From contig NSJX01000001.1 in the NCBI GenBank assembly GCA_002286715.1, positions 2,843,929-2,907,928 on the forward strand: a stretch of DNA of 64,000 nt. The letters run 5' to 3'. A program made the translations under genes and the position numbers. This document shows, in pieces, positions 1 through 64,000 of this stretch; position 1 is the first letter of the stretch, and each line of letters begins with the position of its first letter. The stretch comes from Dentipellis sp. KUC8613. Taxonomy: Eukaryota; Basidiomycota; Agaricomycetes; Russulales; Hericiaceae. Under the pieces are notes generated by a model that saw only the letters and a program-made list of their open reading frames with translations, ran no database searches and was not told where the DNA came from.

Positions 1-2554
1 TCCGACCCGGGAACATGCCGCTAAAGGGATTGTTCTAGACACCATGAATGAGGAAGCGTCAAGTACGTTGTAGATGCTTCTTCCAGAACTACTCACCCTT
101 GTAGTCAAGAAAAGCCTGCGCGTCTCTCTGAACATCTCCACAAGCTTCTCAGTCTCGAGTATCCATTCTTTCTCCGCATTGCCTCCCTCCGTCCCCTCTG
201 CCTGCTCGGCGAGCACTCGCGGCCACAGGGTCTTCACCCGCGCATATCCTTGCTTCGCTTCTTCCTCTTTCTTCGTCTCCAATTCTTTTATTTGCGCAGG
301 CGTGAGTCTATTCTGCACCTTTGTGCTCGCTTTCCCTTTCCCCTTTCCTTTCGCCCCTGGGGCCTCTTCAAAAAGCGATGAGGCGGGTGCGTCGGCGGCT
401 TGGGAGGAGCTGGTCTGCTCGCGAGGCCGACGTTTTCTGGAATGGATGACTGGCCATTGGAGACTCCGTTATCTCCTGGAAAGTTTACGAGATATGTGTA
501 GCACACCTTGGTAGACGAGCTCCAGCGCCTTCCGAGTTTCGCCAAGAACTTCATAAATTTCGGCAAGCCGCATCTTCGCATCGTTATGCGAAGGATCTGC
601 TGCTATGACTAGGTGGAAATTATGAGAAAACGGAACTTTGAATGGAATACGACTAACCATGTTCGTAGACCTCCGAAGCGTCTTTCAAGTCGCCAAGCAT
701 GTGAGCGCAGCGCGCCACTTGTAGTAGGACATACAGACTACTAGTCTGTAGCCGGTGGAACAAAGTACATTTAGTTTTAAGCTTTATTAGAGTATATGCT
801 ACTTACCGAGACGTCTTGACCAAGAAGCTCATAGATGGGCCTTGCTTGAGCATACATCTCGCGGTCCACATATGCATCTGCGATCTCTCCAAATAGTGGA
901 GCATAGTCGGCCACGTCCTGTGCCAGCACGATATTGGCATGCATCTGGGTTTCCACAACACCAAGACTGTAGTCAATGTCTACCCAACAGTCAATATACG
1001 GGTTTTGATACTCACAGCTCCTTCGTCGGCATCCCCCATCCGGATCCGCGCGACAGCCAGACGATGCCGAGCATTCACATCAAGTGCATAACCGCCGCCT
1101 TCTCTTCCCTCTCCGGCAGTCCCCGGGACGTCGTATTCACGGTCGTCCTCGACAGCGTCCCAGAACCGCTCGCGTGCACGTCCTTGAAGCCACCGCGTGC
1201 CCGCTCGGACAACATGGACTGCCTTGTCGTATTTACCGATCGCATTGTGCAGGTCTGCAAGCACGAGGAGGTCAAGAGCGCCAAATGTGTTTTGCTTTGA
1301 GTTGTCTGTAATGGGGGCTTGCAAAGCTGGGTCGATGGTCGATAATTCCGCAGATGCTGAGGCCGACTCGGGCGGACCATCGGGATACTGCGACACGTAG
1401 TGCTCGAATGCAGACTGATAGAGGTCTGCGAGTAGCGTGAGGTCGCCGAGGTCGACAAGGATGGGCCTGAGCTCGGAGAGGACCGTGAGGTCGTGCGGCA
1501 CCCGTTTCAAGAGTGCAAGAAGAGCAATGCGCGCCTAAGATGTTCTGGTCGTAAGAAGCCAAGTAGAAAGAGAGCAGACTACATACGGTGCGTGTGTCGC
1601 CGATCTCCTTTGCTAAAGCAGCCCTGTCCCAAAGCGCTGAGATATTGGTGGGGTCGAGTGATGAAAGTTTAGCATAGCAATACAAGGCTTGTTGATTGAA
1701 GCCAAGAGCCCTGAAAACAGTTGAGCAACGACACGATGTCAGAGAGGAACTTGTCTCGCGGGGGCCAATATTTTCGCCCGTAAGTAGTCTCACTGACCTG
1801 CTTTCTCTTGCGAGCCCTTCCCACTCCTCTGCATCTCCTCGCAGATGTGCACCCATTACCCTGACTCGGAGTGCCTTCTCCTTTTCACCTTGATCATCGA
1901 AGCATTTTGCGAGGACAGCCCACGCAGGCGCAGCTCGCGGTTCAATGCGGATGACTTCCCGAGCAAGTCGGGTGGTCTCGGGGAGATTTGAGTCAATGTA
2001 TGCTTGATTCGCCTCTCCAAGGAGGGCGCGAACTTGTTGGGACAACACAGGTCCACGGGTTCGCTGTTGATAAGACCATGTCAGTTCGTCGAGACCACTT
2101 GAACGAGAGCAACTCCAACGGGCTCCCTGGATCCATGCATTACCTTTCCAGGCCCTCGTCTCTTGCGGCCAATCCCGGACGCTCCGCGCAGATCATCTCG
2201 AAACATGGCCTCCTGTTCATCCATGGATATGTCCCAGTCTTTACTGAGCATGCCCGTACTAGAGTTAGCGTCCGCCGCTCGAATGGACTGGATGAGTCGA
2301 CTGCGGAGTGTGAGCACGGATGAAGAAAAACACGATCAAATAGCCTACTCGAAGTCAACATCTTCCTCGGCATCCGCAACGCCTTCATCTTCATTCTGGT
2401 CTACTTCTTCTTCCTCAGACGAAGTGCTGTCTGACTCCTCGTCACCTTCACCACTTTAGGTCAGAATCGCAATGAAATACATATAGATAATCTTACTATA
2501 TGGCTCCTCTATATCTGAGGCGTGGTGATCAGCTTCATTCCAATGACATATCAT
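1..2554 (-). CDS. TFIIIC subunit Sfc4/TFC4-like TPR protein (partial, 3' end outside window)
   Basis: This is the N-terminal part of a TPR protein resembling the tau131/Sfc4 subunit of RNA polymerase III factor TFIIIC, which binds tRNA-gene promoters and recruits TFIIIB in the nucleus. The proposed start (ATG at 2552-2554) gives a short first exon followed by a very acidic stretch (SDEESDSTSSEEEEVDQNE), as is usual for this family. TPR-type helices follow: QVRALLGEANQAYIDSNLPE, YCYAKLSSLDPTNISALWDR, and MRLAEIYEVLGETRKALELV. A Lys-rich segment (KGKGKGKASTK, about 330-350) precedes ETKKEEEAKQGYARVKTLW. Several short introns are evident, for example around 1711-1793, 1536-1585 and 726-806. The gene runs off the left edge. 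The exact first exon is uncertain because the acceptor near 2450 was chosen only to keep the acidic frame open. Family assignment comes from recalled similarity and was not searched. Confidence 0.75.
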
Positions 2555-3669
2555 ATATGAACAGAGATGCGCAACAAAGTGGGAATAGCTTACAGTGCGA
2601 CGAACTGCCCGCGGCGAAAAAATCGACATCAGACATTTGTGCTCAAATGAGATTCGCCTGGGTTGATTTGACGGTTTCGACAGCGAAAAGGGACAGGCTG
2701 TCTTGGCGAAGGCTAGGATCTCCTAAGACGCTCGAAATGATTCGGCGAATAGACTCGAAATGTCGCCAACCGCAGTTGGTCCGCTGAAAGAGGGGGTTCA
2801 CAACGTATCCAAAGAGCTTGTATCAGGATTGAAAACTGTAGAATACGCTTACCTCGAAGGAAAAGCCTTCGAAATCCCAAGATAGTTGTGAACGTTGTTG
2901 TGAACTAAGGTCGATTAGAACATCTGCCGCGGGCGGTAGCCTCAGTGGCGGGTTACGGGAAATGCCGGCGGGACATCAACCTGGTGGCCGGGCGTCTAAT
3001 TGAAATCCGTCGCCTTCGTCTTTGCTCTTAGAGCGTTTCTGAGCCTGCGCTACTAGCTGATACTATTGGAAGCACGACGGCCGCGAAGTCTCACTCTTAC
3101 TTGTAGAAGTCCTTTTCCTGACGTCCACAAGTCTTGCCTTCGGCGAAGACTCGAACAAGAGGCCAATGGACTTGCCGCTGGGAGCGCCGGAATGCGATCT
3201 TCGCCAAGCTTTCAAGGAACGTACCAATCGACTCGATCTACGCCAACTTCACAAAACCGGGCATTAAAGACAAAGGTCAATTCGTCTTGTACCTACGACA
3301 GGCAATTTCTACCGTACTGATAGTAGACCTCCAGAGCTGTGAACGATCCAGGAAAGCGATCAACGCGTGCTACGTAGCTATGAATGATAGTGTAGGGTGT
3401 GCAAGTGCATCAAATGCGACTGTCATTAGTCGGAAACAAAATCGCGACAGTTCGTAAAAGAGGGATTATAGAACGAATTATTGTTCAGACTTGAGGTGCG
3501 TTACTTCGCATAAAAAGGCATAGCTGGGCCCGTTCGGCGCCGAAGGAAGTTGCGCTCGTACTGAAAATTCCAATCAGCACCCGCATCGCGAGTCAAGAGC
3601 TGAAGAGACGTACCAGGTAAAGAAAAGAAAAGAAAAAGAACTAGAAAAGGAAAAAGAGACTATAACAGA
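2555..3669. other. intergenic region, no gene seen
   Basis: About 1.1 kb between the divergent 5' end of the TFIIIC gene and the 3' end of the acyl-CoA oxidase gene. Only short unrelated open frames are present and none resembles a family I know. A purine-rich A/G tract (about 3619-3660) lies just beyond the oxidase stop codon. Confidence 0.5.
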
Positions 3670-5767
3670 CTATAGGTGGGCGCGAACGAAGTGATCCCGC
3701 GGAGGAGGGGGCTGTCGTTGCTTTTGCGGCTGCTGCTGATCCGGGAACGAGACGGTCGGGGAGCAGGGCTGCGGGTTGCCGAACGTATCCAACGATTCGA
3801 CGTACGCCTCCCACGCTTGATCCGACACGATCGGGGCTGTCGCGTAGCTCTTGACTTTCAGCAACTCCAACAACGCCTCGAGCTGGGGGTACAACGCCTT
3901 GGCCGCGCCGAGCAGCTGCATCTTTTGCTCCCAGCACGGAATCCCGAGGTTTTCGGAGTACCATCCCGCGTCGTAGGGCATGACACTCGCGACGTACAGC
4001 TCGATAACGTCCTTGTCCATGCCGGCCTGCATCGCCGCATCGTAGGCGAGGCGGTGACCAATAGCCTCGATGAGCGTGGGGCACTGTGGGAGCAAGATCG
4101 CCTCGGTGCGCGCGTCACGGTGGTTCCGCGCCTGCGAAAGCACCTGGGTGAGATGCGCGATGAGCGACTGCTCGTGCTTGTACAGGACGGAGTCGGGATA
4201 CGGCGTCGCCGGAGCCTTGATTCTGCCGAGGAGCAGATCCATGGCGAAGCCTGGGAAGGGATGAGCCGCGGAAGCCTCGCTGGGAACGAACGGGACGTAC
4301 GTATGGAGATCGCAAGCAAGTCACCCTCAGCAATGGCCGCGCCGCGCATATCCGCCTGCAATGATGACGATGATCAGAATGAAGAGCGGCTCCGACGGGA
4401 AAGTGCGAGGACTCACGTGGAGGACGGACAGCTGATTGATCTCGAACAGGCCCTGCGCGCCGCACCTGTCACCGAGGCCCAACAGAGTCTCCTTCGTGTG
4501 CTTGATGACCGTCGTCTTGAACACCGCCGCCACGAAGTGCTTCATAGGCAGACTGGCGCTCTTGTCGGCAAACCGCGCGCGCGCCTCCTGTGCGAAGGCC
4601 TGGAATACCATCGTCTGGGCGATCGCAGTGAGGACGGGCGTGTACTGCGTGCTGAAGGATGCGATGGGTCGTGTGAGGCCGGAGCCGGCGTCGACCACTG
4701 TCCTGCGCAAGCTGTACTGTCCGGCGACGTAGGACCCGATGCGCATAGCAGACAGGCCCAATGCTCCCATCGACAGCGTTCCGCTGATGACCCGCGAGAT
4801 GTTGAAGAAGAATTCATCTCGCGGACGGGAGGCCTTCTCGGGCGAAGCCAGGAGAGCGGTGGGCGGGAGGCGGACATGATGGAAGTATGTCAAGGCGTGG
4901 TTGACGGGTCGCGATCCGCCGCGGGGCGTCAACAATCTATCATTACCATGCAAGTCAGTTATGGACGCTAGAGGTGATGAAAAACATGTGCCCACTTTGA
5001 TACAATGCCGGTGTGCATGCGTTCACCGTCATGCAAAGGCACCACAAAAGGCTTAACGCCTCGATCCTCGCCGCCAACGACGAGACGCGCCATCACAACA
5101 GCGACGCAGGGAACTCCGCAAGGCGTGGTGGGAGGCATGAACCTGTCATAGATCGCTTAGAGGCGCCCGCACAGCAATAACGCGAATACACGTACTTGGC
5201 AGCACCAGCAGACGGCGTGTTCAGTTCGAACTCGCCACTCGGCAGCATCGTGCACGTCGTCTCGAGGTTAATCGCGTTGAGGCCATGACCAATCTCGGTC
5301 AGGAGGTATTGGCCGCTGCCGCCAAAGGGTAAACGATGGCTGTCCGTCATCGGCACACTAAGAGGGTACTTACGATACTTCATAGCTCAATAGTTGCTGC
5401 AACGTCCGCTCCAAGTCCGGTCGCCCGGAGGCGAACAAGGCGAGGGTGCCCGAGCAGAGATTATAGTGGATGGTGAGTAGTGTACCAACAGAGATGTCTT
5501 GGGAGAGGATGGGGTCGGTGTGGAATTCCCAGTAGCGTGGTGTTACATTGAGAATGTCATCAGCTGTAAGGTCTGCAGTGATAAACGATGAGCAAGAGAC
5601 CGTAGGACGAAGAAAAGATAGAACTTACTGTATGTTTGAACAACGGCTCTGGCCCGCTGGTAAGAAAGACGAACACGCTCCGACAAAGGAAGACCTTCTG
5701 TCTGGAGGCGGAAGAGAGGGCTTTGTGCAAGGGCTGTTGTACAGTGGGTAGGGAAAGGGGAGTTCAT
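3670..5767 (-). CDS. acyl-CoA oxidase / acyl-CoA dehydrogenase-like protein, probably peroxisomal
   Basis: A flavoenzyme of the acyl-CoA oxidase family, expected to catalyse the first step of peroxisomal beta-oxidation (acyl-CoA to trans-2-enoyl-CoA with H2O2). The N-terminal alpha domain starts at MNSPFPTHCTTALAQ. The middle domain carries LTEIGHGLNAINLETTCTM and, after splicing, AAKFMPPTTPCG, both hallmark acyl-CoA oxidase stretches around the flavin and substrate pocket. The C-terminal half contains FFFNISRVISGTLSMGALG and DMRGAAIAEGDLLAISIGFA. Exon 1 is 5767-5629; exon 2 begins at 5572, with further introns near 5380-5310, 5185-5135, 4985-4930, 4415-4355 and 4305-4260. The protein ends in Ala-His-Leu, which fits the PTS1 consensus (S/A/C-K/R/H-L). 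A TATA element lies about 100 bp upstream. Alternative: an ACAD-fold paralogue with a different acyl substrate. Confidence 0.85.
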
Positions 5768-5862
5768 GGTGCGAAATGAGGAAAGGAATCACCGAAGAGA
5801 GAAAGTCGATGAGAAACCGGCAGCTGAACGGGCTTGCGGGCGTCTGGTCTCGCGCCCTCTGG

Positions 5863-5874
5863 GGTATATATACC
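5863..5874 (-). promoter_or_regulatory. TATA box (palindromic) of the acyl-CoA oxidase gene
   Basis: The 12-bp self-complementary sequence ggtatatatacc lies about 96 bp upstream of the oxidase ATG, a plausible TATA position in a fungal promoter. Its role is inferred from position only. Confidence 0.5.
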
Positions 5875-8001
5875 AGACGACCTGTCACGATGGGGTGAAC
5901 ATATGGCGCAGGGCTCCGAAACGCGGACACCGTTTCGCTTGGGAATGTCGGTTTACAGCACCTGTGCTCGGCACGCGGGGCCGCGCCCACGGGTAGATGA
6001 CATCTGCTTTGCACAGACAATAAGAAAGTTTACTTGAGTTTGATGCTAACGGAGAGGTATTACCTGAAATTACTCGATTAGGACCGTGATCGATCGATGA
6101 AGATAGCAAAGTTCCCAGCTGAGATACGCGTTATGTCCTGAACAAAAGGACGAAAGAGACAGGTAACGCCGAACGACTGAGACGACGATGACCCCGTCTC
6201 AGCCTTGTCGGTGGCCAATTCTGGCTACGCCAAATCGTTGCAGACTATCATATCCATGCTCCGTAGTTATCAGCTGAGAGGGCCAGATACACCTGGACTA
6301 GATGAGACCTGACAAGACGCTCACTGTGCAAGACAATTAGGGCTATTGTGATGCGCAAAAAGTACCGAGCTTGAGAAGCCGGCCCACGAGAGAAGAAACT
6401 CTAACCTATATCACGCATCTAGATCCTGCTGCCTGGATTCCGCGAGCGATGCCCCAAGGAGTCGATGCGGCACTGGACAGTGAATCTGCCAGCGGAAGTG
6501 TACGTTCATACCGCGGAGCGCCGGCGCCTAAACGGGGTAAGTCTCGGAGCGCCATAGAATTATATGTGGCATCCCACCTCCGCGCGTCATGTTATCTCAG
6601 CGACGGTACCGGCTGAGACATGGGGTCCCTCCTACCACCACCGCATCATCATGGTCGAAAGTTGATAGTCGTACAGTACCTTTTGCGCAGAATCCAATGT
6701 CAATGTATCACTGCCAACTGATTCATCTCGCTGAGCATTCTACCTGGAGTGAAGCTCCGTGGAGCCGGCATAAACCCGTCGAGTGATCCTTATACCGACA
6801 TACTCCCACTGCTATATTTCCGGGACGCCGCACCGACCGTGCTCACCGTCACAAACTTCATGTCCCGGACATATCACCAGTGTGTCCGTCGACTCGGGGC
6901 TAAACCTGAGAGTCAATCGCGGCGCGTATGCGAAACCAGTGTTTCAGTCTCCCAGTCAACCGGTTGAAATAAACGGAATTTACCAATTTCCCTGCTAAAC
7001 GAGGGTACGCACGCCCGTTTCAGGCCGGACAATGGCACTCGACGCGGTGATGACCTGCCAAGGGTGTGACAGAAAGAGACCGACCGGAAACACGGGCCAC
7101 GATTGATGGACGGACACACACTTGATTGAGATGATGGATCTCTCCGCTGGCGGTGATGTTCTCAGCGAAGTCATGCGAGGATCTGGTCCATTCTTCGCGC
7201 AAAGTATAATCTCCTTTGGGAAAAGGAACGGTATGCGAGAAGCACCCACGCATCCCAGTCAAAGACGCGCGATGATACCTCGCTTCCCATGGTGGCTGCG
7301 CGGGCGTTGGGTAATAGGAACACGAGTACGAGGCAACGCGACGACGGATCACTGGCCTCGCAGCCCAGCGTGCACGGTGCCATCTGAAGTGAGTTATGTG
7401 ACAATACTATCCCGCGGCAATCCGGCTCCAGTACGGAACACGCGTTGGGGCTTACCGCGTACCAGCACGCGGCAACGGGCGCGATTTAATGCCTGACTTG
7501 ACGGACAGTACTGTCAGCGCAGAGAATATTTGGCGCGACCACGTTGAAGAGGCCTAAATGGCACAAGAAGCCGGAGCCCTGAGGATCACTGGAAACTAGG
7601 TTGACAGCCAGCGAGTGCCACACCGCAGGTTGCAAGGAGTTCATCGGGGTTAGACTAGCGTTTCGTAATGAACAGGCCGAAAAACAAGCACCTACAAATA
7701 TAGTTTCCAATCGCGAACGGGCGGGCAGAGTGACGCCGTGAAGCAGTACTCCCTTCACTAGAATGGGCGCGCCAAGCGTAGCAACCGCAGCGTTGCTCTG
7801 ACTCCGGGCCAGACAACCAGACAGAGTGTGGATCCGTTAGAAGACAAGTGGACATCGAAGTCAAGACAAAGCGTCGAGTATGTTGACAAACAAGAAAACG
7901 TGGGCTCAGCATGGGCCATTACGTGATAGGCGCCCGCTAGGCCGCCAGCGGGTGACGGCGGCGCTGTTTACGACAGTGACCGACGCTTTCTTCCTGCCAC
8001 C
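5875..8001. other. intergenic region between divergent genes, no gene seen
   Basis: About 2.1 kb upstream of both the acyl-CoA oxidase (minus) and OPI3 (plus). Small frames only; no recognisable protein, tRNA or repeat structure. It is long for this gene-dense window, so a short or non-coding gene could be missed. Confidence 0.4.
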
Positions 8002-9139
8002 ATGGACGCTTTGTATGCTTATGTCGACACCTCCAAGCAGTCTCTTGTTCTCTCTATTGCTGCGATTGCGTTCAACCCTACCGCATGGAACATTGTCGCT
8101 CGGAATGGTGAGTGTAGTCAAAAAAACGCGCCTCAATGCCCTCTCTTAACGCGTATTTTTTCCTTCAGAGTATCGGAATAAGACCATAACGCGTCTCTTT
8201 GGTAGCCCGCGCGTGGGATGTTACTTCCTTGCGCTGTGCATCTTCAGCGCAGGCATGCTGCGCGACCACCTGTGCGTCATAATCGTCAGTCCATCGAAAT
8301 CACCATTAAGTTCTCTTGCAGGTTCCAACAGGCGCTGCAGGAGCAGCCTCGGATACCGATGCTCCCTGAATTGTACCGCCCCATTGTCGCAGCATCACTC
8401 TTTCTGCTTGGTCAACTGTTCGTCGTGACCTCTACCTGGCAGTTGGGGATCACTGGCACGTTCCTCGGCGACTACTTCGGCATCCTCATGGATCACCGCG
8501 TGGAGGGCTTCCCCTTCAACGTGCTCCGTGATCCCATGTACGTCGGCAGCACCATGTGCTTCGCCGCGACGGCTCTCTGGTGGGCATATTCATTTCATTG
8601 CTATTCCAGTTATCTGCATGGCGTTATAGCGCCCAAGCTATTTTGTCTGTCATGGGCGCTATGATGGTATGCAGGGAGCTATAATTGTCTGCCCATCGAT
8701 GAGTTCCGCTGCGAAGCACGCTCAAACGGGATTCATTTGTCTGCCGTTATGCCGCCCTCTTGGCAGCAGTCGGTAGCCTTTGGCTTTGCGCCACGCCTAT
8801 GTGCAAGGACCCCCTGATCTCCAGACAACGTTTCTCTTTTCGTAACTAGCAGTTGATTGACTTTCTAAATGTGCCTCCCGCATTTGTTCTGCGCTTTCAG
8901 GTACGAACGCCCCGCCGGCCTGCTCATCACGGTGTATGTCTACATCGTGTACGTCATCGCCTTGCGATTCGAAGGGTGCGCGCTATCCCAATTTTGTTAT
9001 TGACTCCTGATGCTGATTCTATCTCCCGATTTCGCTTTTGTTTTCCCTCCCCTCACGCGCTAGGCCGTTCACCGATATGATCTATTCGACTCGCGCGTCT
9101 GCCGCCAAGGCCTCCGCCGGCGCGAAAAAGGAGCTCTGA
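8002..9139 (+). CDS. opi3: phosphatidyl-N-methylethanolamine N-methyltransferase (OPI3 type)
   Basis: An integral ER membrane enzyme making phosphatidylcholine by the last SAM-dependent methylations of phosphatidylethanolamine (class II PEMT). Five exons (8002-8107, 8169-8271, 8322-8579, 8901-8975, 9064-9139) join to 205 residues, essentially the length of yeast Opi3. Hydrophobic segments are SLVLSIAAIAFNPTAWNIV, VGCYFLALCIFSAGML, ELYRPIVAASLFLLGQLFVV and GLLITVYVYIVYVIAL. Family motifs include FNVLRDPMYVGSTMCF (the G-D-x-P-Y-G-like SAM region) and the closing RFEGPFTDMIY. The tail is basic, ending AKKEL, which could act in ER retention. Intron 3 (8580-8900) is unusually long (321 bp) for this window and its exact junctions were chosen to restore ALWYERPAG. 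No sign of decay. Confidence 0.93.
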
Positions 9140-9367
9140 TGTCCCCCTTTTCCCCTCCCTTTCCACGACTTTGACGATGGACTTTCAACAGTCTCTACAC
9201 ATGAGCGGTGACGATCTAGATACGCGCAGGCCACGTCCACAACATTACTCTACTAATTCTACGTATACCGGTCCTAGAATAGCTTAGAGTCTACAATTGT
9301 CTCAACACACATCCTCATTACCATGCCGACTCCCCGCATCTGCACCCATGACCGAGCGATGCCCGAA

Positions 9368-12166
9368 CTACGTGGTAAACTGATACCCACTCACAACGCT
9401 ATCCCAGATCCGCTTGCAGTCCACCCGCGCATCGAGCCGTGACGCCAACAAAAACGCCCCGCTCAGCTTCCTGCACACGCGATCCGAGCTCACCATGAGC
9501 AAGAAATTGCCAGACAAAAAGAATAGACCATACCGATTCAAGCTGTATGTCTCCCTAGGCGGCGGCGTCAGCCGGTACTGCAGCATGACCGGGATCTGCG
9601 CCCTGATCTCTTTTGTGATGTCTGCCCACTGCGAGCCCGCTCCAAACGCGAACGGCTGCTCGGTGTCCGCGCGAAATGGCGTAGCGAGCAGCGTCATCGA
9701 TTTGATGTGTGCGTCCAGCATCACCTGCCGTGCATCGGGGTCAGATTGGGCTTACGGTGAGAGGTGAGAACGACTGCACATACCTCGTTCTCCTCCCCGG
9801 TGAGGTACCCGAGCTTCAAGCTCCACGTACGGCAGCCCTCACGGTCGCCATCAGCAGCAGCCTGCAGCAGCCGCAGCCAGCTGTCGATGAACTCGACCGA
9901 GTATGCCCGCGTCGCTCCAAAGTCCACCAGCTCGACCTGCCCACGCCGTCATCAGTGACCGGGTCCTGGCAGGGCAGATGGACCCACCTGGCGCGTCTGC
10001 GCGTTCCACAGGAAGTTGGACCAGTTCGGGTCTGTCTGCATCTCCCTGAACACGAACAGCTCCTTCAAGCACAGCTCGATGATCCTCGCGGCAATCTGCC
10101 CTCGCCCATGTCAGCCGTTGCCATCGCTCGCGACAATCAGTTACCAGTGACTCACATCGTTCCTGTCCGCCTCACTCAGCGTCGACACTACGTCCCCGCC
10201 CACGCTCACGCCCTCAACATGCTCCATCACGAGCACCCGCTCCGTGCTCCCGGCCCACACCCACGGCACCTTGTACCGCGCATCACCGCCCAAATGCGAC
10301 GCAGCGCCGAACGCACGCAGGAACCCCGCTTCCCGCGTATAGTCGCACTCGTCCGCGAGCTCCTCTTTCATCACCTGATGGCCCGGCGCAATGGAGGCGC
10401 AGCATGCAATGCAACACGATTCGTTCACCGCGCCCGTGCGAAGCCAGACACAAATACGCCACTCACAGCCATCGTTTTGTCCAGGAACAGCCCTGCGGGC
10501 AGCAGCCGCCCCGCCGTCAGCAGCACCTTCAGATACCCCAGGTCGCTCTCCACCGATTCCCGGATGTTCGGGAATTGGATCTTGACCGCCACCGGCTCGT
10601 CCTTGCCCGTTGGGCTTGCGTGCGCCGCGAGCACGGCGTGATGCACCTGCCCGATGGACGCGGCCGCGAATGGTATGGGTGTGAAGGACGCGAACGCGTC
10701 GCGCCAGGTCGGGCCCAGCGACGAGGACAGCACTTGCTGTAGGCGTGGGTCAGTCACGCCACCCATCTGAAGCGAAATAGGATGCGTTTACCTCCATCTG
10801 CCAGTTGGGCATATAGTGAGCGCTGTCCTGCACCCGACGGAACACTTTCTCAACCTCGGGCGGCAGCACGTGGGTATCTGCGAGACATCGGTAAGCGCGC
10901 AGCATACAAACAGACAGAGCGTCCACCTTGTATACTCATGAATTGCCCCAGCTTCAGCGCCGCGCCGCGCATCTTCGACAGCTTGCTTACCAGGCGCGTG
11001 ATGTTTGCCTCGGTCATCATCACCGACGACGACTGCGCACCGTTCGACGACGACGCCGTGCGCCGCAGCATCTCTGTCGCCGCACCATAGCCCAGAGAAG
11101 CAGCGAGACCTGCGAGACGCATGTCAATCAGGTACACGCAGCACCGGAACAAACGACGTGCCTCCGTAATGAAACAGCCTCCCAATGCGCGATGAAGGCA
11201 CTTTGGACGCCTGCAGGTTCCGTGTCGGATGTGCCTCGGAAAGCAGGGCCTGTGTAGACACAATGAACCCGTCAGGAACATGTTCATATTGACCCAAAGA
11301 GAGTCTTACATCCGCGGGGGGTTCGTCCGGCTCATCGGTCGCTGCGCGGTACGACGAAACGTCCGGAGCGCTGTCACTCGACGTGGCGATGGAGCCACTT
11401 GGAGGAGGCGCGACCACAGCAGGCTCCTCGGACACCTGAACGCCCGAGGACGCACGAGAGGAGGTATTGGGCCCCTGCGCAGCATCGAATCAGTTCGGTA
11501 TTCATACAACCATGTACGGTAGACGTGCACCTGTGCGGGAGGCACCGAGGATCTAGACAGTGAAACCTCGTGCTTCGCATCATATGCCTTCTGCGAATGC
11601 CCCGCCCGAGGCTCCCAGGGAATGTCGCTCGGACGTGGTGGTGATGGAGACGCTGCGGCATCTGCGTCATATGGTCGAGGGGCGTTGGGCGGCAAAGAGA
11701 CCGTTTCGGATAGGTAGGCACCGAGGCCCGCATTCGTTGACTTTTCGGTCGCGTGAGGAAGTGTTTGCGAGGGAGAGGCGGTGGTGATCCGCGGTAAACG
11801 CACAGTAGGCTTGATTGAAACCTGCTGCATCCATTCCTCGTTGGCGCGGTGCAGCGAGCTGGGTCGCACGAATGTCGGCGGCCGCTTGAGAGATGTCCTA
11901 CCATCCTGGGAAGCGTCAGCTGTTTCTGCAACTGCACTTGCCTCCTCTTCATCTACGACAACCGCATCATCGTCCCCTACTTTTCTCCGCTTCCTGCCGC
12001 CCACTGCAGCGCCATTGCGAGTCAGCTGTGCTCCACGGTATTGCGTCGCATGCTCGAGGATATCAGCGACGCTGTGCGCAACAGTGAGCCAGTTGTAGAG
12101 CTGGCCTGGAGGCATTTGCGACTGGGTAGAACGTTGAGGAGTGAACGTTTGAACCAGCAATTGCAA
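9368..12166 (-). CDS. coq8: COQ8/ABC1-type atypical kinase, ubiquinone biosynthesis
   Basis: A mitochondrial ABC1/ADCK atypical kinase (ATPase) that supports the coenzyme Q biosynthetic complex. Diagnostic motifs are in order: the KxGQ motif ([13 protein letters not shown]) near 10930-10990, the alanine-rich loop ([12 protein letters not shown]), the catalytic Lys segment ([11 protein letters not shown]), [12 protein letters not shown], the NFLWN catalytic segment and the metal-binding DFG ([13 protein letters not shown]), and the C-terminal [20 protein letters not shown]. The first ~280 residues are a low-complexity Ser/Pro-rich extension that would include the transit peptide. Start choice: MQLLVQTF at 12166, although the downstream MPPGQLYNW (about 12112) resembles the usual start more closely. 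Numerous short introns interrupt the kinase core. Function is well conserved from yeast to human. The gene diverges from the proline-rich gene at 12374 across about 200 bp. Confidence 0.92.
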
Positions 12167-12373
12167 GTGAACGATTTACGCGACGCGACGGAGACGAGCG
12201 CCTAAGGTGTTTTCGGGCCGACACGGACCGGACATTGCAGCAAGCCAGCGCCGCCTAGTAAACTTGCATTGCTAGTGTACATGCTAGTGTCATTTGCCGG
12301 ACACTTGTATGTTGGTTGCTGCTAAACTATTCCCTCAATTCTTTCAGAAGACTAGCCAGCACTTTGCACGAAG

Positions 12374-13664
12374 ATGTTGCCGACGACTGCCCCCATGCCC
12401 GCCAAGACTGCCCGCTACGTAGTGCGGAGGTATGTGAGAGGATGATGTACCCCATATGATGCTGAACGCTCTACAACCTCTTGCAGCTCGGATGTCATCT
12501 CAGAGAACAAAGTCAACGTGTTGGAAGAGGCTTCTGAGCGCGTCATATGGTACAAGGTACGTGTAGTCGCGTCAGTCATGGTCGCCATCGTTGAACTAGC
12601 GCGCTGTAGGAGAGATACCTCGCCGAGGATGAAATTATCGAGCATGTCGTGGTGCGCACCTTTCCCAGTCTTAGGTAATTCTCAAGGTTCGATCTTGGTG
12701 TTTAGGAAAATGCTACATCAACGCTACTGTGGACTATCCACCGGCCGCTTCGGGGCTGGTACATCCGCCTACGTGCGCCAACCTTCCCCCCTTCCGTCTA
12801 CATCTCCCTTTTACCATTGCCCAAAAACTCGCCACATCACACCCAAGCTGCGCTCTTTTTCTCCTGCCGTACCAATGTCCCAACATCCCCGGTATCTCCG
12901 TCGTACCCTTCGTCCTCACAATCGCCGCCACCGCCACCACCACTCAACCCCTCCTCGCCCTCCACTTCCACGAAATCCTCCCTGGAGTCTGACGACACCC
13001 TAACTGAGCCTTCTCAAAGCCCCGTGTCGCACACATACCCTCCGTCACCCACGCCGCCCGCTATTCTCGTGTCTCCGCCTTCCCCGCGCTCCGTCCGGGC
13101 AAAGCTGGATTCCCTGTCCCCGCTGCCGGCACACCGTCTGTCCCGCCCGCGCATGCAGATCACAGAATTTCTGCTCGCGCCACACGTACAACCTGCGGCG
13201 CCAGAACCACAGCAGGACCAGGGTTTCTTTTCGCGTGCACTACGCGCCTTCCGCAACAATACCCCCGCGCCGTCGAACTCGTTTATGATCTGCGAGCTGC
13301 CGCCCGCTCCCCCACAGCCGCCTGCGCCTCCACTTGACGGCACGTCAGGGTCAGGCCCAGGCTCGCGACCGTCTGCTCCAGCGGCTCGCCCGCACCGATT
13401 GCCGCCGACGCCGCTGCTGGTGTTTCATGACACAACTCCCGTGTTCACGCTCAACTCGACATCGGGGATTTTCGAGCTCAATACGGAGGAGATGCGCAAG
13501 CTGGGCGTGGACGTAGGTTTCTGGATCGCTGTCGCGCTTGTGTACGGGGAGTTTCTTGCGGATCGCGAGGTCAGTGGCGTCGCGCTTCTTGTCATATTCT
13601 GACAACGGCATTCTGATATTTGTTCTCGATTTCCCAGGGCTATCTCGCTGCGGTTGCAGACTAG
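12374..13664 (+). CDS. conserved hypothetical proline/serine-rich protein
   Basis: Not recognised as a named family. Five exons (12374-12429, 12487-12556, 12610-12651, 12706-13569, 13638-13664) join in frame to 352 residues. The N-terminus (SDVISENKVNVLEEASERVI, then AEDEIIEHVV) and C-terminus (TPVFTLNSTSGIFELNTEEM, then GVDVGFWIAVALVYGEFL) look ordered. The middle ~150 residues are a disordered Pro/Ser-rich linker with runs such as SPPPPPP and PAPPQPPAPP. The hydrophobic VGFWIAVALVYGEFL near the end could be a single membrane segment or a buried helix. It shares a bidirectional promoter region with COQ8, which is weak evidence for a mitochondrial or housekeeping role. All introns are canonical GT-AG and short. 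No function is proposed. Confidence 0.75.
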
Positions 13665-14955
13665 AAGATTTGTGTCAATCGCTTGCGACGCCACCTGTGT
13701 CATAAGGCAACCTCAGACTGATGCTCTTTTTGCGGTGACGACCGCGCACATGCTACCCTGCTACCCTGTCCCCTATATTTATTTTGATTTGTATTTTCGT
13801 TCTGCTGGCAGGCTAACTACATATACCACCGCTCGCGGGTACCACCCTCCGTAATCAACTTGCTTTCCTGCTTTGTCTATGCATTATCCGTCGGATGCCT
13901 TCGAATTTGCTTCGAGTTGGGTAGCAGTACCATGAACCACAATGCAAGACTCCGTCTCCGTCATGGCATTCCCCGAGGACCGTGGGCAACGCCTGCAATT
14001 TGCGTGTCCCACGCAATCGGCCGTGATAGCCTATGGATCCCTGTTGATTTCGAAGTGCTTCGATGCGGCTTGATGGAGTCTGGCCGCCGTCGTGGACAGG
14101 TGACAGCTACATCGGCGGCAGAAGCGTCTCTTCCGAATAGCGCTATTTTATTATCTTCCCCCTCGCGCCTCTAGCCTTTCGTGCATACTCCCGCATTGCA
14201 GAGCAAAGTGCGCTTGAGAGACAACCCAAAGGCCATCTCGGCGCTGTGAGGTGTGAGAGAATCATGATAACATAGGTACGCAGGCACGTTGCATTTCCAA
14301 ATTGTTGGCCTCAGCTCTCGGAAACTTCCATCCAAACGCACGTAAGCGACGCCTGACGACGACAGGCAGGGCTTCGATGTATTCTTGTCATTTAAACTTT
14401 TGAAGCGTTGGAAGGGTAAAACCGCTTGCACGACGAGGCCAAAGACCATTTCTTGCTGCGCCAGACCACCGCCTGGGCCAAATAACCTGCAAAAACAACA
14501 AATTGCGCGGACGGAGACGCACAGACAAGATGTCCACATGCGCACATGCTCATGACCTTGGGGGTGGCACAAGCGCTTGGCCAATTGAAGCGCGCTCGGC
14601 AGAGCGCACGGGTCCCATTTCCGTAATGAACCGTCCCGCACCGCACGGCAACAGAACATTTTGGCTCGCTCTCGCCAATAAATGACGCGGACCTCAAAGA
14701 AGCCTCGATTCGCTCTCTAATATAAGGCCGCACACATCCGGGCTACCCGTTACCAGTCGAACGCCCTCAGGCCGCTAGCTTTGAGTCCGTCTCTCGGCCC
14801 CTTCCACCCAGCGACGTATGCCCTTGCAGCGCCGCCCACCAGCAATCCCCGCACACGAAATCTCGCTACGTTGAGGTCCTGGGACCCGAGGAGGCAACAG
14901 AACTCGAGTCTGAGGCTTGGGACGGAGGTTGACGTTGAGGCAGTAGAAGTGCGCG
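13665..14955. other. intergenic region, no gene seen
   Basis: About 1.3 kb between two plus-strand genes. A 162-codon minus-strand frame (14171-14659) has no coherent family and is not called. Nothing else recognisable. Confidence 0.4.
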
Positions 14956-16625
14956 ATGTCTGAGCATGTCTCGTTGATCCTGGGGCCAGTCGTCACCGCT
15001 ACGGTGACGAATGTCTTCCTCTACGGGATATGCTGCGTTCAGTGGGTTTCTTATTATCAACAGGGATACAAGGACAGGAATGTCATCCGGTGCGTGGCTG
15101 CTTCAGCCTTCGGGGCGTGGCTCTGTGCGCAGACTGACGGCGATCGATATCACAGGTTTTTGGTCGGATGGGTGATGTTACTCGACACGTTCCACACCGC
15201 AGCATCGGTGTACATGCTGTGGGACTACGTCGTCATTAACTTCAACAACCCCGCAATTCTGAACGCCGCACCCTGGCCTTTCCCCTCCACTCCGATCGTT
15301 ACCGTTTTGTGAGCGCAGCGCCCCGATCTTCACATCCCCGCCGCCCGTTGACCACCTCGCGCAGTGCATCTGTCCCGATACAGATTTTTCTTGCCTGGCG
15401 CATCCGACAGCTCTCCCACTCCATATGGCTCTTTGCCGTGATCGTCGTTTTCGCCTTCGCGCAGGGCGCCTTGGGCTGCGCAGGCGCAATCGGCGCTCTC
15501 AAAACGCCAAAGTGCGTTACCCGCCCTCACTTGCTCTTCGACCGCATTGCTGATGTCCTCCCAGCATCGACCAGTTCACGCACCTCATCCCGGTGGTCGA
15601 TTCCTGGCTAGCGATCGCCGTCGTGACCGACCTATCTATCACGTACGTTGTCCGGCGCTGACATCGGCGTTAACCTGCTGAACTTCTTTTCGCGGCATCC
15701 AGGCTTCTTCTGATGCGATTCCTTTACAAGAGCCGCACGGGCTTCCACAGTACGCATCTGTTCGTTCCGTCCTATTCTTGAGGCTAATCGCGCGGGCGGG
15801 CGCAGAAACGGACAATGTCATATGGCGGATTATACGCTCTGCGGTCGAGACAGCCGCTTTTGGTAGTTTTTTTTGCGTACGTCCCTCTGCGCTCCGCTCC
15901 GCGGACTCCCCGTTTCGCTTAGCTGCATTCTGACCCTGACTTACGACGCCGCGCGCATTCGCGTGCTTCTTATATCGATTTGATAAGATTATGGACCTGG
16001 TTACATTTGTGAGTGCTCCGTTCTCCGCCTTCGCGTGTCGGACCTGTTGCTGATGGCGCCGTCAACGTTCCAGACTACGCTTCAGACCACAAATTTCCAT
16101 TTGATTTTCGCTCTTGTAAGTTGCTTGAATATAGTCTTTCAGTGCGCGAACTGACTTCAGTGTAGCCTATGGGACGGATTTATACGTACGTCGCGTCTTG
16201 CTTGTATGTTGGGCTATTGAAGAGCGATGTCTTCTGATATAGCAATACCCTCATGACCGTACGTTCGCATTTTCAGTTTAACCACCGGATTACGTCTAAC
16301 TGCTTGGCCACTTTAGACTCTGAATAACCGCGTCTCGCTCCGCTCCGAACTGGATGGCCGAGGCGCGGAAACCTCTTTTAACGTTGCCGTGCGTGCCCTC
16401 CCTCTTTGCCTCCTTCGCACCTAAAGCGGTAACCTAAGTAATGCCTACGCCCCCTATGTATAGACCGAACAATTCGCTCAGACCGACTCGCGCGCGGTCA
16501 AGATGACGCACCTCAAGTTCAAGTCGATGAAGGACACCGAGGCCATCCCGGAAGACGGCGGCTCTGCCGAAGCGGAGCAGGAGGATGCGGAGAGGCTCGA
16601 GCACAAGGTGATGCCCGTCGCATGA
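14956..16625 (+). CDS. DUF6534 family multi-pass membrane protein
   Basis: A seven-helix-type membrane protein of the fungus-specific DUF6534 family, expanded in Agaricomycetes; no biochemical role is established. Eleven exons join in frame to 342 residues: 14956-15308, 15365-15511, 15565-15642, 15703-15749, 15806-15876, 15988-16008, 16074-16115, 16164-16183, 16243-16258, 16317-16388 and 16464-16625. Hydrophobic segments include LILGPVVTATVTNVFLYGI, FLVGWVMLLDTFHTAASVYM, LFAVIVVFAFAQGALGCAGA and DSWLAIAVVTDLSITLLLM. The family signature KTDNVIWRIIRSAVETAAFG then PMGRIYTNTLMTTLNNR is present. The C-terminal ~55 residues are charged and presumably cytoplasmic. Exons 6-9 are only 16-42 nt, typical of this family's fragmented 3' part and easily missed by automated prediction. 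Confidence 0.87.
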
Positions 16626-16986
16626 GCGGTGTTTTCGTCGAGGGGGCACGATATAGGGTGGAGTGGGCCTGTTCGGTACACACTGCCTGTATGAGGAGCT
16701 CTGTTTAGATATACGACATCTTGTTTTCTCTGCTTTTTGGGCTGCTTGGATCATGGGATTAAGGTTGTTATATTCGTTGGGTGTGCATAGAGAAGGTCGC
16801 GTGAGATCTTGGAGGGCGATCCGACTAAGTAATTCGCCGGCTTTCAATGCGTTGTGATGTCACAGGAACCTGTGGGGCCGGGAGATGGTATGGGATCACA
16901 GACGGCTACACACTTAGACTTTCGCATCCTCCTGTTACACCGAATGCACACTTGAGCACATCCTTTCAGTATTGAAAAGTAATAAT
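16626..16986. other. intergenic region, no gene seen
   Basis: About 360 bp between the DUF6534 gene and the tRNA gene. It presumably holds the 3'UTR of the former. No structure recognised. Confidence 0.4.
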
Positions 16987-17068
16987 GATCCCTTGGCTCA
17001 GTGGTAGAGCGTGCGATTCCAGCCACCGGCGCGTCCGCAAGGTCATCCGTTCAATCCGGGTAGGGATC
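16987..17068 (+). tRNA. tRNA gene, probably tRNA-Trp(CCA) with an 11-nt intron
   Basis: A cloverleaf can be folded by eye. Acceptor stem gatccct pairs with agggatc. The D arm is gctc-agtggta-gagc, with an A-box-like sequence. The T arm is atccg-ttcaatc-cgggt with a B-box gttcaatcc at 17049-17057. The variable loop is aggtc. The anticodon loop reads ttCCAg, giving anticodon CCA (17019-17021), with an intron at about 17023-17033 inserted one base 3' of the anticodon, the canonical position. With that intron the anticodon stem tgcga/ccgca has one A-C mismatch at the loop side. A shifted reading of the loop would give anticodon TCC (Gly), so the isotype is less certain than the tRNA identity. A T7 run follows 24 bp downstream. 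Confidence 0.78.
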
Positions 17069-17091
17069 ATAGTTCGTGTTTCTTCCGGTTA

Positions 17092-17098
17092 TTTTTTT
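17092..17098 (+). terminator. RNA polymerase III T-run terminator
   Basis: Seven consecutive T residues shortly after the tRNA 3' end, the standard Pol III stop signal. Confidence 0.65.
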
Positions 17099-17288
17099 CT
17101 AATAAAAAATAGCGCTCGATCTGGCGTACAACATCGAGACGAGGACCCAGGGGGAGCACATTATCCGCGCCACGGCCCGGCAAGCCCCGATCAATGCGGT
17201 CCGGAAAAGGCCGAATCCCCATGGCCTTGGGGACACCGGGCCGTCTCATCGCTCTCGCCCTCTCAGGCTGCCTTTCGAAAGTACCATC

Positions 17289-18433
17289 ATGGATCTCGAC
17301 TTGAAAGGCGTACATGTTCTCGTCACAGGTATGTAATTTGTAACTTTTTCTTGCTCAGTCCTTTTTTCTTTCGGAACAGGCTGTTCGTCATGCTGGACCG
17401 ATTGGAATTTGGATGCTCACCGATAGGTTGAACAGGTGCGAACGGCGGAATTGGCTTCGCAGCGACGCGCACATTCCTAGGTACACATACGCGAGTGCTG
17501 GATGCTTGACTTGCCGGATTCTCCCCTCTTACGCCGCGACTCCTAGAACAGGGTGCAAATGTAACGGCGCACTTTCGCAGCAGCGATGCGAAGCTGCAGC
17601 CCCTGGCGGAGGCCTATGGACCCTCACGCATCCGTCTTGCTGGAGCCGATCTCACATCCGAAGAGGCGGTCGTGTCTCTCTTCAACACGGCAGCTCTGGA
17701 GACCAGCTTTGGCCCGGTGGAGGTAGCAATTATCAATCACGCGACATCTACAAGCGGGTGGACGGCGGTGAAGGACATCTCGCTGAAGCAGTGGGAATCG
17801 ACGATGAATGATAATCTGACGTCGTCATTTCTGGTTGCGCGTGAATACATGCGTGGACTCCAGCAGGGTGTCGCTCCGGGCCGGGTGGTGGGTACAAATC
17901 GGTTCGGACAAAGAGCCTCCATCGTTCTGGTCGGAAGTACGGCAGGGAAGTATGGTGAGGCGGGCAATGCAGACTATGCAGCTAGTAAAAGTGGTAAGCT
18001 CGTCGAATACAGAACACCACAATGGATCTAATTACTCGTCGCGCGATAGCTATCATGTACGGCTTCTTGTTGTCACTCAAGAACGAGATCGTCGCGATCG
18101 CACCTAAAGGACGTGTAAACTGCATAGCACCTGGATGGACGAGGACACCTATGGCCGAGGGGTCTCTGAAGGATCCTCTCACCGTCTATCGTGCACTTGC
18201 TACGTATGTTTCCTGTTAGCGACATAATGTAGCTATGGTTTCTGACTATCCTCTCCAGAACGCCTCTCAAGAAAGTCGCAGAGCCAGAAGACATTGCGAG
18301 CCAGATAGCAGTCATTGCTTCGACGAAGCTCTCCGGGCATGTCACAGGTCAGGTCGTGATGGTAGAGGGCGGGATGGAAGGCAGGTTACAGAATATGCCG
18401 AAGGACCTTGACCTGCCGGGAAACATCGAATAG
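17289..18433 (+). CDS. short-chain dehydrogenase/reductase (classical SDR)
   Basis: A soluble NAD(P)-dependent oxidoreductase with a Rossmann fold. Exons 17289-17328, 17436-17480, 17547-17993, 18050-18203 and 18259-18433 join in frame to 286 residues. The cofactor motif TGANGGIG (residues ~13-20) is split by the first intron. The catalytic set is visible: Ser in VLVGSTAGKYG, and YAASK (Tyr-x-x-x-Lys). The NNAG motif is replaced by NHAT (AIINHATSTSG), a conservative but notable change. The PGW motif after the active site (NCIAPGWTRTPMAEG) and the C-terminal SGHVTGQVVMVEGGM complete a classical SDR. Arg in THFRSS-like AHFRSSDAK after beta-2 suggests NADP preference (inference). Substrate unknown; resembles 3-oxoacyl-ACP reductase or sugar dehydrogenase-like members. 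Confidence 0.88.
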
Positions 18434-18847
18434 GGATGGTCAAAATATAAATGCTGTATTTCTTTAACGGGCTTTACTTTCCGGTGCTTGCCATGACGTT
18501 GTGCATGTGCATGATGTTGTATTCTACGTAGTCGCTTGAGATACATACAGTAAACCGATAGCACTCGTGGGAATATTCAGACTTTCCTCAGGCTTGCTCG
18601 TTGCCGTGCTGACTTGAACGCCTCCTCTTCGTCATGATGCCGCTATGCTTGAGCTTGAGTTCCATTTTCTGCTATTATATGTTCTACGGCATAACGATTT
18701 CCTTTGACACGGCGAAATATCCTACGGTTATCTGATGGCGTCGTTTAATCTCCTTTTGGTGGCCGTAATTGGTACCCTAGTACATGGGCGCCAACATTCA
18801 CTCATAGCGCTTTGAGCGTTAACGCAGCTGCCATACCCTGTTTCCAT
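18434..18847. other. intergenic region, no gene seen
   Basis: About 410 bp between the SDR gene and the first STAND gene; presumably 3'UTR and promoter. Nothing else recognised. Confidence 0.4.
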
Positions 18848-21800
18848 ATGGAAGAAGACGAGAGGTGCGTTCTCTATGAGACCTGGCTAGCCCTCGACAC
18901 GCTGACGATCCGCGGTGGCGTCTGCAGATGTATCAATCTCAGAAGTGCGTGATCATCCAGTTGTATGGACTTCGTACGCATGCTATTGAGCTAACCTGCA
19001 CACTGCGATCTTGCCAGTCGTTCGGGCCCGAGATCTGCCTTCGCCATTGCTGTGGAAGCCTGCCCTGCTGTCATTTGTCTTGGGAACGCCGGGAGGGAAG
19101 CACCTGTTTCGCACTGAGACTGTCAGCGGATCGAATCCAGTATGGAATGAGCACTTCGTCGTGAGGTACGGCCGAAGCTTTTGACTAAGAACGTTGCTTA
19201 TCGCCATCTCGTATCCAGGCCTACGAGCCTATCATCCACGATCAGACTTCAAGTCTTCCATAGCCCGAACGCCTCGGAGATGATCTTGCTGGGGGAGACA
19301 GATGTCCTTGTCGATGCCTTGTTGCGTGACGAAGTAAATGGTATGTTTTATTTATCCCGATCGAGCGACGTGTGACTGTATCACGAGTTGTTAATGGTCC
19401 ACAGATGTTCGATGTAGATTGACAAAGCCAGGACTGAAGCTCCGTCGCAATCGCGGCGAGTTGTTCATATCCGGCAATACCCTCATTAATGCGACTGAGA
19501 CACTATCATCGCAACGAAAAAGCCCATCTCCTTCTACGGGATCGGAAAGCGAGCCTGAAGTCCGTGCGCTGGGATTCGGCCCTCTCCCAGGGGGTCTCCC
19601 AACACTTTTTATGCAGTTGGATCCAGGTTCTTTACCGCCTGTCGAACCTAAATTTTCAGCGTTGACTGCGGCGCTGAATGAAGCCGACGTCAGTATGAAG
19701 GCACTGTCAACGCCTTCGTCACTCGAAAAAGCTGGCTCAGTCATGAACGACTCAGAGAGTGCCGCAAGCAGCGACTTGTTGCAAGCTACCGGCGAGGTCA
19801 TTTCTAACGTCCTGGGGAGCCTAATACATATCGGTGATGTATTCGCCGAGGTGAGGAAGTTCACCGTTATTCCGTGCACAGTATATAGATCTCTCTTTGA
19901 CGTGCAGGCTCATCCGTACGCAAAACTGGCTTGGTCGGTTCTCAGCAGCGGTTACAAGGTTCGTGAGCACATTTTGTTCAGTCGCATCCTCTTCATTGAT
20001 TATGATTGTACAGGTACTGAGGGCCCAGGTTGAACGTGATGATCGAGTACGAAGCCTCTGGTACACAGTACAGGACGTCGTCGCGTTCTTCAATGGGGTC
20101 CAAGAGCAGCCCATGAAAGCCGACTATCTCAATCAGGTAGTGACCGATGTAGTGAAACAGATTTATGAATGCTGCCAGTTCCTCAAGAGATACGCAGAGC
20201 ATGGTTTTGCAGGTATGCGAAGCCTTAATATGATCATAAGATATACTCACCAGAATCAGGACGTACTTTTCGAAATACCCTGAGTCCAAATAAAGACGAC
20301 GCTCTGCAGCTTCTGATTGACTCGTTTCAGACCTTGAAGGAAAAACTCAGTCGAGGTGTCAGTCTTGAGAATTGGAAATGTCTCAGAGCTTTGGGAGACG
20401 ATCTCGGCGAAATAAAGGACCACCGTACGTTCTTCGCGCTCGGGCAGCTCAAATTGCTGAGCTTGAATTATCGCAGTTCAAGAGCTCTGGTTATACACAC
20501 TGATTGAAGGTCAAGCAACCGTCGTCGAATGCGATACTACTCGAGGTTGCCTTCTCGGGACACGCACCAAGGTGATCGAAGATATCACAGAGTGGATCCA
20601 TGATCCTTCGCGCGGACGTGTTCTCTGGCTTTCAGGTCCCGTCGGAACGGGCAAGTCCAGTGTTGCCAACACCGTTGCTGGGCTTTTGAAGGGATTAGGC
20701 CGCCTCGGCGCAAGCTATCGGTTTGACAAACAGGTCGACCCATCGGCGTTCTTCCGCCAGATTGCATACCAGTTGGCGCGGATAGACAGGTCGGTCAAGG
20801 ACACGATGCTCTCTGTGCTGACTCAGAGAGGAGAAATTCCATCTGCGGCCCTACCTGACCAGGCAATGAGGATCATCGTTCGGCCTCTTCAATCCGTGGA
20901 TCTGGTTGGCCCCGTAGTGATTGTCATCGATGCATTGGACGAGATTAGACACCGCGACACACGTATACGGGAAGATATCCTCGCCTTCTTTTCGAACAAG
21001 GACTTCGCGCTGCCAGACTACGTGAAGATACTCATAACTAGCAGAGACGATCCCTATATTCGTCTGCATCTGCAAACCCGAGGCGGATGCGAAGCCCTCA
21101 GCCTTGATGACTACGAGGATACCCCTGCAGATATCCGCCTTTTCGTCAAACACCGTCTAAGCGAAATCCAGGCTCTCGCAAAGATCGAGGATGGCTGGCC
21201 TCCCTCGGGAGCGGACGTGAAGCTGGCCGAACGCGCAGATCGGCAGTTCCAGTGGGCGCATGTGACTTGCCAATTCATCGCCGACAGTCCCCAGTCCCGC
21301 TTGTCTTTGGTCTTGTCCGCGAAGGTTGCCACTCATGGCGGAAGTCGGCAGCTCGACGCCTTGTATGACTCTGTCATCCGATCTGCGTACGAGGCCCGCG
21401 ATCGCGACCCGAACTATCCTCTCGAATTTGCATACGTTGTAGGGTGTATTGCCGCTGGGAAGAAGCCCTTCAGACTCGATGACTTGAATGTCTTGCTCGG
21501 TCTACGCGACGATTGCTATAACGAGGTCCATCTTCCCGGCTCGGAGCCGTTCTCCATGGAGGGTGCAAGGCAGTTCATTTCATCAATCAGATCTCTTTTC
21601 TCTACGAGCTCTCCGTCTCTCGGTGCCAATGGCCCGCTGCGTTTGGTGCATACCTCGCTCTTCGAATTTCTGACGGACAAGAAACGTTGCCCGGGTTTCT
21701 GCATTGATCTGCCCTACTGGAACCTGGTGATCGCCATCCAGTGTGTGAAGACGCTCAACGAACGATTGGATGTAGAGATTTCGAACTCCGGTCAGCTGCG

Positions 21801-24800
21801 CCAGGACAGTATGGCAAAAGGACTTACGATCAGTGGTGCACTGCGCTATGCTTGCCAATTCTTCGTTCGACACATCAGCGATCTCGAGGACCGCCATGAT
21901 AATATGTTGGTGTCTCAAATGACGGTCTTTCTATCCAAGCGACTCCTAAGGTGGATCGAAACGATGACCGCACTGGGCCTCGAATGGCTGGAAAACCTAG
22001 AGATCCTAGTCACATCTTACAGCATGCCGCCGGAGTATAAACTTCTTGCTCAGACAACTACAGTAGAGGAAAAACTGGCTGCGATTGCTTCTATTGTAGG
22101 AGAAAGTGTCAAGCAGTTACCTAGCGCTGGGACGTCTGGAGACGAGCCCGACGGCCCAGAGAATTTGTCTCCTGAAACATCGATTCTCTCTGCATCTACC
22201 TATGATTACGATCCCTCAGCCCTGTACGAGTACGTGGCGCCCTTTGATTCACGTAGCGACATATTTATGGATTGGAGCTACAATCCGGAGTCCACAAACC
22301 CACGTATGCCCACACGAAGCGAGGACGTGAGTGGAGTGGAGCAGGGAGCACAGGCTGAACCGATGACGGAGATCGACGAACACCAGATGCGGACAGCACA
22401 GGGAGGAGTGCAAGGTTCAGAAAGAACGGTAGGTAGCAAGAACTTGTCGGAGCTCGAAGGTAGTCACTAATGAGATCCAGAGTGCTGCGTCCCCCGCCGC
22501 CCTTCTCGCTGCCGACATGTTTGTTCTGGATCCGTCGGTGATAGCGCGTGGGGCGGGACCCTCTTCTGTCCAAGAACCGGTAATCGAATTTGGTCCAGAA
22601 GATCTACGGCATCAATATGACAGCATTCCTGAAGGTGAAACTCCTCTGCGTAAAGCTGAGGTAGTTGACACGGAGGAGCATGCACAAGAGCCGGGGTCCA
22701 TAATCAGAATGCCGATACTCCCTCCTGGGGATAGATCCATTTCTAGAATGCAAGTCAGTGGCGAAAGTGAGTTACTCCCTTTGTGTATACGTGAGATGTT
22801 TTAAAAAGGGTCGGACACCTCCAGCGCGCAGCCCTTCTAGCGCGCAGCATACTCTGACTGGACCTCCTCCAAGCCTGACCGTGGAGTCGCACGATCTAGA
22901 TTTCGCTTTTGACGCAGATGAAACCAAATATTTGGAGAGCTTGTGGCTTGGCGAACAATCCCCCAAAACCCAGACGCCGCAGCCTGCCGCCGAACCGGAC
23001 AACTCAGAGGATGAAGCCATGATGGCTGCCAAACAAGCGGCCCGCGTCCGCTCAGAACAGGTTCCAATTTTACAGGACCGTAAGTCGTTTCCTGAAGGCT
23101 TTGACTACTTTCTCACATACCTTCGAAGCTCGTCCCCCTACCAACATCATACGTCCCCCAGGCCACCATGAGGTCCTCCAATTTTATTCTCAGACGGGTA
23201 TCTTCAGGTTCCGGGAGCAGACATCGCAGCATGGACAACAACCGGGGCTCGTGACCGATGCTGTGACTGACAACATGGAAGAACGGGATCAACGTACGGC
23301 GTCGCAATATGTAGATGAGCAAGGTGACACGGATAGCAATCGGCGTCAAGAAGAAGGTGAGCACCGTGTCTGTTCCCTATTCCTTCTCTTTTTAATGGGA
23401 CGTTTTCCGACACGGACGCTGTAGCGACTACTCTCGTCGACTCACCTGCACCCTCTTCCGACTACTCTCTTGCTTGCTCTCCAGAGAGGTCGGAAATTAT
23501 GGCACCGAGTCATTCGAAAGTCGATGCGTGGTTCAGAATGAGTAATATACTCGAAAGCCAATACTATAGATACGAAAGCGCGCAAAGGGTGCGAGGTTTG
23601 CATCACCACTCCCCTTCGCTACTGATGTCTATCACAGAGCATCGAAGCCGCCGTCACGATGGCGATAGAGGGTATCAAATTGGTCGATGGAGAGGCGTGT
23701 CGCCCAATATTTGAGGACAGCGCTTTCGTCCTGTTGGAGATCTGGTATGCTCTAGAGAAGCTCGATGTGCGTAGCAAAATTCGACTGGTTGGATTGAACT
23801 AACGAAACATGGGTGATAGGACCCTCAATACAGCTTTCTGGAGTTAGCAACACGCTGCGCGGACGTCCTGCGTGTAGCATACGAACTGTATGACCAGAGT
23901 ACCATCGTGACGAGCTCGATGACGGAGGCAGCAGACAGTCTATTTCAGTGGGTCTCTCCTTGTCTAGTATTTGCGCCCTTCGTTAATTCTGCGCAGGTGT
24001 TTCTCGCAAATCCGTGAGATGTTCATCCTCAAACGGAGACAACAGCCTTTTGTCCATTACGACCCTGGAGACGAATACATTCCATCCTGCTCCGAAAGGC
24101 TGTTGCAGATCACGCAGTCTCTCCAGGTATGTGGCATCGTCGACTACGTCTTCCACTCACTTCATCTCATAGCGTGTTGGGTGACTTCTTTGTTTTGATG
24201 CAGATTTTCACCCAGCTCCAGCGGCACGACAGATTTTCGAGCACGCGGCAAGCGCTGCTGGACATGCAAGGTCTTGGGATGTCCAATGCGGACACTCAAG
24301 AAAGACTCCGAGCGTTAGCGCGGAAGCTTCTGGCTGGCAGGGACGGCAACGGCGCGGATTCTGGCGCACTGATGGGAGGCTCTCCTGACGATGTCGCGTC
24401 AGTTTTACGCAGCGTCATGGAGTCCGAAACACAGGAGGGCATAAAACCGCGCGCAGGCGTACGAGTGATCTCCAAGCATGATGTCGACGCCATGCAGAAG
24501 ATTATGGACCATGCTGCGGATCTTTACAGAGGCACCTGGAGCTCACGCACAGTCGCCATCAGGATGCTACCGTCGTCCGCTCTGTCTCGGGATCGCTTCG
24601 AGACCGTCACCGACAAGTGGTGGAAGCTCTCCGATCCCAACGTCCTGCCGCTTCTCGGCGTATCAGACCCAACGGACCCGGACTCAGCGTACACTGTCAC
24701 CCCGTACTGCGAGCGAGGAAATCTCGTGCAATATCTCAGGAGCACGCCGGAGCTAGGCGATGCGGATATTCTGCAGATGATGACAGACATCGCGTCGGGG

Positions 24801-25465
24801 TTGGAGTACTTGCATGAGAAGGGAATCGCACATGGGAATCTTCAGGTATGTGCGAAGGTCCCTTGCTCTTCATCGCGAGTGGAGTGCTGAATCGAAGTAG
24901 GGGAAAAACGTGCTGGTAGAAAGTGACCTCAATTGTCTCATCGGGGGCTTCTTTCACAGTAGCTTCGCAAATCCCGCAGAGGCGAGCGAAGGCGAGAATT
25001 CTAGCCTCCGGTCCGGTACGTCAATTGCTATAACGCTCATTATTACCTACCCACAACGCTGATTGACTCCGGAGAAATGACCATGTGGTACTCCCCCGAG
25101 ATCTTAGCAAGCGGCGATGCATTCACGCCGCAAGGAGATATGTACGCCTTCGCAATAGTCTGTACGGAGATCTTGACGAAGGGAGTGCCGTTCTCGCCGG
25201 AGCCTTCCCCCTTGGACACAGCGCTCACCATCGTCCGTGGTACGTGACATTTTCTTCCGACAAGGCAGCGCACTTATGTTGAGCCGCGCTCGCAGGGGAA
25301 CACCGGCGCCCCGCGCTGCCACCCAGTGGCCTTTTAGACGGAGGGTTAAAGGACGTGATTGACATATGCTGGGCCGACGCTCCCGGGACACGCCCTGCCT
25401 CTGGAGAGGTTAGAAACATGCTGCGGGACATCTGGGACAAGCTGGGATACGACGGGGCCGAATAA
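18848..25465 (+). CDS. STAND/NLR-like protein: C2 - helical - NACHT - helical - pseudokinase (copy A)
   Basis: A very large, many-intron gene of roughly 1,600 residues. Exon 1 is tiny (MEEDER). Next is a C2 domain (IVRARDLPSPLLWKP, NPVWNEHFVV, STIRLQVFHSP), a linker, then the helical block that precedes NACHT in Agaricomycete STAND proteins (HPYAKLAWSVLSSGYK, QIYECCQFLKRYAEHGFAG). NACHT has Walker A GPVGTGKSS (20635-20658), Walker B VVIVIDALDE (20914-20943) and ILITSRD, then a winged-helix-like LVHTSLFEFLTD. After a Glu/Ser-rich disordered stretch comes another helical segment (LLEIWYALEKL, SERLLQITQSLQIFTQLQRH). The C-terminus is a kinase fold lacking catalysis: VAIR in place of VAIK (24552-24563), HGN in place of HRD (about 24831) and GGF in place of DFG (about 24940). 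It keeps WYSPEI and CWADAPGTRP. By analogy it should be an ATP/GTP-switched immune or heterokaryon-type receptor. No repeats (WD40, TPR, ankyrin) are present. It ends GYDGAE. Confidence 0.85.
20635..20943 (+). other. NACHT Walker A to Walker B segment, copy A
   Basis: GPVGTGKS (P-loop) to VVIVIDALDE (Walker B with the NACHT-type second acidic residue). Both are intact, so nucleotide binding and hydrolysis are expected. Confidence 0.9.
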
Positions 25466-26140
25466 GGAAGCCAGTTTCTTGATTACATCGCGGTAAGCAA
25501 TTGGAGTTGTTAGTAGTATGCACACCCGTGGTCATCGGAATCGAGTCGTACGTAGTCGCCAATTTGACCTAACGTGTACGTTAGTAGTTAGTGTCTACAC
25601 CAAAATTGTAATCACCAAGTGAGATGTACATAGCAATATTTGGTTATGTGTGCGGTACCCGGAGTAAGTAGTCATCGTTGGGCGCAGAGCAAATCGGCAA
25701 GCGATCGGCAACCATCGTCGTGCACGCGTCCCCGGTCAAAAGTACATGGATCCAAAAGCTTGTTACGACTATGTGTGGGACGGAGGTACAAGTCAAAGTC
25801 GGCGCGACCGTGCAACGGATTGACACTAAAAAAATTGAAATCCATGTTTTTCTTATCCAGCGTATGTCCGGTACCCGTGGGAAAAACGCTGCACCATATT
25901 GAAGCTCCAAGTTTCCTCGGAAGGAGTTGGAATTTCCAGCAAATTGTGAGCTGGAATCACAATATCTTCAGCTTGCTCTCAAACTTGCTATAGCACATCA
26001 GGATTCCTCAAAATCAGCAGACAAATGTCTCAAGGTAGTCAGGGCCAATGCGGGCGTCACTTGCCTTCAGTGGCTGTACCTGCGCGCCAACCGGTGTAGG
26101 GCACTGTGACTGTCCATTTCGTTGACTTTCTTACTCTTGC
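25466..26140. other. spacer between the two STAND paralogues
   Basis: About 675 bp, which must contain the 3'UTR of copy A and the promoter of copy B. Short frames only; no family recognised. Confidence 0.4.
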
Positions 26141-29100
26141 ATGGACGAGGAAGAAAGGTGCGCTCTCAGGAGGAGTTTATGCGATGGCTTATAACTTACC
26201 ATGGGTTCATCACAGAGTCATCGATCTCACAAGTGCGTATACAATCTGGTTCCAGGCACTCGATGATCTTACGATCATACCCGTGTATGCGTGTGGACCG
26301 TCCTGCCAGTCATTCGGGCCCGTGATTTGCCTCCTCCGCGACTATGGACCTCTTTACTGTCGTTTGTTTTGGTAGCGCCAGGGGGCAGAGTCTTGTTCCG
26401 TACAGACGCGGTCGGTGGGCGGAACCCAACGTGGAATGAAGTCTTCAATATCAGGTAAAGCTTCCAGTGCTTGCGGATCCGAGGAATTCTCAGCGTTATC
26501 TCTCCATCCCTTTAGGCATGCAATCCTGTCACCTACAATTCGGCTGCAAGTCTTTCATAGTCCGAACTCTTCCGAGATGGTTCTATTAGGAGAAGCGAAC
26601 GTTCTTGTCGATGCTCTGTTACGCGATGAAGTAAATGGTGTGTTCAAGTAACTATTTCGTTATGTATCCCTTGGATGAGGCTGACGATAGTGTTATCCAA
26701 CTGTAGAGATTCGGTGCAGATTGGCGAAACCGGGACTGAGGCTTCGTCGAAATCGCGGCGAGCTATTTATCTCTGGAAATGTCCGTATCAATGTAGCCGG
26801 AGTTTCCTCCCCTGAGCGCCCAAGTCTTTCTGCTTCTGGGGAATCAGAAGGCGATATACAAGCCCCTGGAGGTATGTGCACGTTCTTATGACCGCACGTA
26901 GTACGACTCTGAGAGGCTCATATTTAGCAGGCGGCGGCGCGTCATCTTTGCATTCGAGCCATCCTGCAGCGTCTGGGCTTGGGCCTCCCCCGGGCCTGTT
27001 CCAAACCCTTGCCACTCATCTAAATCCTGCGTCGTTACCATCAATCGAGTCCGATTCTGCAACGTTGTCTGTAGCACTTGGTCAAGCAGAGACCTGTGTG
27101 AGCACCCTATCAGCTCCTTCATTACTGAAAACGGCCAGTTCTTCCACGGAAGGCTCGGACAGTGGCACGAGCAGTGACTTGTTGCATACCGCCGGCGATG
27201 TCTTGTCTAATATACTCGAGAGGATAGAGCGAATTGGCGACGTATTTGCTGAGGTAAGAAATTTCCGATTACCCTTGGCGATAGCATTGGTACATAAACT
27301 ACAGGTTCATCCATACGCGAAATTAGCTTGGGTAGTTCTCAGCAGTGGCTACAAGGTTCGAGCGTCGGTTTCGTCTTTCTGCGTTCCCGTTGATAGCCTC
27401 GATTGCATAGATATTGAAGGCACAAGTAGATCGTGACGACCGAGTGCGAAACCTCTGGTGCACGGTCCAGGACGTTGTCGCATTCTTCGATGACGTAAAA
27501 GAGCAGCCCGCGAAGGCGACCTACTTACAGAAGGTAGTAGCGGACGTCGTGAAACAGATCTACGAATGCTGCCAATTCCTGAGGAAATATGCAGACCACG
27601 GGTTTGCGGGCAAGTAAAATTATCTGAGTCACTGGTAAATGTGCTCATTGGGTATAGGTCGCACTTTTCGAAATACGCTGAGCCTGCATAAGGATGATGC
27701 CTTGCAGCTTTTGATCGACTCGTTCCAAACGCTCAAGGAGCAGCTTAGCCGTGGTGTTAGTCTCGACAACTGGAAATGCCTCCGGGCCCTCGGCGACGAT
27801 CTTGGCGAAATGAAAGACCAAAGTACGTTCTGTGCCCTGACAGTTTAGGTGAACAGGATTTACTCAATTCGGTATATTGCAGTTCAAGAACTCTGGTTGT
27901 ATACGCTGATTGAAGGTCAAGCGACCATTGTTGAATGCGATACTACCCGAGGATGCCTTCCTGGGACCCGCACAAAGATGATTAACGACATTACGGGGTG
28001 GATCCACGATACGTCGCGCGGACGTGTTCTCTGGCTTTCGGGCCCTGTCGGGACCGGAAAATCGAGTGTCGCAAATAGCATTGCCGGGCTTCTGAAGGGA
28101 ATGGGTCGTCTTGGCGCTAGCTACCGATTTGACAAACAGGTCGATCCATCGGCGTTCTTCCGCCAGATTGCATACCAGCTGGCGCGGATAGACAAGTCCG
28201 TCAAGGACACCATGCTCTCTGTGCTGACTCAGAGGGGCGATATTGCGTCTGCGGCCCTACCTGACCAGGCGATGAGGATTGTTGTACGGCCTCTTCATAC
28301 TGTGGATCTTGTTGGCCCCGTGGTGATTGTCATCGACGCATTGGATGAGATCAGGCACCGCGATTCACGCATCCGAGACGACATCCTTGCCTTCTTCTCG
28401 AACAAAGACTTCGCTCTCCCGGACTATGTGAAGATTCTCATCACCAGCCGGGACAACCCTCACGTACGTTTGCATCTGCAGACACGAGGTGGGTACGAAA
28501 CTCTCAGCATCGACGACTACGACGACACTCCCGCCGATATCTGCCTTTTTGTCCGGCGCCGCCTGAGCGAGATTAAAACCCTCGCAGGTATCGCACGTGG
28601 TTGGCCTCCCGTCGGGGCAGACCGAAAGCTGGCAGAACGAGCTGGGCGACAATTCCAATGGGCATCTATAACTTGCCAGTTCATTGCGGAGAGTCCTCGC
28701 TCTCGGTTGGCTTTAGTGTTGTCTTCCAATGCCATCACGCACGATGGAACACGTCAGCTCGATGCGTTGTACAACTCGATTATACAATCCGCGTACGAAG
28801 CCAGGGGCTCTGACCGAAGCTACGTATCGGAATTTAGATACGTTGTCGGGTGCATCACTGCCGGAAAAATCCCTTTCAGAACGGATGACTTGAACAGTTT
28901 GCTTGATCTAGAGGACGACTGCTATAGCCAAGTCCAGCTGCCTGATCGGAAATCGTTCTATATGGAGGGCGCAGCACAGCTTCTTTCATCGGTCCGCCCC
29001 CTATTCTCCTCGACCACCACGACTCATGGGCGTCCCGGCCCGCTGCATCTGGTGCACACCTCCCTGTTCGAGTTCCTAACGGACAGCGACCGTTGCGCGA

Positions 29101-32100
29101 ACTTTTATATCGATCTGTCTTACTGGAATCTGGTGCTCGCTATCCAGTGTGTGAAGACGCTTAACGTGGAACTTGATGTGGAGGACAGCACTGGTCAGTC
29201 AAGGCAGAGCAATATTCTGACAGCTCGACCAGTCAGCGGGGCGTTACGCTATGCTTGTCAATTCTTTGCGCGACACATCAGCGAGCTTGAGAACCGTCAA
29301 CACTACATGCTCATGTCTCAAATGAATCTCTTTCTATCCAAGAGATTGTTCAGGTGGATCGAATTGATGCTTTCGCTCGGCTTCGAATGGATGGAAAGCT
29401 TAAATATCCTCACTGCGTCTTATGACATGCCCGCGGAATACGAGCTTATCGCCAAGACGACCACCGCGGAGGAAAAAATAGCCGTGATAGCCTCTATTGT
29501 GGGCGAAGGTGTCAAACACTTGATTGACACTTCGCTAATTGCCGACGAGGAGGGCAAAAAGGCTAAACGGTATCATCTCGACTTGGAAGCGGAAGTAGAT
29601 TCAGCTTCTGACGAGGAAACGGGGATAGAGGGGCGTGATGAATCAGTGAGAACTGTAGGTGGCATTACAATTTTTTGACTGGCGGGGCGGAGGCTGATTG
29701 TATCTTGAAGATTGTTCCCAGCACGTCGTTCGACACAACATTCACCAAGGAGTCAACCGACGATTCATCAGCATCGCGGGTTCCTCTTCGGCCCAGCCGT
29801 CCTGCTTTGTCCAGTGACATGGACTCGCCGATGCCAATGCGGATTGGTCGCGTGTATTTCGCGACCTATCATCATTCGCCTACGAATTCGGATACATATC
29901 CGGAGGACGACCGTAGAAGCGAAGCGAACGTGGGGCGTAGGGGGCAGGAGGCCCGAGAAAAGCCTGTCCAGGATGCTCAGGAGCAGCCGGCCGTAGTGAG
30001 CGGCTCCACCTTCCCAGATTTTAGACAAACGCTGATTGATCACAGAAAGCTGTACATTCTCAACTTTCACGAGGAGAGCTTAGTGTGTCTTCCCGGCCTT
30101 TACTGCCTCTTCATCCTCCAGACTTGCGGCGTACATCTTCGCCCCCGTTGGAGGATGCATGGATACCCCCTCCCGATTGGAGAGTTAACACGGCTTTTGA
30201 AGACACATTCCAGTATGAGGATGCATTCTTGATTGATCCGCAACAGCCACTGTCCGAGGCAGACGATGCAGAGCATCAACTAGTATCGGACTCCAAATCG
30301 GCTAAACATGGCACCACGAGACCGAGGCCTGTAGTACGCAAAGAATGTAAGTGTCAAGGCACTTTGTTGGTTCCTTTTCGCGCGAAGCGGCTTGATCTAA
30401 ATAATCTCCACAGCGCAAGCCCATGACTCTACAAGCGACATCGAGTCTGGGGCCGAATCTCCCTCACGTCTGACCCTGGAGGAAGAGGATCTGCTACTAT
30501 ATGGCCCGACGGAACGCGAAGAACCAGAGGAAACCATGTCTGAAGTTCTACCGAGCAGCACAGCAGAGCAAGGACAGAGTATATCAAGTCGGAAGCAAGG
30601 AGTGGCTCCGCTTTATAGAAGCCTGAGAGAAAGCTTTACCAGCTACCAGCCTGAGGATGATGGTCAGCGTTCGTTTCCCTCATTTGCTCGAACTGTAGTC
30701 CGTGGGAAATTTTCTGACGAGTGCGACATTTTTTCATAGATCTTTTTGACTTGGGTGAATCGTCTGGTGGTGCTTGGGAAGAGCCAACGCAGACAACTGA
30801 TTCAAAGCCGCAATTCACATTGCAAGGGTCAGGACCCAACAAACTCTTCGCTTGGTTCAGAACGGGGAGAATCCCCAAAAGCCAGCATGTTAAGTACGCA
30901 AATGCACAAAAGGTATGGGTCGCGCCTTACCCTTCCGGCACGCCGCTCATAACTGTCACAGAATATCGAAGAGGTTATCACGCTCGCAATGGAGAATATT
31001 GAAAAAGACGATAAACAAGGCTCCAAGCCCGCTATATTCTCGGACGCAGCTATTCATTTAATGGAAATCTGGGATGCATTGAGGCGGCTTGACGTGAGTT
31101 TTCACAATTTTGGTGGCATACGGAGCCAAATTGACGAGTCATTTACCATAGGATCCACGTTATAAATATTTAGAGCTGACGATGCGTTGCACGGACGTGC
31201 TACAGGTAGCGTGCGAGCTGTATGATCAAGGACCCACCGTCACCGATATCATGGAGGAAGCCGCCGAGAGCCTACTGGAGTGAGCGGCAATGTCTTTATC
31301 TCGAGCCCCCTTCCTATACTCATGCAACGCAGATGTTTTTGGCACATCCGGGAACTGCTAGCAAAGGAGAGGAAAGCGACTGCCACAAGGCGGTCTTCCA
31401 GATACAATCAAACGGAGAGACTGATCATACCTTTTTCTGAGAGGCTGTCGCAGATTATGCAGTCGTTCCAGGTGTGTGGTGCCGTCCATCACGTTTTTCG
31501 CTTCATTGATTGTATGACTTCCTCACGCTGGTATAGATCTCCACCCAGCTTCAGCGGCACGAGGTTTTTCTCGGCACGCGGCAGACACTGCTGGACCTCC
31601 AGGATCTGAAAGCGTCGGACGAAGACACCCAAGAGCGAGTCCGAGCACTGGCGGAGAGGCTTCTAGCCGGCAGGAACGACGACGACAATCCGGGCTTGAT
31701 AACTGAACCCTCTTCCGACGAGATAGCGTCGATCCTACGCAGTGTCACGAAGGGCGGCGAAGCAACAGTAAGCACAACGAAGAATATCAAAGCGCATGCA
31801 GGTGTGCGGGTTATCGCCAAGGGTAGCATCGGCGCCATCCACAGCATTGCGGGGGACACAATGGACCTTCACAAGGGCATCTGGGACTCACGCACAGTTG
31901 CCATCAGGATGTTCTTACCCTCCACTAGTATGTCCCGGGACCGCTTCAAGCTGATCACCGACAAGTGGTGGAAGCTCTCCGACCCCAACATCCTCCCGCT
32001 CCTCGGCGTGTCGGACCCAGCCGACGCGGATAGCATGTACACCATCACTCCGTACTGCGAGCAGGGGAACCTCGTGCAGTATCTTAGGAGTACACCTGAT

Positions 32101-32860
32101 CTAAACGAGGCGGATATGCTACAGATGATGATAGACATTGCGTCCGGGGTGGAGTACTTGCATGAGAAGGGAATCGCACACGGAAACATTCAGGTATGCA
32201 CGCTAGTGCTGTCGTTGTCGTCGAGAATGAGATACTAAGCCCGCGCAGGGAGTGAATATACTGGTAGACGACGACCTCAACTGTCTAATCGGCGGCTTCT
32301 ACCACAGCAGCCTTGCAATCTCAGCAGAGGCAAGCGAAAGAGAGAAGCACGGACTGGTTGAAAGTACGTTCGCTGCTTTAGCACTCATCATTTCTTCGCG
32401 TCATTGACTGGCTCCGAAGGGATGGCCATGTGGTACTCCCCCGAGGTCATAAGGAGCGCCGTCCGGTACACGTCGCAAGGAGACGTGTACTCCTTCGCCA
32501 TAGTCCGCGCGGAGATCCTGACCGAGGGGGCGCCGTTCTCGCCGGACCCATTGGACCCGTCTGAATCCCCCCTGCTCAGGTTGCTCGACAGAATGCTTTC
32601 CGTTGTCCGTAGTACGTATCAGCTTCTTCCGACAAGTTATAGGGTTATGCTGAGCCGTGCTTGCAGGAGAGGACCAGCGCCCCGTGTTGCCGCGCACGGC
32701 TCTTCTCGACGGAGGGCTAAAGGACGTGATTGACGCGTGCTGGGCCGAGGCTCCCGAGGCACGTCCTACCTCCGGAGAGGCGAGAAACATGCTGCGGGAC
32801 GTCTGGGACAAGCTGGGGTACGATGATGCCGAATGGGGAGAACGGGTGCTGGATTTTTGA
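26141..32860 (+). CDS. STAND/NLR-like protein: C2 - helical - NACHT - helical - pseudokinase (copy B)
   Basis: Tandem paralogue of the preceding gene with the same domain order and matching intron positions, including the tiny first exon (MDEEER) and the intron after RT in the disordered region. C2: IIRARDLPPPRLWTS, NPTWNEVFNIR, TIRLQVFHSPN. Pre-NACHT helices: HPYAKLAWVVLSSGYK, QIYECCQFLRKYADHGFAG. NACHT: Walker A GPVGTGKSS (28041-28064), Walker B VVIVIDALDE (28320-28349). The disordered linker differs strongly in sequence and length from copy A. The pseudokinase shows the same three losses: VAIR, AHGNIQ and LIGGFY (about 32178 and 32288). The protein ends with eight extra residues (WGERVLDF). 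No frameshift or stop was found with the chosen introns, so both copies appear functional. Exact exon borders in the disordered region are provisional. Confidence 0.85.
28041..28349 (+). other. NACHT Walker A to Walker B segment, copy B
   Basis: Intact P-loop and Walker B. The nucleotide sequence between them is strikingly close to copy A, with runs of more than 30 identical bases. Confidence 0.9.
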
Positions 32861-33385
32861 TCATGTTGTGGATGGACAAACAAGCTCCAGGTTTCAATCA
32901 TTGGATGGAGATGTTGCGTGTATGGGAGCTGCTGGACATCTTCCATACAGCCGTGGTGGCCGGACCTCCTCGATGGTAGGTTGATTTACGAGAGGCACCA
33001 GTTATGGTCAATCAGTTCGACGTCTGGCGGGACAGGCAGTGGTATATGTCTGCAACAAAGGTGTAACAGAACACGGAGACTGTGCGTGAACACAGGTGGG
33101 ATATGCGGAGTAGTCGATTGTATGTACGTAGAGTAAGTATGCTAAGAGTGAGGCCGCGGAGGTAGTGCGCAGATGTGCAAGTGTTCGGGTACACGGACAT
33201 AGAGGTGCAATAACTGGCAAAGTCTAGGAAGGAGGAGTTCGGGTCGAGCTCAGGTGTGGAGGATAGGGAGAGAGCGAGAGGATGAGGGAGGGGGAGGCAA
33301 CGCGATACATATCAAACCCATACATACATACATATATACACCTGTCCGCCTCCGCGCTCCGTATGTCACCGCGCTGGCCAGTGGC
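32861..33385. other. intergenic region with a TACA-type simple repeat
   Basis: About 525 bp between convergent genes. It contains a short tetranucleotide microsatellite (tacatacatacatatataca, 33321-33340). No gene seen. Confidence 0.5.
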
Positions 33386-34706
33386 TCAGTCGTCGTCCTC
33401 ACGGACGTCCTTCTCTATTGACGGGGCTGCGCGGTCAGCAACGAAGATGTTGCCGTTTTTGACGTTCATGAAAGTGTACTGTGGAACGAGTTAGTCAAGC
33501 CCAGGAGTGCCGAAAATAGGGAGAAAACACACTTCTACGAGCTCTGCACCCACACCACGGTTGTAGTTCGCGTACACCAGGTTGATCTCCCGACTCGTCG
33601 CACGCATGCCCGCACGCTCTAGACGTTCCCAAAGAGCCAACAGATCGTAGAAGGGACGATCCCACAGGTGCAGCTCGATGATCATCTGGCCGACTGGAAG
33701 CGTGCCGTCCTCTGCCGCGCCGAGGAACGACCGCAGCGTGTCAAACTCCCACCCCTCGATGTCCACCTTGAGCACGTCGATATGCATGTGTCCGTTCATG
33801 CGCATGAGCGACTGGATCGTGTACATCTTCGGCTCGTCACCCGGCGCGAGCTGCTCGCGGCCCGCGACGACCCACGGCTTGAAGTGCGTGCGGGCCTTGA
33901 GGCTGCGGTCGTCCCAGTACTCGCGCTCCTCGCCCGCGGTGCCCGTCTCGGTGTCCTCGATCCCCGGCGCGCTGGAGTAGAACTCGGGAAGCAGGGGGTC
34001 CGCAAAGAGCCGGAAGAACTCGCTCGCGTGCGGGCGTGTGACCTCGTCGCCGAAGCCTTTCGTCGTGAAGTCGTATGCCCAGACCTGGCAGTGTCGCGTA
34101 CGTGCGAGCAGCTCGGCCTCGAAGGATGCGGAAGCGGCGCTGCCGATGGAGTAGACGATGCAGTCGGGTTTCTCTTGCAGACGGTCAATACCACAGAGCC
34201 ATTTGCCGCCATCTCCGAGGGCGCCGATGCGCTCGACGGTGTGCGGGCATGAGAACGCGGGAGGGAAGAAGTCCCCTTCACAGCTGCTGTCAGCTCGAGC
34301 AACGGCTATGAAGACCGGTATACGTACACACTGTGTAGGCGGGCCATGGAGCCTTGTCAGGCGGGAAGCTGTGAAGCGTAAGCGCAGTCAGTTATCGCAA
34401 GCGGGAACCGTCCTACATCCTGTATACTCACGACACGATTTCCCTTGGATTGGGCCCAAACTTTCTGATGAGCCCCTCTCTCCGTTTGACCATCTTCTGG
34501 TATACCCTCTCTGACCTCTTCACGCGTGCCGTCAAGCTGTTGTCGACCTGAACGATGCCATTGTGCAGCGCGTCCGGCGCGACGTATGTCGACTCCGAGT
34601 AGGGGTACGGCGAACCAGGAAGGAGGAAAAAGAAGGCGGTTACGAGAAGAACACCAAGTATTATGGTGTACCGTGGGTGGCGGGCGGGAATGAGGGCCAT
34701 GGCCAT
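33386..34706 (-). CDS. METTL24-like methyltransferase-domain protein, type II membrane anchor
   Basis: Four exons (34706-34432, 34368-34330, 34286-33533, 33478-33386) join in frame to 386 residues. A single N-terminal transmembrane segment (TIILGVLLVTAFFFLLPG, residues ~13-30) with a short cytoplasmic tail suggests a Golgi/ER type II protein. The lumenal domain has ALGDGGKWLCG, IVYSIGSAASASFEAELL, CQVWAYDFTTKGF and HIDVLKVDIEGWEFDTLRSF, the pattern of the METTL24/FkbM-like SAM-dependent methyltransferase family (PF13383). A cluster of Cys residues (SCEGDFF, FSCPH, WLCG, PDCIV, RHCQV) is compatible with lumenal disulfides. It ends in an acidic EKDVREDDD tail. Substrate unknown; methylation of a secretory glycan or protein is possible but speculative. 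Confidence 0.8.
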
Positions 34707-36040
34707 CGAGGAGAGGGCGCCGTCGTCGTCGTCGGTGTCGGTGAAGAGCTACGTTGGCGGCGGCGGACAAGGCGCCAACACCTTGGGAATTTCACTCGTG
34801 GGAACATTTCGCCTATTTCGGCCCGCGGGCCTTGAAGCTCGTCAGTTTCACTTACATATTTGCCCCTTCTCCGAACGTGTAGTCGTCCTTCATCTCGAGG
34901 TATTGGCGTATGATATTCACAACTGCAGGTTCATATAAACCCTCTCTCCAATGGAAAGGGGGTAACAAGACCGATCTCAGGATGTCAAAGTAGCTGAAGC
35001 GGACCTCATCTCATAACCTTCCTTGAAACTTCGGCGGGTGGAAAGCTATCCTAGGAAACACCGTACCAAACTCTTGGTGAGTGTCTCCTCCCGGTTAGCC
35101 TGTTTTGCATGCTCAAAGTCCGGGGAAAGAAGCTTTGAAGCATAGCTCGGGCACGCGTGAAGCTATTCTTGCTTTGGGTATTCCACTACTAACCCATTCT
35201 GCGGCACGTTTTTACCTTCCTGCTACCTGGAAGATTAGCTGGATCCACGTGTAGTCAGAACCAGTAACAATCATCCGGTCTTTCGGTATAACATAGGATT
35301 CCGTCACGGTCTCCTATCGTGCACTGGAGTTTGGCTCCCCCCTCGCGGGACTGACCCTCAACCCTCTGGCCGTGTTCCTCTGCTTGAATTGCGTACGCAG
35401 ATCCTCTTATGTGCGCCAACATGCGTCCAGCGGCCTCCTAATGAATGTCTGGCTATGAATCGACAAGATGCAAAACGCGGACGCTATAAATACCCTAATT
35501 CCGACATGGTATGTAAATGCCCTCTGCTCAGGTCTTCCGCTGCAATATACTACAGCCGAGGGTCAAATCATACGGAGTCTTCTTAGAGTCCTCTTGTGTA
35601 TTCAAGCGCAAGAACACTTAGCACGAACTTATGGATGGATGTCTGCGTTGCTTCATTCCATGGTCCATGACTGGCTGGTATAGATCCCACTACCGTTACG
35701 GGCAGATGATGGTGGGCAGCAGATCTCAGAGCCCACCGCCGCATGAACGGCCTGTGGGGGGATGAGTGGTAGTCGGGGGTTGCTATGTTAGCTTGAGAGA
35801 AGTGAAGGAGCTGCTCTTGAGGTACTTGAAATGACGTGTTAGAACGATATGCAGTTTGAATGAGATTTGTGAGGGTGCTCACTACGATGTCCGAAGAGGT
35901 AAATGATGAATGGATGCGTACTCGACCTTGGCCACGAGCGATGCCCTCGGGCAGATGGAGCATGATTGATCTCGCGCTTGGGATTAACTTGCAGGCACGA
36001 AACACGTCTATTTGTGAGACAGTCAGGGTGTTCGCCGTGT
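34707..36040. other. intergenic region, no gene seen
   Basis: About 1.3 kb between the METTL24-like gene promoter and the 3' end of the MICOS gene. No coherent coding sequence or RNA gene found. Confidence 0.4.
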
Positions 36041-37138
36041 CTACACAAGCCGCTTGGGCTCCTCGTTCTGCGCCGGCTCCACCTTAGCCTCGACCACCTT
36101 GGCCTCCTCCTTCACCTCCTCCTTTGCATTCTCCAACACCGGCTCTGCCTTGCTCTCCACCACGCTGGCCACCTCCTTTGCCTTTGCCTCGACCTTCTCC
36201 ACGACCTCCTTCGCCTTCGTCTCTACCTTCGCCTCGAGCACCTTCACCTCCGCAAGCACCTCCTTCGAGGCCTCGCTGACCTTCCCCTCCGCCTCTAGTG
36301 CCGCCACCCGCCCCTTCCCAATCGCCTCGCCAACCTTCAGCCCCGTCGTCTCCTGCACGCGCCTCAGCGCATGGCCCACCGTCTCGCCCGCGTGCGCGCG
36401 GCCCTGCTCCCACGCCTCCTGCGCGCGCGCGACCGTCATGGCGAAGTGCGCGCGGCCGATCGCGTGCTTCTCCGCGAGGCCGGGCGTGTAGCGCTCCTCG
36501 AGCTCGCCCGCGTACGTGGCGACGTTGTGCGACGTCTTCGGGATGAACTGCTGCGCGGCGAGCACGAAGAGCGTCGGCGGCGCGAGGATGCGCAAAGGCA
36601 GCCCGCGCGTGCGCGTGAGGATGGAGCCGGAGAGCGCGGCGATGCCCGCGTAGAGGACGCCGGGCGTGAGGGGCTCGTCGGGTGCGACGAGGGACTTGAC
36701 GCGGCCTGTGGTGGGTAAAGTTTTATGATTAGAAGTTTTGCAAAGGAAAGGTGGGGGTAGGATACGCACTTTCTACGGCCTGCTCGATCCCAATCCACTT
36801 CCCGATGACACCCTGCACCTGCGAATGCGTGTCATTGAACACCCGCGTCGCGGCCCGTCGCGCAATGCCAATTTGCCTTTCAAGTTCGGTGGGCGACTCG
36901 ACAACGATGATGTCCTGGTCGGGTGCTGGGTAGATGGAGAGCTGTATTTGGGTCAGCACATGTGCCGCATGGGTAGACCGGCAAGATAATACCTTTTCGC
37001 GCTCAGAGTCGGGCAACGACACGGCGACGGCTGTCGCAGCCGCCAGGAGCGTTCTTCGGGGCTACACGTCACAGCAAAGCAGATCAGACGAATGCTTTAA
37101 TAGAACAGGAAATTACATACCATGCGAGCCCAGGACAT
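36041..37138 (-). CDS. MICOS complex subunit, MIC26/MIC27 (apolipoprotein O) family
   Basis: A mitochondrial inner-membrane protein that shapes cristae junctions within the MICOS complex. Exons 37138-37121, 37061-36993, 36941-36770 and 36705-36041 join to 307 residues. The N-terminus (MSWARMPRRTLLAAATAVAV) is basic and amphipathic, fitting a presequence. KLSIYPAPDQDIIVVESPTE is the family's conserved start of the mature domain. GVLYAGIAALSGSILTRTRG and PLRILAPPTLFVLAAQQFIP are the two hydrophobic segments linked by the R-G-rich turn typical of the family. The C-terminal ~110 residues are a Lys/Glu/Ala-rich helix (repeats such as KAKEVVEKVEAKAKEV), probably a coiled coil, and longer than in yeast homologues. 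Exon 1 encodes just six residues. Confidence 0.85.
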
Positions 37139-38534
37139 GATTTTGGGATGAGTTGGAGGAGGACAAGCTGGTCGCGTATGGGCGTTTCCGGTACGGTGGA
37201 TTAGTCAGCAGGCTAGCCTCGCCGCTCGCAAGCCTCAGTCGCAGCGCCCCTCATCTCCTCCTCGAACCACGTCCACACAGTTTGTATCCTCCGATATATC
37301 CAGCTTCTATCAAACTTGGGTCTTGTGCGACTGAAATATCTTCTTTTCTTTTCTTCTTCCCGGTGCGTTCTCTCAGTCTATATTCCGTAACCCTTCCTTT
37401 CCATCCAGAATCAGCGGCAATGTCTCCACCCGATTCCTGACCGCTGCCATACACTGCACGGGAACGTAGAACAATACAGTATAAAAGGGCTTTGGGCACA
37501 CATACTGCTACTACCGGCACGCTCGTAGGCGACTGCGGCGTCGGTCGTACGACTCGTATTCATCACTCGGACTCTGACTCTGTCTGCGCGATGCTACGGA
37601 TGGAATATTTGCCTCGGGTTCTTGATAAAAAGTACGTCCTCCTTTCAGTGGCACACCGAGGACGGTCAGGGGGGAAATGAAGACCACAGTAACTACGCGG
37701 ATGCTCAGATGCATTGGACATATTCGATGCTACAGCATGAGCAAAAAAACGGTCAATCGTGTATATTTCACGTCTCCGAGCAGGACCCACTGCGATGATA
37801 TAATGACGGCAAGTGAAGGATATCATGTCTTCGGTGAAAATGATCTGATCTGCGCATCCAAAAAATGTCTAGACACGTCTTTATCAATGAAGACACGCAC
37901 TCACAGCCTTTGTCTATGATGAGAGTCGAAGATCTAGTCGACGCTTTGCTCCTGCAAGGCCCGTAGACTAGAATATTCATACCCGCACGCTGCTCTAGCG
38001 CCTCACGGACGTGTCTGAGGCCTTCGGCAGAATAGCAGTGCAATGCGCGGAGGCCCACTGACCTTGGGACGGTCCAAGTGCAGACACAGTGCGTACGTGC
38101 AATGTGTCCTTCGCGCACCTCCCTTGTAGTGTGCTCTCATGATCGGCGTCTATCTGTGTCCTATATGTATGATGCGTCTCCCTTCGAATCACGACCTTGC
38201 TCAAACTGGACACGACCTTGCCGTTTCCAGAATTTTGCACGCTTACTCTCGCATTGACATTGGAGCTGCGCCAGTCAATCAGGCCAGATCCCTGGACCCC
38301 AAAAAACTTTGTGTCGACCTGCCAACGTTGGGTTCCTTTGGGTAAGAAAACTTCGTCTGTTATTGAAGTCATCCCGCTGCTACGTGTTCTCAAACGTCCA
38401 GCCCCCGGTGAGGTCGAAAAATATTCATATTTTCGTCTCCACGCACTCTAACCCCCAACGGCCAAATCAGCCACAGGACCTGGTATCCTGCCACTCAGCT
38501 TCTCTCCAAACAATATCCACTGGCTCCCTGGTTC
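37139..38534. other. intergenic region, no gene seen
   Basis: About 1.4 kb. It contains a TATA-like tataaaag at about 37480 on the plus strand but no convincing coding sequence downstream of it. Otherwise unremarkable. Confidence 0.4.
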
Positions 38535-38852
38535 TTATGCTCCAGTCGGCGCCGCGCTCGCCGTCTTCGCCGCCTCACTCAAAGCCTCCGCCAGCCCGGT
38601 GATCGTAACCGGGGTCGGGAGGGGGGCGGCCGGCGCGGTTGCCGGGATATGGATCGTGACGTCCTCGCCCGGCGGAAAAGTCTGCGTGCCGACGATCTGC
38701 GGCAGATCGAAGTGAATACCGGTGACGGAGGCAGTGGGGTTTATTGAGGCGAAAGGGTTGACGCTTAGAGTGACGTCGGCGGGGACGGGCGCGGCGTGCG
38801 TTGGGAGGAGGATGAGAAGAGGGATGAGGAATGCATGCGAGAGGGAAAGCAT
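38535..38852 (-). CDS. small secreted protein (105 aa)
   Basis: A single coding exon encoding 105 residues with a clear signal peptide (MLSLSHAFLIPLLILLPTHA, likely cleaved before APVPADV). The mature part is about 85 residues, Pro/Ala/Thr-rich, lacks Cys, and contains VTGIHFDLPQIVGTQTFPPG and EDVTIHIPATAPA. I recognise no family. A 5'UTR intron with canonical ends is visible upstream (donor at 38976, acceptor ending at 38910), and a TATA box lies near 39047, which together support a real transcript. It could be an effector-like or cell-wall-associated small secreted protein; that is inference. Translation start is the first ATG after the spliced leader. Confidence 0.7.
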   Translation of the reverse strand: MLSLSHAFLIPLLILLPTHAAPVPADVTLSVNPFASINPTASVTGIHFDLPQIVGTQTFPPGEDVTIHIPATAPAAPLPTPVTITGLAEALSEAAKTASAAPTGA

Positions 38853-38909
38853 GGTCGGCGTATGAAGCAGCGTGGAGGATGAAGATAGGAGTGGATATGT
38901 GACGACGGC

Positions 38910-38976
38910 CTAGAAGGGATGGTCAACGTCAATAATCATATTAGGAGCTTGGAGGTACGTGGCCAGTCGTACTCAC
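38910..38976 (-). other. 5'UTR intron of the small secreted protein gene
   Basis: gtgagt donor and ttctag acceptor on the minus strand, 67 bp long, between the TATA box and the ATG. Removal leaves no upstream in-frame coding. Inferred from splice signals only. Confidence 0.5.
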
Positions 38977-39040
38977 CCGCGACGTTGACGAATGAAATAT
39001 CTCGCACAGCGATGCGGTATCCCTTACGGGGTTCCCGTCC

Positions 39041-39047
39041 TTATATA
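39041..39047 (-). promoter_or_regulatory. TATA box of the small secreted protein gene
   Basis: tatataa on the minus strand, about 65 bp upstream of the predicted 5'UTR intron donor. Confidence 0.5.
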
Positions 39048-39693
39048 CAACAAGCAAGGTCGTTTCTACAGGACCCGGTAGCGTCCCCTTATGCTCCAGT
39101 GGGCTCCAACTACAACGCAATTGAAACTGCTATGGATACACTTGGGTGCACAAATGATGCCTTCCACCACTGCCGACGAAGACCGCTCCTCGCTGAGCAG
39201 CTCACGTCGGAAAATAGACACCGTCGCATGGTCCCACATTGCGATTCAGGCCGGCCATCAAGCTTCGAGTTCAAGGTGCCTCGGTGTTCAAACCAACTCT
39301 GGGTCGTACAAACCCTTTTTGGGCGCGATCAGTACCGTGTTCATGATCGACAGCGGTACGCGACCGGCATCATGGATTTTACAACGCTACCTCATTTGAC
39401 GTTTCCTGTAAACAGAGGTTTTGAGTTTCAGGCGATGCACGTCTGACCTCAAGGCCTCTCTTTGCATAAACTCCACGCTAGCGCTCCGGGCAGTTCGCAA
39501 TGGTTCGGCGCACACAGAGGGGGTTGAATGCTGTCCTTGTGCTTACAACAGGTTCTCTGGTCTTTATAATCACTGTTCAGATCACAAAGCCGATTGCTGT
39601 GCTCGACGATATGGCAGGATCGACTTCTAAGGCGATAAAGCCGCGCGAGGCCGGTGGCGTGGTGTGATTGGTGAGCGCAAGAGTAAACGAGAG

Positions 39694-39711
39694 TGGATGA
39701 CTTTCCGTAAC
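39694..39711 (+). repeat. left terminal inverted repeat (18 bp)
   Basis: Exact reverse complement of 40952-40969. Confidence 0.8.
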
Positions 39712-40811
39712 TGTTTAGAAGTGATTTTTCCTCTAAACATGATCTATCATTGCAGCTCCGATCGATTGAGAGGAATTGGGTCTAAACCGTAAGACCGTTG
39801 TTGGGGAGTTTAGAACTGATTTAGAGAACTTGGCAGACCGCTCGGCATCCTCGGCACGATTCCCAGGCACTTCCCCCGGATTATAGCGATGTAGTCGACG
39901 CCCGCGATGCGCGGCAGCCTTCACGCACTCCAGATATCGAATTTTGATACATGTCATTGTGATCATAGCTTGAGTATTCATAATTGTCGTATATACACTT
40001 GTCTGAGAGTAAAAAGGCGGGCAAAGAGCGATCACGCGTGCAGAACGTGGGGTGTATGGACTTTATTGAAGGAACATCTACTACTTGCCCTCGAACTTCG
40101 GGCGCACGAGGAGCAGTCAAGGCAGCGGAGCATCAGAATAGTCTGATATCTTTCGAGCATGGCATGACGCGACACGTAAATATTCAGTACAAACACGCAC
40201 CGAAAACGACGAGGGAGTATGGGGGGCCGGAATGGAGACGGGTGCATCGAGGACATGGAGTAACGTCTCCGGCACTGAACACGCCGTAGTTGCTCAACAC
40301 AGCATCCTGTAGCGAATGCTGAGCAGTCTGCAGCTCAAGCTGGACACGACAGGCATCGACCGTTGCATGCACTGCGAATCGGGCTGTCGCTGGTAGGCCT
40401 TGGGCTCGTGAGGGCTGGCGCGTGACAGACGCGAGGGCGGATGGGGGATTGATAGATATAGGAGATGATACAGGGGGGAGCGGCGCAGTGACAGGGAGAC
40501 GTTGGGGACTGGGCTCGACGTGAACGAAAGGAGAAGTAATATGAAGTACTCACCTGTACGCGATCTTAGTCGCCCCACCGTTCCCCTCCCCCCAAATGCG
40601 ACTGCGCCCTCGCAAACGAGAACGTTCTCGGTTCTTGGTGTGGGGCATTTCTTGCCTGCGTCGGGATCGCGAAGGGGTGGATTGGCACGGTGTCCGATGA
40701 GAGCGCGCTGCCTAGAATCGCTTGCGGGGTTAGTCAGCAAGCACCACATGGGCGTATACCATTCTGGGATGCCATTTCAGTCTCCGACGCGTTTAGAGGC
40801 AAGATTTAGGA

Positions 40812-40839
40812 TAGAAAGGGGGGTCGACCCCCCTTTCTA
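40812..40839. repeat. 28-bp perfect palindrome
   Basis: tagaaagggggg-tcga-ccccctttcta type self-complementary sequence with G6 and C6 arms and a SalI-like centre, inside the TIR element. It could extrude as a cruciform or represent a duplicated element end. Confidence 0.75.
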
Positions 40840-40932
40840 AACAGCGCTGGATAGAGCGACCTACATCAGCTGCTGAGCTTGAAATCGACCTCCCGATCAC
40901 AGATCTATCTCACATTTAGAGCAAGTTTAGAT

Positions 40933-40950
40933 ATTTAGAGGCCTCTAAAT
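40933..40950. repeat. 18-bp perfect palindrome next to the right TIR
   Basis: atttagaggcctctaaat reads the same on both strands. It lies immediately inside the right terminal repeat and contains the tttaga motif also found inside the left end. Confidence 0.7.
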
Positions 40951-40951
40951 C

Positions 40952-40969
40952 GTTACGGAAAGTCATCCA
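40952..40969 (-). repeat. right terminal inverted repeat (18 bp)
   Basis: Exact reverse complement of 39694-39711. Confidence 0.8.
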
Positions 40970-41134
40970 GTATCGAGGGCGTAGACAGGCAAGAGTAAGT
41001 CTGCGCAGGAATCCTTTACAGGGAGAGAGGTACGTCCAGTAATTTGTCGTCGAACGCCCTTGTTCAATTTGCGACAGGTTCGGGGATCGGTAGGAAGGAT
41101 AGCGAACAGGCGGTCGCATGCGCTAGCTATCAAT

Positions 41135-41537
41135 TTATTGCCGTTTTCAGAAAAGTTGGCGGCATGTCGAAATCGACGCGCGTCAGCGATCTTCCCGCGT
41201 GTATCTTCCGAGCCTCATAGCACCACAACGAGCCGTCTGATTTGAATGAAAATAATACGTCTGAGATCGTGTTGACGAGGGCTTTTGCGCCCCGCTATTT
41301 TCAAACAAATCTGTTGAGAACTGAGGAAGAACCATAAAGGCTGCTTGAAAATGCATATTTCGCTATAGGAGGCTTTACTAGGACACTACAGACTTCGGGG
41401 GAGTCGTAAAAATGGCCGGGGGTATTGTTAGTTGTGCGCCCCATCGAAAAATTTGCGGAATTCGGTGCAGAAATGAGCGGGCAGCTACGGTGTCAGGGAT
41501 GCCCGCACAGTGTCCGCATCGCATGGGCTGCTGTCAC
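41135..41537 (+). repeat. left arm of the long inverted repeat
   Basis: Matches the reverse complement of 41814-42195 at nearly every position apart from scattered transitions and a short insertion near its inner end. Confidence 0.75.
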
Positions 41538-41609
41538 GAGGACCATTTGAATAGCACTGTCACATACGCATGGCTCATCTGGACATTTGTGATTCTGTTT
41601 TCTACCATG

Positions 41610-41770
41610 GTTCGTGGGAGACGACTCTCCAATGACCTTTGAGAAGCCGTACTCACCTTGGCCCGAACCCTCAATGTCGGCACTATTGCAGAGCTTACAG
41701 GTTGCTCGGAACGGACAATCCAACAGATTGTGAATGCTTTCAGACGTCGCAGCAGGCCAGCTATGCAGGG
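41610..41770 (+). pseudogene. broken transposase N-terminal helix-turn-helix fragment
   Basis: Translated in one frame it reads RGRRLSNDL, a TGA stop, then EAVLTLARTLNVGTIAEL, TGCSERTIQQIVNAFRRRS. The GTIAELTGCSERTIQQI part is a clear HTH of the kind found at the N-terminus of fungal DDE endonucleases. The TGA stands where a CGA Arg codon would fit, a single C-to-T change. No catalytic domain remains, so this is a dead fragment enclosed by the long inverted repeat. Confidence 0.6.
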
Positions 41771-41813
41771 GCATCTTGCTCATGAATTACGGGGAGCAAA
41801 GCAAAGTCTGACT

Positions 41814-42195
41814 GTGACAGCAGCCCTGCAACCCCGACACCGCAGCTGCCCGCTCATTTCTGCACCGAATTCCGCAAATTTTTCGATGGGGCGCACAACT
41901 AACAATACCCCCGGCCATTTTTACGACTCCCCCGAAGTCTGTAGTGTCCTAGTAAAGCCTCCTATAGCGAAATATGCATTTTCAAGCAGCCTTTATGGTT
42001 CTTCCTCAGTTCTCAACGGATTTGTTTGAAAATAGCGGGGCGCAAAAGCCCTCGTCAACACGATCTCAGATGTATTATTTTCATTCGAATCGGATGGCTC
42101 GTTGTGGTGCTATGAGGCTCGGAAGATACACGCGAGAAGATCGCTGACGCGCGTCGATTTCGACGCGCCGCCAACTTTTCTGAAAACAGCAATAA
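41814..42195 (-). repeat. right arm of the long inverted repeat
   Basis: Inverted copy of the left arm. Ends in gcaataa, mirrored by ttattgc at the outer end of the left arm. Confidence 0.75.
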
Positions 42196-42555
42196 TATTC
42201 TCTCGATCTTCCACCATCCTTACTCGGAACGACACCATTCACTCACCAATTCGTATGTAAGACACGCGTCACAAATACTGCCTGGCACCTACAATGGACC
42301 GCCATTTCGCTGACGGACTTTCGGATAACATACGCACGAAAGGGGTTTGTTACGCTCTTACCGCTCGCTAACGAGTATTCACGACACAGAACGGAGGATG
42401 ACTACGACTGCGCCTACCCTCAGGCTCGATCGCGCTATGCAATATTTAGACCATCAACGACCAATATCCCAAACCTCTAGGGGTTGGACCGTGCTGTGAG
42501 GGACCGCAATCTAGGCTGGTCGCGCTGCGGAGGATGAATCTCGCCTCCGGGACCG

Positions 42556-42563
42556 TATAAAAG
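42556..42563 (+). promoter_or_regulatory. TATA box of the first DUF985 gene
   Basis: tataaaag, 43 bp before the ATG at 42606. A short 5'UTR is implied. Confidence 0.6.
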
Positions 42564-42605
42564 CATCCGCCCGTCCCACATTTGACGCACTCCCCAGAAT
42601 ATACC

Positions 42606-43385
42606 ATGTCGAAGTATGCCTACTACCCCTCGCCCAACGCGGAGCTTATCAGGGATCTGTCTCTTATGAGGCACCCGGAAGGAGGTACGTGTAGCTCCCG
42701 TATATTGCGTTTTGTCAGCGAGCGCTCACGATTTCTAGGATTTTTCGCTGAGACTGATAGACAAGAGGAAACCGTTCCGAGCCCGTTCGCAGGTGAGTGA
42801 GAAGAGGCAATGATACTTTTCTCTCTGCGCACGTCATAACCTAATACTCAGATAAACAACTGCGCTCACTCGCCACCTCAATATTCTACCTCTTGACATA
42901 CGACGAGCCGAACGGGGTTATCCACATGAATAAGTCTGTGGTGAGTCATCCCTCGTCGGAGCTTGGCAGAGGGATTAGTCGCTGAAGATGTTATTGCGGT
43001 GTTTGTGACGCTCTGACGATCGCAGACATACCATGTACTGCATCAAGGACGCGCGGAATACACACTTATCACCCCAGGCAACCCTCCACGTATCGAGCAC
43101 GTCGTTATGGGCACGAACGTCGCTGCAGGAGAGCGGCGGCAGCTGATCGTTGGGACTGGCGTCTGGAAGATGTCCAAGATCCCGAAGGCCGACCTCGTCA
43201 GCGCGAAGAGTGCAGAGGAGAAGGCGCGGACGGGGTGTTTGATCACGGAGATCGTTACACCTGGATTTCACTGGGAAGATCACCAATTCCTGACGAAGGC
43301 GGGCTTGCAGGAGTTGTTCAAGGGGGTGCCAGGTGGCGAGGCCAAGATGCTGGAGCTCCTTCCGTATGTGAAGAAGTCGGCATAA
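42606..43385 (+). CDS. DUF985 (Cupin_5) family protein, copy 1
   Basis: Four exons (42606-42684, 42739-42792, 42852-42940, 43026-43385) join to 193 residues, the usual length of a single-domain DUF985 cupin (PF06172, RmlC-like beta-barrel). Conserved features: HPEGGFFAETDR near the N-terminus, SIFYLLTYDEPNGVIHMNKS, YHVLHQGRAEYTLITPG (barrel strands with the His typical of the metal or ligand pocket), GERRQLIVGTGVWKMSKIP and CLITEIVTPGFHWEDHQFL. The reaction is not established for the fungal members. A close paralogue with identical intron positions lies on the opposite strand at 54396-55172. The gene sits directly beside the transposon island. Confidence 0.88.
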
Positions 43386-44088
43386 CGCTGCTCAGTTGGT
43401 GCTATGTCATCCGGGGCGTTTGTTGTGTATGTTATGTTACGCCCTGTTAGGTCAGGACTCTAATAGATTTGCTTCTGTTGGGTTACGTTCAAGCCTTCGA
43501 TGGTGAGTTTACGGGGAACCTCCGTGCTGTCTGCTCTCGCCGCGCGGTGCCGCGCTCTGATACTGTGAGCGACTCCCTGTCTTTGAACTCGCAGACATTC
43601 CTGCAGTCCGCCCGTAAGTCGTCAGGATGTGAGGATGACTGCGTCCCTGGAATAAGAACTAGATCAGAGGAAGAGGAGTCACACCAATGTGAGAACGTCA
43701 TTCACAGAAGTTGATTGGTGGATGTCATGCTATTACCAGGTCAATTTGAAGACGTATTAGGCTCGGATTACCGTATAAATCAGACCGTCCGCATTCAAGC
43801 AGCACGAGCTTCAGAATTGAGGTACGAGGATTTCTGCTGTGCCTCCAACAGATAAGATTGGCCGACGAACGTCTACATGTAGTGCGCCTCCCATGGCAGG
43901 ATCAGATATATGGGCCGCCTCCGATCCCATTCACTCCTCCGCCCCCACTCCACGGCCCGACTTGGTGTGCGCAGTGCAACAGTCGAGGCCATGTTGTCTC
44001 CCCTATTTGAGGGGGTTGCAAGTATCCGTGGGCGGTATGCAGATCGCCATGGCACCGAAAAATACCAGGTGGGATGATGCGCGGGGCG
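43386..44088. other. intergenic region, no gene seen
   Basis: About 700 bp between convergent genes. Short frames only, no recognised protein. Confidence 0.4.
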
Positions 44089-47035
44089 TTATGCGACCCG
44101 TATCCTCCTCGAGTTCGCGCTTGAATTTCCTCGTGCTATCGCGAGGCGAGCCTCGATATCCGCTAGATCTGCCATAAGTTGCGTATAGCGCTGCCCCAGG
44201 GCTCCCAGCCCATCACGCCTCACCTCCGCTCCAGTATCCATCTCCGTCTCCGCCTCCAATTCCACCTCCAAATCATCATCAACCTCGTCAACTCCCTCGT
44301 CGACGTCCATATGCTCCCTCAAAGCACGCTCCTGTGCCCCAAGCGTAAAACTCGCGCTCCTCTCCCTGCCCTTCCCCTTCTCCAACCGCCTGCGCTCCTC
44401 CCTGACCACACTGACATTCGCACTCTCCACACTCGGCTCAAACGCGCGCTGCAGCGCCACAACCGCCGCCGGCGAGCTCGAGCGGCGCATCCCCGTCCCA
44501 AGACCAGCACTCAGCGGCAGCCGCAACGACCCCGTCCACGTGCCGGTGCCCGTCAACGCCGACGCGGTCGTCGGCGTCGCGCTGCGGCGCGAGAGCATCG
44601 ACATCGCGGAGCCCGGGCGCGGACTCGGGCTGGGGCTCGGCGGCGCATCGCTCTCGCTCTCGTCCGTCTCACTCGGCGCGCCCGATCCCAGTCCCATCAC
44701 CAGCCCACCGCTCAGGCTGAGGCTCGCGGACGCACTGGCACTGGCACTAGCGCTCATGCTCGCCTCGCTTCGCTCGAGCGCAAGGCGGCCCGCGAACGAG
44801 TACATGCCCGGCTCGATGTTGATCGGCGCGGGCACGAAGCGCAGTGATTTCGTCGTCCCCGTCCCCGGCCTCGCGGCCCCAGCGCGAGTTACGGTATCCA
44901 CGCGGACGCCCCGCTCCACCGACGCAGAGCGCGGCGTGCGCCCCGCAGCGAGCACCTTCTTGCGCGCGCTGAGCCCGATGCAGTCGACGAGCTGCCGCAT
45001 CGCCTCGCGGTCCGAGACGGCGCGGCGCGGTGCGGGCGTGCGGCGGAGCGTGCTTGCGCGCGGGAGCGTCGCGCCGGGCGTGCGGAGGGGCGTCGCGAAG
45101 GGCAGCGGGGCGCGGAAGGGCGTGCGCGTGGGAACAGGGAGGGTGAGCGCGCCGGAGGGGGAGGGGCCGAGCGGTGCGGGGAAGAGCGTGCGCAGGTTGG
45201 AGGCGCGCGGGGTTGCGTGCGGGTTGGTGAGCGGGTTGGTGGGGACAGCGAGGGTGGAGGGCGGTGAGGGCGTGTGGGTGGGCTCGGGCGCGGGGGGAGA
45301 GGAGGGGAAGGAGGAGACGGAGGGGCCCCAGGAGAAGCCGATGAAGAAGGAAGAGGCTTGATCGCGGAGGATGGAGCGGGAGGGACGCGGGGTGGGATGG
45401 AGGATTGAGAGGCCTGGTGAGCTGTTGGTTGTGTGGTTCGGCTCAGAGGGCTGGAAGAATGCAGAGAACGCGAAGCCGTTGGAGACGGATGCGGAGTGCG
45501 AGGATGTATGTGAGGTATCTTGGGAGCCAGGGTCGAGAGGCTGCGGCGGTCCGTTGTCCGCATATGTAAAGAGCGGCAGATGGAGGTCTTCGGGGCGAGG
45601 TTCTGCGCGTGATAGGTAAGGCTCACATTCATGCGTGGAGAGATCACGACTTACGCCTTTGCAGCTCGTCCCAGCGGATGCCATCGAAGAAGGGATGATC
45701 TTGGATCTCCTTGACACCACCGTATCCGAGACGCGTCGGGAAATCTGTAAGCAGTCTAGCATACAGTCATCAGCTATGTGCATTTTCGCGCCTTCGCATG
45801 CAATACCTGCGTAATAGATCTTGAAGCGCGTGCGATATAGGAAAGTCCTTTTTGAATTTCAGACTTTTCCGATGATCCATAATCTTGAGATACGTCGTCC
45901 TGATGTCCTTCGCGAAGAACGGCGCGACACCGTACGCCATCTCATAGAGCATGGCACCCATGCTCCACCAATCGGTCTCTACACCGTAACCGCCGGCATT
46001 CGGGTCCTCAATCGAAGGCTCCGGTTTCCCGTCGCCATCCTCATCTGACATTTCAAGCGCGACAATCGCAGCTTCATGTGCCTGCAGGATCTCGGGGGAG
46101 ATATAGTCGCAGGTGCCACATGGTACGAGGCAATGGCGGCGGGGGACGAGGCGCGCGCCGTCAGGGCCACGCGGAGGAAGGAGGGGCGCAGCGGAGCCGA
46201 AGTCAATCAGCTGCACGTGGGAAGTCTGCGTAAGAACGAAATTATGTGGCTTTACGTCGCTGCAGCCGGTCGCTCCGTGAGCCATACGCTGGAGGGTGCA
46301 CGCTAGTGTGTTCACTTACCGGTGTACGAAACCTTGCGCATGACACCACGCGAGGGCGCTGATGACCTGTGGAAACCACCAGCGTAGATCTTCTTCGAGT
46401 ACACGCCCATCGTGCGGACTGGATTCCAGGACATCCCAGAGCGTGCCGCCTTCGGCGTAGTCCATCACGAGATTGAGGTGGGTTGGCGTCTGGAAGGCAC
46501 AGAGAAGGTGAGGGGTCCAGACGGTATCGGCGCGTAGGGCACTGAGGAGGATGTCGCGTTCGAGTTGAGGGTTGCATTGCTGGATGGAAGGGTGAGTGGG
46601 GAGTTGTGGCAGGAAGAGGGCAACATACGTCGCGGGTCTTGAATGCGAATCGCTTCTCGATAGTCTTACGGACGTAAACGCGTCCGTCCAGATTGCATGT
46701 AACAACATCAATCTGGAGGTTGTTGAATTTGAAAGCCCAGAACAATGGAAAACGGCAGGCGTACCACAGCGAATTGGCCGTACTCGAGTGTACCAACGAT
46801 GGTAAGGTCCTTGTCCGTGAATCGAAGAGAATCAATCTCCACGGTTTTAGCTGTACCAATACGTCAATGCACCTTCCAAAGCGACATACGAGTACGCACA
46901 AGTCTTCCCAATAACCGACTGGCCGTGCAAGATGCGATCAAGCGCCAGCCCTTCTGCATCCTCGTCTGCCTCGCTGCCGAGTAGCTCGTCGAGACGAGCT
47001 TTGCGTTTCTTCCAAGATTTTGAAGACGTAGACAT
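44089..47035 (-). CDS. AGC-like serine/threonine protein kinase with long disordered C-terminal tail
   Basis: The N-terminus starts MSTSSKSWKKRKARLDELLG (basic, then acidic). The kinase domain follows with GTLEYGQF (Gly-rich loop), a YVRKT catalytic Lys, VMDYAEGGTLWDV, FVHRDVKPHNFVL (intact HRD), LIDFGSAAPLL (intact DFG) and CGTCDYISPEIL. An acidic insert before YGVETDWWSMGAMLYEMAYG is characteristic of DMPK/ROCK-like AGC kinases. LGYGGVKEIQDHPFFDGIRW ends the catalytic domain. The remaining ~500 residues are Ser/Pro/Thr-rich low complexity, with an ASASASASASLSLS run and a helical end (GQRYTQLMADLADIEARLAI). All catalytic residues are present, so it should be active. Several short introns interrupt the N-terminal half; the tail is one long exon (to 45605). 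Cellular role unknown. Confidence 0.85.
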
Positions 47036-47852
47036 TCATGGGGTACACTTTTGTATCAGAGAGGCTGCGGTATCGATACAATTGGGCGATTGCTTGGATT
47101 CGAAATCTGTCAACGTTCTGTTGAAGTCAGACGACGAACTGGTGCTACAATATGCGTACTGGTGTCACGTTAGATGTTAATCTACACTATGTGATGAAGA
47201 TGCGTTCAGGTTAGCATAGAGAGTGTAAGACAAGCCTGCTTGTGAGGTGCGGAAAGCGTGAGGCAACTGCGAGTTCAAGGCACTGGTTAACCAGGCGAGC
47301 AGGTGGCTGTGACGGTCGTGACAGACGCGTGATGATCTGTAACAAATCGCGTGACAGACGCGTCCGTGACAGACTCTCACCAACACTACGATCATCCCCA
47401 TACCGGCGAGGGCTAAGATCAGGCTGAGACTTGAACAACTCTTCGCTGCATATTTCTTCTCCTCAGCTGCGGCCGTCTCTAATCTTCCACCTATTGTCCC
47501 GCCGGATCAATGTCTTCGCTTAATGAAACGGTGGCTGTGTCTTCCCGGTATAATCAGCGAAGTGCCCTCCGCCCAAGGCCGAGGAACGGATGCAATAGCA
47601 CCGACGAACTCTTACTTATAATTCAGTCGTGAGTACCTTACGCGCGCACTCCGGCCGTGATGCCCATCTACAAAAAATAACACTCGGTCTAAAGCCAACG
47701 AGGCCTTCTGCTCTCACGAACAGCGTCTATTTCTCCCGGCGGATTCCATGTCTTTCTCAGCGCACCATACCCGCTCTTGCAGATCCCCCACGCTCATGCC
47801 CGCTGACCAGCATATGCACCTTCCCGCTGCCCCCCGGATTTCGCCATTGTAG
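47036..47852. other. intergenic region with a dispersed repeat
   Basis: About 800 bp between divergent genes. It contains gtgacagacgcg repeats (47318-47375) discussed separately; no gene seen. Confidence 0.45.
47318..47375 (+). repeat. gtgacagacgcg repeats, inverted partner at 54177-54210
   Basis: The motif gtgacagacgcg occurs twice here, about 32 bp apart. The second copy lies in a ~33-bp stretch (tgtaacaaatcgcgtgacag, continuing acgcgtccgtgaca) that recurs, reverse complemented with one base missing, at 54177-54210. A shorter match is at about 40420-40432. Probably a dispersed element end. Confidence 0.55.
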
Positions 47853-49307
47853 ATGGCAGACGCCCTCCGCCACAGGATGCCGAGCGACGTTCGCCTGGCA
47901 CTGCAGGCACAGGCAGTGAGCTACAGCGACAGTGCGTCTGGGTCTCACTTTGTGTGCGCGCCCGCTTACCCTCCGCGAAGTCGCATCTGCAGCAGTGATC
48001 ACATACGACGTTATCACGACTGTCTCGGATCAGGTGTGTTCCCTGCATATGCATTGAGCGCCCCGGGAATGACGCTCAGCGGCACCTGGTTCTGCCGTCA
48101 GATTGACTTCTTGCAGAGGTACTGCATATGCATCACGGCGGAGATTCCAGTCTGTCATTGACGTGTCTATAATTGCAGCATAGGCAGGACGTACCTGCGC
48201 ATTGGCTACGTTCTCGTCCGTTACCTTCCATGGCTGGCACAGATGTAAGTGACAGCTCGCCCTATCAGGACGCCCCGCTGACCCGGGCGTGTAGTGGTTT
48301 CCTTCCGCTCGACGTGGAGGGCGTGAACCGGCCCCATTGGTCGAGCACCGACTGCCGCGTATGGGGCGGCACGCAGGTCAGCATGATGCAATTTCTGATA
48401 ACCACCGTCGATGCAATTCAGATGCTGAGAAGTGCGTTTCTCCCTGCGTCTCTCTTCCTGGGTCTGACTTTTCTATTCGGTGTATTTTTGGACGGCGTCA
48501 GTCTACGTTCTCTTTCGACGGCACACATATCTCTTGTTCGCCCTCTACATCACATACACCGCCGAGGTCCTCATTGTCTGCGTCATCCTGGGCATCAGCT
48601 TCCACCATACAGGGGTGGATCAAGATTGCGTCGTGACGAGACTCCCACGCCTCATGATGGCGTACTGGTATGCCGTCGCCTCTTGTCTCCCGCAGAGCAT
48701 GATACCATCCACCTGCAGGCTCACACCACTGATATTCCAAACCATTCTCTTCGTGCTGACGCTGTGCAAGTTCCTAGCGGCATGCCGCGATGGGTGGGCG
48801 CACAAGCCCGTCGTGAGGCTGTTTATCACGGACGGAATTTGGGCGTTTATGATTTTATTCTGTATGTATTTCAGTACCGTCCCCCCACGTATGACTGACC
48901 TACACCACGCAGTCTCGATGCTTCTTAACTTCGTACTCTCATACACACAACACGGACCCTACGCTGCAATTAGTTTCAGGTGCGTCGACCCCATCCCCAT
49001 CCGTATTTCGTATCTCATTCGCCGGCTCGTCGGTGCTTATCCATACCGGTTGACAGATGGCTTTTAACTGTATTATCATTCACCGTGCGCTCCGCTTCTC
49101 GTCTCTGCATCTACGTATCCTCACCTCCCCTCCACCGGGATCCAGGGAACTCGCCTCCTCAACAACCCCCGCCGGGTGCTCTGCAGCAGCGAGCCCGAGC
49201 CGGAACCCGAGACGTCGCAAGTCGCGTCAATGCCCAAGCCGGAAGCAGAGGTCGAGCTCGACACGCTCTTCGACATGCACATGTCGAACCAGCGCCCCTG
49301 CGTCTAG
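47853..49307 (+). CDS. DUF6533 domain membrane protein
   Basis: A multi-pass membrane protein of the Agaricomycete DUF6533 family; function unknown. Nine exons (47853-47931, 47993-48033, 48102-48118, 48179-48244, 48295-48431, 48502-48861, 48913-48979, 49057-49084, 49146-49307) join in frame to 318 residues. The DUF6533 signature is spread over exons 2-4: TVITYDVITTVSDQ, IDFLQSIGRTYLRIGYVLVR, then YLPWLAQI. Later family features are STDCRVWGG, TVDAIQMLRIYVLFRRHTYL, YTAEVLIVCVILGISF, LTPLIFQTILFVLTLCKFLA, DGIWAFMILFCS and WLLTVLSFTGTRLLNNPRRV. A charged Glu-rich tail follows. The 17-nt exon 3 was placed because it alone restores the DUF6533 pattern. Related in style to the DUF6534 gene at 14956, but a different family. 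Confidence 0.87.
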
Positions 49308-49984
49308 CTCAATATGTTTACGACACTTATACGCGAGCCTGTGCATCGTTCGCGGGTCTACGGCAGGCTACGCGCGCTGTATATGCATGACTGATCACGA
49401 ACTACGATGACTAGAACATATTGTATGTACGTGCATGATGGCATACATGATCCATTGCATGCATGCAGATGCAAATTGAATGCTGTAACGGACTCATTCA
49501 GGAAGCGGAATAATGTGCTTGGTTCAGGCGGCGGCGCGGGCCATGCCTCCGCATACCTCCGACCCTGCAGGCGCAGATCCTTCGAAGGACATCTAGCTAC
49601 CATATCCGACGCAGCCGAGCACCGGGACCTGGTCGCTGGTCGCTGGTCAGCTTGAACAGCGGCTGGTCCGTGTGATCTGCAAAATATCTTCCTTCTGAAA
49701 TAGATCCGAGTATCTGTATTTAATTTACACTAATGAAATCCGGGAACCCTGCCCAACCCAACCCTATCATGTGCATTAATCCTATCCGTAGTTACCTCCT
49801 TATGCACATGCCGATCTGCGCCACTAAGTCCTTCTACGTATCATCTTCGGGAACATCTAATATAGCTCAAAATCATCAATCTGTATATTGCAACGACTGC
49901 AAAGGCACCGCAAAACACTACACTACTGTACACACAATTTGATTCTTCCTATCTCAAGTGCCAGCACCATATCCGCCCATCAAT
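49308..49984. other. intergenic region between convergent genes
   Basis: About 680 bp, 3' ends of the DUF6533 gene and MDR copy 1. No gene seen. Confidence 0.4.
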
Positions 49985-51301
49985 TCAAGCCGTGTCGACC
50001 TTCGCGACCATCTTCGCTCCGCTGGACTGCAATTTGGCCACCTTCTCTAACGCGGCCGGAATCCCAGCCAACCCGCCCGGCACAGCCTCCCACTTGTTCG
50101 GCTGTCAGACTTTCGTCAGCACCACAAAGTTTCAAAAACGAAGAGACGAAAGCACGCACCCGCAGCCTCCCATCCGCCAAAAACGCCTCCAAACCCGCAT
50201 ACATCTTATCCGCCCACTCACGCCCCGCCGCCTGCTCGTCCATATAATTCACCGCGCCCCACACGAACGCAATGCGGCGCCCGTTGTCGAGCACGACATT
50301 CGGCTCGCCCACGACGGGCGCGCGCACGAGCGCGAGCGTGCCGCCCGCGCCGGTGAGCCCCCACGCCGCGCGCTGCGTCTCCTCGTTCGCGATGGCGTCG
50401 AACACGAGCGGGAACGGCGCGCTCGTGATCTTGGCGACGGCCTCGGGCAGCGCGGCGTACGGCGTCGTGTGGTAGTCGATGAGGTGCGTCGCCCCTGCTG
50501 CGCGGACGTATGCCTCGTTGTGTGCGGAGGCTGTTGCGATGATCGGGTTGAAGCCGGAGAGCTTGAGGAACTGCAGCGCTGTGAGGAGGTTAGTGTGGCC
50601 GAAGTTGGAGAGGGAAGATGGCGTGCGCACCGAATTGCCCGACCGAGCTAGACCCGCCGAAGACGATCACAGGCTGGTCTTTGTACTTTCCCAGGCCCTC
50701 TTCCGTCCACGGAGCGGTGAGTGCCGCGCCGCCGCGAGGACCGTGTGGACCGTAGAGTGCGAGTCCAGCGGTCATGAGGCAGAGGGGCATGGTCGAAGCC
50801 GCCTCCAAGGAAATCGCGGCGGGGATCTAGTTCGCGGACGGTCATCACGACTATGGATTGGTAACCGGAGATGGGTTGGCATACCTTGTAAGTCCGCTTC
50901 GCGTTTATGAGTACATACTGCTGGAATGTGCCGTGGTCGAGGGTAAACTTGAGGCGTTCGAATGACCTGCCACGCCAGAGAGCACAGTCGTCAGTCCCCA
51001 ATTCCCTGCTACGCTGATAAGCGGAGAGTAATTGAACTCACACTCGGTCGTCCTTCGCCGGCCCGGTGCCCTCTACGCCCTCCCCGAGAGCCTCGATAGT
51101 TCCCGCAGCATCACATCCTGCAATCGCAGGATACTCCGTGATCGCAAACCCATAGAGGCCAATCGCATAGTCGATCGGGTTCAAAGCGGTCGCAGCGAGC
51201 TTGACGAGGACCTCTCCCGGACCCGGCGTCGGAATCGGGCGTTCCACGACCGTAAAGGGAGCGCCCTTGGCGGTAAGAATCAGGGCTTTCTGTGAGGCCA
51301 T
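49985..51301 (-). CDS. zinc-free MDR enoyl-reductase-like oxidoreductase, tandem copy 1
   Basis: A medium-chain dehydrogenase/reductase of the quinone-oxidoreductase / trans-enoyl-reductase type, expected to reduce activated double bonds with NADPH in the cytosol. Exons 51301-51042, 50966-50885, 50826-50631, 50578-50160 and 50101-49985 join to 357 residues. The N-terminal GroES-like domain (MASQKALILTAKGAPFTVVE, LNPIDYAIGLYGF, PAIAGCDAAGTIEALGEGV) lacks the zinc-ligand Cys and GHE motif of alcohol dehydrogenases. The Rossmann part has [20 protein letters not shown] (nucleotide loop) and [20 protein letters not shown]. It ends with the family C-terminus NKWEAVPGGLAG, then AKMVAKVDTA. All five intra-window copies share these blocks. 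A TATA-like box lies ~80 bp upstream. Confidence 0.9.
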
Positions 51302-51380
51302 GGTTCAAGAGTGTGTTGTTGGTGTGATGGATGGGTTGATGAACTCGGATTTGGGTGGCAAATTGGTGAGATGCAAGGGC

Positions 51381-51388
51381 GTTATAAA
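51381..51388 (-). promoter_or_regulatory. TATA-like box of MDR copy 1
   Basis: tttataac on the minus strand about 80 bp upstream of the ATG. Copies 2 and 3 have closely similar sequence (gttata followed by agg or ggc on the plus strand) at related positions. Confidence 0.5.
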
Positions 51389-52004
51389 GGCTCGCACGGC
51401 TGGAGGAATCCATGTCGTAAACGATACATCCGCCTCAGGGGTAGGAACGGATGCGGAGTAGATGTGGCCGGACTGCGTCCATCGAGCATCATGCATCATG
51501 GATTCTGAGCACTGGCCGGAGGATTGCGTATACTCTGCGGCTGTTAGGACACCGCGGGAGTGCGTCGCCGTCGAGCTGATGAATAAGCGATTGACTAACC
51601 AGTCTGCAGTAACAATAGTGCTAGACACGCATAGAGGATGACTGGATAGATGACATGTTGATATGAGGGCGTTCAATATTCGGAGCGGATGTCCTCTGTA
51701 TAGATATCAACACCAGGACAAGACAGTTCGAGGCGCAGGGCGACGAGAGCCTCAACAGGATCGAGATGTGGCGGCGGCGCGGTACTGAGTCGCGGCAAGG
51801 TGCGCACCGACAACATGGCCCTGTTTTCTACACTTGCCCGCTTTGCCGTAATCTCTCAGATCTAGCAAAACGTATACCGGAAACCTTGCCTGTGCGGCGA
51901 GAAAATATTCTGCCCACTCTTAGGAGGCACCACTGTCTGATATCTAGCGGCATGAATTTATAATTACACGAGCTCTTCGGATACTGGCTTCGGCGGTCTG
52001 AAGC
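51389..52004. other. intergenic spacer between MDR copies 1 and 2
   Basis: About 600 bp, no gene or repeat recognised. Confidence 0.4.
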
Positions 52005-53286
52005 TCAAACAGGTTCGTCGACCCTCGCAACCATTTTCGCCCCGCTCACCTGCAACTTGACCACCTTCTCTAACGCTTCCGAAATCCCACCCAATTCTCC
52101 GCTCACGCTCTGCCATCGATTTGGCTACCCGACCCAACCCAACAGAAACCCAATCAACCCTCTTGCTATTCCTAGAAAAGAGAAGATATATCACACACCT
52201 TTACTCGGCCATCCAAAATATACTCCTGCAATCCCGCGTACATTCCATCCGCCCACTTGCGCCCTGCCTCCTCTTCATCCATGAAATTCACCGCAGGCCA
52301 CACATACGCGATCCGCCGGCCACCCTCTAGTTCCACACCCGCCTCGCCCACAACCGGCTGGCGCACCATGACAAGAGCACCTCCTGGCGCAGTGAGCTCC
52401 CATGCGGCCCGCTGCGTATCATCGTGCGCAATGGCGTCGAAGACAATGGGCAGCGGAGTGCTCGTGATGTGCGCGACGGCGCCGGCCAGTGCGTCGTACG
52501 GCGTCGTATGGTAGTCGATGAGATGTGTCGCGCCCGCTACACGGACGTACGCCTCATTGTGCGCTGACGCGGTCGCGATAATCGGGTTGAACCCGGAGAG
52601 CTTGAGCATTTGGAGCGCGAACTGCCCGACAGAGCCCGACCCGCCGATGACGAGCGCGGGCTGATCCTTGTATTTTCCCAGTCCACCTTCTTGCCAGGGC
52701 GCTGTGAGCGCCACGCCGCCGCGCGGGGCGTAGGGGGCGTAGAGCCCGATTGCTGCCGTTGTGAGGCAGAGAGGGAAAGTGGCGGCTTGTTCGAAGGACA
52801 GAGTATCCGGGATCTAGGGATGGTTTATTGATTTTGAAGGTCGCTCCGTAACATGATTATAGGTACGAAAGAATAGCGTTACTTTGTAAGTGCGCTTCGC
52901 ATTTATGAGGGCATATTGCTGAAACGTCCCGTAGTCAGACGCGAACTTGAGGCGTTCAAATAATCTGCAATTGGTGAAACTCCCAATCTATTCTAGTCGG
53001 TAGGGAACCATACGAGCTGTACTCACATGCTATCTCCTTTTTGCAACTTGTCACTATCTACGCCCTCTCCGAGCGCCTCGACAGTCCCTGCACCGTCAAT
53101 TCCGAGGACGGCCGGAAACACATCGAGCCTGAATCCCTGAACGCCCATTTTGTGGTCGATTGGATTCAGCGCGGCAGCAGCCATCTTGACAAGGACATCT
53201 CCTGGAATGGGTGAAGGGATCGGACGCGTGATTACTTTGAAAGGGGCACCTTTGGTTTCGACAAGCAACGCCTTCTGGGTGGCCAT
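52005..53286 (-). CDS. zinc-free MDR enoyl-reductase-like oxidoreductase, tandem copy 2
   Basis: Paralogue of copy 1. Exons 53286-53027, 52964-52883, 52813-52199 and 52124-52005 join to 358 residues. The intron that splits GGSSSVGQF from ALQFLKL in copies 1, 4 and 5 is cleanly absent: the 615-nt exon 3 equals the sum of exons 3 and 4 of copy 1 (196+419). The nucleotide loop reads VIGGSGSVGQFALQMLKLSG. Other blocks: [80 protein letters not shown]. The C-terminus is NRWQSVSGELGGI, then AKMVARVDEPV. No disabling mutation. Donor after exon 2 is gtaacg, a slightly weaker but acceptable site. Confidence 0.9.
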
Positions 53287-53334
53287 GGCTGAATGTTGTG
53301 ACTGATGAAACTGGAACGAAAGATAAGCAGGGGT

Positions 53335-53340
53335 GTTATA
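53335..53340 (-). promoter_or_regulatory. TATA-like box of MDR copy 2
   Basis: tataac on the minus strand, about 50 bp upstream of the ATG. Confidence 0.45.
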
Positions 53341-54395
53341 GGCTCGATACCGTCGGAATGGTGCTCTATACCGTCGGGTGGGAGCGTTCGGAGGGTATTA
53401 TCTCGCTCATTGTTGCTGAGGAAGGTAGGCGTTAACTTTCGGATATAGGGGGTATCGCAGATAGATTGCCAAGGCCCCCACTGCACTACCCGAGTTTTCG
53501 AGTCCTCCAAACTTCCCATTGCCCATCGTTGAATGGCATTTACCGGCCTATTTGTTTCAAAGCTAGGTTGCCTGACTAAGCCCAGGCGGAGCTGCTGCAG
53601 AGCAAGGTTATTAGCACGACACATCGGTATGAGTAAGCTTAAAATGAGTCATATTGATGATGCAGTCACTAGGCTGGGCACTTGGGTGTCGATAGTAGTG
53701 CGACGAGCCGTAGACCACAGAGTGTACAGTTTGATAGGTGGGACGGGGGGGAGGGCGATGAGTCCATGGCGATGCTGTCACGACATTGACACATATGTTT
53801 ACTGACCGGCGGCTGGAGGGCTGATTTGTATCGACCGTGTTCTCCGCAAAAAAAAAAAAAAAAAGATACACTGACCTTATACTGACCCGAACCAATGAGC
53901 CACTCCTCCTTCGTACGAATAGTAGGCAGAAATCTCGCCAATAATGCATTTCCTATGGCCAGAAAAGGGTCTCCGAGGCGTTAATAATCCATGTGGACGA
54001 GGTGGTTCGCTGCGTATGGCGAGAGCTATGAAATGGAGACGAAAACGACGGATTCTGACGCAAGCACGAATCGCTGAATATGTGATTTCACAGAACATCG
54101 GCAGGTGAACGTAGGACGACGTGAAGGATCATTCAAGTTCGAGTGGCCCGACCCGACGCGCGTAGCCTTGAGCCCGTGTCACGGACGCGTCTGTCACGCG
54201 TTTGTTACATGGTGTGACGAAGGAGTCACGTCTCTTTATCGGAGCCAACAGCGCTTTCAATTCCTGCACCTCCTCGAGACACTAACAAGGTTCTCTTGAC
54301 GCTGGCAGAGACTTTGGCAGAGATTCATTGAACAGAAAGTATGTCTATCTAAAAACGAAGATCCGGCATCGTTTCAACCAGGAGATTCGTTACCG
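53341..54395. other. intergenic region with A17 tract and dispersed repeat
   Basis: About 1.05 kb. It contains a 17-base A homopolymer (53848-53864) and, at 54177-54210, an inverted copy of the repeat at 47337-47372. No gene seen; short frames only. Confidence 0.5.
54177..54210 (-). repeat. inverted partner of the 47.34-kb repeat
   Basis: tgtcacggacgcgtctgtca followed by cgcgtttgttaca. Reverse complement of the 47337-47372 repeat except for one missing base. Confidence 0.6.
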
Positions 54396-55172
54396 TCACA
54401 CAGACTTCTTCACATACGGGAGAAATTCCAGCATTTTCACTTCACCGCCCAACACTCCCTGAAACAGTTCCCGCAGCCCCGACTTCTTCAAGAATTGATG
54501 ATCCTCCCAGACGAATCCGGGAGTGACGACCTCGGTGATCAGACACCCGGTGTGCTCTTTCTCCTCCTCGCTTTTCGCACTGACCAGGTCAACCTTCGGG
54601 ATCCTCGACATCTTCCAGATGCCAGTGCCGACTACGAGCTGCCGCCGCTCACCTGCGGCGTCACCCATGATGACGCGCTCGATCCGTGAGGGATTGCCTG
54701 GTGTGATGAGTATATACTCCGCGCGTCCGTGGTGGAGGACATGGTACGTCTGCAATCGTCGAAGCGTCATAAATCGTGTCAGCCGATCTATTGCCTGTCA
54801 TTTTACCATGGCTACTTACCACGGACTTATTCATGAGAAAGACACTGCTGGGTTCATCATACGTCAATAGGTAGAAAATCGAAGTGGCGATTGGGCGCAG
54901 TCTGCCATCTGGTCGGATGCGTCTCAATCAATAGATCGGAGCGGGGACGAAGTGAGGACGGATGCACTTGCATACGCTCACCAGCATGCGGACTAGGAAC
55001 AAGTTCTTTTCGACGGTCAGTTTCAATGAAGTATCCTGGCATAGATGTCTTTAACGTTCATGAACAGTTAAATCGTTATTAAAAGCTCCTCACCCCCTTC
55101 CGGATGCTTCGTCAACGAAAGAGACTTGATAAGCTCGGCGTTGGTCGAAGGGTAATGGGTGTAGCTCGACAT
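54396..55172 (-). CDS. DUF985 (Cupin_5) family protein, copy 2
   Basis: Paralogue of the cupin at 42606, here inserted between MDR copies 2 and 3. Exons 55172-55094, 55035-54982, 54908-54820 and 54749-54396 join to 191 residues. The first three exons have exactly the same lengths as copy 1 (79, 54 and 89 nt) and the last is six bases shorter. Blocks: HPEGGYFIETDRRKELVPSP, SIFYLLTYDEPSSVFLMNKS, YHVLHHGRAEYILITPGNPS, VVGTGIWKMSRIPKVDLVSA and TPGFVWEDHQFLKKSGLREL. It ends FLPYVKKSV. The RmlC-like barrel His/Glu residues seen in copy 1 are kept. Reaction unknown. The acceptor of exon 3 (ccag before atggcag) is preferred over the nearby ggcag because only it keeps frame. Confidence 0.88.
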
Positions 55173-56039
55173 GATACGCTCAGGAGGGAGGTGCAACGGT
55201 TATGGGCTCAATAGCTGCGGATGCTCTTTATGTCATTCCTCGGTGAGACATCTCCACAATGACAGTACCAGAAGCCCTCTGACATTATCTTGTTCATATT
55301 CACAGCACGTCGTCTCTGTAACCTGGCGAGTGGCTATCCTTAATTTGCCATTCCAATATCATGCGTCACGATAAGCTACAGTTCGAATCCCAAGCCAGTC
55401 GCAAGCACGACCATGTGCCACACAACATCGTTCCCATTGTGCGACTCGAAAATCCGGACGAAAAAAAAAATGCAGTCCATTACCGTTTCCGGTATGTCGA
55501 ATACGCTATCCGAAGAACATTGTCGTAATATTGCTCTAGTCCTCCTCGACAATTCACCACCAGGCCCGCATGTACGTCATATCGCCAGGAAATTGCCGTT
55601 CATCCATTCAAAAATGGCAAAGAGCGGACTGTGAGTGATTTTTTTCCGGTGTGACGCCTGTTGAACACGGGACAGTTCTTCTGTACGCAGAAGCCTGGAT
55701 GCCCAAAATTATGAGAAGCAAGTAAGGTCGACGAAGGATCTGCTGGTGTCTCAAGCGAGCCGGGTTCGTAGCGAGACAGGAGGCGAGTACTAGGACACTT
55801 CTAGCTAACGACAAGCTCCATCAAGACGCTTACATCCCGCACGAACCATCTCACCAACATCGCCTTCCTCCAAATTCTCAATCACATGCGCCATGGACAA
55901 AGAACGCATGGCATGTCGCCGAGTTACGATAGCCGACGAAATCGAGCAGCAGGAAACAGGGACAACCATGACGCTTAGGTGGAAGTAATGCAAACAACAT
56001 AACTAATATCAATAAATATTTTCATAGCCTCCTGTACAA
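55173..56039. other. intergenic region, no gene seen
   Basis: About 870 bp between the second cupin gene and MDR copy 3. A short plus frame at 55413-55634 has no family resemblance. Confidence 0.4.
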
Positions 56040-57303
56040 TCATGCATCAAGCCTCGCGACCATCTTCGCACCGCTGACCTGCAACTTGCCTACCTTCTCC
56101 ACCGCCTCTGATACCCCAGCCAACCCGCCTTCCACGGCCTGCCACTTGTTCGGCTACGAAACCCATCGTAAGCTCCTTCCGTCTCTACCTGAAGAAGAAA
56201 TGAGGACGCACTCGCAGATGTCCATCCGCCAAAAACACATCCAACCCCGCATACATCCCATCTGCCCACTTTCGACCTTCTTCCTCTCTATCCAACACAT
56301 TCACCACGCCCCACACGTACTCTACCCGCCGCCCTCCCTCGAGCTCGGTGTCCACTTGCCCTACTACAGAATCACGCACAGTAACGAGCGTCCCCTTCGG
56401 GCCAAGGAGCGCCCACCCCGCGCGCTGCGTGTCCTCGAATCCAATCGCATCAAACACAATCGAGAACGGCGCGCTCGTGATCTGCGCTACAACGCCAGCC
56501 AACTCGGCATACGGCGTCTTGTGGTAATCAACAACGTGCGTCGCCCCCGCCGCGCGCACGTACGCCTCGTTGTGCGCGGACGCGGTGGTGATGATCGGGC
56601 TGAACCCGGAGAGCTTGAGGAGCTGCAGCACGAACTGCCCGACGGAGCTCGAGCCGCCGAGGACGAGCACGGGCTGGTCTTTGTACTTCCCGAGGCCGCC
56701 GTCCAGCCAAGGCCCGGTCAGTGCAGCGCCGCCGCGTGGGCCGTGGGGTGCGTATAGCCCGATTGCAGCGGTCGCGAGGCAGAGGGGCATTGTCGATGCC
56801 TCTTCGAAGGACAGGGCGGCGGGGATCTAGGCGTGATGAGGTTCAATCTCAAGTTCTCACCGTTTGGCTGGTGAGAACCCTGTGAAGCAGGCAATGCGCA
56901 CCTTGTAGGTCCTATTTGCCTTAATGAGCGCATATTGCTGGAAGGTGCCGTACTCGGTCGTGAACTGGAGGCGCTCAAAGGCTCTGCCGCGCTAGATTTC
57001 AGTGTCTCGTTCGTCGAACAGTACGCATGGAGCTGAGGCTCACACCCGGTCGCCCTTCGCCCGTCCAGTACCCTCTACGCCTTCCCCGACAGCCTCGACG
57101 ATCCCCGCGCCATCACACCCCGCAACAGTCGGGAACTCCTCGATTGCGAGCCCGACAAGTTGTATGAAGTAGTCGAGCGGGTTAAGCGCGGTGGCGACGA
57201 GTTTGACGAGGACTTCTCCGGGGCCTGGTGTAGGGATCGGGCGCGTGACGAGAGTGAAAGGGGCGCCTTTCGCCGGGAGAAGCAGCGTCTTTTGAGTGGC
57301 CAT
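56040..57303 (-). CDS. zinc-free MDR enoyl-reductase-like oxidoreductase, tandem copy 3
   Basis: Exons 57303-57044, 56983-56902, 56826-56212 and 56153-56040 join to 356 residues. Like copy 2 it lacks the intron within the nucleotide-binding region and has a 615-nt exon 3. Blocks: [110 protein letters not shown]. It ends in a shortened tail finishing RLDA. The exon 2 acceptor is preceded by an in-frame-compatible ggcag, as in copy 1. Intact. Closest in exon layout to copy 2, suggesting these two share a recent intron-less ancestor at that site. Confidence 0.9.
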
Positions 57304-57354
57304 GGTCGACTACGGGTCTACTGTTGGGAAGTGCGTGATCTGGATGTTCAGAGC

Positions 57355-57360
57355 GTTATA
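57355..57360 (-). promoter_or_regulatory. TATA-like box of MDR copy 3
   Basis: tataac on the minus strand, about 52 bp upstream of the ATG, in the same local context (gcgttata-agg) as copy 1. Confidence 0.45.
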
Positions 57361-57874
57361 AGGCGTCCGCACAAGCCTAGGGCAGAGTGACATCACGGAT
57401 AGAAGGTGGATAATATATAACAGACGGAAAGCGGAGGACCGCCAAGTTACACATCCTAATACATGAGTAAGCGGATGAAGTGATTACTAATGAGGTCTGG
57501 CGTCTGCTAGAAAGATATTTAGACCGAAGAATGGTATTATCAGTGAAATGCCGTTGTATGGACCATGTTGCAGATACCGATGAAGATAGTTTGAGAGGGA
57601 GGAATAATGGGAGGACGGCCGCGTGCAATGCCGTGCACGTTCTTACTGCGCCGATAGGATGGCGCGTCTCCAGAGGAATACGTGGGGCCATTGTGCGACA
57701 ACATTCACCAACGCACGTCTCTCGTAAGTCACAAAATAGCGGTGAACTCACTTTTCGTGTACCCTGACCGTCCGCCGGTTTTTACCCAAAAGAAAGAACG
57801 GCCGGCCAATTCTGCACAACCATTCAAACGAATGGAGATGACAGATACATGACAGCTTTATATGCTATGTTCCA
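57361..57874. other. intergenic spacer between MDR copies 3 and 4
   Basis: About 510 bp, nothing recognised. Confidence 0.4.
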
Positions 57875-59212
57875 TTAAGGCGTGTCGTCGATCCTGGCTA
57901 CTGCCTTGCCCCCGCTCATCTGCAACTTGCCCACCTTCTCCGCTGCATCCGGCACGCCCGCCAACCCACTCTTCACAAGCTCCCACTTATTCGGCTGCAA
58001 CACGCAATCAGCATCCGCATTCAAAAAATATCGGATGCGGAAGATGAATTCACATACCTTGAGTGCCCCCTCCGCCAAAAGCGCCGATACCCCCGCATAC
58101 ATCTTGTCTCCCCACGGCCGCGTAGCATCCTCCTTATCCAAAAACGTCACGCCGCCCCATATATCAAAAATATATCTCCCTCCCGCCTGCTCCACCCTTG
58201 GCTTGCCTACGACGGGCGCGCGGACGCTCATGAACGACCCCCCAGGCCCAGTGACCGCCCACCCCGCGCGCTGCGTCTCGTCCAGCCCGATCGCATCGTA
58301 CACGACCCCGATCGGCGCGCTCGTGATCCCCGCGATCGCCTCGGGGAGCTTGGCATACGGCGTCGTCTTGTAGTCGATAAAATGCGTCGCGCCCGCCGCG
58401 CGCACGTACGCCTCGTTATGCGCGGACGCGGTAGATATAATTGGGTCGAAGCCGGAGAGTTTGAGGAGCTGGATGGCTAGGATCCGGGGCAGCGTACGGT
58501 GAGCGTGTACGTATACACCAAGCACCGTATGTGACATGCATACCGAATTGACCAACGGAACTCGACCCGGCGATGACGAGCGCCGGCTGGCCCGTATACT
58601 TCCCCAACCCACCTTCCTCCCAAGGGGCAGTAAGACCCGCACCGCCATGTTCGGTGCGAGGGGCGTAGAGGCCCATTGTGGCGGTCCCGAATCCAAGAGG
58701 AATCGTCACGGCTTCTTCGAAGCTCAAGAAATCCGGGAGCTAGAGTGTACGAGGGTGAGGTTGTTTAACGTTGTGTCGCCATAGCTCAAGCGATGCATAC
58801 TACTGACCCTGTACACCCGCTTCGCCTTGATGAGCGCGTACTGCTGGAATGTGCAATTGTTAGGTTTGAAGTCGATGCACTGGAACAGGCTGCCCGAGTC
58901 GCGGCATGGCGCCCCACGATCAGCACAAGACACTCAAAATTACAATGCAACGCACACACGATCGCCTTTCTTCAACACCCCACCCGACGCTTCGCCGATC
59001 GCCTCGACGGTGCCTGCGCCGTCGTTCCCCGCGACGGCCGGGAACTCTTCGAGCCCGAACCCGACGAGCTGCATGTAGTAGTCGACTGGGTTGATCGCAA
59101 CTGCCGATAGCTTGACGAGGACCTCATCAGCGCCCGGGCTGGGGATGAGGCGCGTGCCGAGGGTGAAGGGCGCGCCTTTGCTGTGAAGGAGGAGTGCTTT
59201 CTGTGTGGCCAT
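57875..59212 (-). CDS. zinc-free MDR enoyl-reductase-like oxidoreductase, tandem copy 4
   Basis: Five exons (59212-58956, 58889-58808, 58739-58544, 58476-58058, 57994-57875) join to 357 residues. It retains the intron after SSSVGQF, with exons 3 and 4 of exactly the copy 1 lengths (196 and 419 nt). Blocks: [100 protein letters not shown]. Differences: exon 1 is one codon shorter, the exon 2 donor is gtcagt, and the segment FQCIDFKPNNCTFQQ replaces the FERLKF-DHGTFQQ of copies 1-3. It ends ARIDDTP. Copies 4 and 5 share the FQC variant and the -TP ending, so they form a second subgroup. Confidence 0.9.
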
Positions 59213-59248
59213 GGTGGAGATGTGGAAGCCACCAGGCGGGCGGCATAC

Positions 59249-59255
59249 TTATAAT
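59249..59255 (-). promoter_or_regulatory. TATA-like box of MDR copy 4
   Basis: attataag-type sequence on the minus strand about 40 bp upstream of the ATG. Confidence 0.4.
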
Positions 59256-60093
59256 CCAATGTGGAGGGCGCAGTGGAGTACATAAACATAGGATGCGCAA
59301 TCAGCGCGACACGCCGTTGGACGATATCTTCCGTCGCGTTCATGCAACAGGCACGAACGTCTGCTGGGATACGCTCAGGTCTCGAATCATCGCGGGCGAT
59401 AAGTGGATGGTTGTTGGGCCCGCCGCAGGTGTTCTGTGTCCATTGTCCATTATCCATTGCTCAAATGTTGCGATCTCTGCAGGCCCATCGTGAATCTGAG
59501 TAAGCCGCCGACGCTTGCGTATGCCCTTGAGTGAGTTTCAAGTCGGTCATCACGCCCACGCTGATGAACGAGCGGCGTCTTCTCCCCTTATGACGCGTCT
59601 ACGTCTGGTGCGGTCAGGGGCTCAAGCTAGCTGCATAGGTAGGGAGCGTCAATATGCAGCATATGACGCCCAGACAAGTGATGCAGATACCTGACGATGC
59701 CGCATTGTTGAAAGTGCACACGACCCGAGAGCGTGGCTCGTCCCCGGCCTTGCGGAACCTACGTGGAACACGCCCGTATCAGCGCAATACTGCATCCCTA
59801 AAAGTCTGTCAGAAGACTCAGAACGTTGAGTGAAATTACAGAGCAGCATAGCGTATCGTGGACGGCGGTTTCACTGCAAAAACATCATCCCAGGTTCCGG
59901 ACGAGGATCCAAAGCACTCCACTGCCGGCGCCCCGAATAACACAGCTCCTGCCCGAAGACAGAACGATCTTCACATGTCGACGTTTATGGCACTGCTCTG
60001 TTCACTGTTTCAGATAGACTAACCGAAACGGGAATTCCACAACTAACATACATGTTTCTTTCCAAAAGGCCTCTTCGACGGTGGAGACTCGCT
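59256..60093. other. intergenic spacer between MDR copies 4 and 5
   Basis: About 840 bp, no gene or repeat recognised. Confidence 0.4.
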
Positions 60094-61502
60094 TCAAGGT
60101 GTCTCATCTATCCTTGCGACAATCTTCACGCCGCTGACCTGCAACGTGCCCACCTTCTCCACCATATCCGGGATCCCACCCAACCCGCCATCCACAGCCC
60201 GCCAACGATTCGGCTTCCCAAGCCAAGATTAATCAGCACCCAGTCCGGCGCCAAACAAAAAGTACAAAACCCACCTTGAGCTTTCCTTCCGCCAAAAGCA
60301 TCTCAATGCCCGCATACATCCCATCCGCCCACTTCCGCCCAGCCTCCTCCTTATCCAAAAGCGTCACGGCGCCCCACACCCACACGACCTGCCGCCCCCG
60401 ATCCAGCTCCACGTCCGCCTCCCGAACGACAGGCTCGCTCACACACACGAGCGCACCCCCGTCTCCGAGCAGGCCCCACCCCGCGCGCTGCGTCTCCTCC
60501 GACCCAATGGCATCATACACCACCGCCACCGGTGCACCCGCAATGCGCGCGACAGCAGACGCAAGCTCGCCATACGGCGTCACCTTGTAGTCGACGAAAT
60601 GCGTCGCGCCCGCCGCGCGCACGTACGCCTCGTTGTGCGCAGACGCAGTGGCGATGACCGGGCTGAACCCAGACAGCCTGAGGAGCTGGAGCGCTACACA
60701 TTAAACCCAGCAGGGCACGCGCATTGCCCGCGTCGGAGTCAGTACCACATGACGATGGTGTGCACCCAGCGGCGCGTCAGTCACTGGTACGCACCGAATT
60801 GCCCGACGGAGCTCGAGCCCCCGATGACGAGCGCGGGCGCAGGCCGGCCCTCGTGCTGTGACTTCCGCATCCCGCCCGCCTCCCAGGGCGCGCCGAGCGC
60901 GGCGCCGCCGCGCGGGGTGCCGCGCGGGCCGTAGAGCCCGATTGCGGCGGTCGCGAGCGCGAGCGGGAACGTCGCTGCCTCTTCGAACGAGAGCGAGTCG
61001 GGCATCTGGAGCGGACACACGCGCGTCAGGACCGTAGCAGCGGCGCGGGTGGCAGTGGAAGCAGAAAGATCAAGGCACCCTGTAGATCCGCGACGCGCCC
61101 ACGAGCGCGTACTGCTGAAATGTGCCGTGGTCGGGCGTGAAGCTGTAGCACTGGAACAGGCTGCCTTGCCCGTGCCAGTACCACGCGGTGCCCAGCCGAT
61201 CTGCTCAACGAGCGTCTTGGATGTGGAAAGCTGGCGACTCACACGCGATCGCCCTTGTTCGGGTGCCCTTTCGAGTTCTCGACGCCGTCGCCGAGCGCCT
61301 CGACGGTGCCTGCGCCATCGCTCCCCGTGACGGCGGGGTACTCGTCTAGTGCGGCCCCTAGGTGGCGCATGTAGTAGTCAGCTGGGTTCAAGGCGGCAAC
61401 AGCGACCTTCACGAGGATCTCTCCAGGGCCCGGGTTGGGGATCGGGCGCGTGCCCAGCGTGAAAGGGGCGCCTTTGGATGGGAGGAGTAGTGCTTTCTGC
61501 AT
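60094..61502 (-). CDS. zinc-free MDR enoyl-reductase-like oxidoreductase, tandem copy 5
   Basis: Exons 61502-61243, 61160-61079, 61005-60795, 60693-60275 and 60213-60094 join to 363 residues. It has the five-exon layout of copies 1 and 4. Exon 3 is 15 nt longer and adds residues around RKSQHEGRPAP before [12 protein letters not shown], in the loop leading to the Rossmann strand. Blocks: [101 protein letters not shown]-terminus NRWRAVDGGLGGIP, ending ARIDETP. Intact. Catalytic zinc ligands absent as in the other copies. Substrate unknown. Confidence 0.9.
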
Positions 61503-62013
61503 GGCTGTTTTCGACGAGTGAGTGCATCCAGGATTGCCAGGTAATATACTGAAAGTATTGAGGTCGTGAGAGCTGTTCAGAAGACATCGCTTGGCTACTC
61601 ATGAAGAACGCATCCACGGGGCCTCGTGCGACGGACATAAGGTGGATGAGGCCCGCCGGGGCGCACGTAGCCATTGACGATTGACCGACGGAAGGCAATA
61701 CCCATTGGCGGCCACTGCGGATCCTTCGTCGATAGCCCCTGCCACTTCCTTAGTAAGATCGACACTATGCTTGCCGTCGGGTAATTGTTGTCTGACGGCG
61801 GCAACATATGCCAGAGTGGTTCCAGTCATGGGTCCGCTAGAAAGAGCGGACAATAATGATAACGATACCAGGCCGATACGCATAATTACAGACTCAGAGA
61901 AGACGGGTGGTTATACCGAGTACTTCACCTTCAGAGAGGTGTAGAAGAGGGATACGAGTGCAGCTGCAACCTGTTTTCGAAGTGTCCTGGACTGCGCCAC
62001 CTACGTACATTGC
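61503..62013. other. intergenic spacer, no gene seen
   Basis: About 510 bp between MDR copy 5 and the SDR gene. A weak tatatta lies at 61542-61548 (minus) as a possible TATA element of copy 5. Confidence 0.4.
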
Positions 62014-63310
62014 CTACGCAGAACTCTCGTTCGCTGCCATCCGCGCCTCGAACGCGTCGACCTGCTCCTCCAGCCACGTCCACAGCTCTTTCCCGAGTGC
62101 CGGGTCGAGCGCTACGTCCTTCATCTCCCCCTCTCGAGCCCAGGGAACGAAGTACTATAACACGATAACATGACTATGAGTACTGCCTAAATAGATGGCA
62201 CGTGTGGGGACATACCTTTCCATTGACGGCCGCGTCAGGATGTGTAGCAGCATACACAGACGTGAGCGCGCCCATCTCAATCGGGTAGTTAATGATGCGC
62301 TGCCCAAATACGCGTTAGCCATCCGACGTTCCAGTCAGACCACGGGCCAAGCCTGCCCAACGCACCAGCACGACCTTCATCGCCCAGCTGTCCACATGCC
62401 TCCCCAGATCCGAGTCCAGCGCGCCCGGGTTGATCGCGACCGACACGACCTCGCCGCCCTCGCCCTCGCCCTCCTTCTTGCGCGCGTCCTCCCGTCGCGC
62501 CATCTCCGCCGCACACACGAAGTTGCCGAGCTTGCTCTGCATGTACGCCGTCGTGCGCGGCATGCGCAGGCGCGCGGGCGCATCGCGCAGCGTGTTGAAG
62601 TCGATCGTGGGCACCATGAAGCCCGCGGTGGACCCGACGGTGATGATGCGCGCGGGCGCGGCGGGGTGCGCCGCGGACGTGCGCCGGAGGACGGGCAGGA
62701 GCAGTTTCGTGAAGTAGAACGGCCCGAGGACGTTGGTCCCGAAGGAGAGGTCGTAGCCGTCCTTTGTGAGCTGCTCGATGGGGGGCATGAGCACGCCGCT
62801 GCACGCACGGATCATCGTTAGCCTGGCCCTGCAAGACAACGAAGAGACTCACGCGTTGTTGATAAGTACATCCAGAGTCTTCTCCTTCCTGTGATAATCC
62901 AAAGTCACACTAGGGAGGGATATGAGCAAAGGAACAACCAAACGCACTCGATAAACTCGTTCGCCGCGCGCCGCACCGACGCCAAATCCGCAAGATCAAG
63001 CTGCAAGAACCGCGCTTCATGCCCCGTCTTCTCCTTCAAATCCTCAATCGCAGCACGCCCCTTCGTCTCGTCGCGCGCCGCGAGGTAAACAGTCGCATTG
63101 TGCCGCAGCAGGCCCTGCAGTGAGGTGCATGTTAGAGAGGCACGTAGAGTGCGGAAGCAAACAACGCACCTCCACTGTAACCTTTCCAACACCGGTGTTA
63201 CCGCCAGTGACCAAGAAGACCTTTCCCGTCAGGTCCGGGACGTCGCGCTCGATGTCAAACCTGGATGCAGGCGGGAAGTTGTCACGCCAGGTCGATAGAA
63301 TTCCGCCCAT
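62014..63310 (-). CDS. short-chain dehydrogenase, retinol/protochlorophyllide-reductase-like
   Basis: Six exons (63310-63170, 63114-62948, 62888-62853, 62798-62366, 62299-62216, 62154-62014) join to 333 residues. N-terminal [20 protein letters not shown] is a short extension typical of fungal WW-oxidoreductase/retinol-dehydrogenase-like SDRs. Cofactor motif TGGNTGVGK (residues ~34-42), [20 protein letters not shown] after beta-2 (Arg suggests NADP), LINNAG formed across the exon 3-4 junction, catalytic Ser in VGSTAGF, and [10 protein letters not shown] (Tyr-x-x-x-Lys). The PG motif is [14 protein letters not shown]-terminal [20 protein letters not shown] and a helical tail ([17 protein letters not shown]) match the family. 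I prefer the donor before VRWAGLARG because it gives [15 protein letters not shown]; the longer reading hits a stop. Substrate unknown. Confidence 0.88.
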
Positions 63311-63930
63311 GTCGATAACACAGACCTTCAAGTTATATCTCGAGTTACACGAGTATCGGAGGCCACACAGCGTCTGCTGCTCGTGAGAATGGAGTTAGGA
63401 AAGGGGAAAAGGGGCGAAAGAAGACGAGCGGAGCGTGCATCCTGCGTGTCTCAGGTTTTATTGCTTCGACCAGATGGAGGATCCGAGTGAAAGATAACCT
63501 TAGGATTATTATTGATCAAATGGCCTGTGCAGGCGCTTACTCTATCCGTCTTGTTCGGCGGACGCTCTGCATCTGGAGCGGCCCGTCCTGGTGCGCTGGT
63601 ACCGCATGGTGGACGGCGCATGGAGCGCGAGTGAGCAAGTGTGAAAGGCCTGTTCAACAACGCGCTAGCTTCAGCTTGAGCTACGAACCCATTTTATCCA
63701 AGCCAAAGTCTAACTGGCATCCGCCTAGTTTCCGTCGCTGTCCTCGATAAGGCAGACCCATCTTCCTCATTGCACTCGACGTCGCCTAGCCGTAAGCGCG
63801 CCAGAAGAGCCGAACAAGCACGCGTGCTACGGTATCAGGTGAAACCATTACATTCATTATAATAAGCGGTGGCCAGGCAGCATTTGTAGCAAACAACAAC
63901 GTCCGGAGCTACTGCGTACCGACTCTAAAT
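63311..63930. other. intergenic region, no gene seen
   Basis: About 620 bp between the SDR start and the 3' end of the dihydrolipoyl dehydrogenase gene; no features recognised. Confidence 0.4.
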
Positions 63931-64000
63931 CTAGAAATGAATCGCCTTGCCTGCGTACGCCTGGAGCGCGGCCTCGCGGAACGCCTCGCTGAGCGTGGGC
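63931..64000 (-). CDS. lpd1: dihydrolipoyl dehydrogenase, C-terminal end (partial)
   Basis: Only the last 22 codons and the TAG stop lie in the window. They read PTLSEAFREAALQAYAGKAI followed by HF, the highly conserved C-terminus of mitochondrial E3 (the HxHPTLSEAFKEA signature of the interface domain containing the catalytic dyad). E3 reoxidises lipoamide in pyruvate and 2-oxoglutarate dehydrogenases and glycine cleavage. The rest lies beyond the right edge. Confidence 0.85.
   Translation of the reverse strand, partial: PTLSEAFREAALQAYAGKAIHF

What the first reader, a model, noticed from the sequence alone, without database searches (positions are those of the whole stretch)
18848..32860. 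Tandem pair of C2-NACHT-pseudokinase receptors
Two adjacent same-strand genes encode C2, helical, NACHT, disordered, helical and kinase-fold domains in one polypeptide, with no WD40, TPR or ankyrin repeats. C2-NACHT proteins are familiar in Agaricomycetes. A C-terminal kinase-fold tail, in the position usually taken by ligand-sensing repeats, is to my knowledge unusual. Both copies appear intact, suggesting a functioning paralogous pair, possibly an incompatibility or immune sensor system that senses through the pseudokinase or uses it as an effector. The architecture is seen; the role is inferred.
Basis: partly seen in the sequence, partly recalled or inferred. Interest (0 to 1): 0.85.

Follow-up and report, generated by a model that had tools for sequence, protein, structure and literature searches.

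The report
Immune receptors with built-in MLKL-like pseudokinase
Two neighbouring genes of a wood-decay mushroom encode predicted immune receptors whose sensing end is taken by a catalytically dead relative of cell-death-type kinases that the same fungus also makes as separate proteins, which suggests that the receptor guards or is switched by a necroptosis-like pathway.

Summary
Genes A (18848-25465, 20 exons, 1831 aa) and B (26141-32860, 21 exons, 1846 aa) of Dentipellis sp. KUC8613 (Russulales, not Polyporales) are modelled as C2 - helical - NACHT - linker - helical - pseudokinase proteins. The C-terminal helical domain is homologous to the MLKL_N-like bundle of standalone bundle-plus-kinase proteins of the same genome: hhalign probability 98.9 (at most 1.9 in 30 column shuffles) and seven shared intron positions. 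In 6 of 6 fused proteins HRD became H[G/R]N and DFG became GF-x, as in animal MLKL; the standalone kinases mostly keep both. Two more copies (C, D) and a broken fifth lie in this genome; Dentipellis fragilis and Hericium alpestre have deposited one-chain relatives. The deposited annotation splits A and truncates B, but in D only a 56-nt intron separates NACHT from the module. Best reading: a fungal NLR with an integrated MLKL-like pseudokinase as sensor or switch; executioner is the main rival; no transcript or functional data. C-terminal kinases in fungal NLRs are already published (CHK2-like, Sordariales), so this is a new variant of a known kind.

The parts
18848..25465 (+). Gene A, 20 exons, 1831 aa: C2 - helical - NACHT - linker - MLKL_N-like helical - pseudokinase
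   Evidence: Hand-made splice model without internal stop; Pfam
26141..32860 (+). Gene B, 21 exons, 1846 aa, same architecture
   Evidence: Hand-made splice model without internal stop (the first attempt started one base late); Pfam
18848..19484 (+). A: C2 domain exons (aa 1-128)
   Evidence: PF00168 E 2.5e-8 at aa 9-100; mapping
19656..20535 (+). A: pre-NACHT helical domain (aa 186-408)
   Evidence: A/B 73% identical, dN/dS 0.10; no Pfam match; Goodbye-like only by analogy with PMC9815663
20536..22116 (+). A: NACHT (P-loop GPVGTGKS 20635-20658; Walker B VVIVIDALDE 20914-20943) and the helical region after it
   Evidence: PF24883 NPHP3_N E 3.6e-22; mapping
22117..23525 (+). A: low-conservation linker (aa 936-1318)
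   Evidence: 25% A/B identity; least certain exons
23526..24299 (+). A: MLKL_N-like helical domain (aa 1319-1500)
   Evidence: hhalign to the standalone family, probability 98.9; shared introns; mapping
24450..25462 (+). A: pseudokinase (aa 1551-1831); VAIR 24549-24566, HGNLQ 24831-24845, GGFFHS 24943-24960
   Evidence: PF07714 E 7e-31; AlphaFold2 model of P0027, pLDDT 81; mapping
26141..26786 (+). B: C2 domain exons (aa 1-127)
   Evidence: PF00168 E 3.5e-7; mapping
27050..27941 (+). B: pre-NACHT helical domain (aa 196-421)
   Evidence: alignment to A; mapping
27942..29522 (+). B: NACHT (P-loop 28041-28064; Walker B 28320-28349) and the helical region after it
   Evidence: PF24883 E 4.1e-21; mapping
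29523..30849 (+). B: low-conservation linker (aa 949-1307)
30850..31632 (+). B: MLKL_N-like helical domain (aa 1308-1493)
31801..32857 (+). B: pseudokinase (aa 1550-1846); VAIR 31894-31911, HGNIQ 32179-32193, GGFYHS 32291-32308
   Evidence: PF07714 E 2.5e-32; motifs; mapping

Best explanation
Genes A and B encode NLR-type receptors in which the C-terminal sensor position is taken by an integrated MLKL-like module (MLKL_N-like helical bundle plus pseudokinase) that shares descent, introns included, with the standalone bundle-plus-kinase proteins which this fungus still carries. Shown by sequence: architecture of the gene models, homology of the module, loss of the two catalytic aspartates, purifying selection, several paralogs. 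Inferred: at rest the pseudokinase module holds the NACHT domain inactive; when the module is bound, modified or phosphorylated, either by a nonself factor that normally attacks the standalone kinases (decoy) or by those kinases themselves (receiver, as MLKL receives RIPK3), the NACHT domain oligomerises and the N-terminal C2/helical part acts at membranes to trigger cell death or heterokaryon rejection.
For: Module homology: hhalign of 6 fused against 8 standalone helical domains, probability 98.9, score 123.6, over 157 columns, against a maximum score of 23 and probability of 1.9 in 30 column shuffles. Seven intron positions of equal phase are shared by 4 of 4 own-genome fused models and by 4 to 6 of 6 standalone models. 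MLKL_N (PF22215) matches 8 of 8 standalone bundles at E 4.3e-7 to 0.033, 2 of 8 over the curated cut-off. Fused and standalone kinases form one clade, 100/99, apart from four kinase domains of three other proteins; the fused ones group at 84/87, which is under the tool's strong-support mark. HRD to H[G/R]N and DFG to GF-x in 6 of 6 fused; standalone keep HGD in 7 of 7 readable and DFG in 7 of 8. dN/dS of A against B 0.30 in the pseudokinase, 0.125 in NACHT. Three of three scanned other NLRs of this genome carry WD40 there. The extension before the bundle core is shorter in 6 of 6 fused (23-34 against 44-45 residues) with lower peak 19-residue hydropathy (-0.30 to 0.89 against 1.11 to 1.65).
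Against: No functional or expression data. The fused helical domains themselves give no MLKL_N match (0 of 6); the link runs through the standalone family, 6 of 8 of which are under the MLKL_N cut-off. The fused module is only 34-36% identical to its best standalone hits in the database search (P0001, P0002), low for a mimic of a present-day kinase. The first structure job failed (pLDDT 31.6), so the helical fold is not modelled. The VAIK lysine is kept in 4 of 6 fused copies. Mean hydropathy of the extension in A and D (0.82, 0.84) is within the standalone range (0.53-1.31); only the peak value and length separate the groups fully. The tail shows no dN/dS above 1 as a diversifying sensor might (one pair only).
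Confidence: 0.5

Rival explanations
1. Integrated executioner: the C-terminal bundle is the killing part. NACHT oligomerisation gathers the MLKL-like modules, which permeabilise the membrane as MLKL does; the pseudokinase is the latch.
For: Bundle homologous to the MLKL_N-like family; pseudokinase substitutions resemble MLKL's (PMC12463104 and PMC6013482, passages); purifying selection.
Against: Effector domains of fungal NLRs are described as N-terminal (PMC4986451, PMC9815663, passages), where C2 and a helical domain already are; the extension before the bundle is shortened in 6 of 6 fused copies and its peak hydropathy is lower.
Confidence: 0.22
2. In A and B the kinase part is a separate neighbouring gene, so there is no single chain.
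For: The deposited annotation gives P0017 (1146 aa, no kinase) and P0027 (338 aa, kinase-like) for A, and P0019 (1024 aa, no kinase, no C2) for B. A has a Met at aa 1310, just before the module.
Against: P0017 and P0019 end by reading through my introns 10 (A) and 11 (B), and the conserved helical exons of A lie in neither P0017 nor P0027. In gene D only a 56-nt intron lies between the NACHT exon and the exon that starts the module; D is deposited as one 1601-aa chain, and so are the D. fragilis and H. alpestre relatives. B has no Met at the place of A's.
Confidence: 0.1
3. The receptors use the pseudokinase as a plain scaffold or in a signalling role unrelated to immunity and cell death.
For: No functional data were found; kinase folds are common interaction platforms (general knowledge).
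Against: NACHT with a C2 N-terminus, several paralogs and a broken copy fit fungal NLR behaviour; family link to MLKL_N.
Confidence: 0.13

Closest known systems
C2 / Goodbye-like NACHT NLRs of Agaricomycetes (PMC9815663, passages read; WD40-tailed relatives P0022-P0026)
   Same: C2 N-terminus reported there as an Agaricomycetes double architecture; the five relatives match residues 1-935 of A at 24-26% identity over 51-76% of that stretch
   Different: The five relatives carry WD40 or beta-propeller Pfam matches; here an MLKL-like module stands after NACHT. The pre-NACHT domain of A gave no Pfam match, so the Goodbye-like label is by analogy
Sordariales NLRs with a PKinase domain, CHK2/PRD-4-like (PMC12258605, passages and section 20 read)
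   Same: Kinase domain C-terminal in nine of 12; proposed integrated decoy copied from a host kinase
   Different: Other kinase family and another phylum; no bundle mentioned with it in the part read; the source there is a single-copy core gene
Fungal HELL/MLKL_N-like proteins with kinase or pseudokinase domain (PMC12881547, passages and section 18 read)
   Same: Bundle together with a kinase domain; the review says this recalls the MLKL architecture
   Different: No NACHT mentioned with them; the own-genome standalone ones keep HGD and mostly DFG
Animal MLKL (PMC12463104, PMC6013482, passages read)
   Same: Bundle plus pseudokinase; DFG replaced by GFE; HRD replaced by HRN or, in human by one paper, HGK (the two papers differ on human); lysine kept
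   Different: No NACHT or C2 (general knowledge); here the module is at the end of a receptor; fused bundles give no direct MLKL_N match
Plant NLRs with integrated kinase domains (recalled, and mentioned in PMC12258605)
   Same: Host kinase domain fused to an NLR
   Different: Plant NB-ARC receptors; presumably independent origin (inference)

Membership tests
Fungal NLR / STAND receptor | Central NACHT-type P-loop ATPase with Walker A and B | tested here: met
   NPHP3_N E 3.6e-22 and 4.1e-21; GPVGTGKS and VVIVIDALDE present; PF05729 NACHT itself is under its cut-off
Fungal NLR / STAND receptor | N-terminal effector or signalling domain | tested here: met
   C2 by Pfam, listed among N-terminal NLR classes in PMC4986451
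Fungal NLR / STAND receptor | C-terminal superstructure-forming repeats | tested here: not met
   No WD40, TPR, ANK or HEAT family at E <= 0.5; so it is a non-canonical NLR, not a canonical one
MLKL-like protein | MLKL_N-type four-helix bundle before the kinase | tested here: inconclusive
   Profile homology to standalone bundles that match MLKL_N, but 0 of 6 fused match it directly and no usable fold model
MLKL-like protein | Kinase fold with catalytic aspartates lost | tested here: met
MLKL-like protein | Membrane permeabilisation after phosphorylation | not testable with these tools
   needs an experiment
NLR with integrated domain | Integrated domain homologous to a separate host protein | tested here: met
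   Six standalone relatives modelled in the same genome, shared introns, common clade
NLR with integrated domain | Integrated domain binds or is modified by a nonself factor | not testable with these tools
   needs an experiment
Goodbye-like pre-NACHT domain | Match to a Goodbye or NACHT_N profile | tested here: inconclusive
   No family at all for A, none of these for P0021 and P0022 (E up to 10); hhalign to the standalone bundles 0.7%

The most novel reading that the evidence does not exclude
These mushrooms run a kinase-controlled, necroptosis-like pathway made of standalone bundle-plus-kinase proteins, and an NLR family has taken in a copy of that kinase, lost its catalysis by the same kind of replacements seen in animal MLKL (DFG to GF-x, HRD to HxN), and now uses it to sense attack on, or signal from, the pathway: a direct physical join of NLR and MLKL-type systems in one chain.
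Probability: 0.35. Interest if true: 0.82.

Novelty: new variant of a known kind. Interest (0 to 1): 0.62.

Why it matters
In the reviews and surveys that I read in part, fungal NLRs and MLKL-type bundles are linked by N-terminal effector domains or by amyloid motifs. Here a whole MLKL-like module, catalytically dead and with its introns, is joined to the C terminus of an NLR, while relatives with intact catalytic motifs remain in the genome. If the module is a sensor, the separate kinases are candidate guarded targets or partners, which makes the open question of what basidiomycete NLRs sense testable in a small gene set. The like replacement of DFG by GF-x in fungal and animal pseudokinases of similar layout is also a case for comparing how such switches evolve.

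Tried and rejected
PDB sequence profiles of the bundles found nothing meaningful: best E 0.27 and 0.13. Searching the own genome with MLKL_N gave 0 matches, but that search also rang in 0 of 14 control genomes, and the exons are short. AlphaFold2 of P0002 with a two-row alignment failed, pLDDT 31.6, so no fold search was run on it. The pre-NACHT helical domain is not detectably a second bundle of this kind (hhalign 0.7% and 0.2%). No TTAGGG or CCCTAA was found in the last 1354 bases of the contig, so a subtelomeric claim was dropped. Fold searches of the pseudokinase list ordinary tyrosine-kinase-type kinases; MLKL is not among the rows shown, which says nothing either way. The NACHT tree of six proteins is little resolved and was not used. 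The C-terminal query did not return P0018, P0020 or P0021, which the N-terminal query did: kinase words crowd the capped candidate list (7991 scored), so the taxonomic range given here is a lower bound.

Rows dropped or limited: of 16 hits only P0001 and P0002 were used as standalone relatives, P0003 only as outgroup and as a row of alignment A4; of 18, P0027 is the window's own kinase part, P0028 and P0029 served as outgroups, and eight others as rows of A4 only. Further outgroups named in the script did not enter the tree. L062b lacks the HGDLK stretch because of my splicing script, so it is not counted there. B and the script (stopped by an error) were redone. Of 25 NPHP3_N places in the genome (24 over the cut-off) only four outside the A-D set were read downstream and three scanned; the fourth holds masked bases.

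Full report
What is there. The window lies near the end of a 2.93-Mb contig of a 34.1-Mb genome. A deposited protein, P0017, is 100% identical to gene A over the 935 residues searched and names the organism as Dentipellis sp. KUC8613, family Hericiaceae, order Russulales; the contig length given with it (2,937,239) differs slightly from that of the held copy (2,929,353). I built splice models by hand from the raw sequence. Gene A has 20 exons at 18848-25465 and codes for 1831 aa; gene B has 21 exons at 26141-32860 and codes for 1846 aa. Neither has an internal stop, and 675 bases separate them. Pfam finds C2, NPHP3_N and PK_Tyr_Ser-Thr in both and no repeat family at E <= 0.5. The proteins are 60% identical over 1762 aligned codons; dN/dS is 0.05 in C2, 0.10 in the pre-NACHT helical part, 0.125 in NACHT and after, 0.49 in the linker and 0.30 in the pseudokinase; dS is saturated or nearly so in several segments and could not be computed for the helical module, so the values are rough.

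The second helical domain. Profile comparison of six fused proteins (A, B, C, D, P0018, P0021) with eight standalone proteins (P0001, P0002 and six own-genome loci) aligns 157 columns with probability 98.9 and score 123.6; 30 column-shuffled controls reached at most score 23 and probability 1.9. The standalone helical domains match Pfam MLKL_N in 8 of 8 cases, E 4.3e-7 to 0.033, two of the eight over the curated cut-off. The fused ones do not match it directly, 0 of 6. Introns support the relation: seven positions of equal phase lie in the module of 4 of 4 own-genome fused models. In the six standalone models they occur in 5 (the sixth model starts there), 6, 6, 4, 6, 6 and 6; the fifth is displaced in L062b, whose model lacks the HGDLK stretch, and the sixth is two residues off in L065a and one residue off in A and B. 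So the tail is a two-domain module that shares descent with the standalone proteins at the level of genomic DNA. The kinase parts of fused and standalone proteins form one clade (100/99) against four kinase domains of three other proteins, and the fused ones group together (84/87 with outgroups; 99/98 without). A single fusion is likely but not proved.

One chain or two. The deposited models split A into P0017 (1146 aa, ending by read-through of my intron 10) and P0027 (338 aa, starting at aa 1494), with the conserved helical exons in neither; P0019 for B starts and ends inside my introns and has no kinase. I saw no deposited kinase part for B in the three searches. Against a real split: paralog D, deposited as one 1601-aa chain (P0020), has only a 56-nt intron between its NACHT exon and the exon that carries the start of the module, and P0018 (Dentipellis fragilis, 1849 aa) and P0021 (Hericium alpestre, 1414 aa) are also deposited as one chain with C2, NPHP3_N and kinase. 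P0018's last part looks like run-on into a neighbour (by eye). For A and B themselves only a transcript can decide.

How many and where. On the same contig lie A, B, C (about 2910188-2916106, start codon not modelled) and D (about 2922056-2927861), and on contig C143 a fifth copy whose 3' half matches on the other strand. In the genome 24 of 25 NPHP3_N matches are over the cut-off; neighbouring ones may belong to one gene. Of four NLRs outside the A-D set that were read downstream, three were scanned and all three carry WD40 repeats there. The nearest non-Hericiaceae relatives in the protein search, P0022-P0026, carry WD40 or beta-propeller Pfam matches. The protein search scores a capped candidate list and missed known members once (against 14), so the family may be wider than Hericiaceae.

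Mechanism. Shown: architecture of the models, shared descent of the module, loss of catalytic residues, constraint. Inferred: the module sits where relatives have their repeats, and its putative membrane-active extension is reduced, so I take it as sensor or switch, either a decoy for factors that hit the standalone kinases or a receiver of their signal. An identity of 34-36% to P0001 and P0002 speaks against a close mimic of a present-day kinase and leaves the receiver idea open. The executioner reading is not excluded.

Against the literature. C2 plus Goodbye-like N-termini in Agaricomycetes and basidiomycete MLKL-like domains are described in PMC9815663 (passages); C2 as an NLR N-terminus in a few basidiomycetes and PKinase as an N-terminal class in PMC4986451 (passages); C-terminal PKinase in nine of 12 Sordariales NLRs as possible decoys in PMC12258605 (passages and section 20); HELL domains joined to kinase or pseudokinase in PMC12881547 (passages and section 18); PMC10197012 was seen in passages. 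In the rows listed by my nine paper searches (most lists were cut short) I saw no title or abstract start on an NLR with a C-terminal bundle plus pseudokinase; supplementary tables, subscription journals and preprints could not be read. Hence: new variant of a known kind.

Noticed in passing
window 49993-61532: Five tandem copies, about 2 to 4 kb apart, of what looks like a zinc-binding dehydrogenase gene (ADH_zinc_N on the - strand at 57875-58705, E 6.4e-11, the one copy scanned; repeat copies 60-81% identical).
   Followed up: partly
window 33491-34387: Methyltransf_22 / FkbM-type methyltransferase on the - strand directly after gene B.
   Followed up: no
window 17510-18031: Short-chain dehydrogenase exon upstream of gene A.
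   Followed up: no
window 36041-36772: ApoO-family match on the - strand.
   Followed up: no
L061 (C143:61000-70500): Broken fifth C2-NACHT copy; its NACHT 3' half matches on the opposite strand a few kb away.
   Followed up: partly
G000:C1:2919439-2919618 (-): Orphan kinase C-lobe match between copies C and D.
   Followed up: no
window 24450-25462 versus 31801-32857: Synonymous divergence between A and B is lower in the pseudokinase (pS 0.45) than in NACHT and after (0.62) or the helical module (0.76), possibly gene conversion of the tail; the core of NACHT is also well conserved at third positions.
   Followed up: partly
P0020 (gene D), C terminus: Acidic EEYTGEEY-type repeats follow the pseudokinase in copy D; A and B end without them.
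   Followed up: no
window 19018-19340: The C2 domain seems to lack the usual aspartates of the calcium loops (motif recalled, read by eye, no call), so calcium-independent binding is possible.
   Followed up: no
L063, P0001, P0002: These standalone bundle-plus-kinase proteins carry a long conserved region after the kinase that I did not identify.
   Followed up: no
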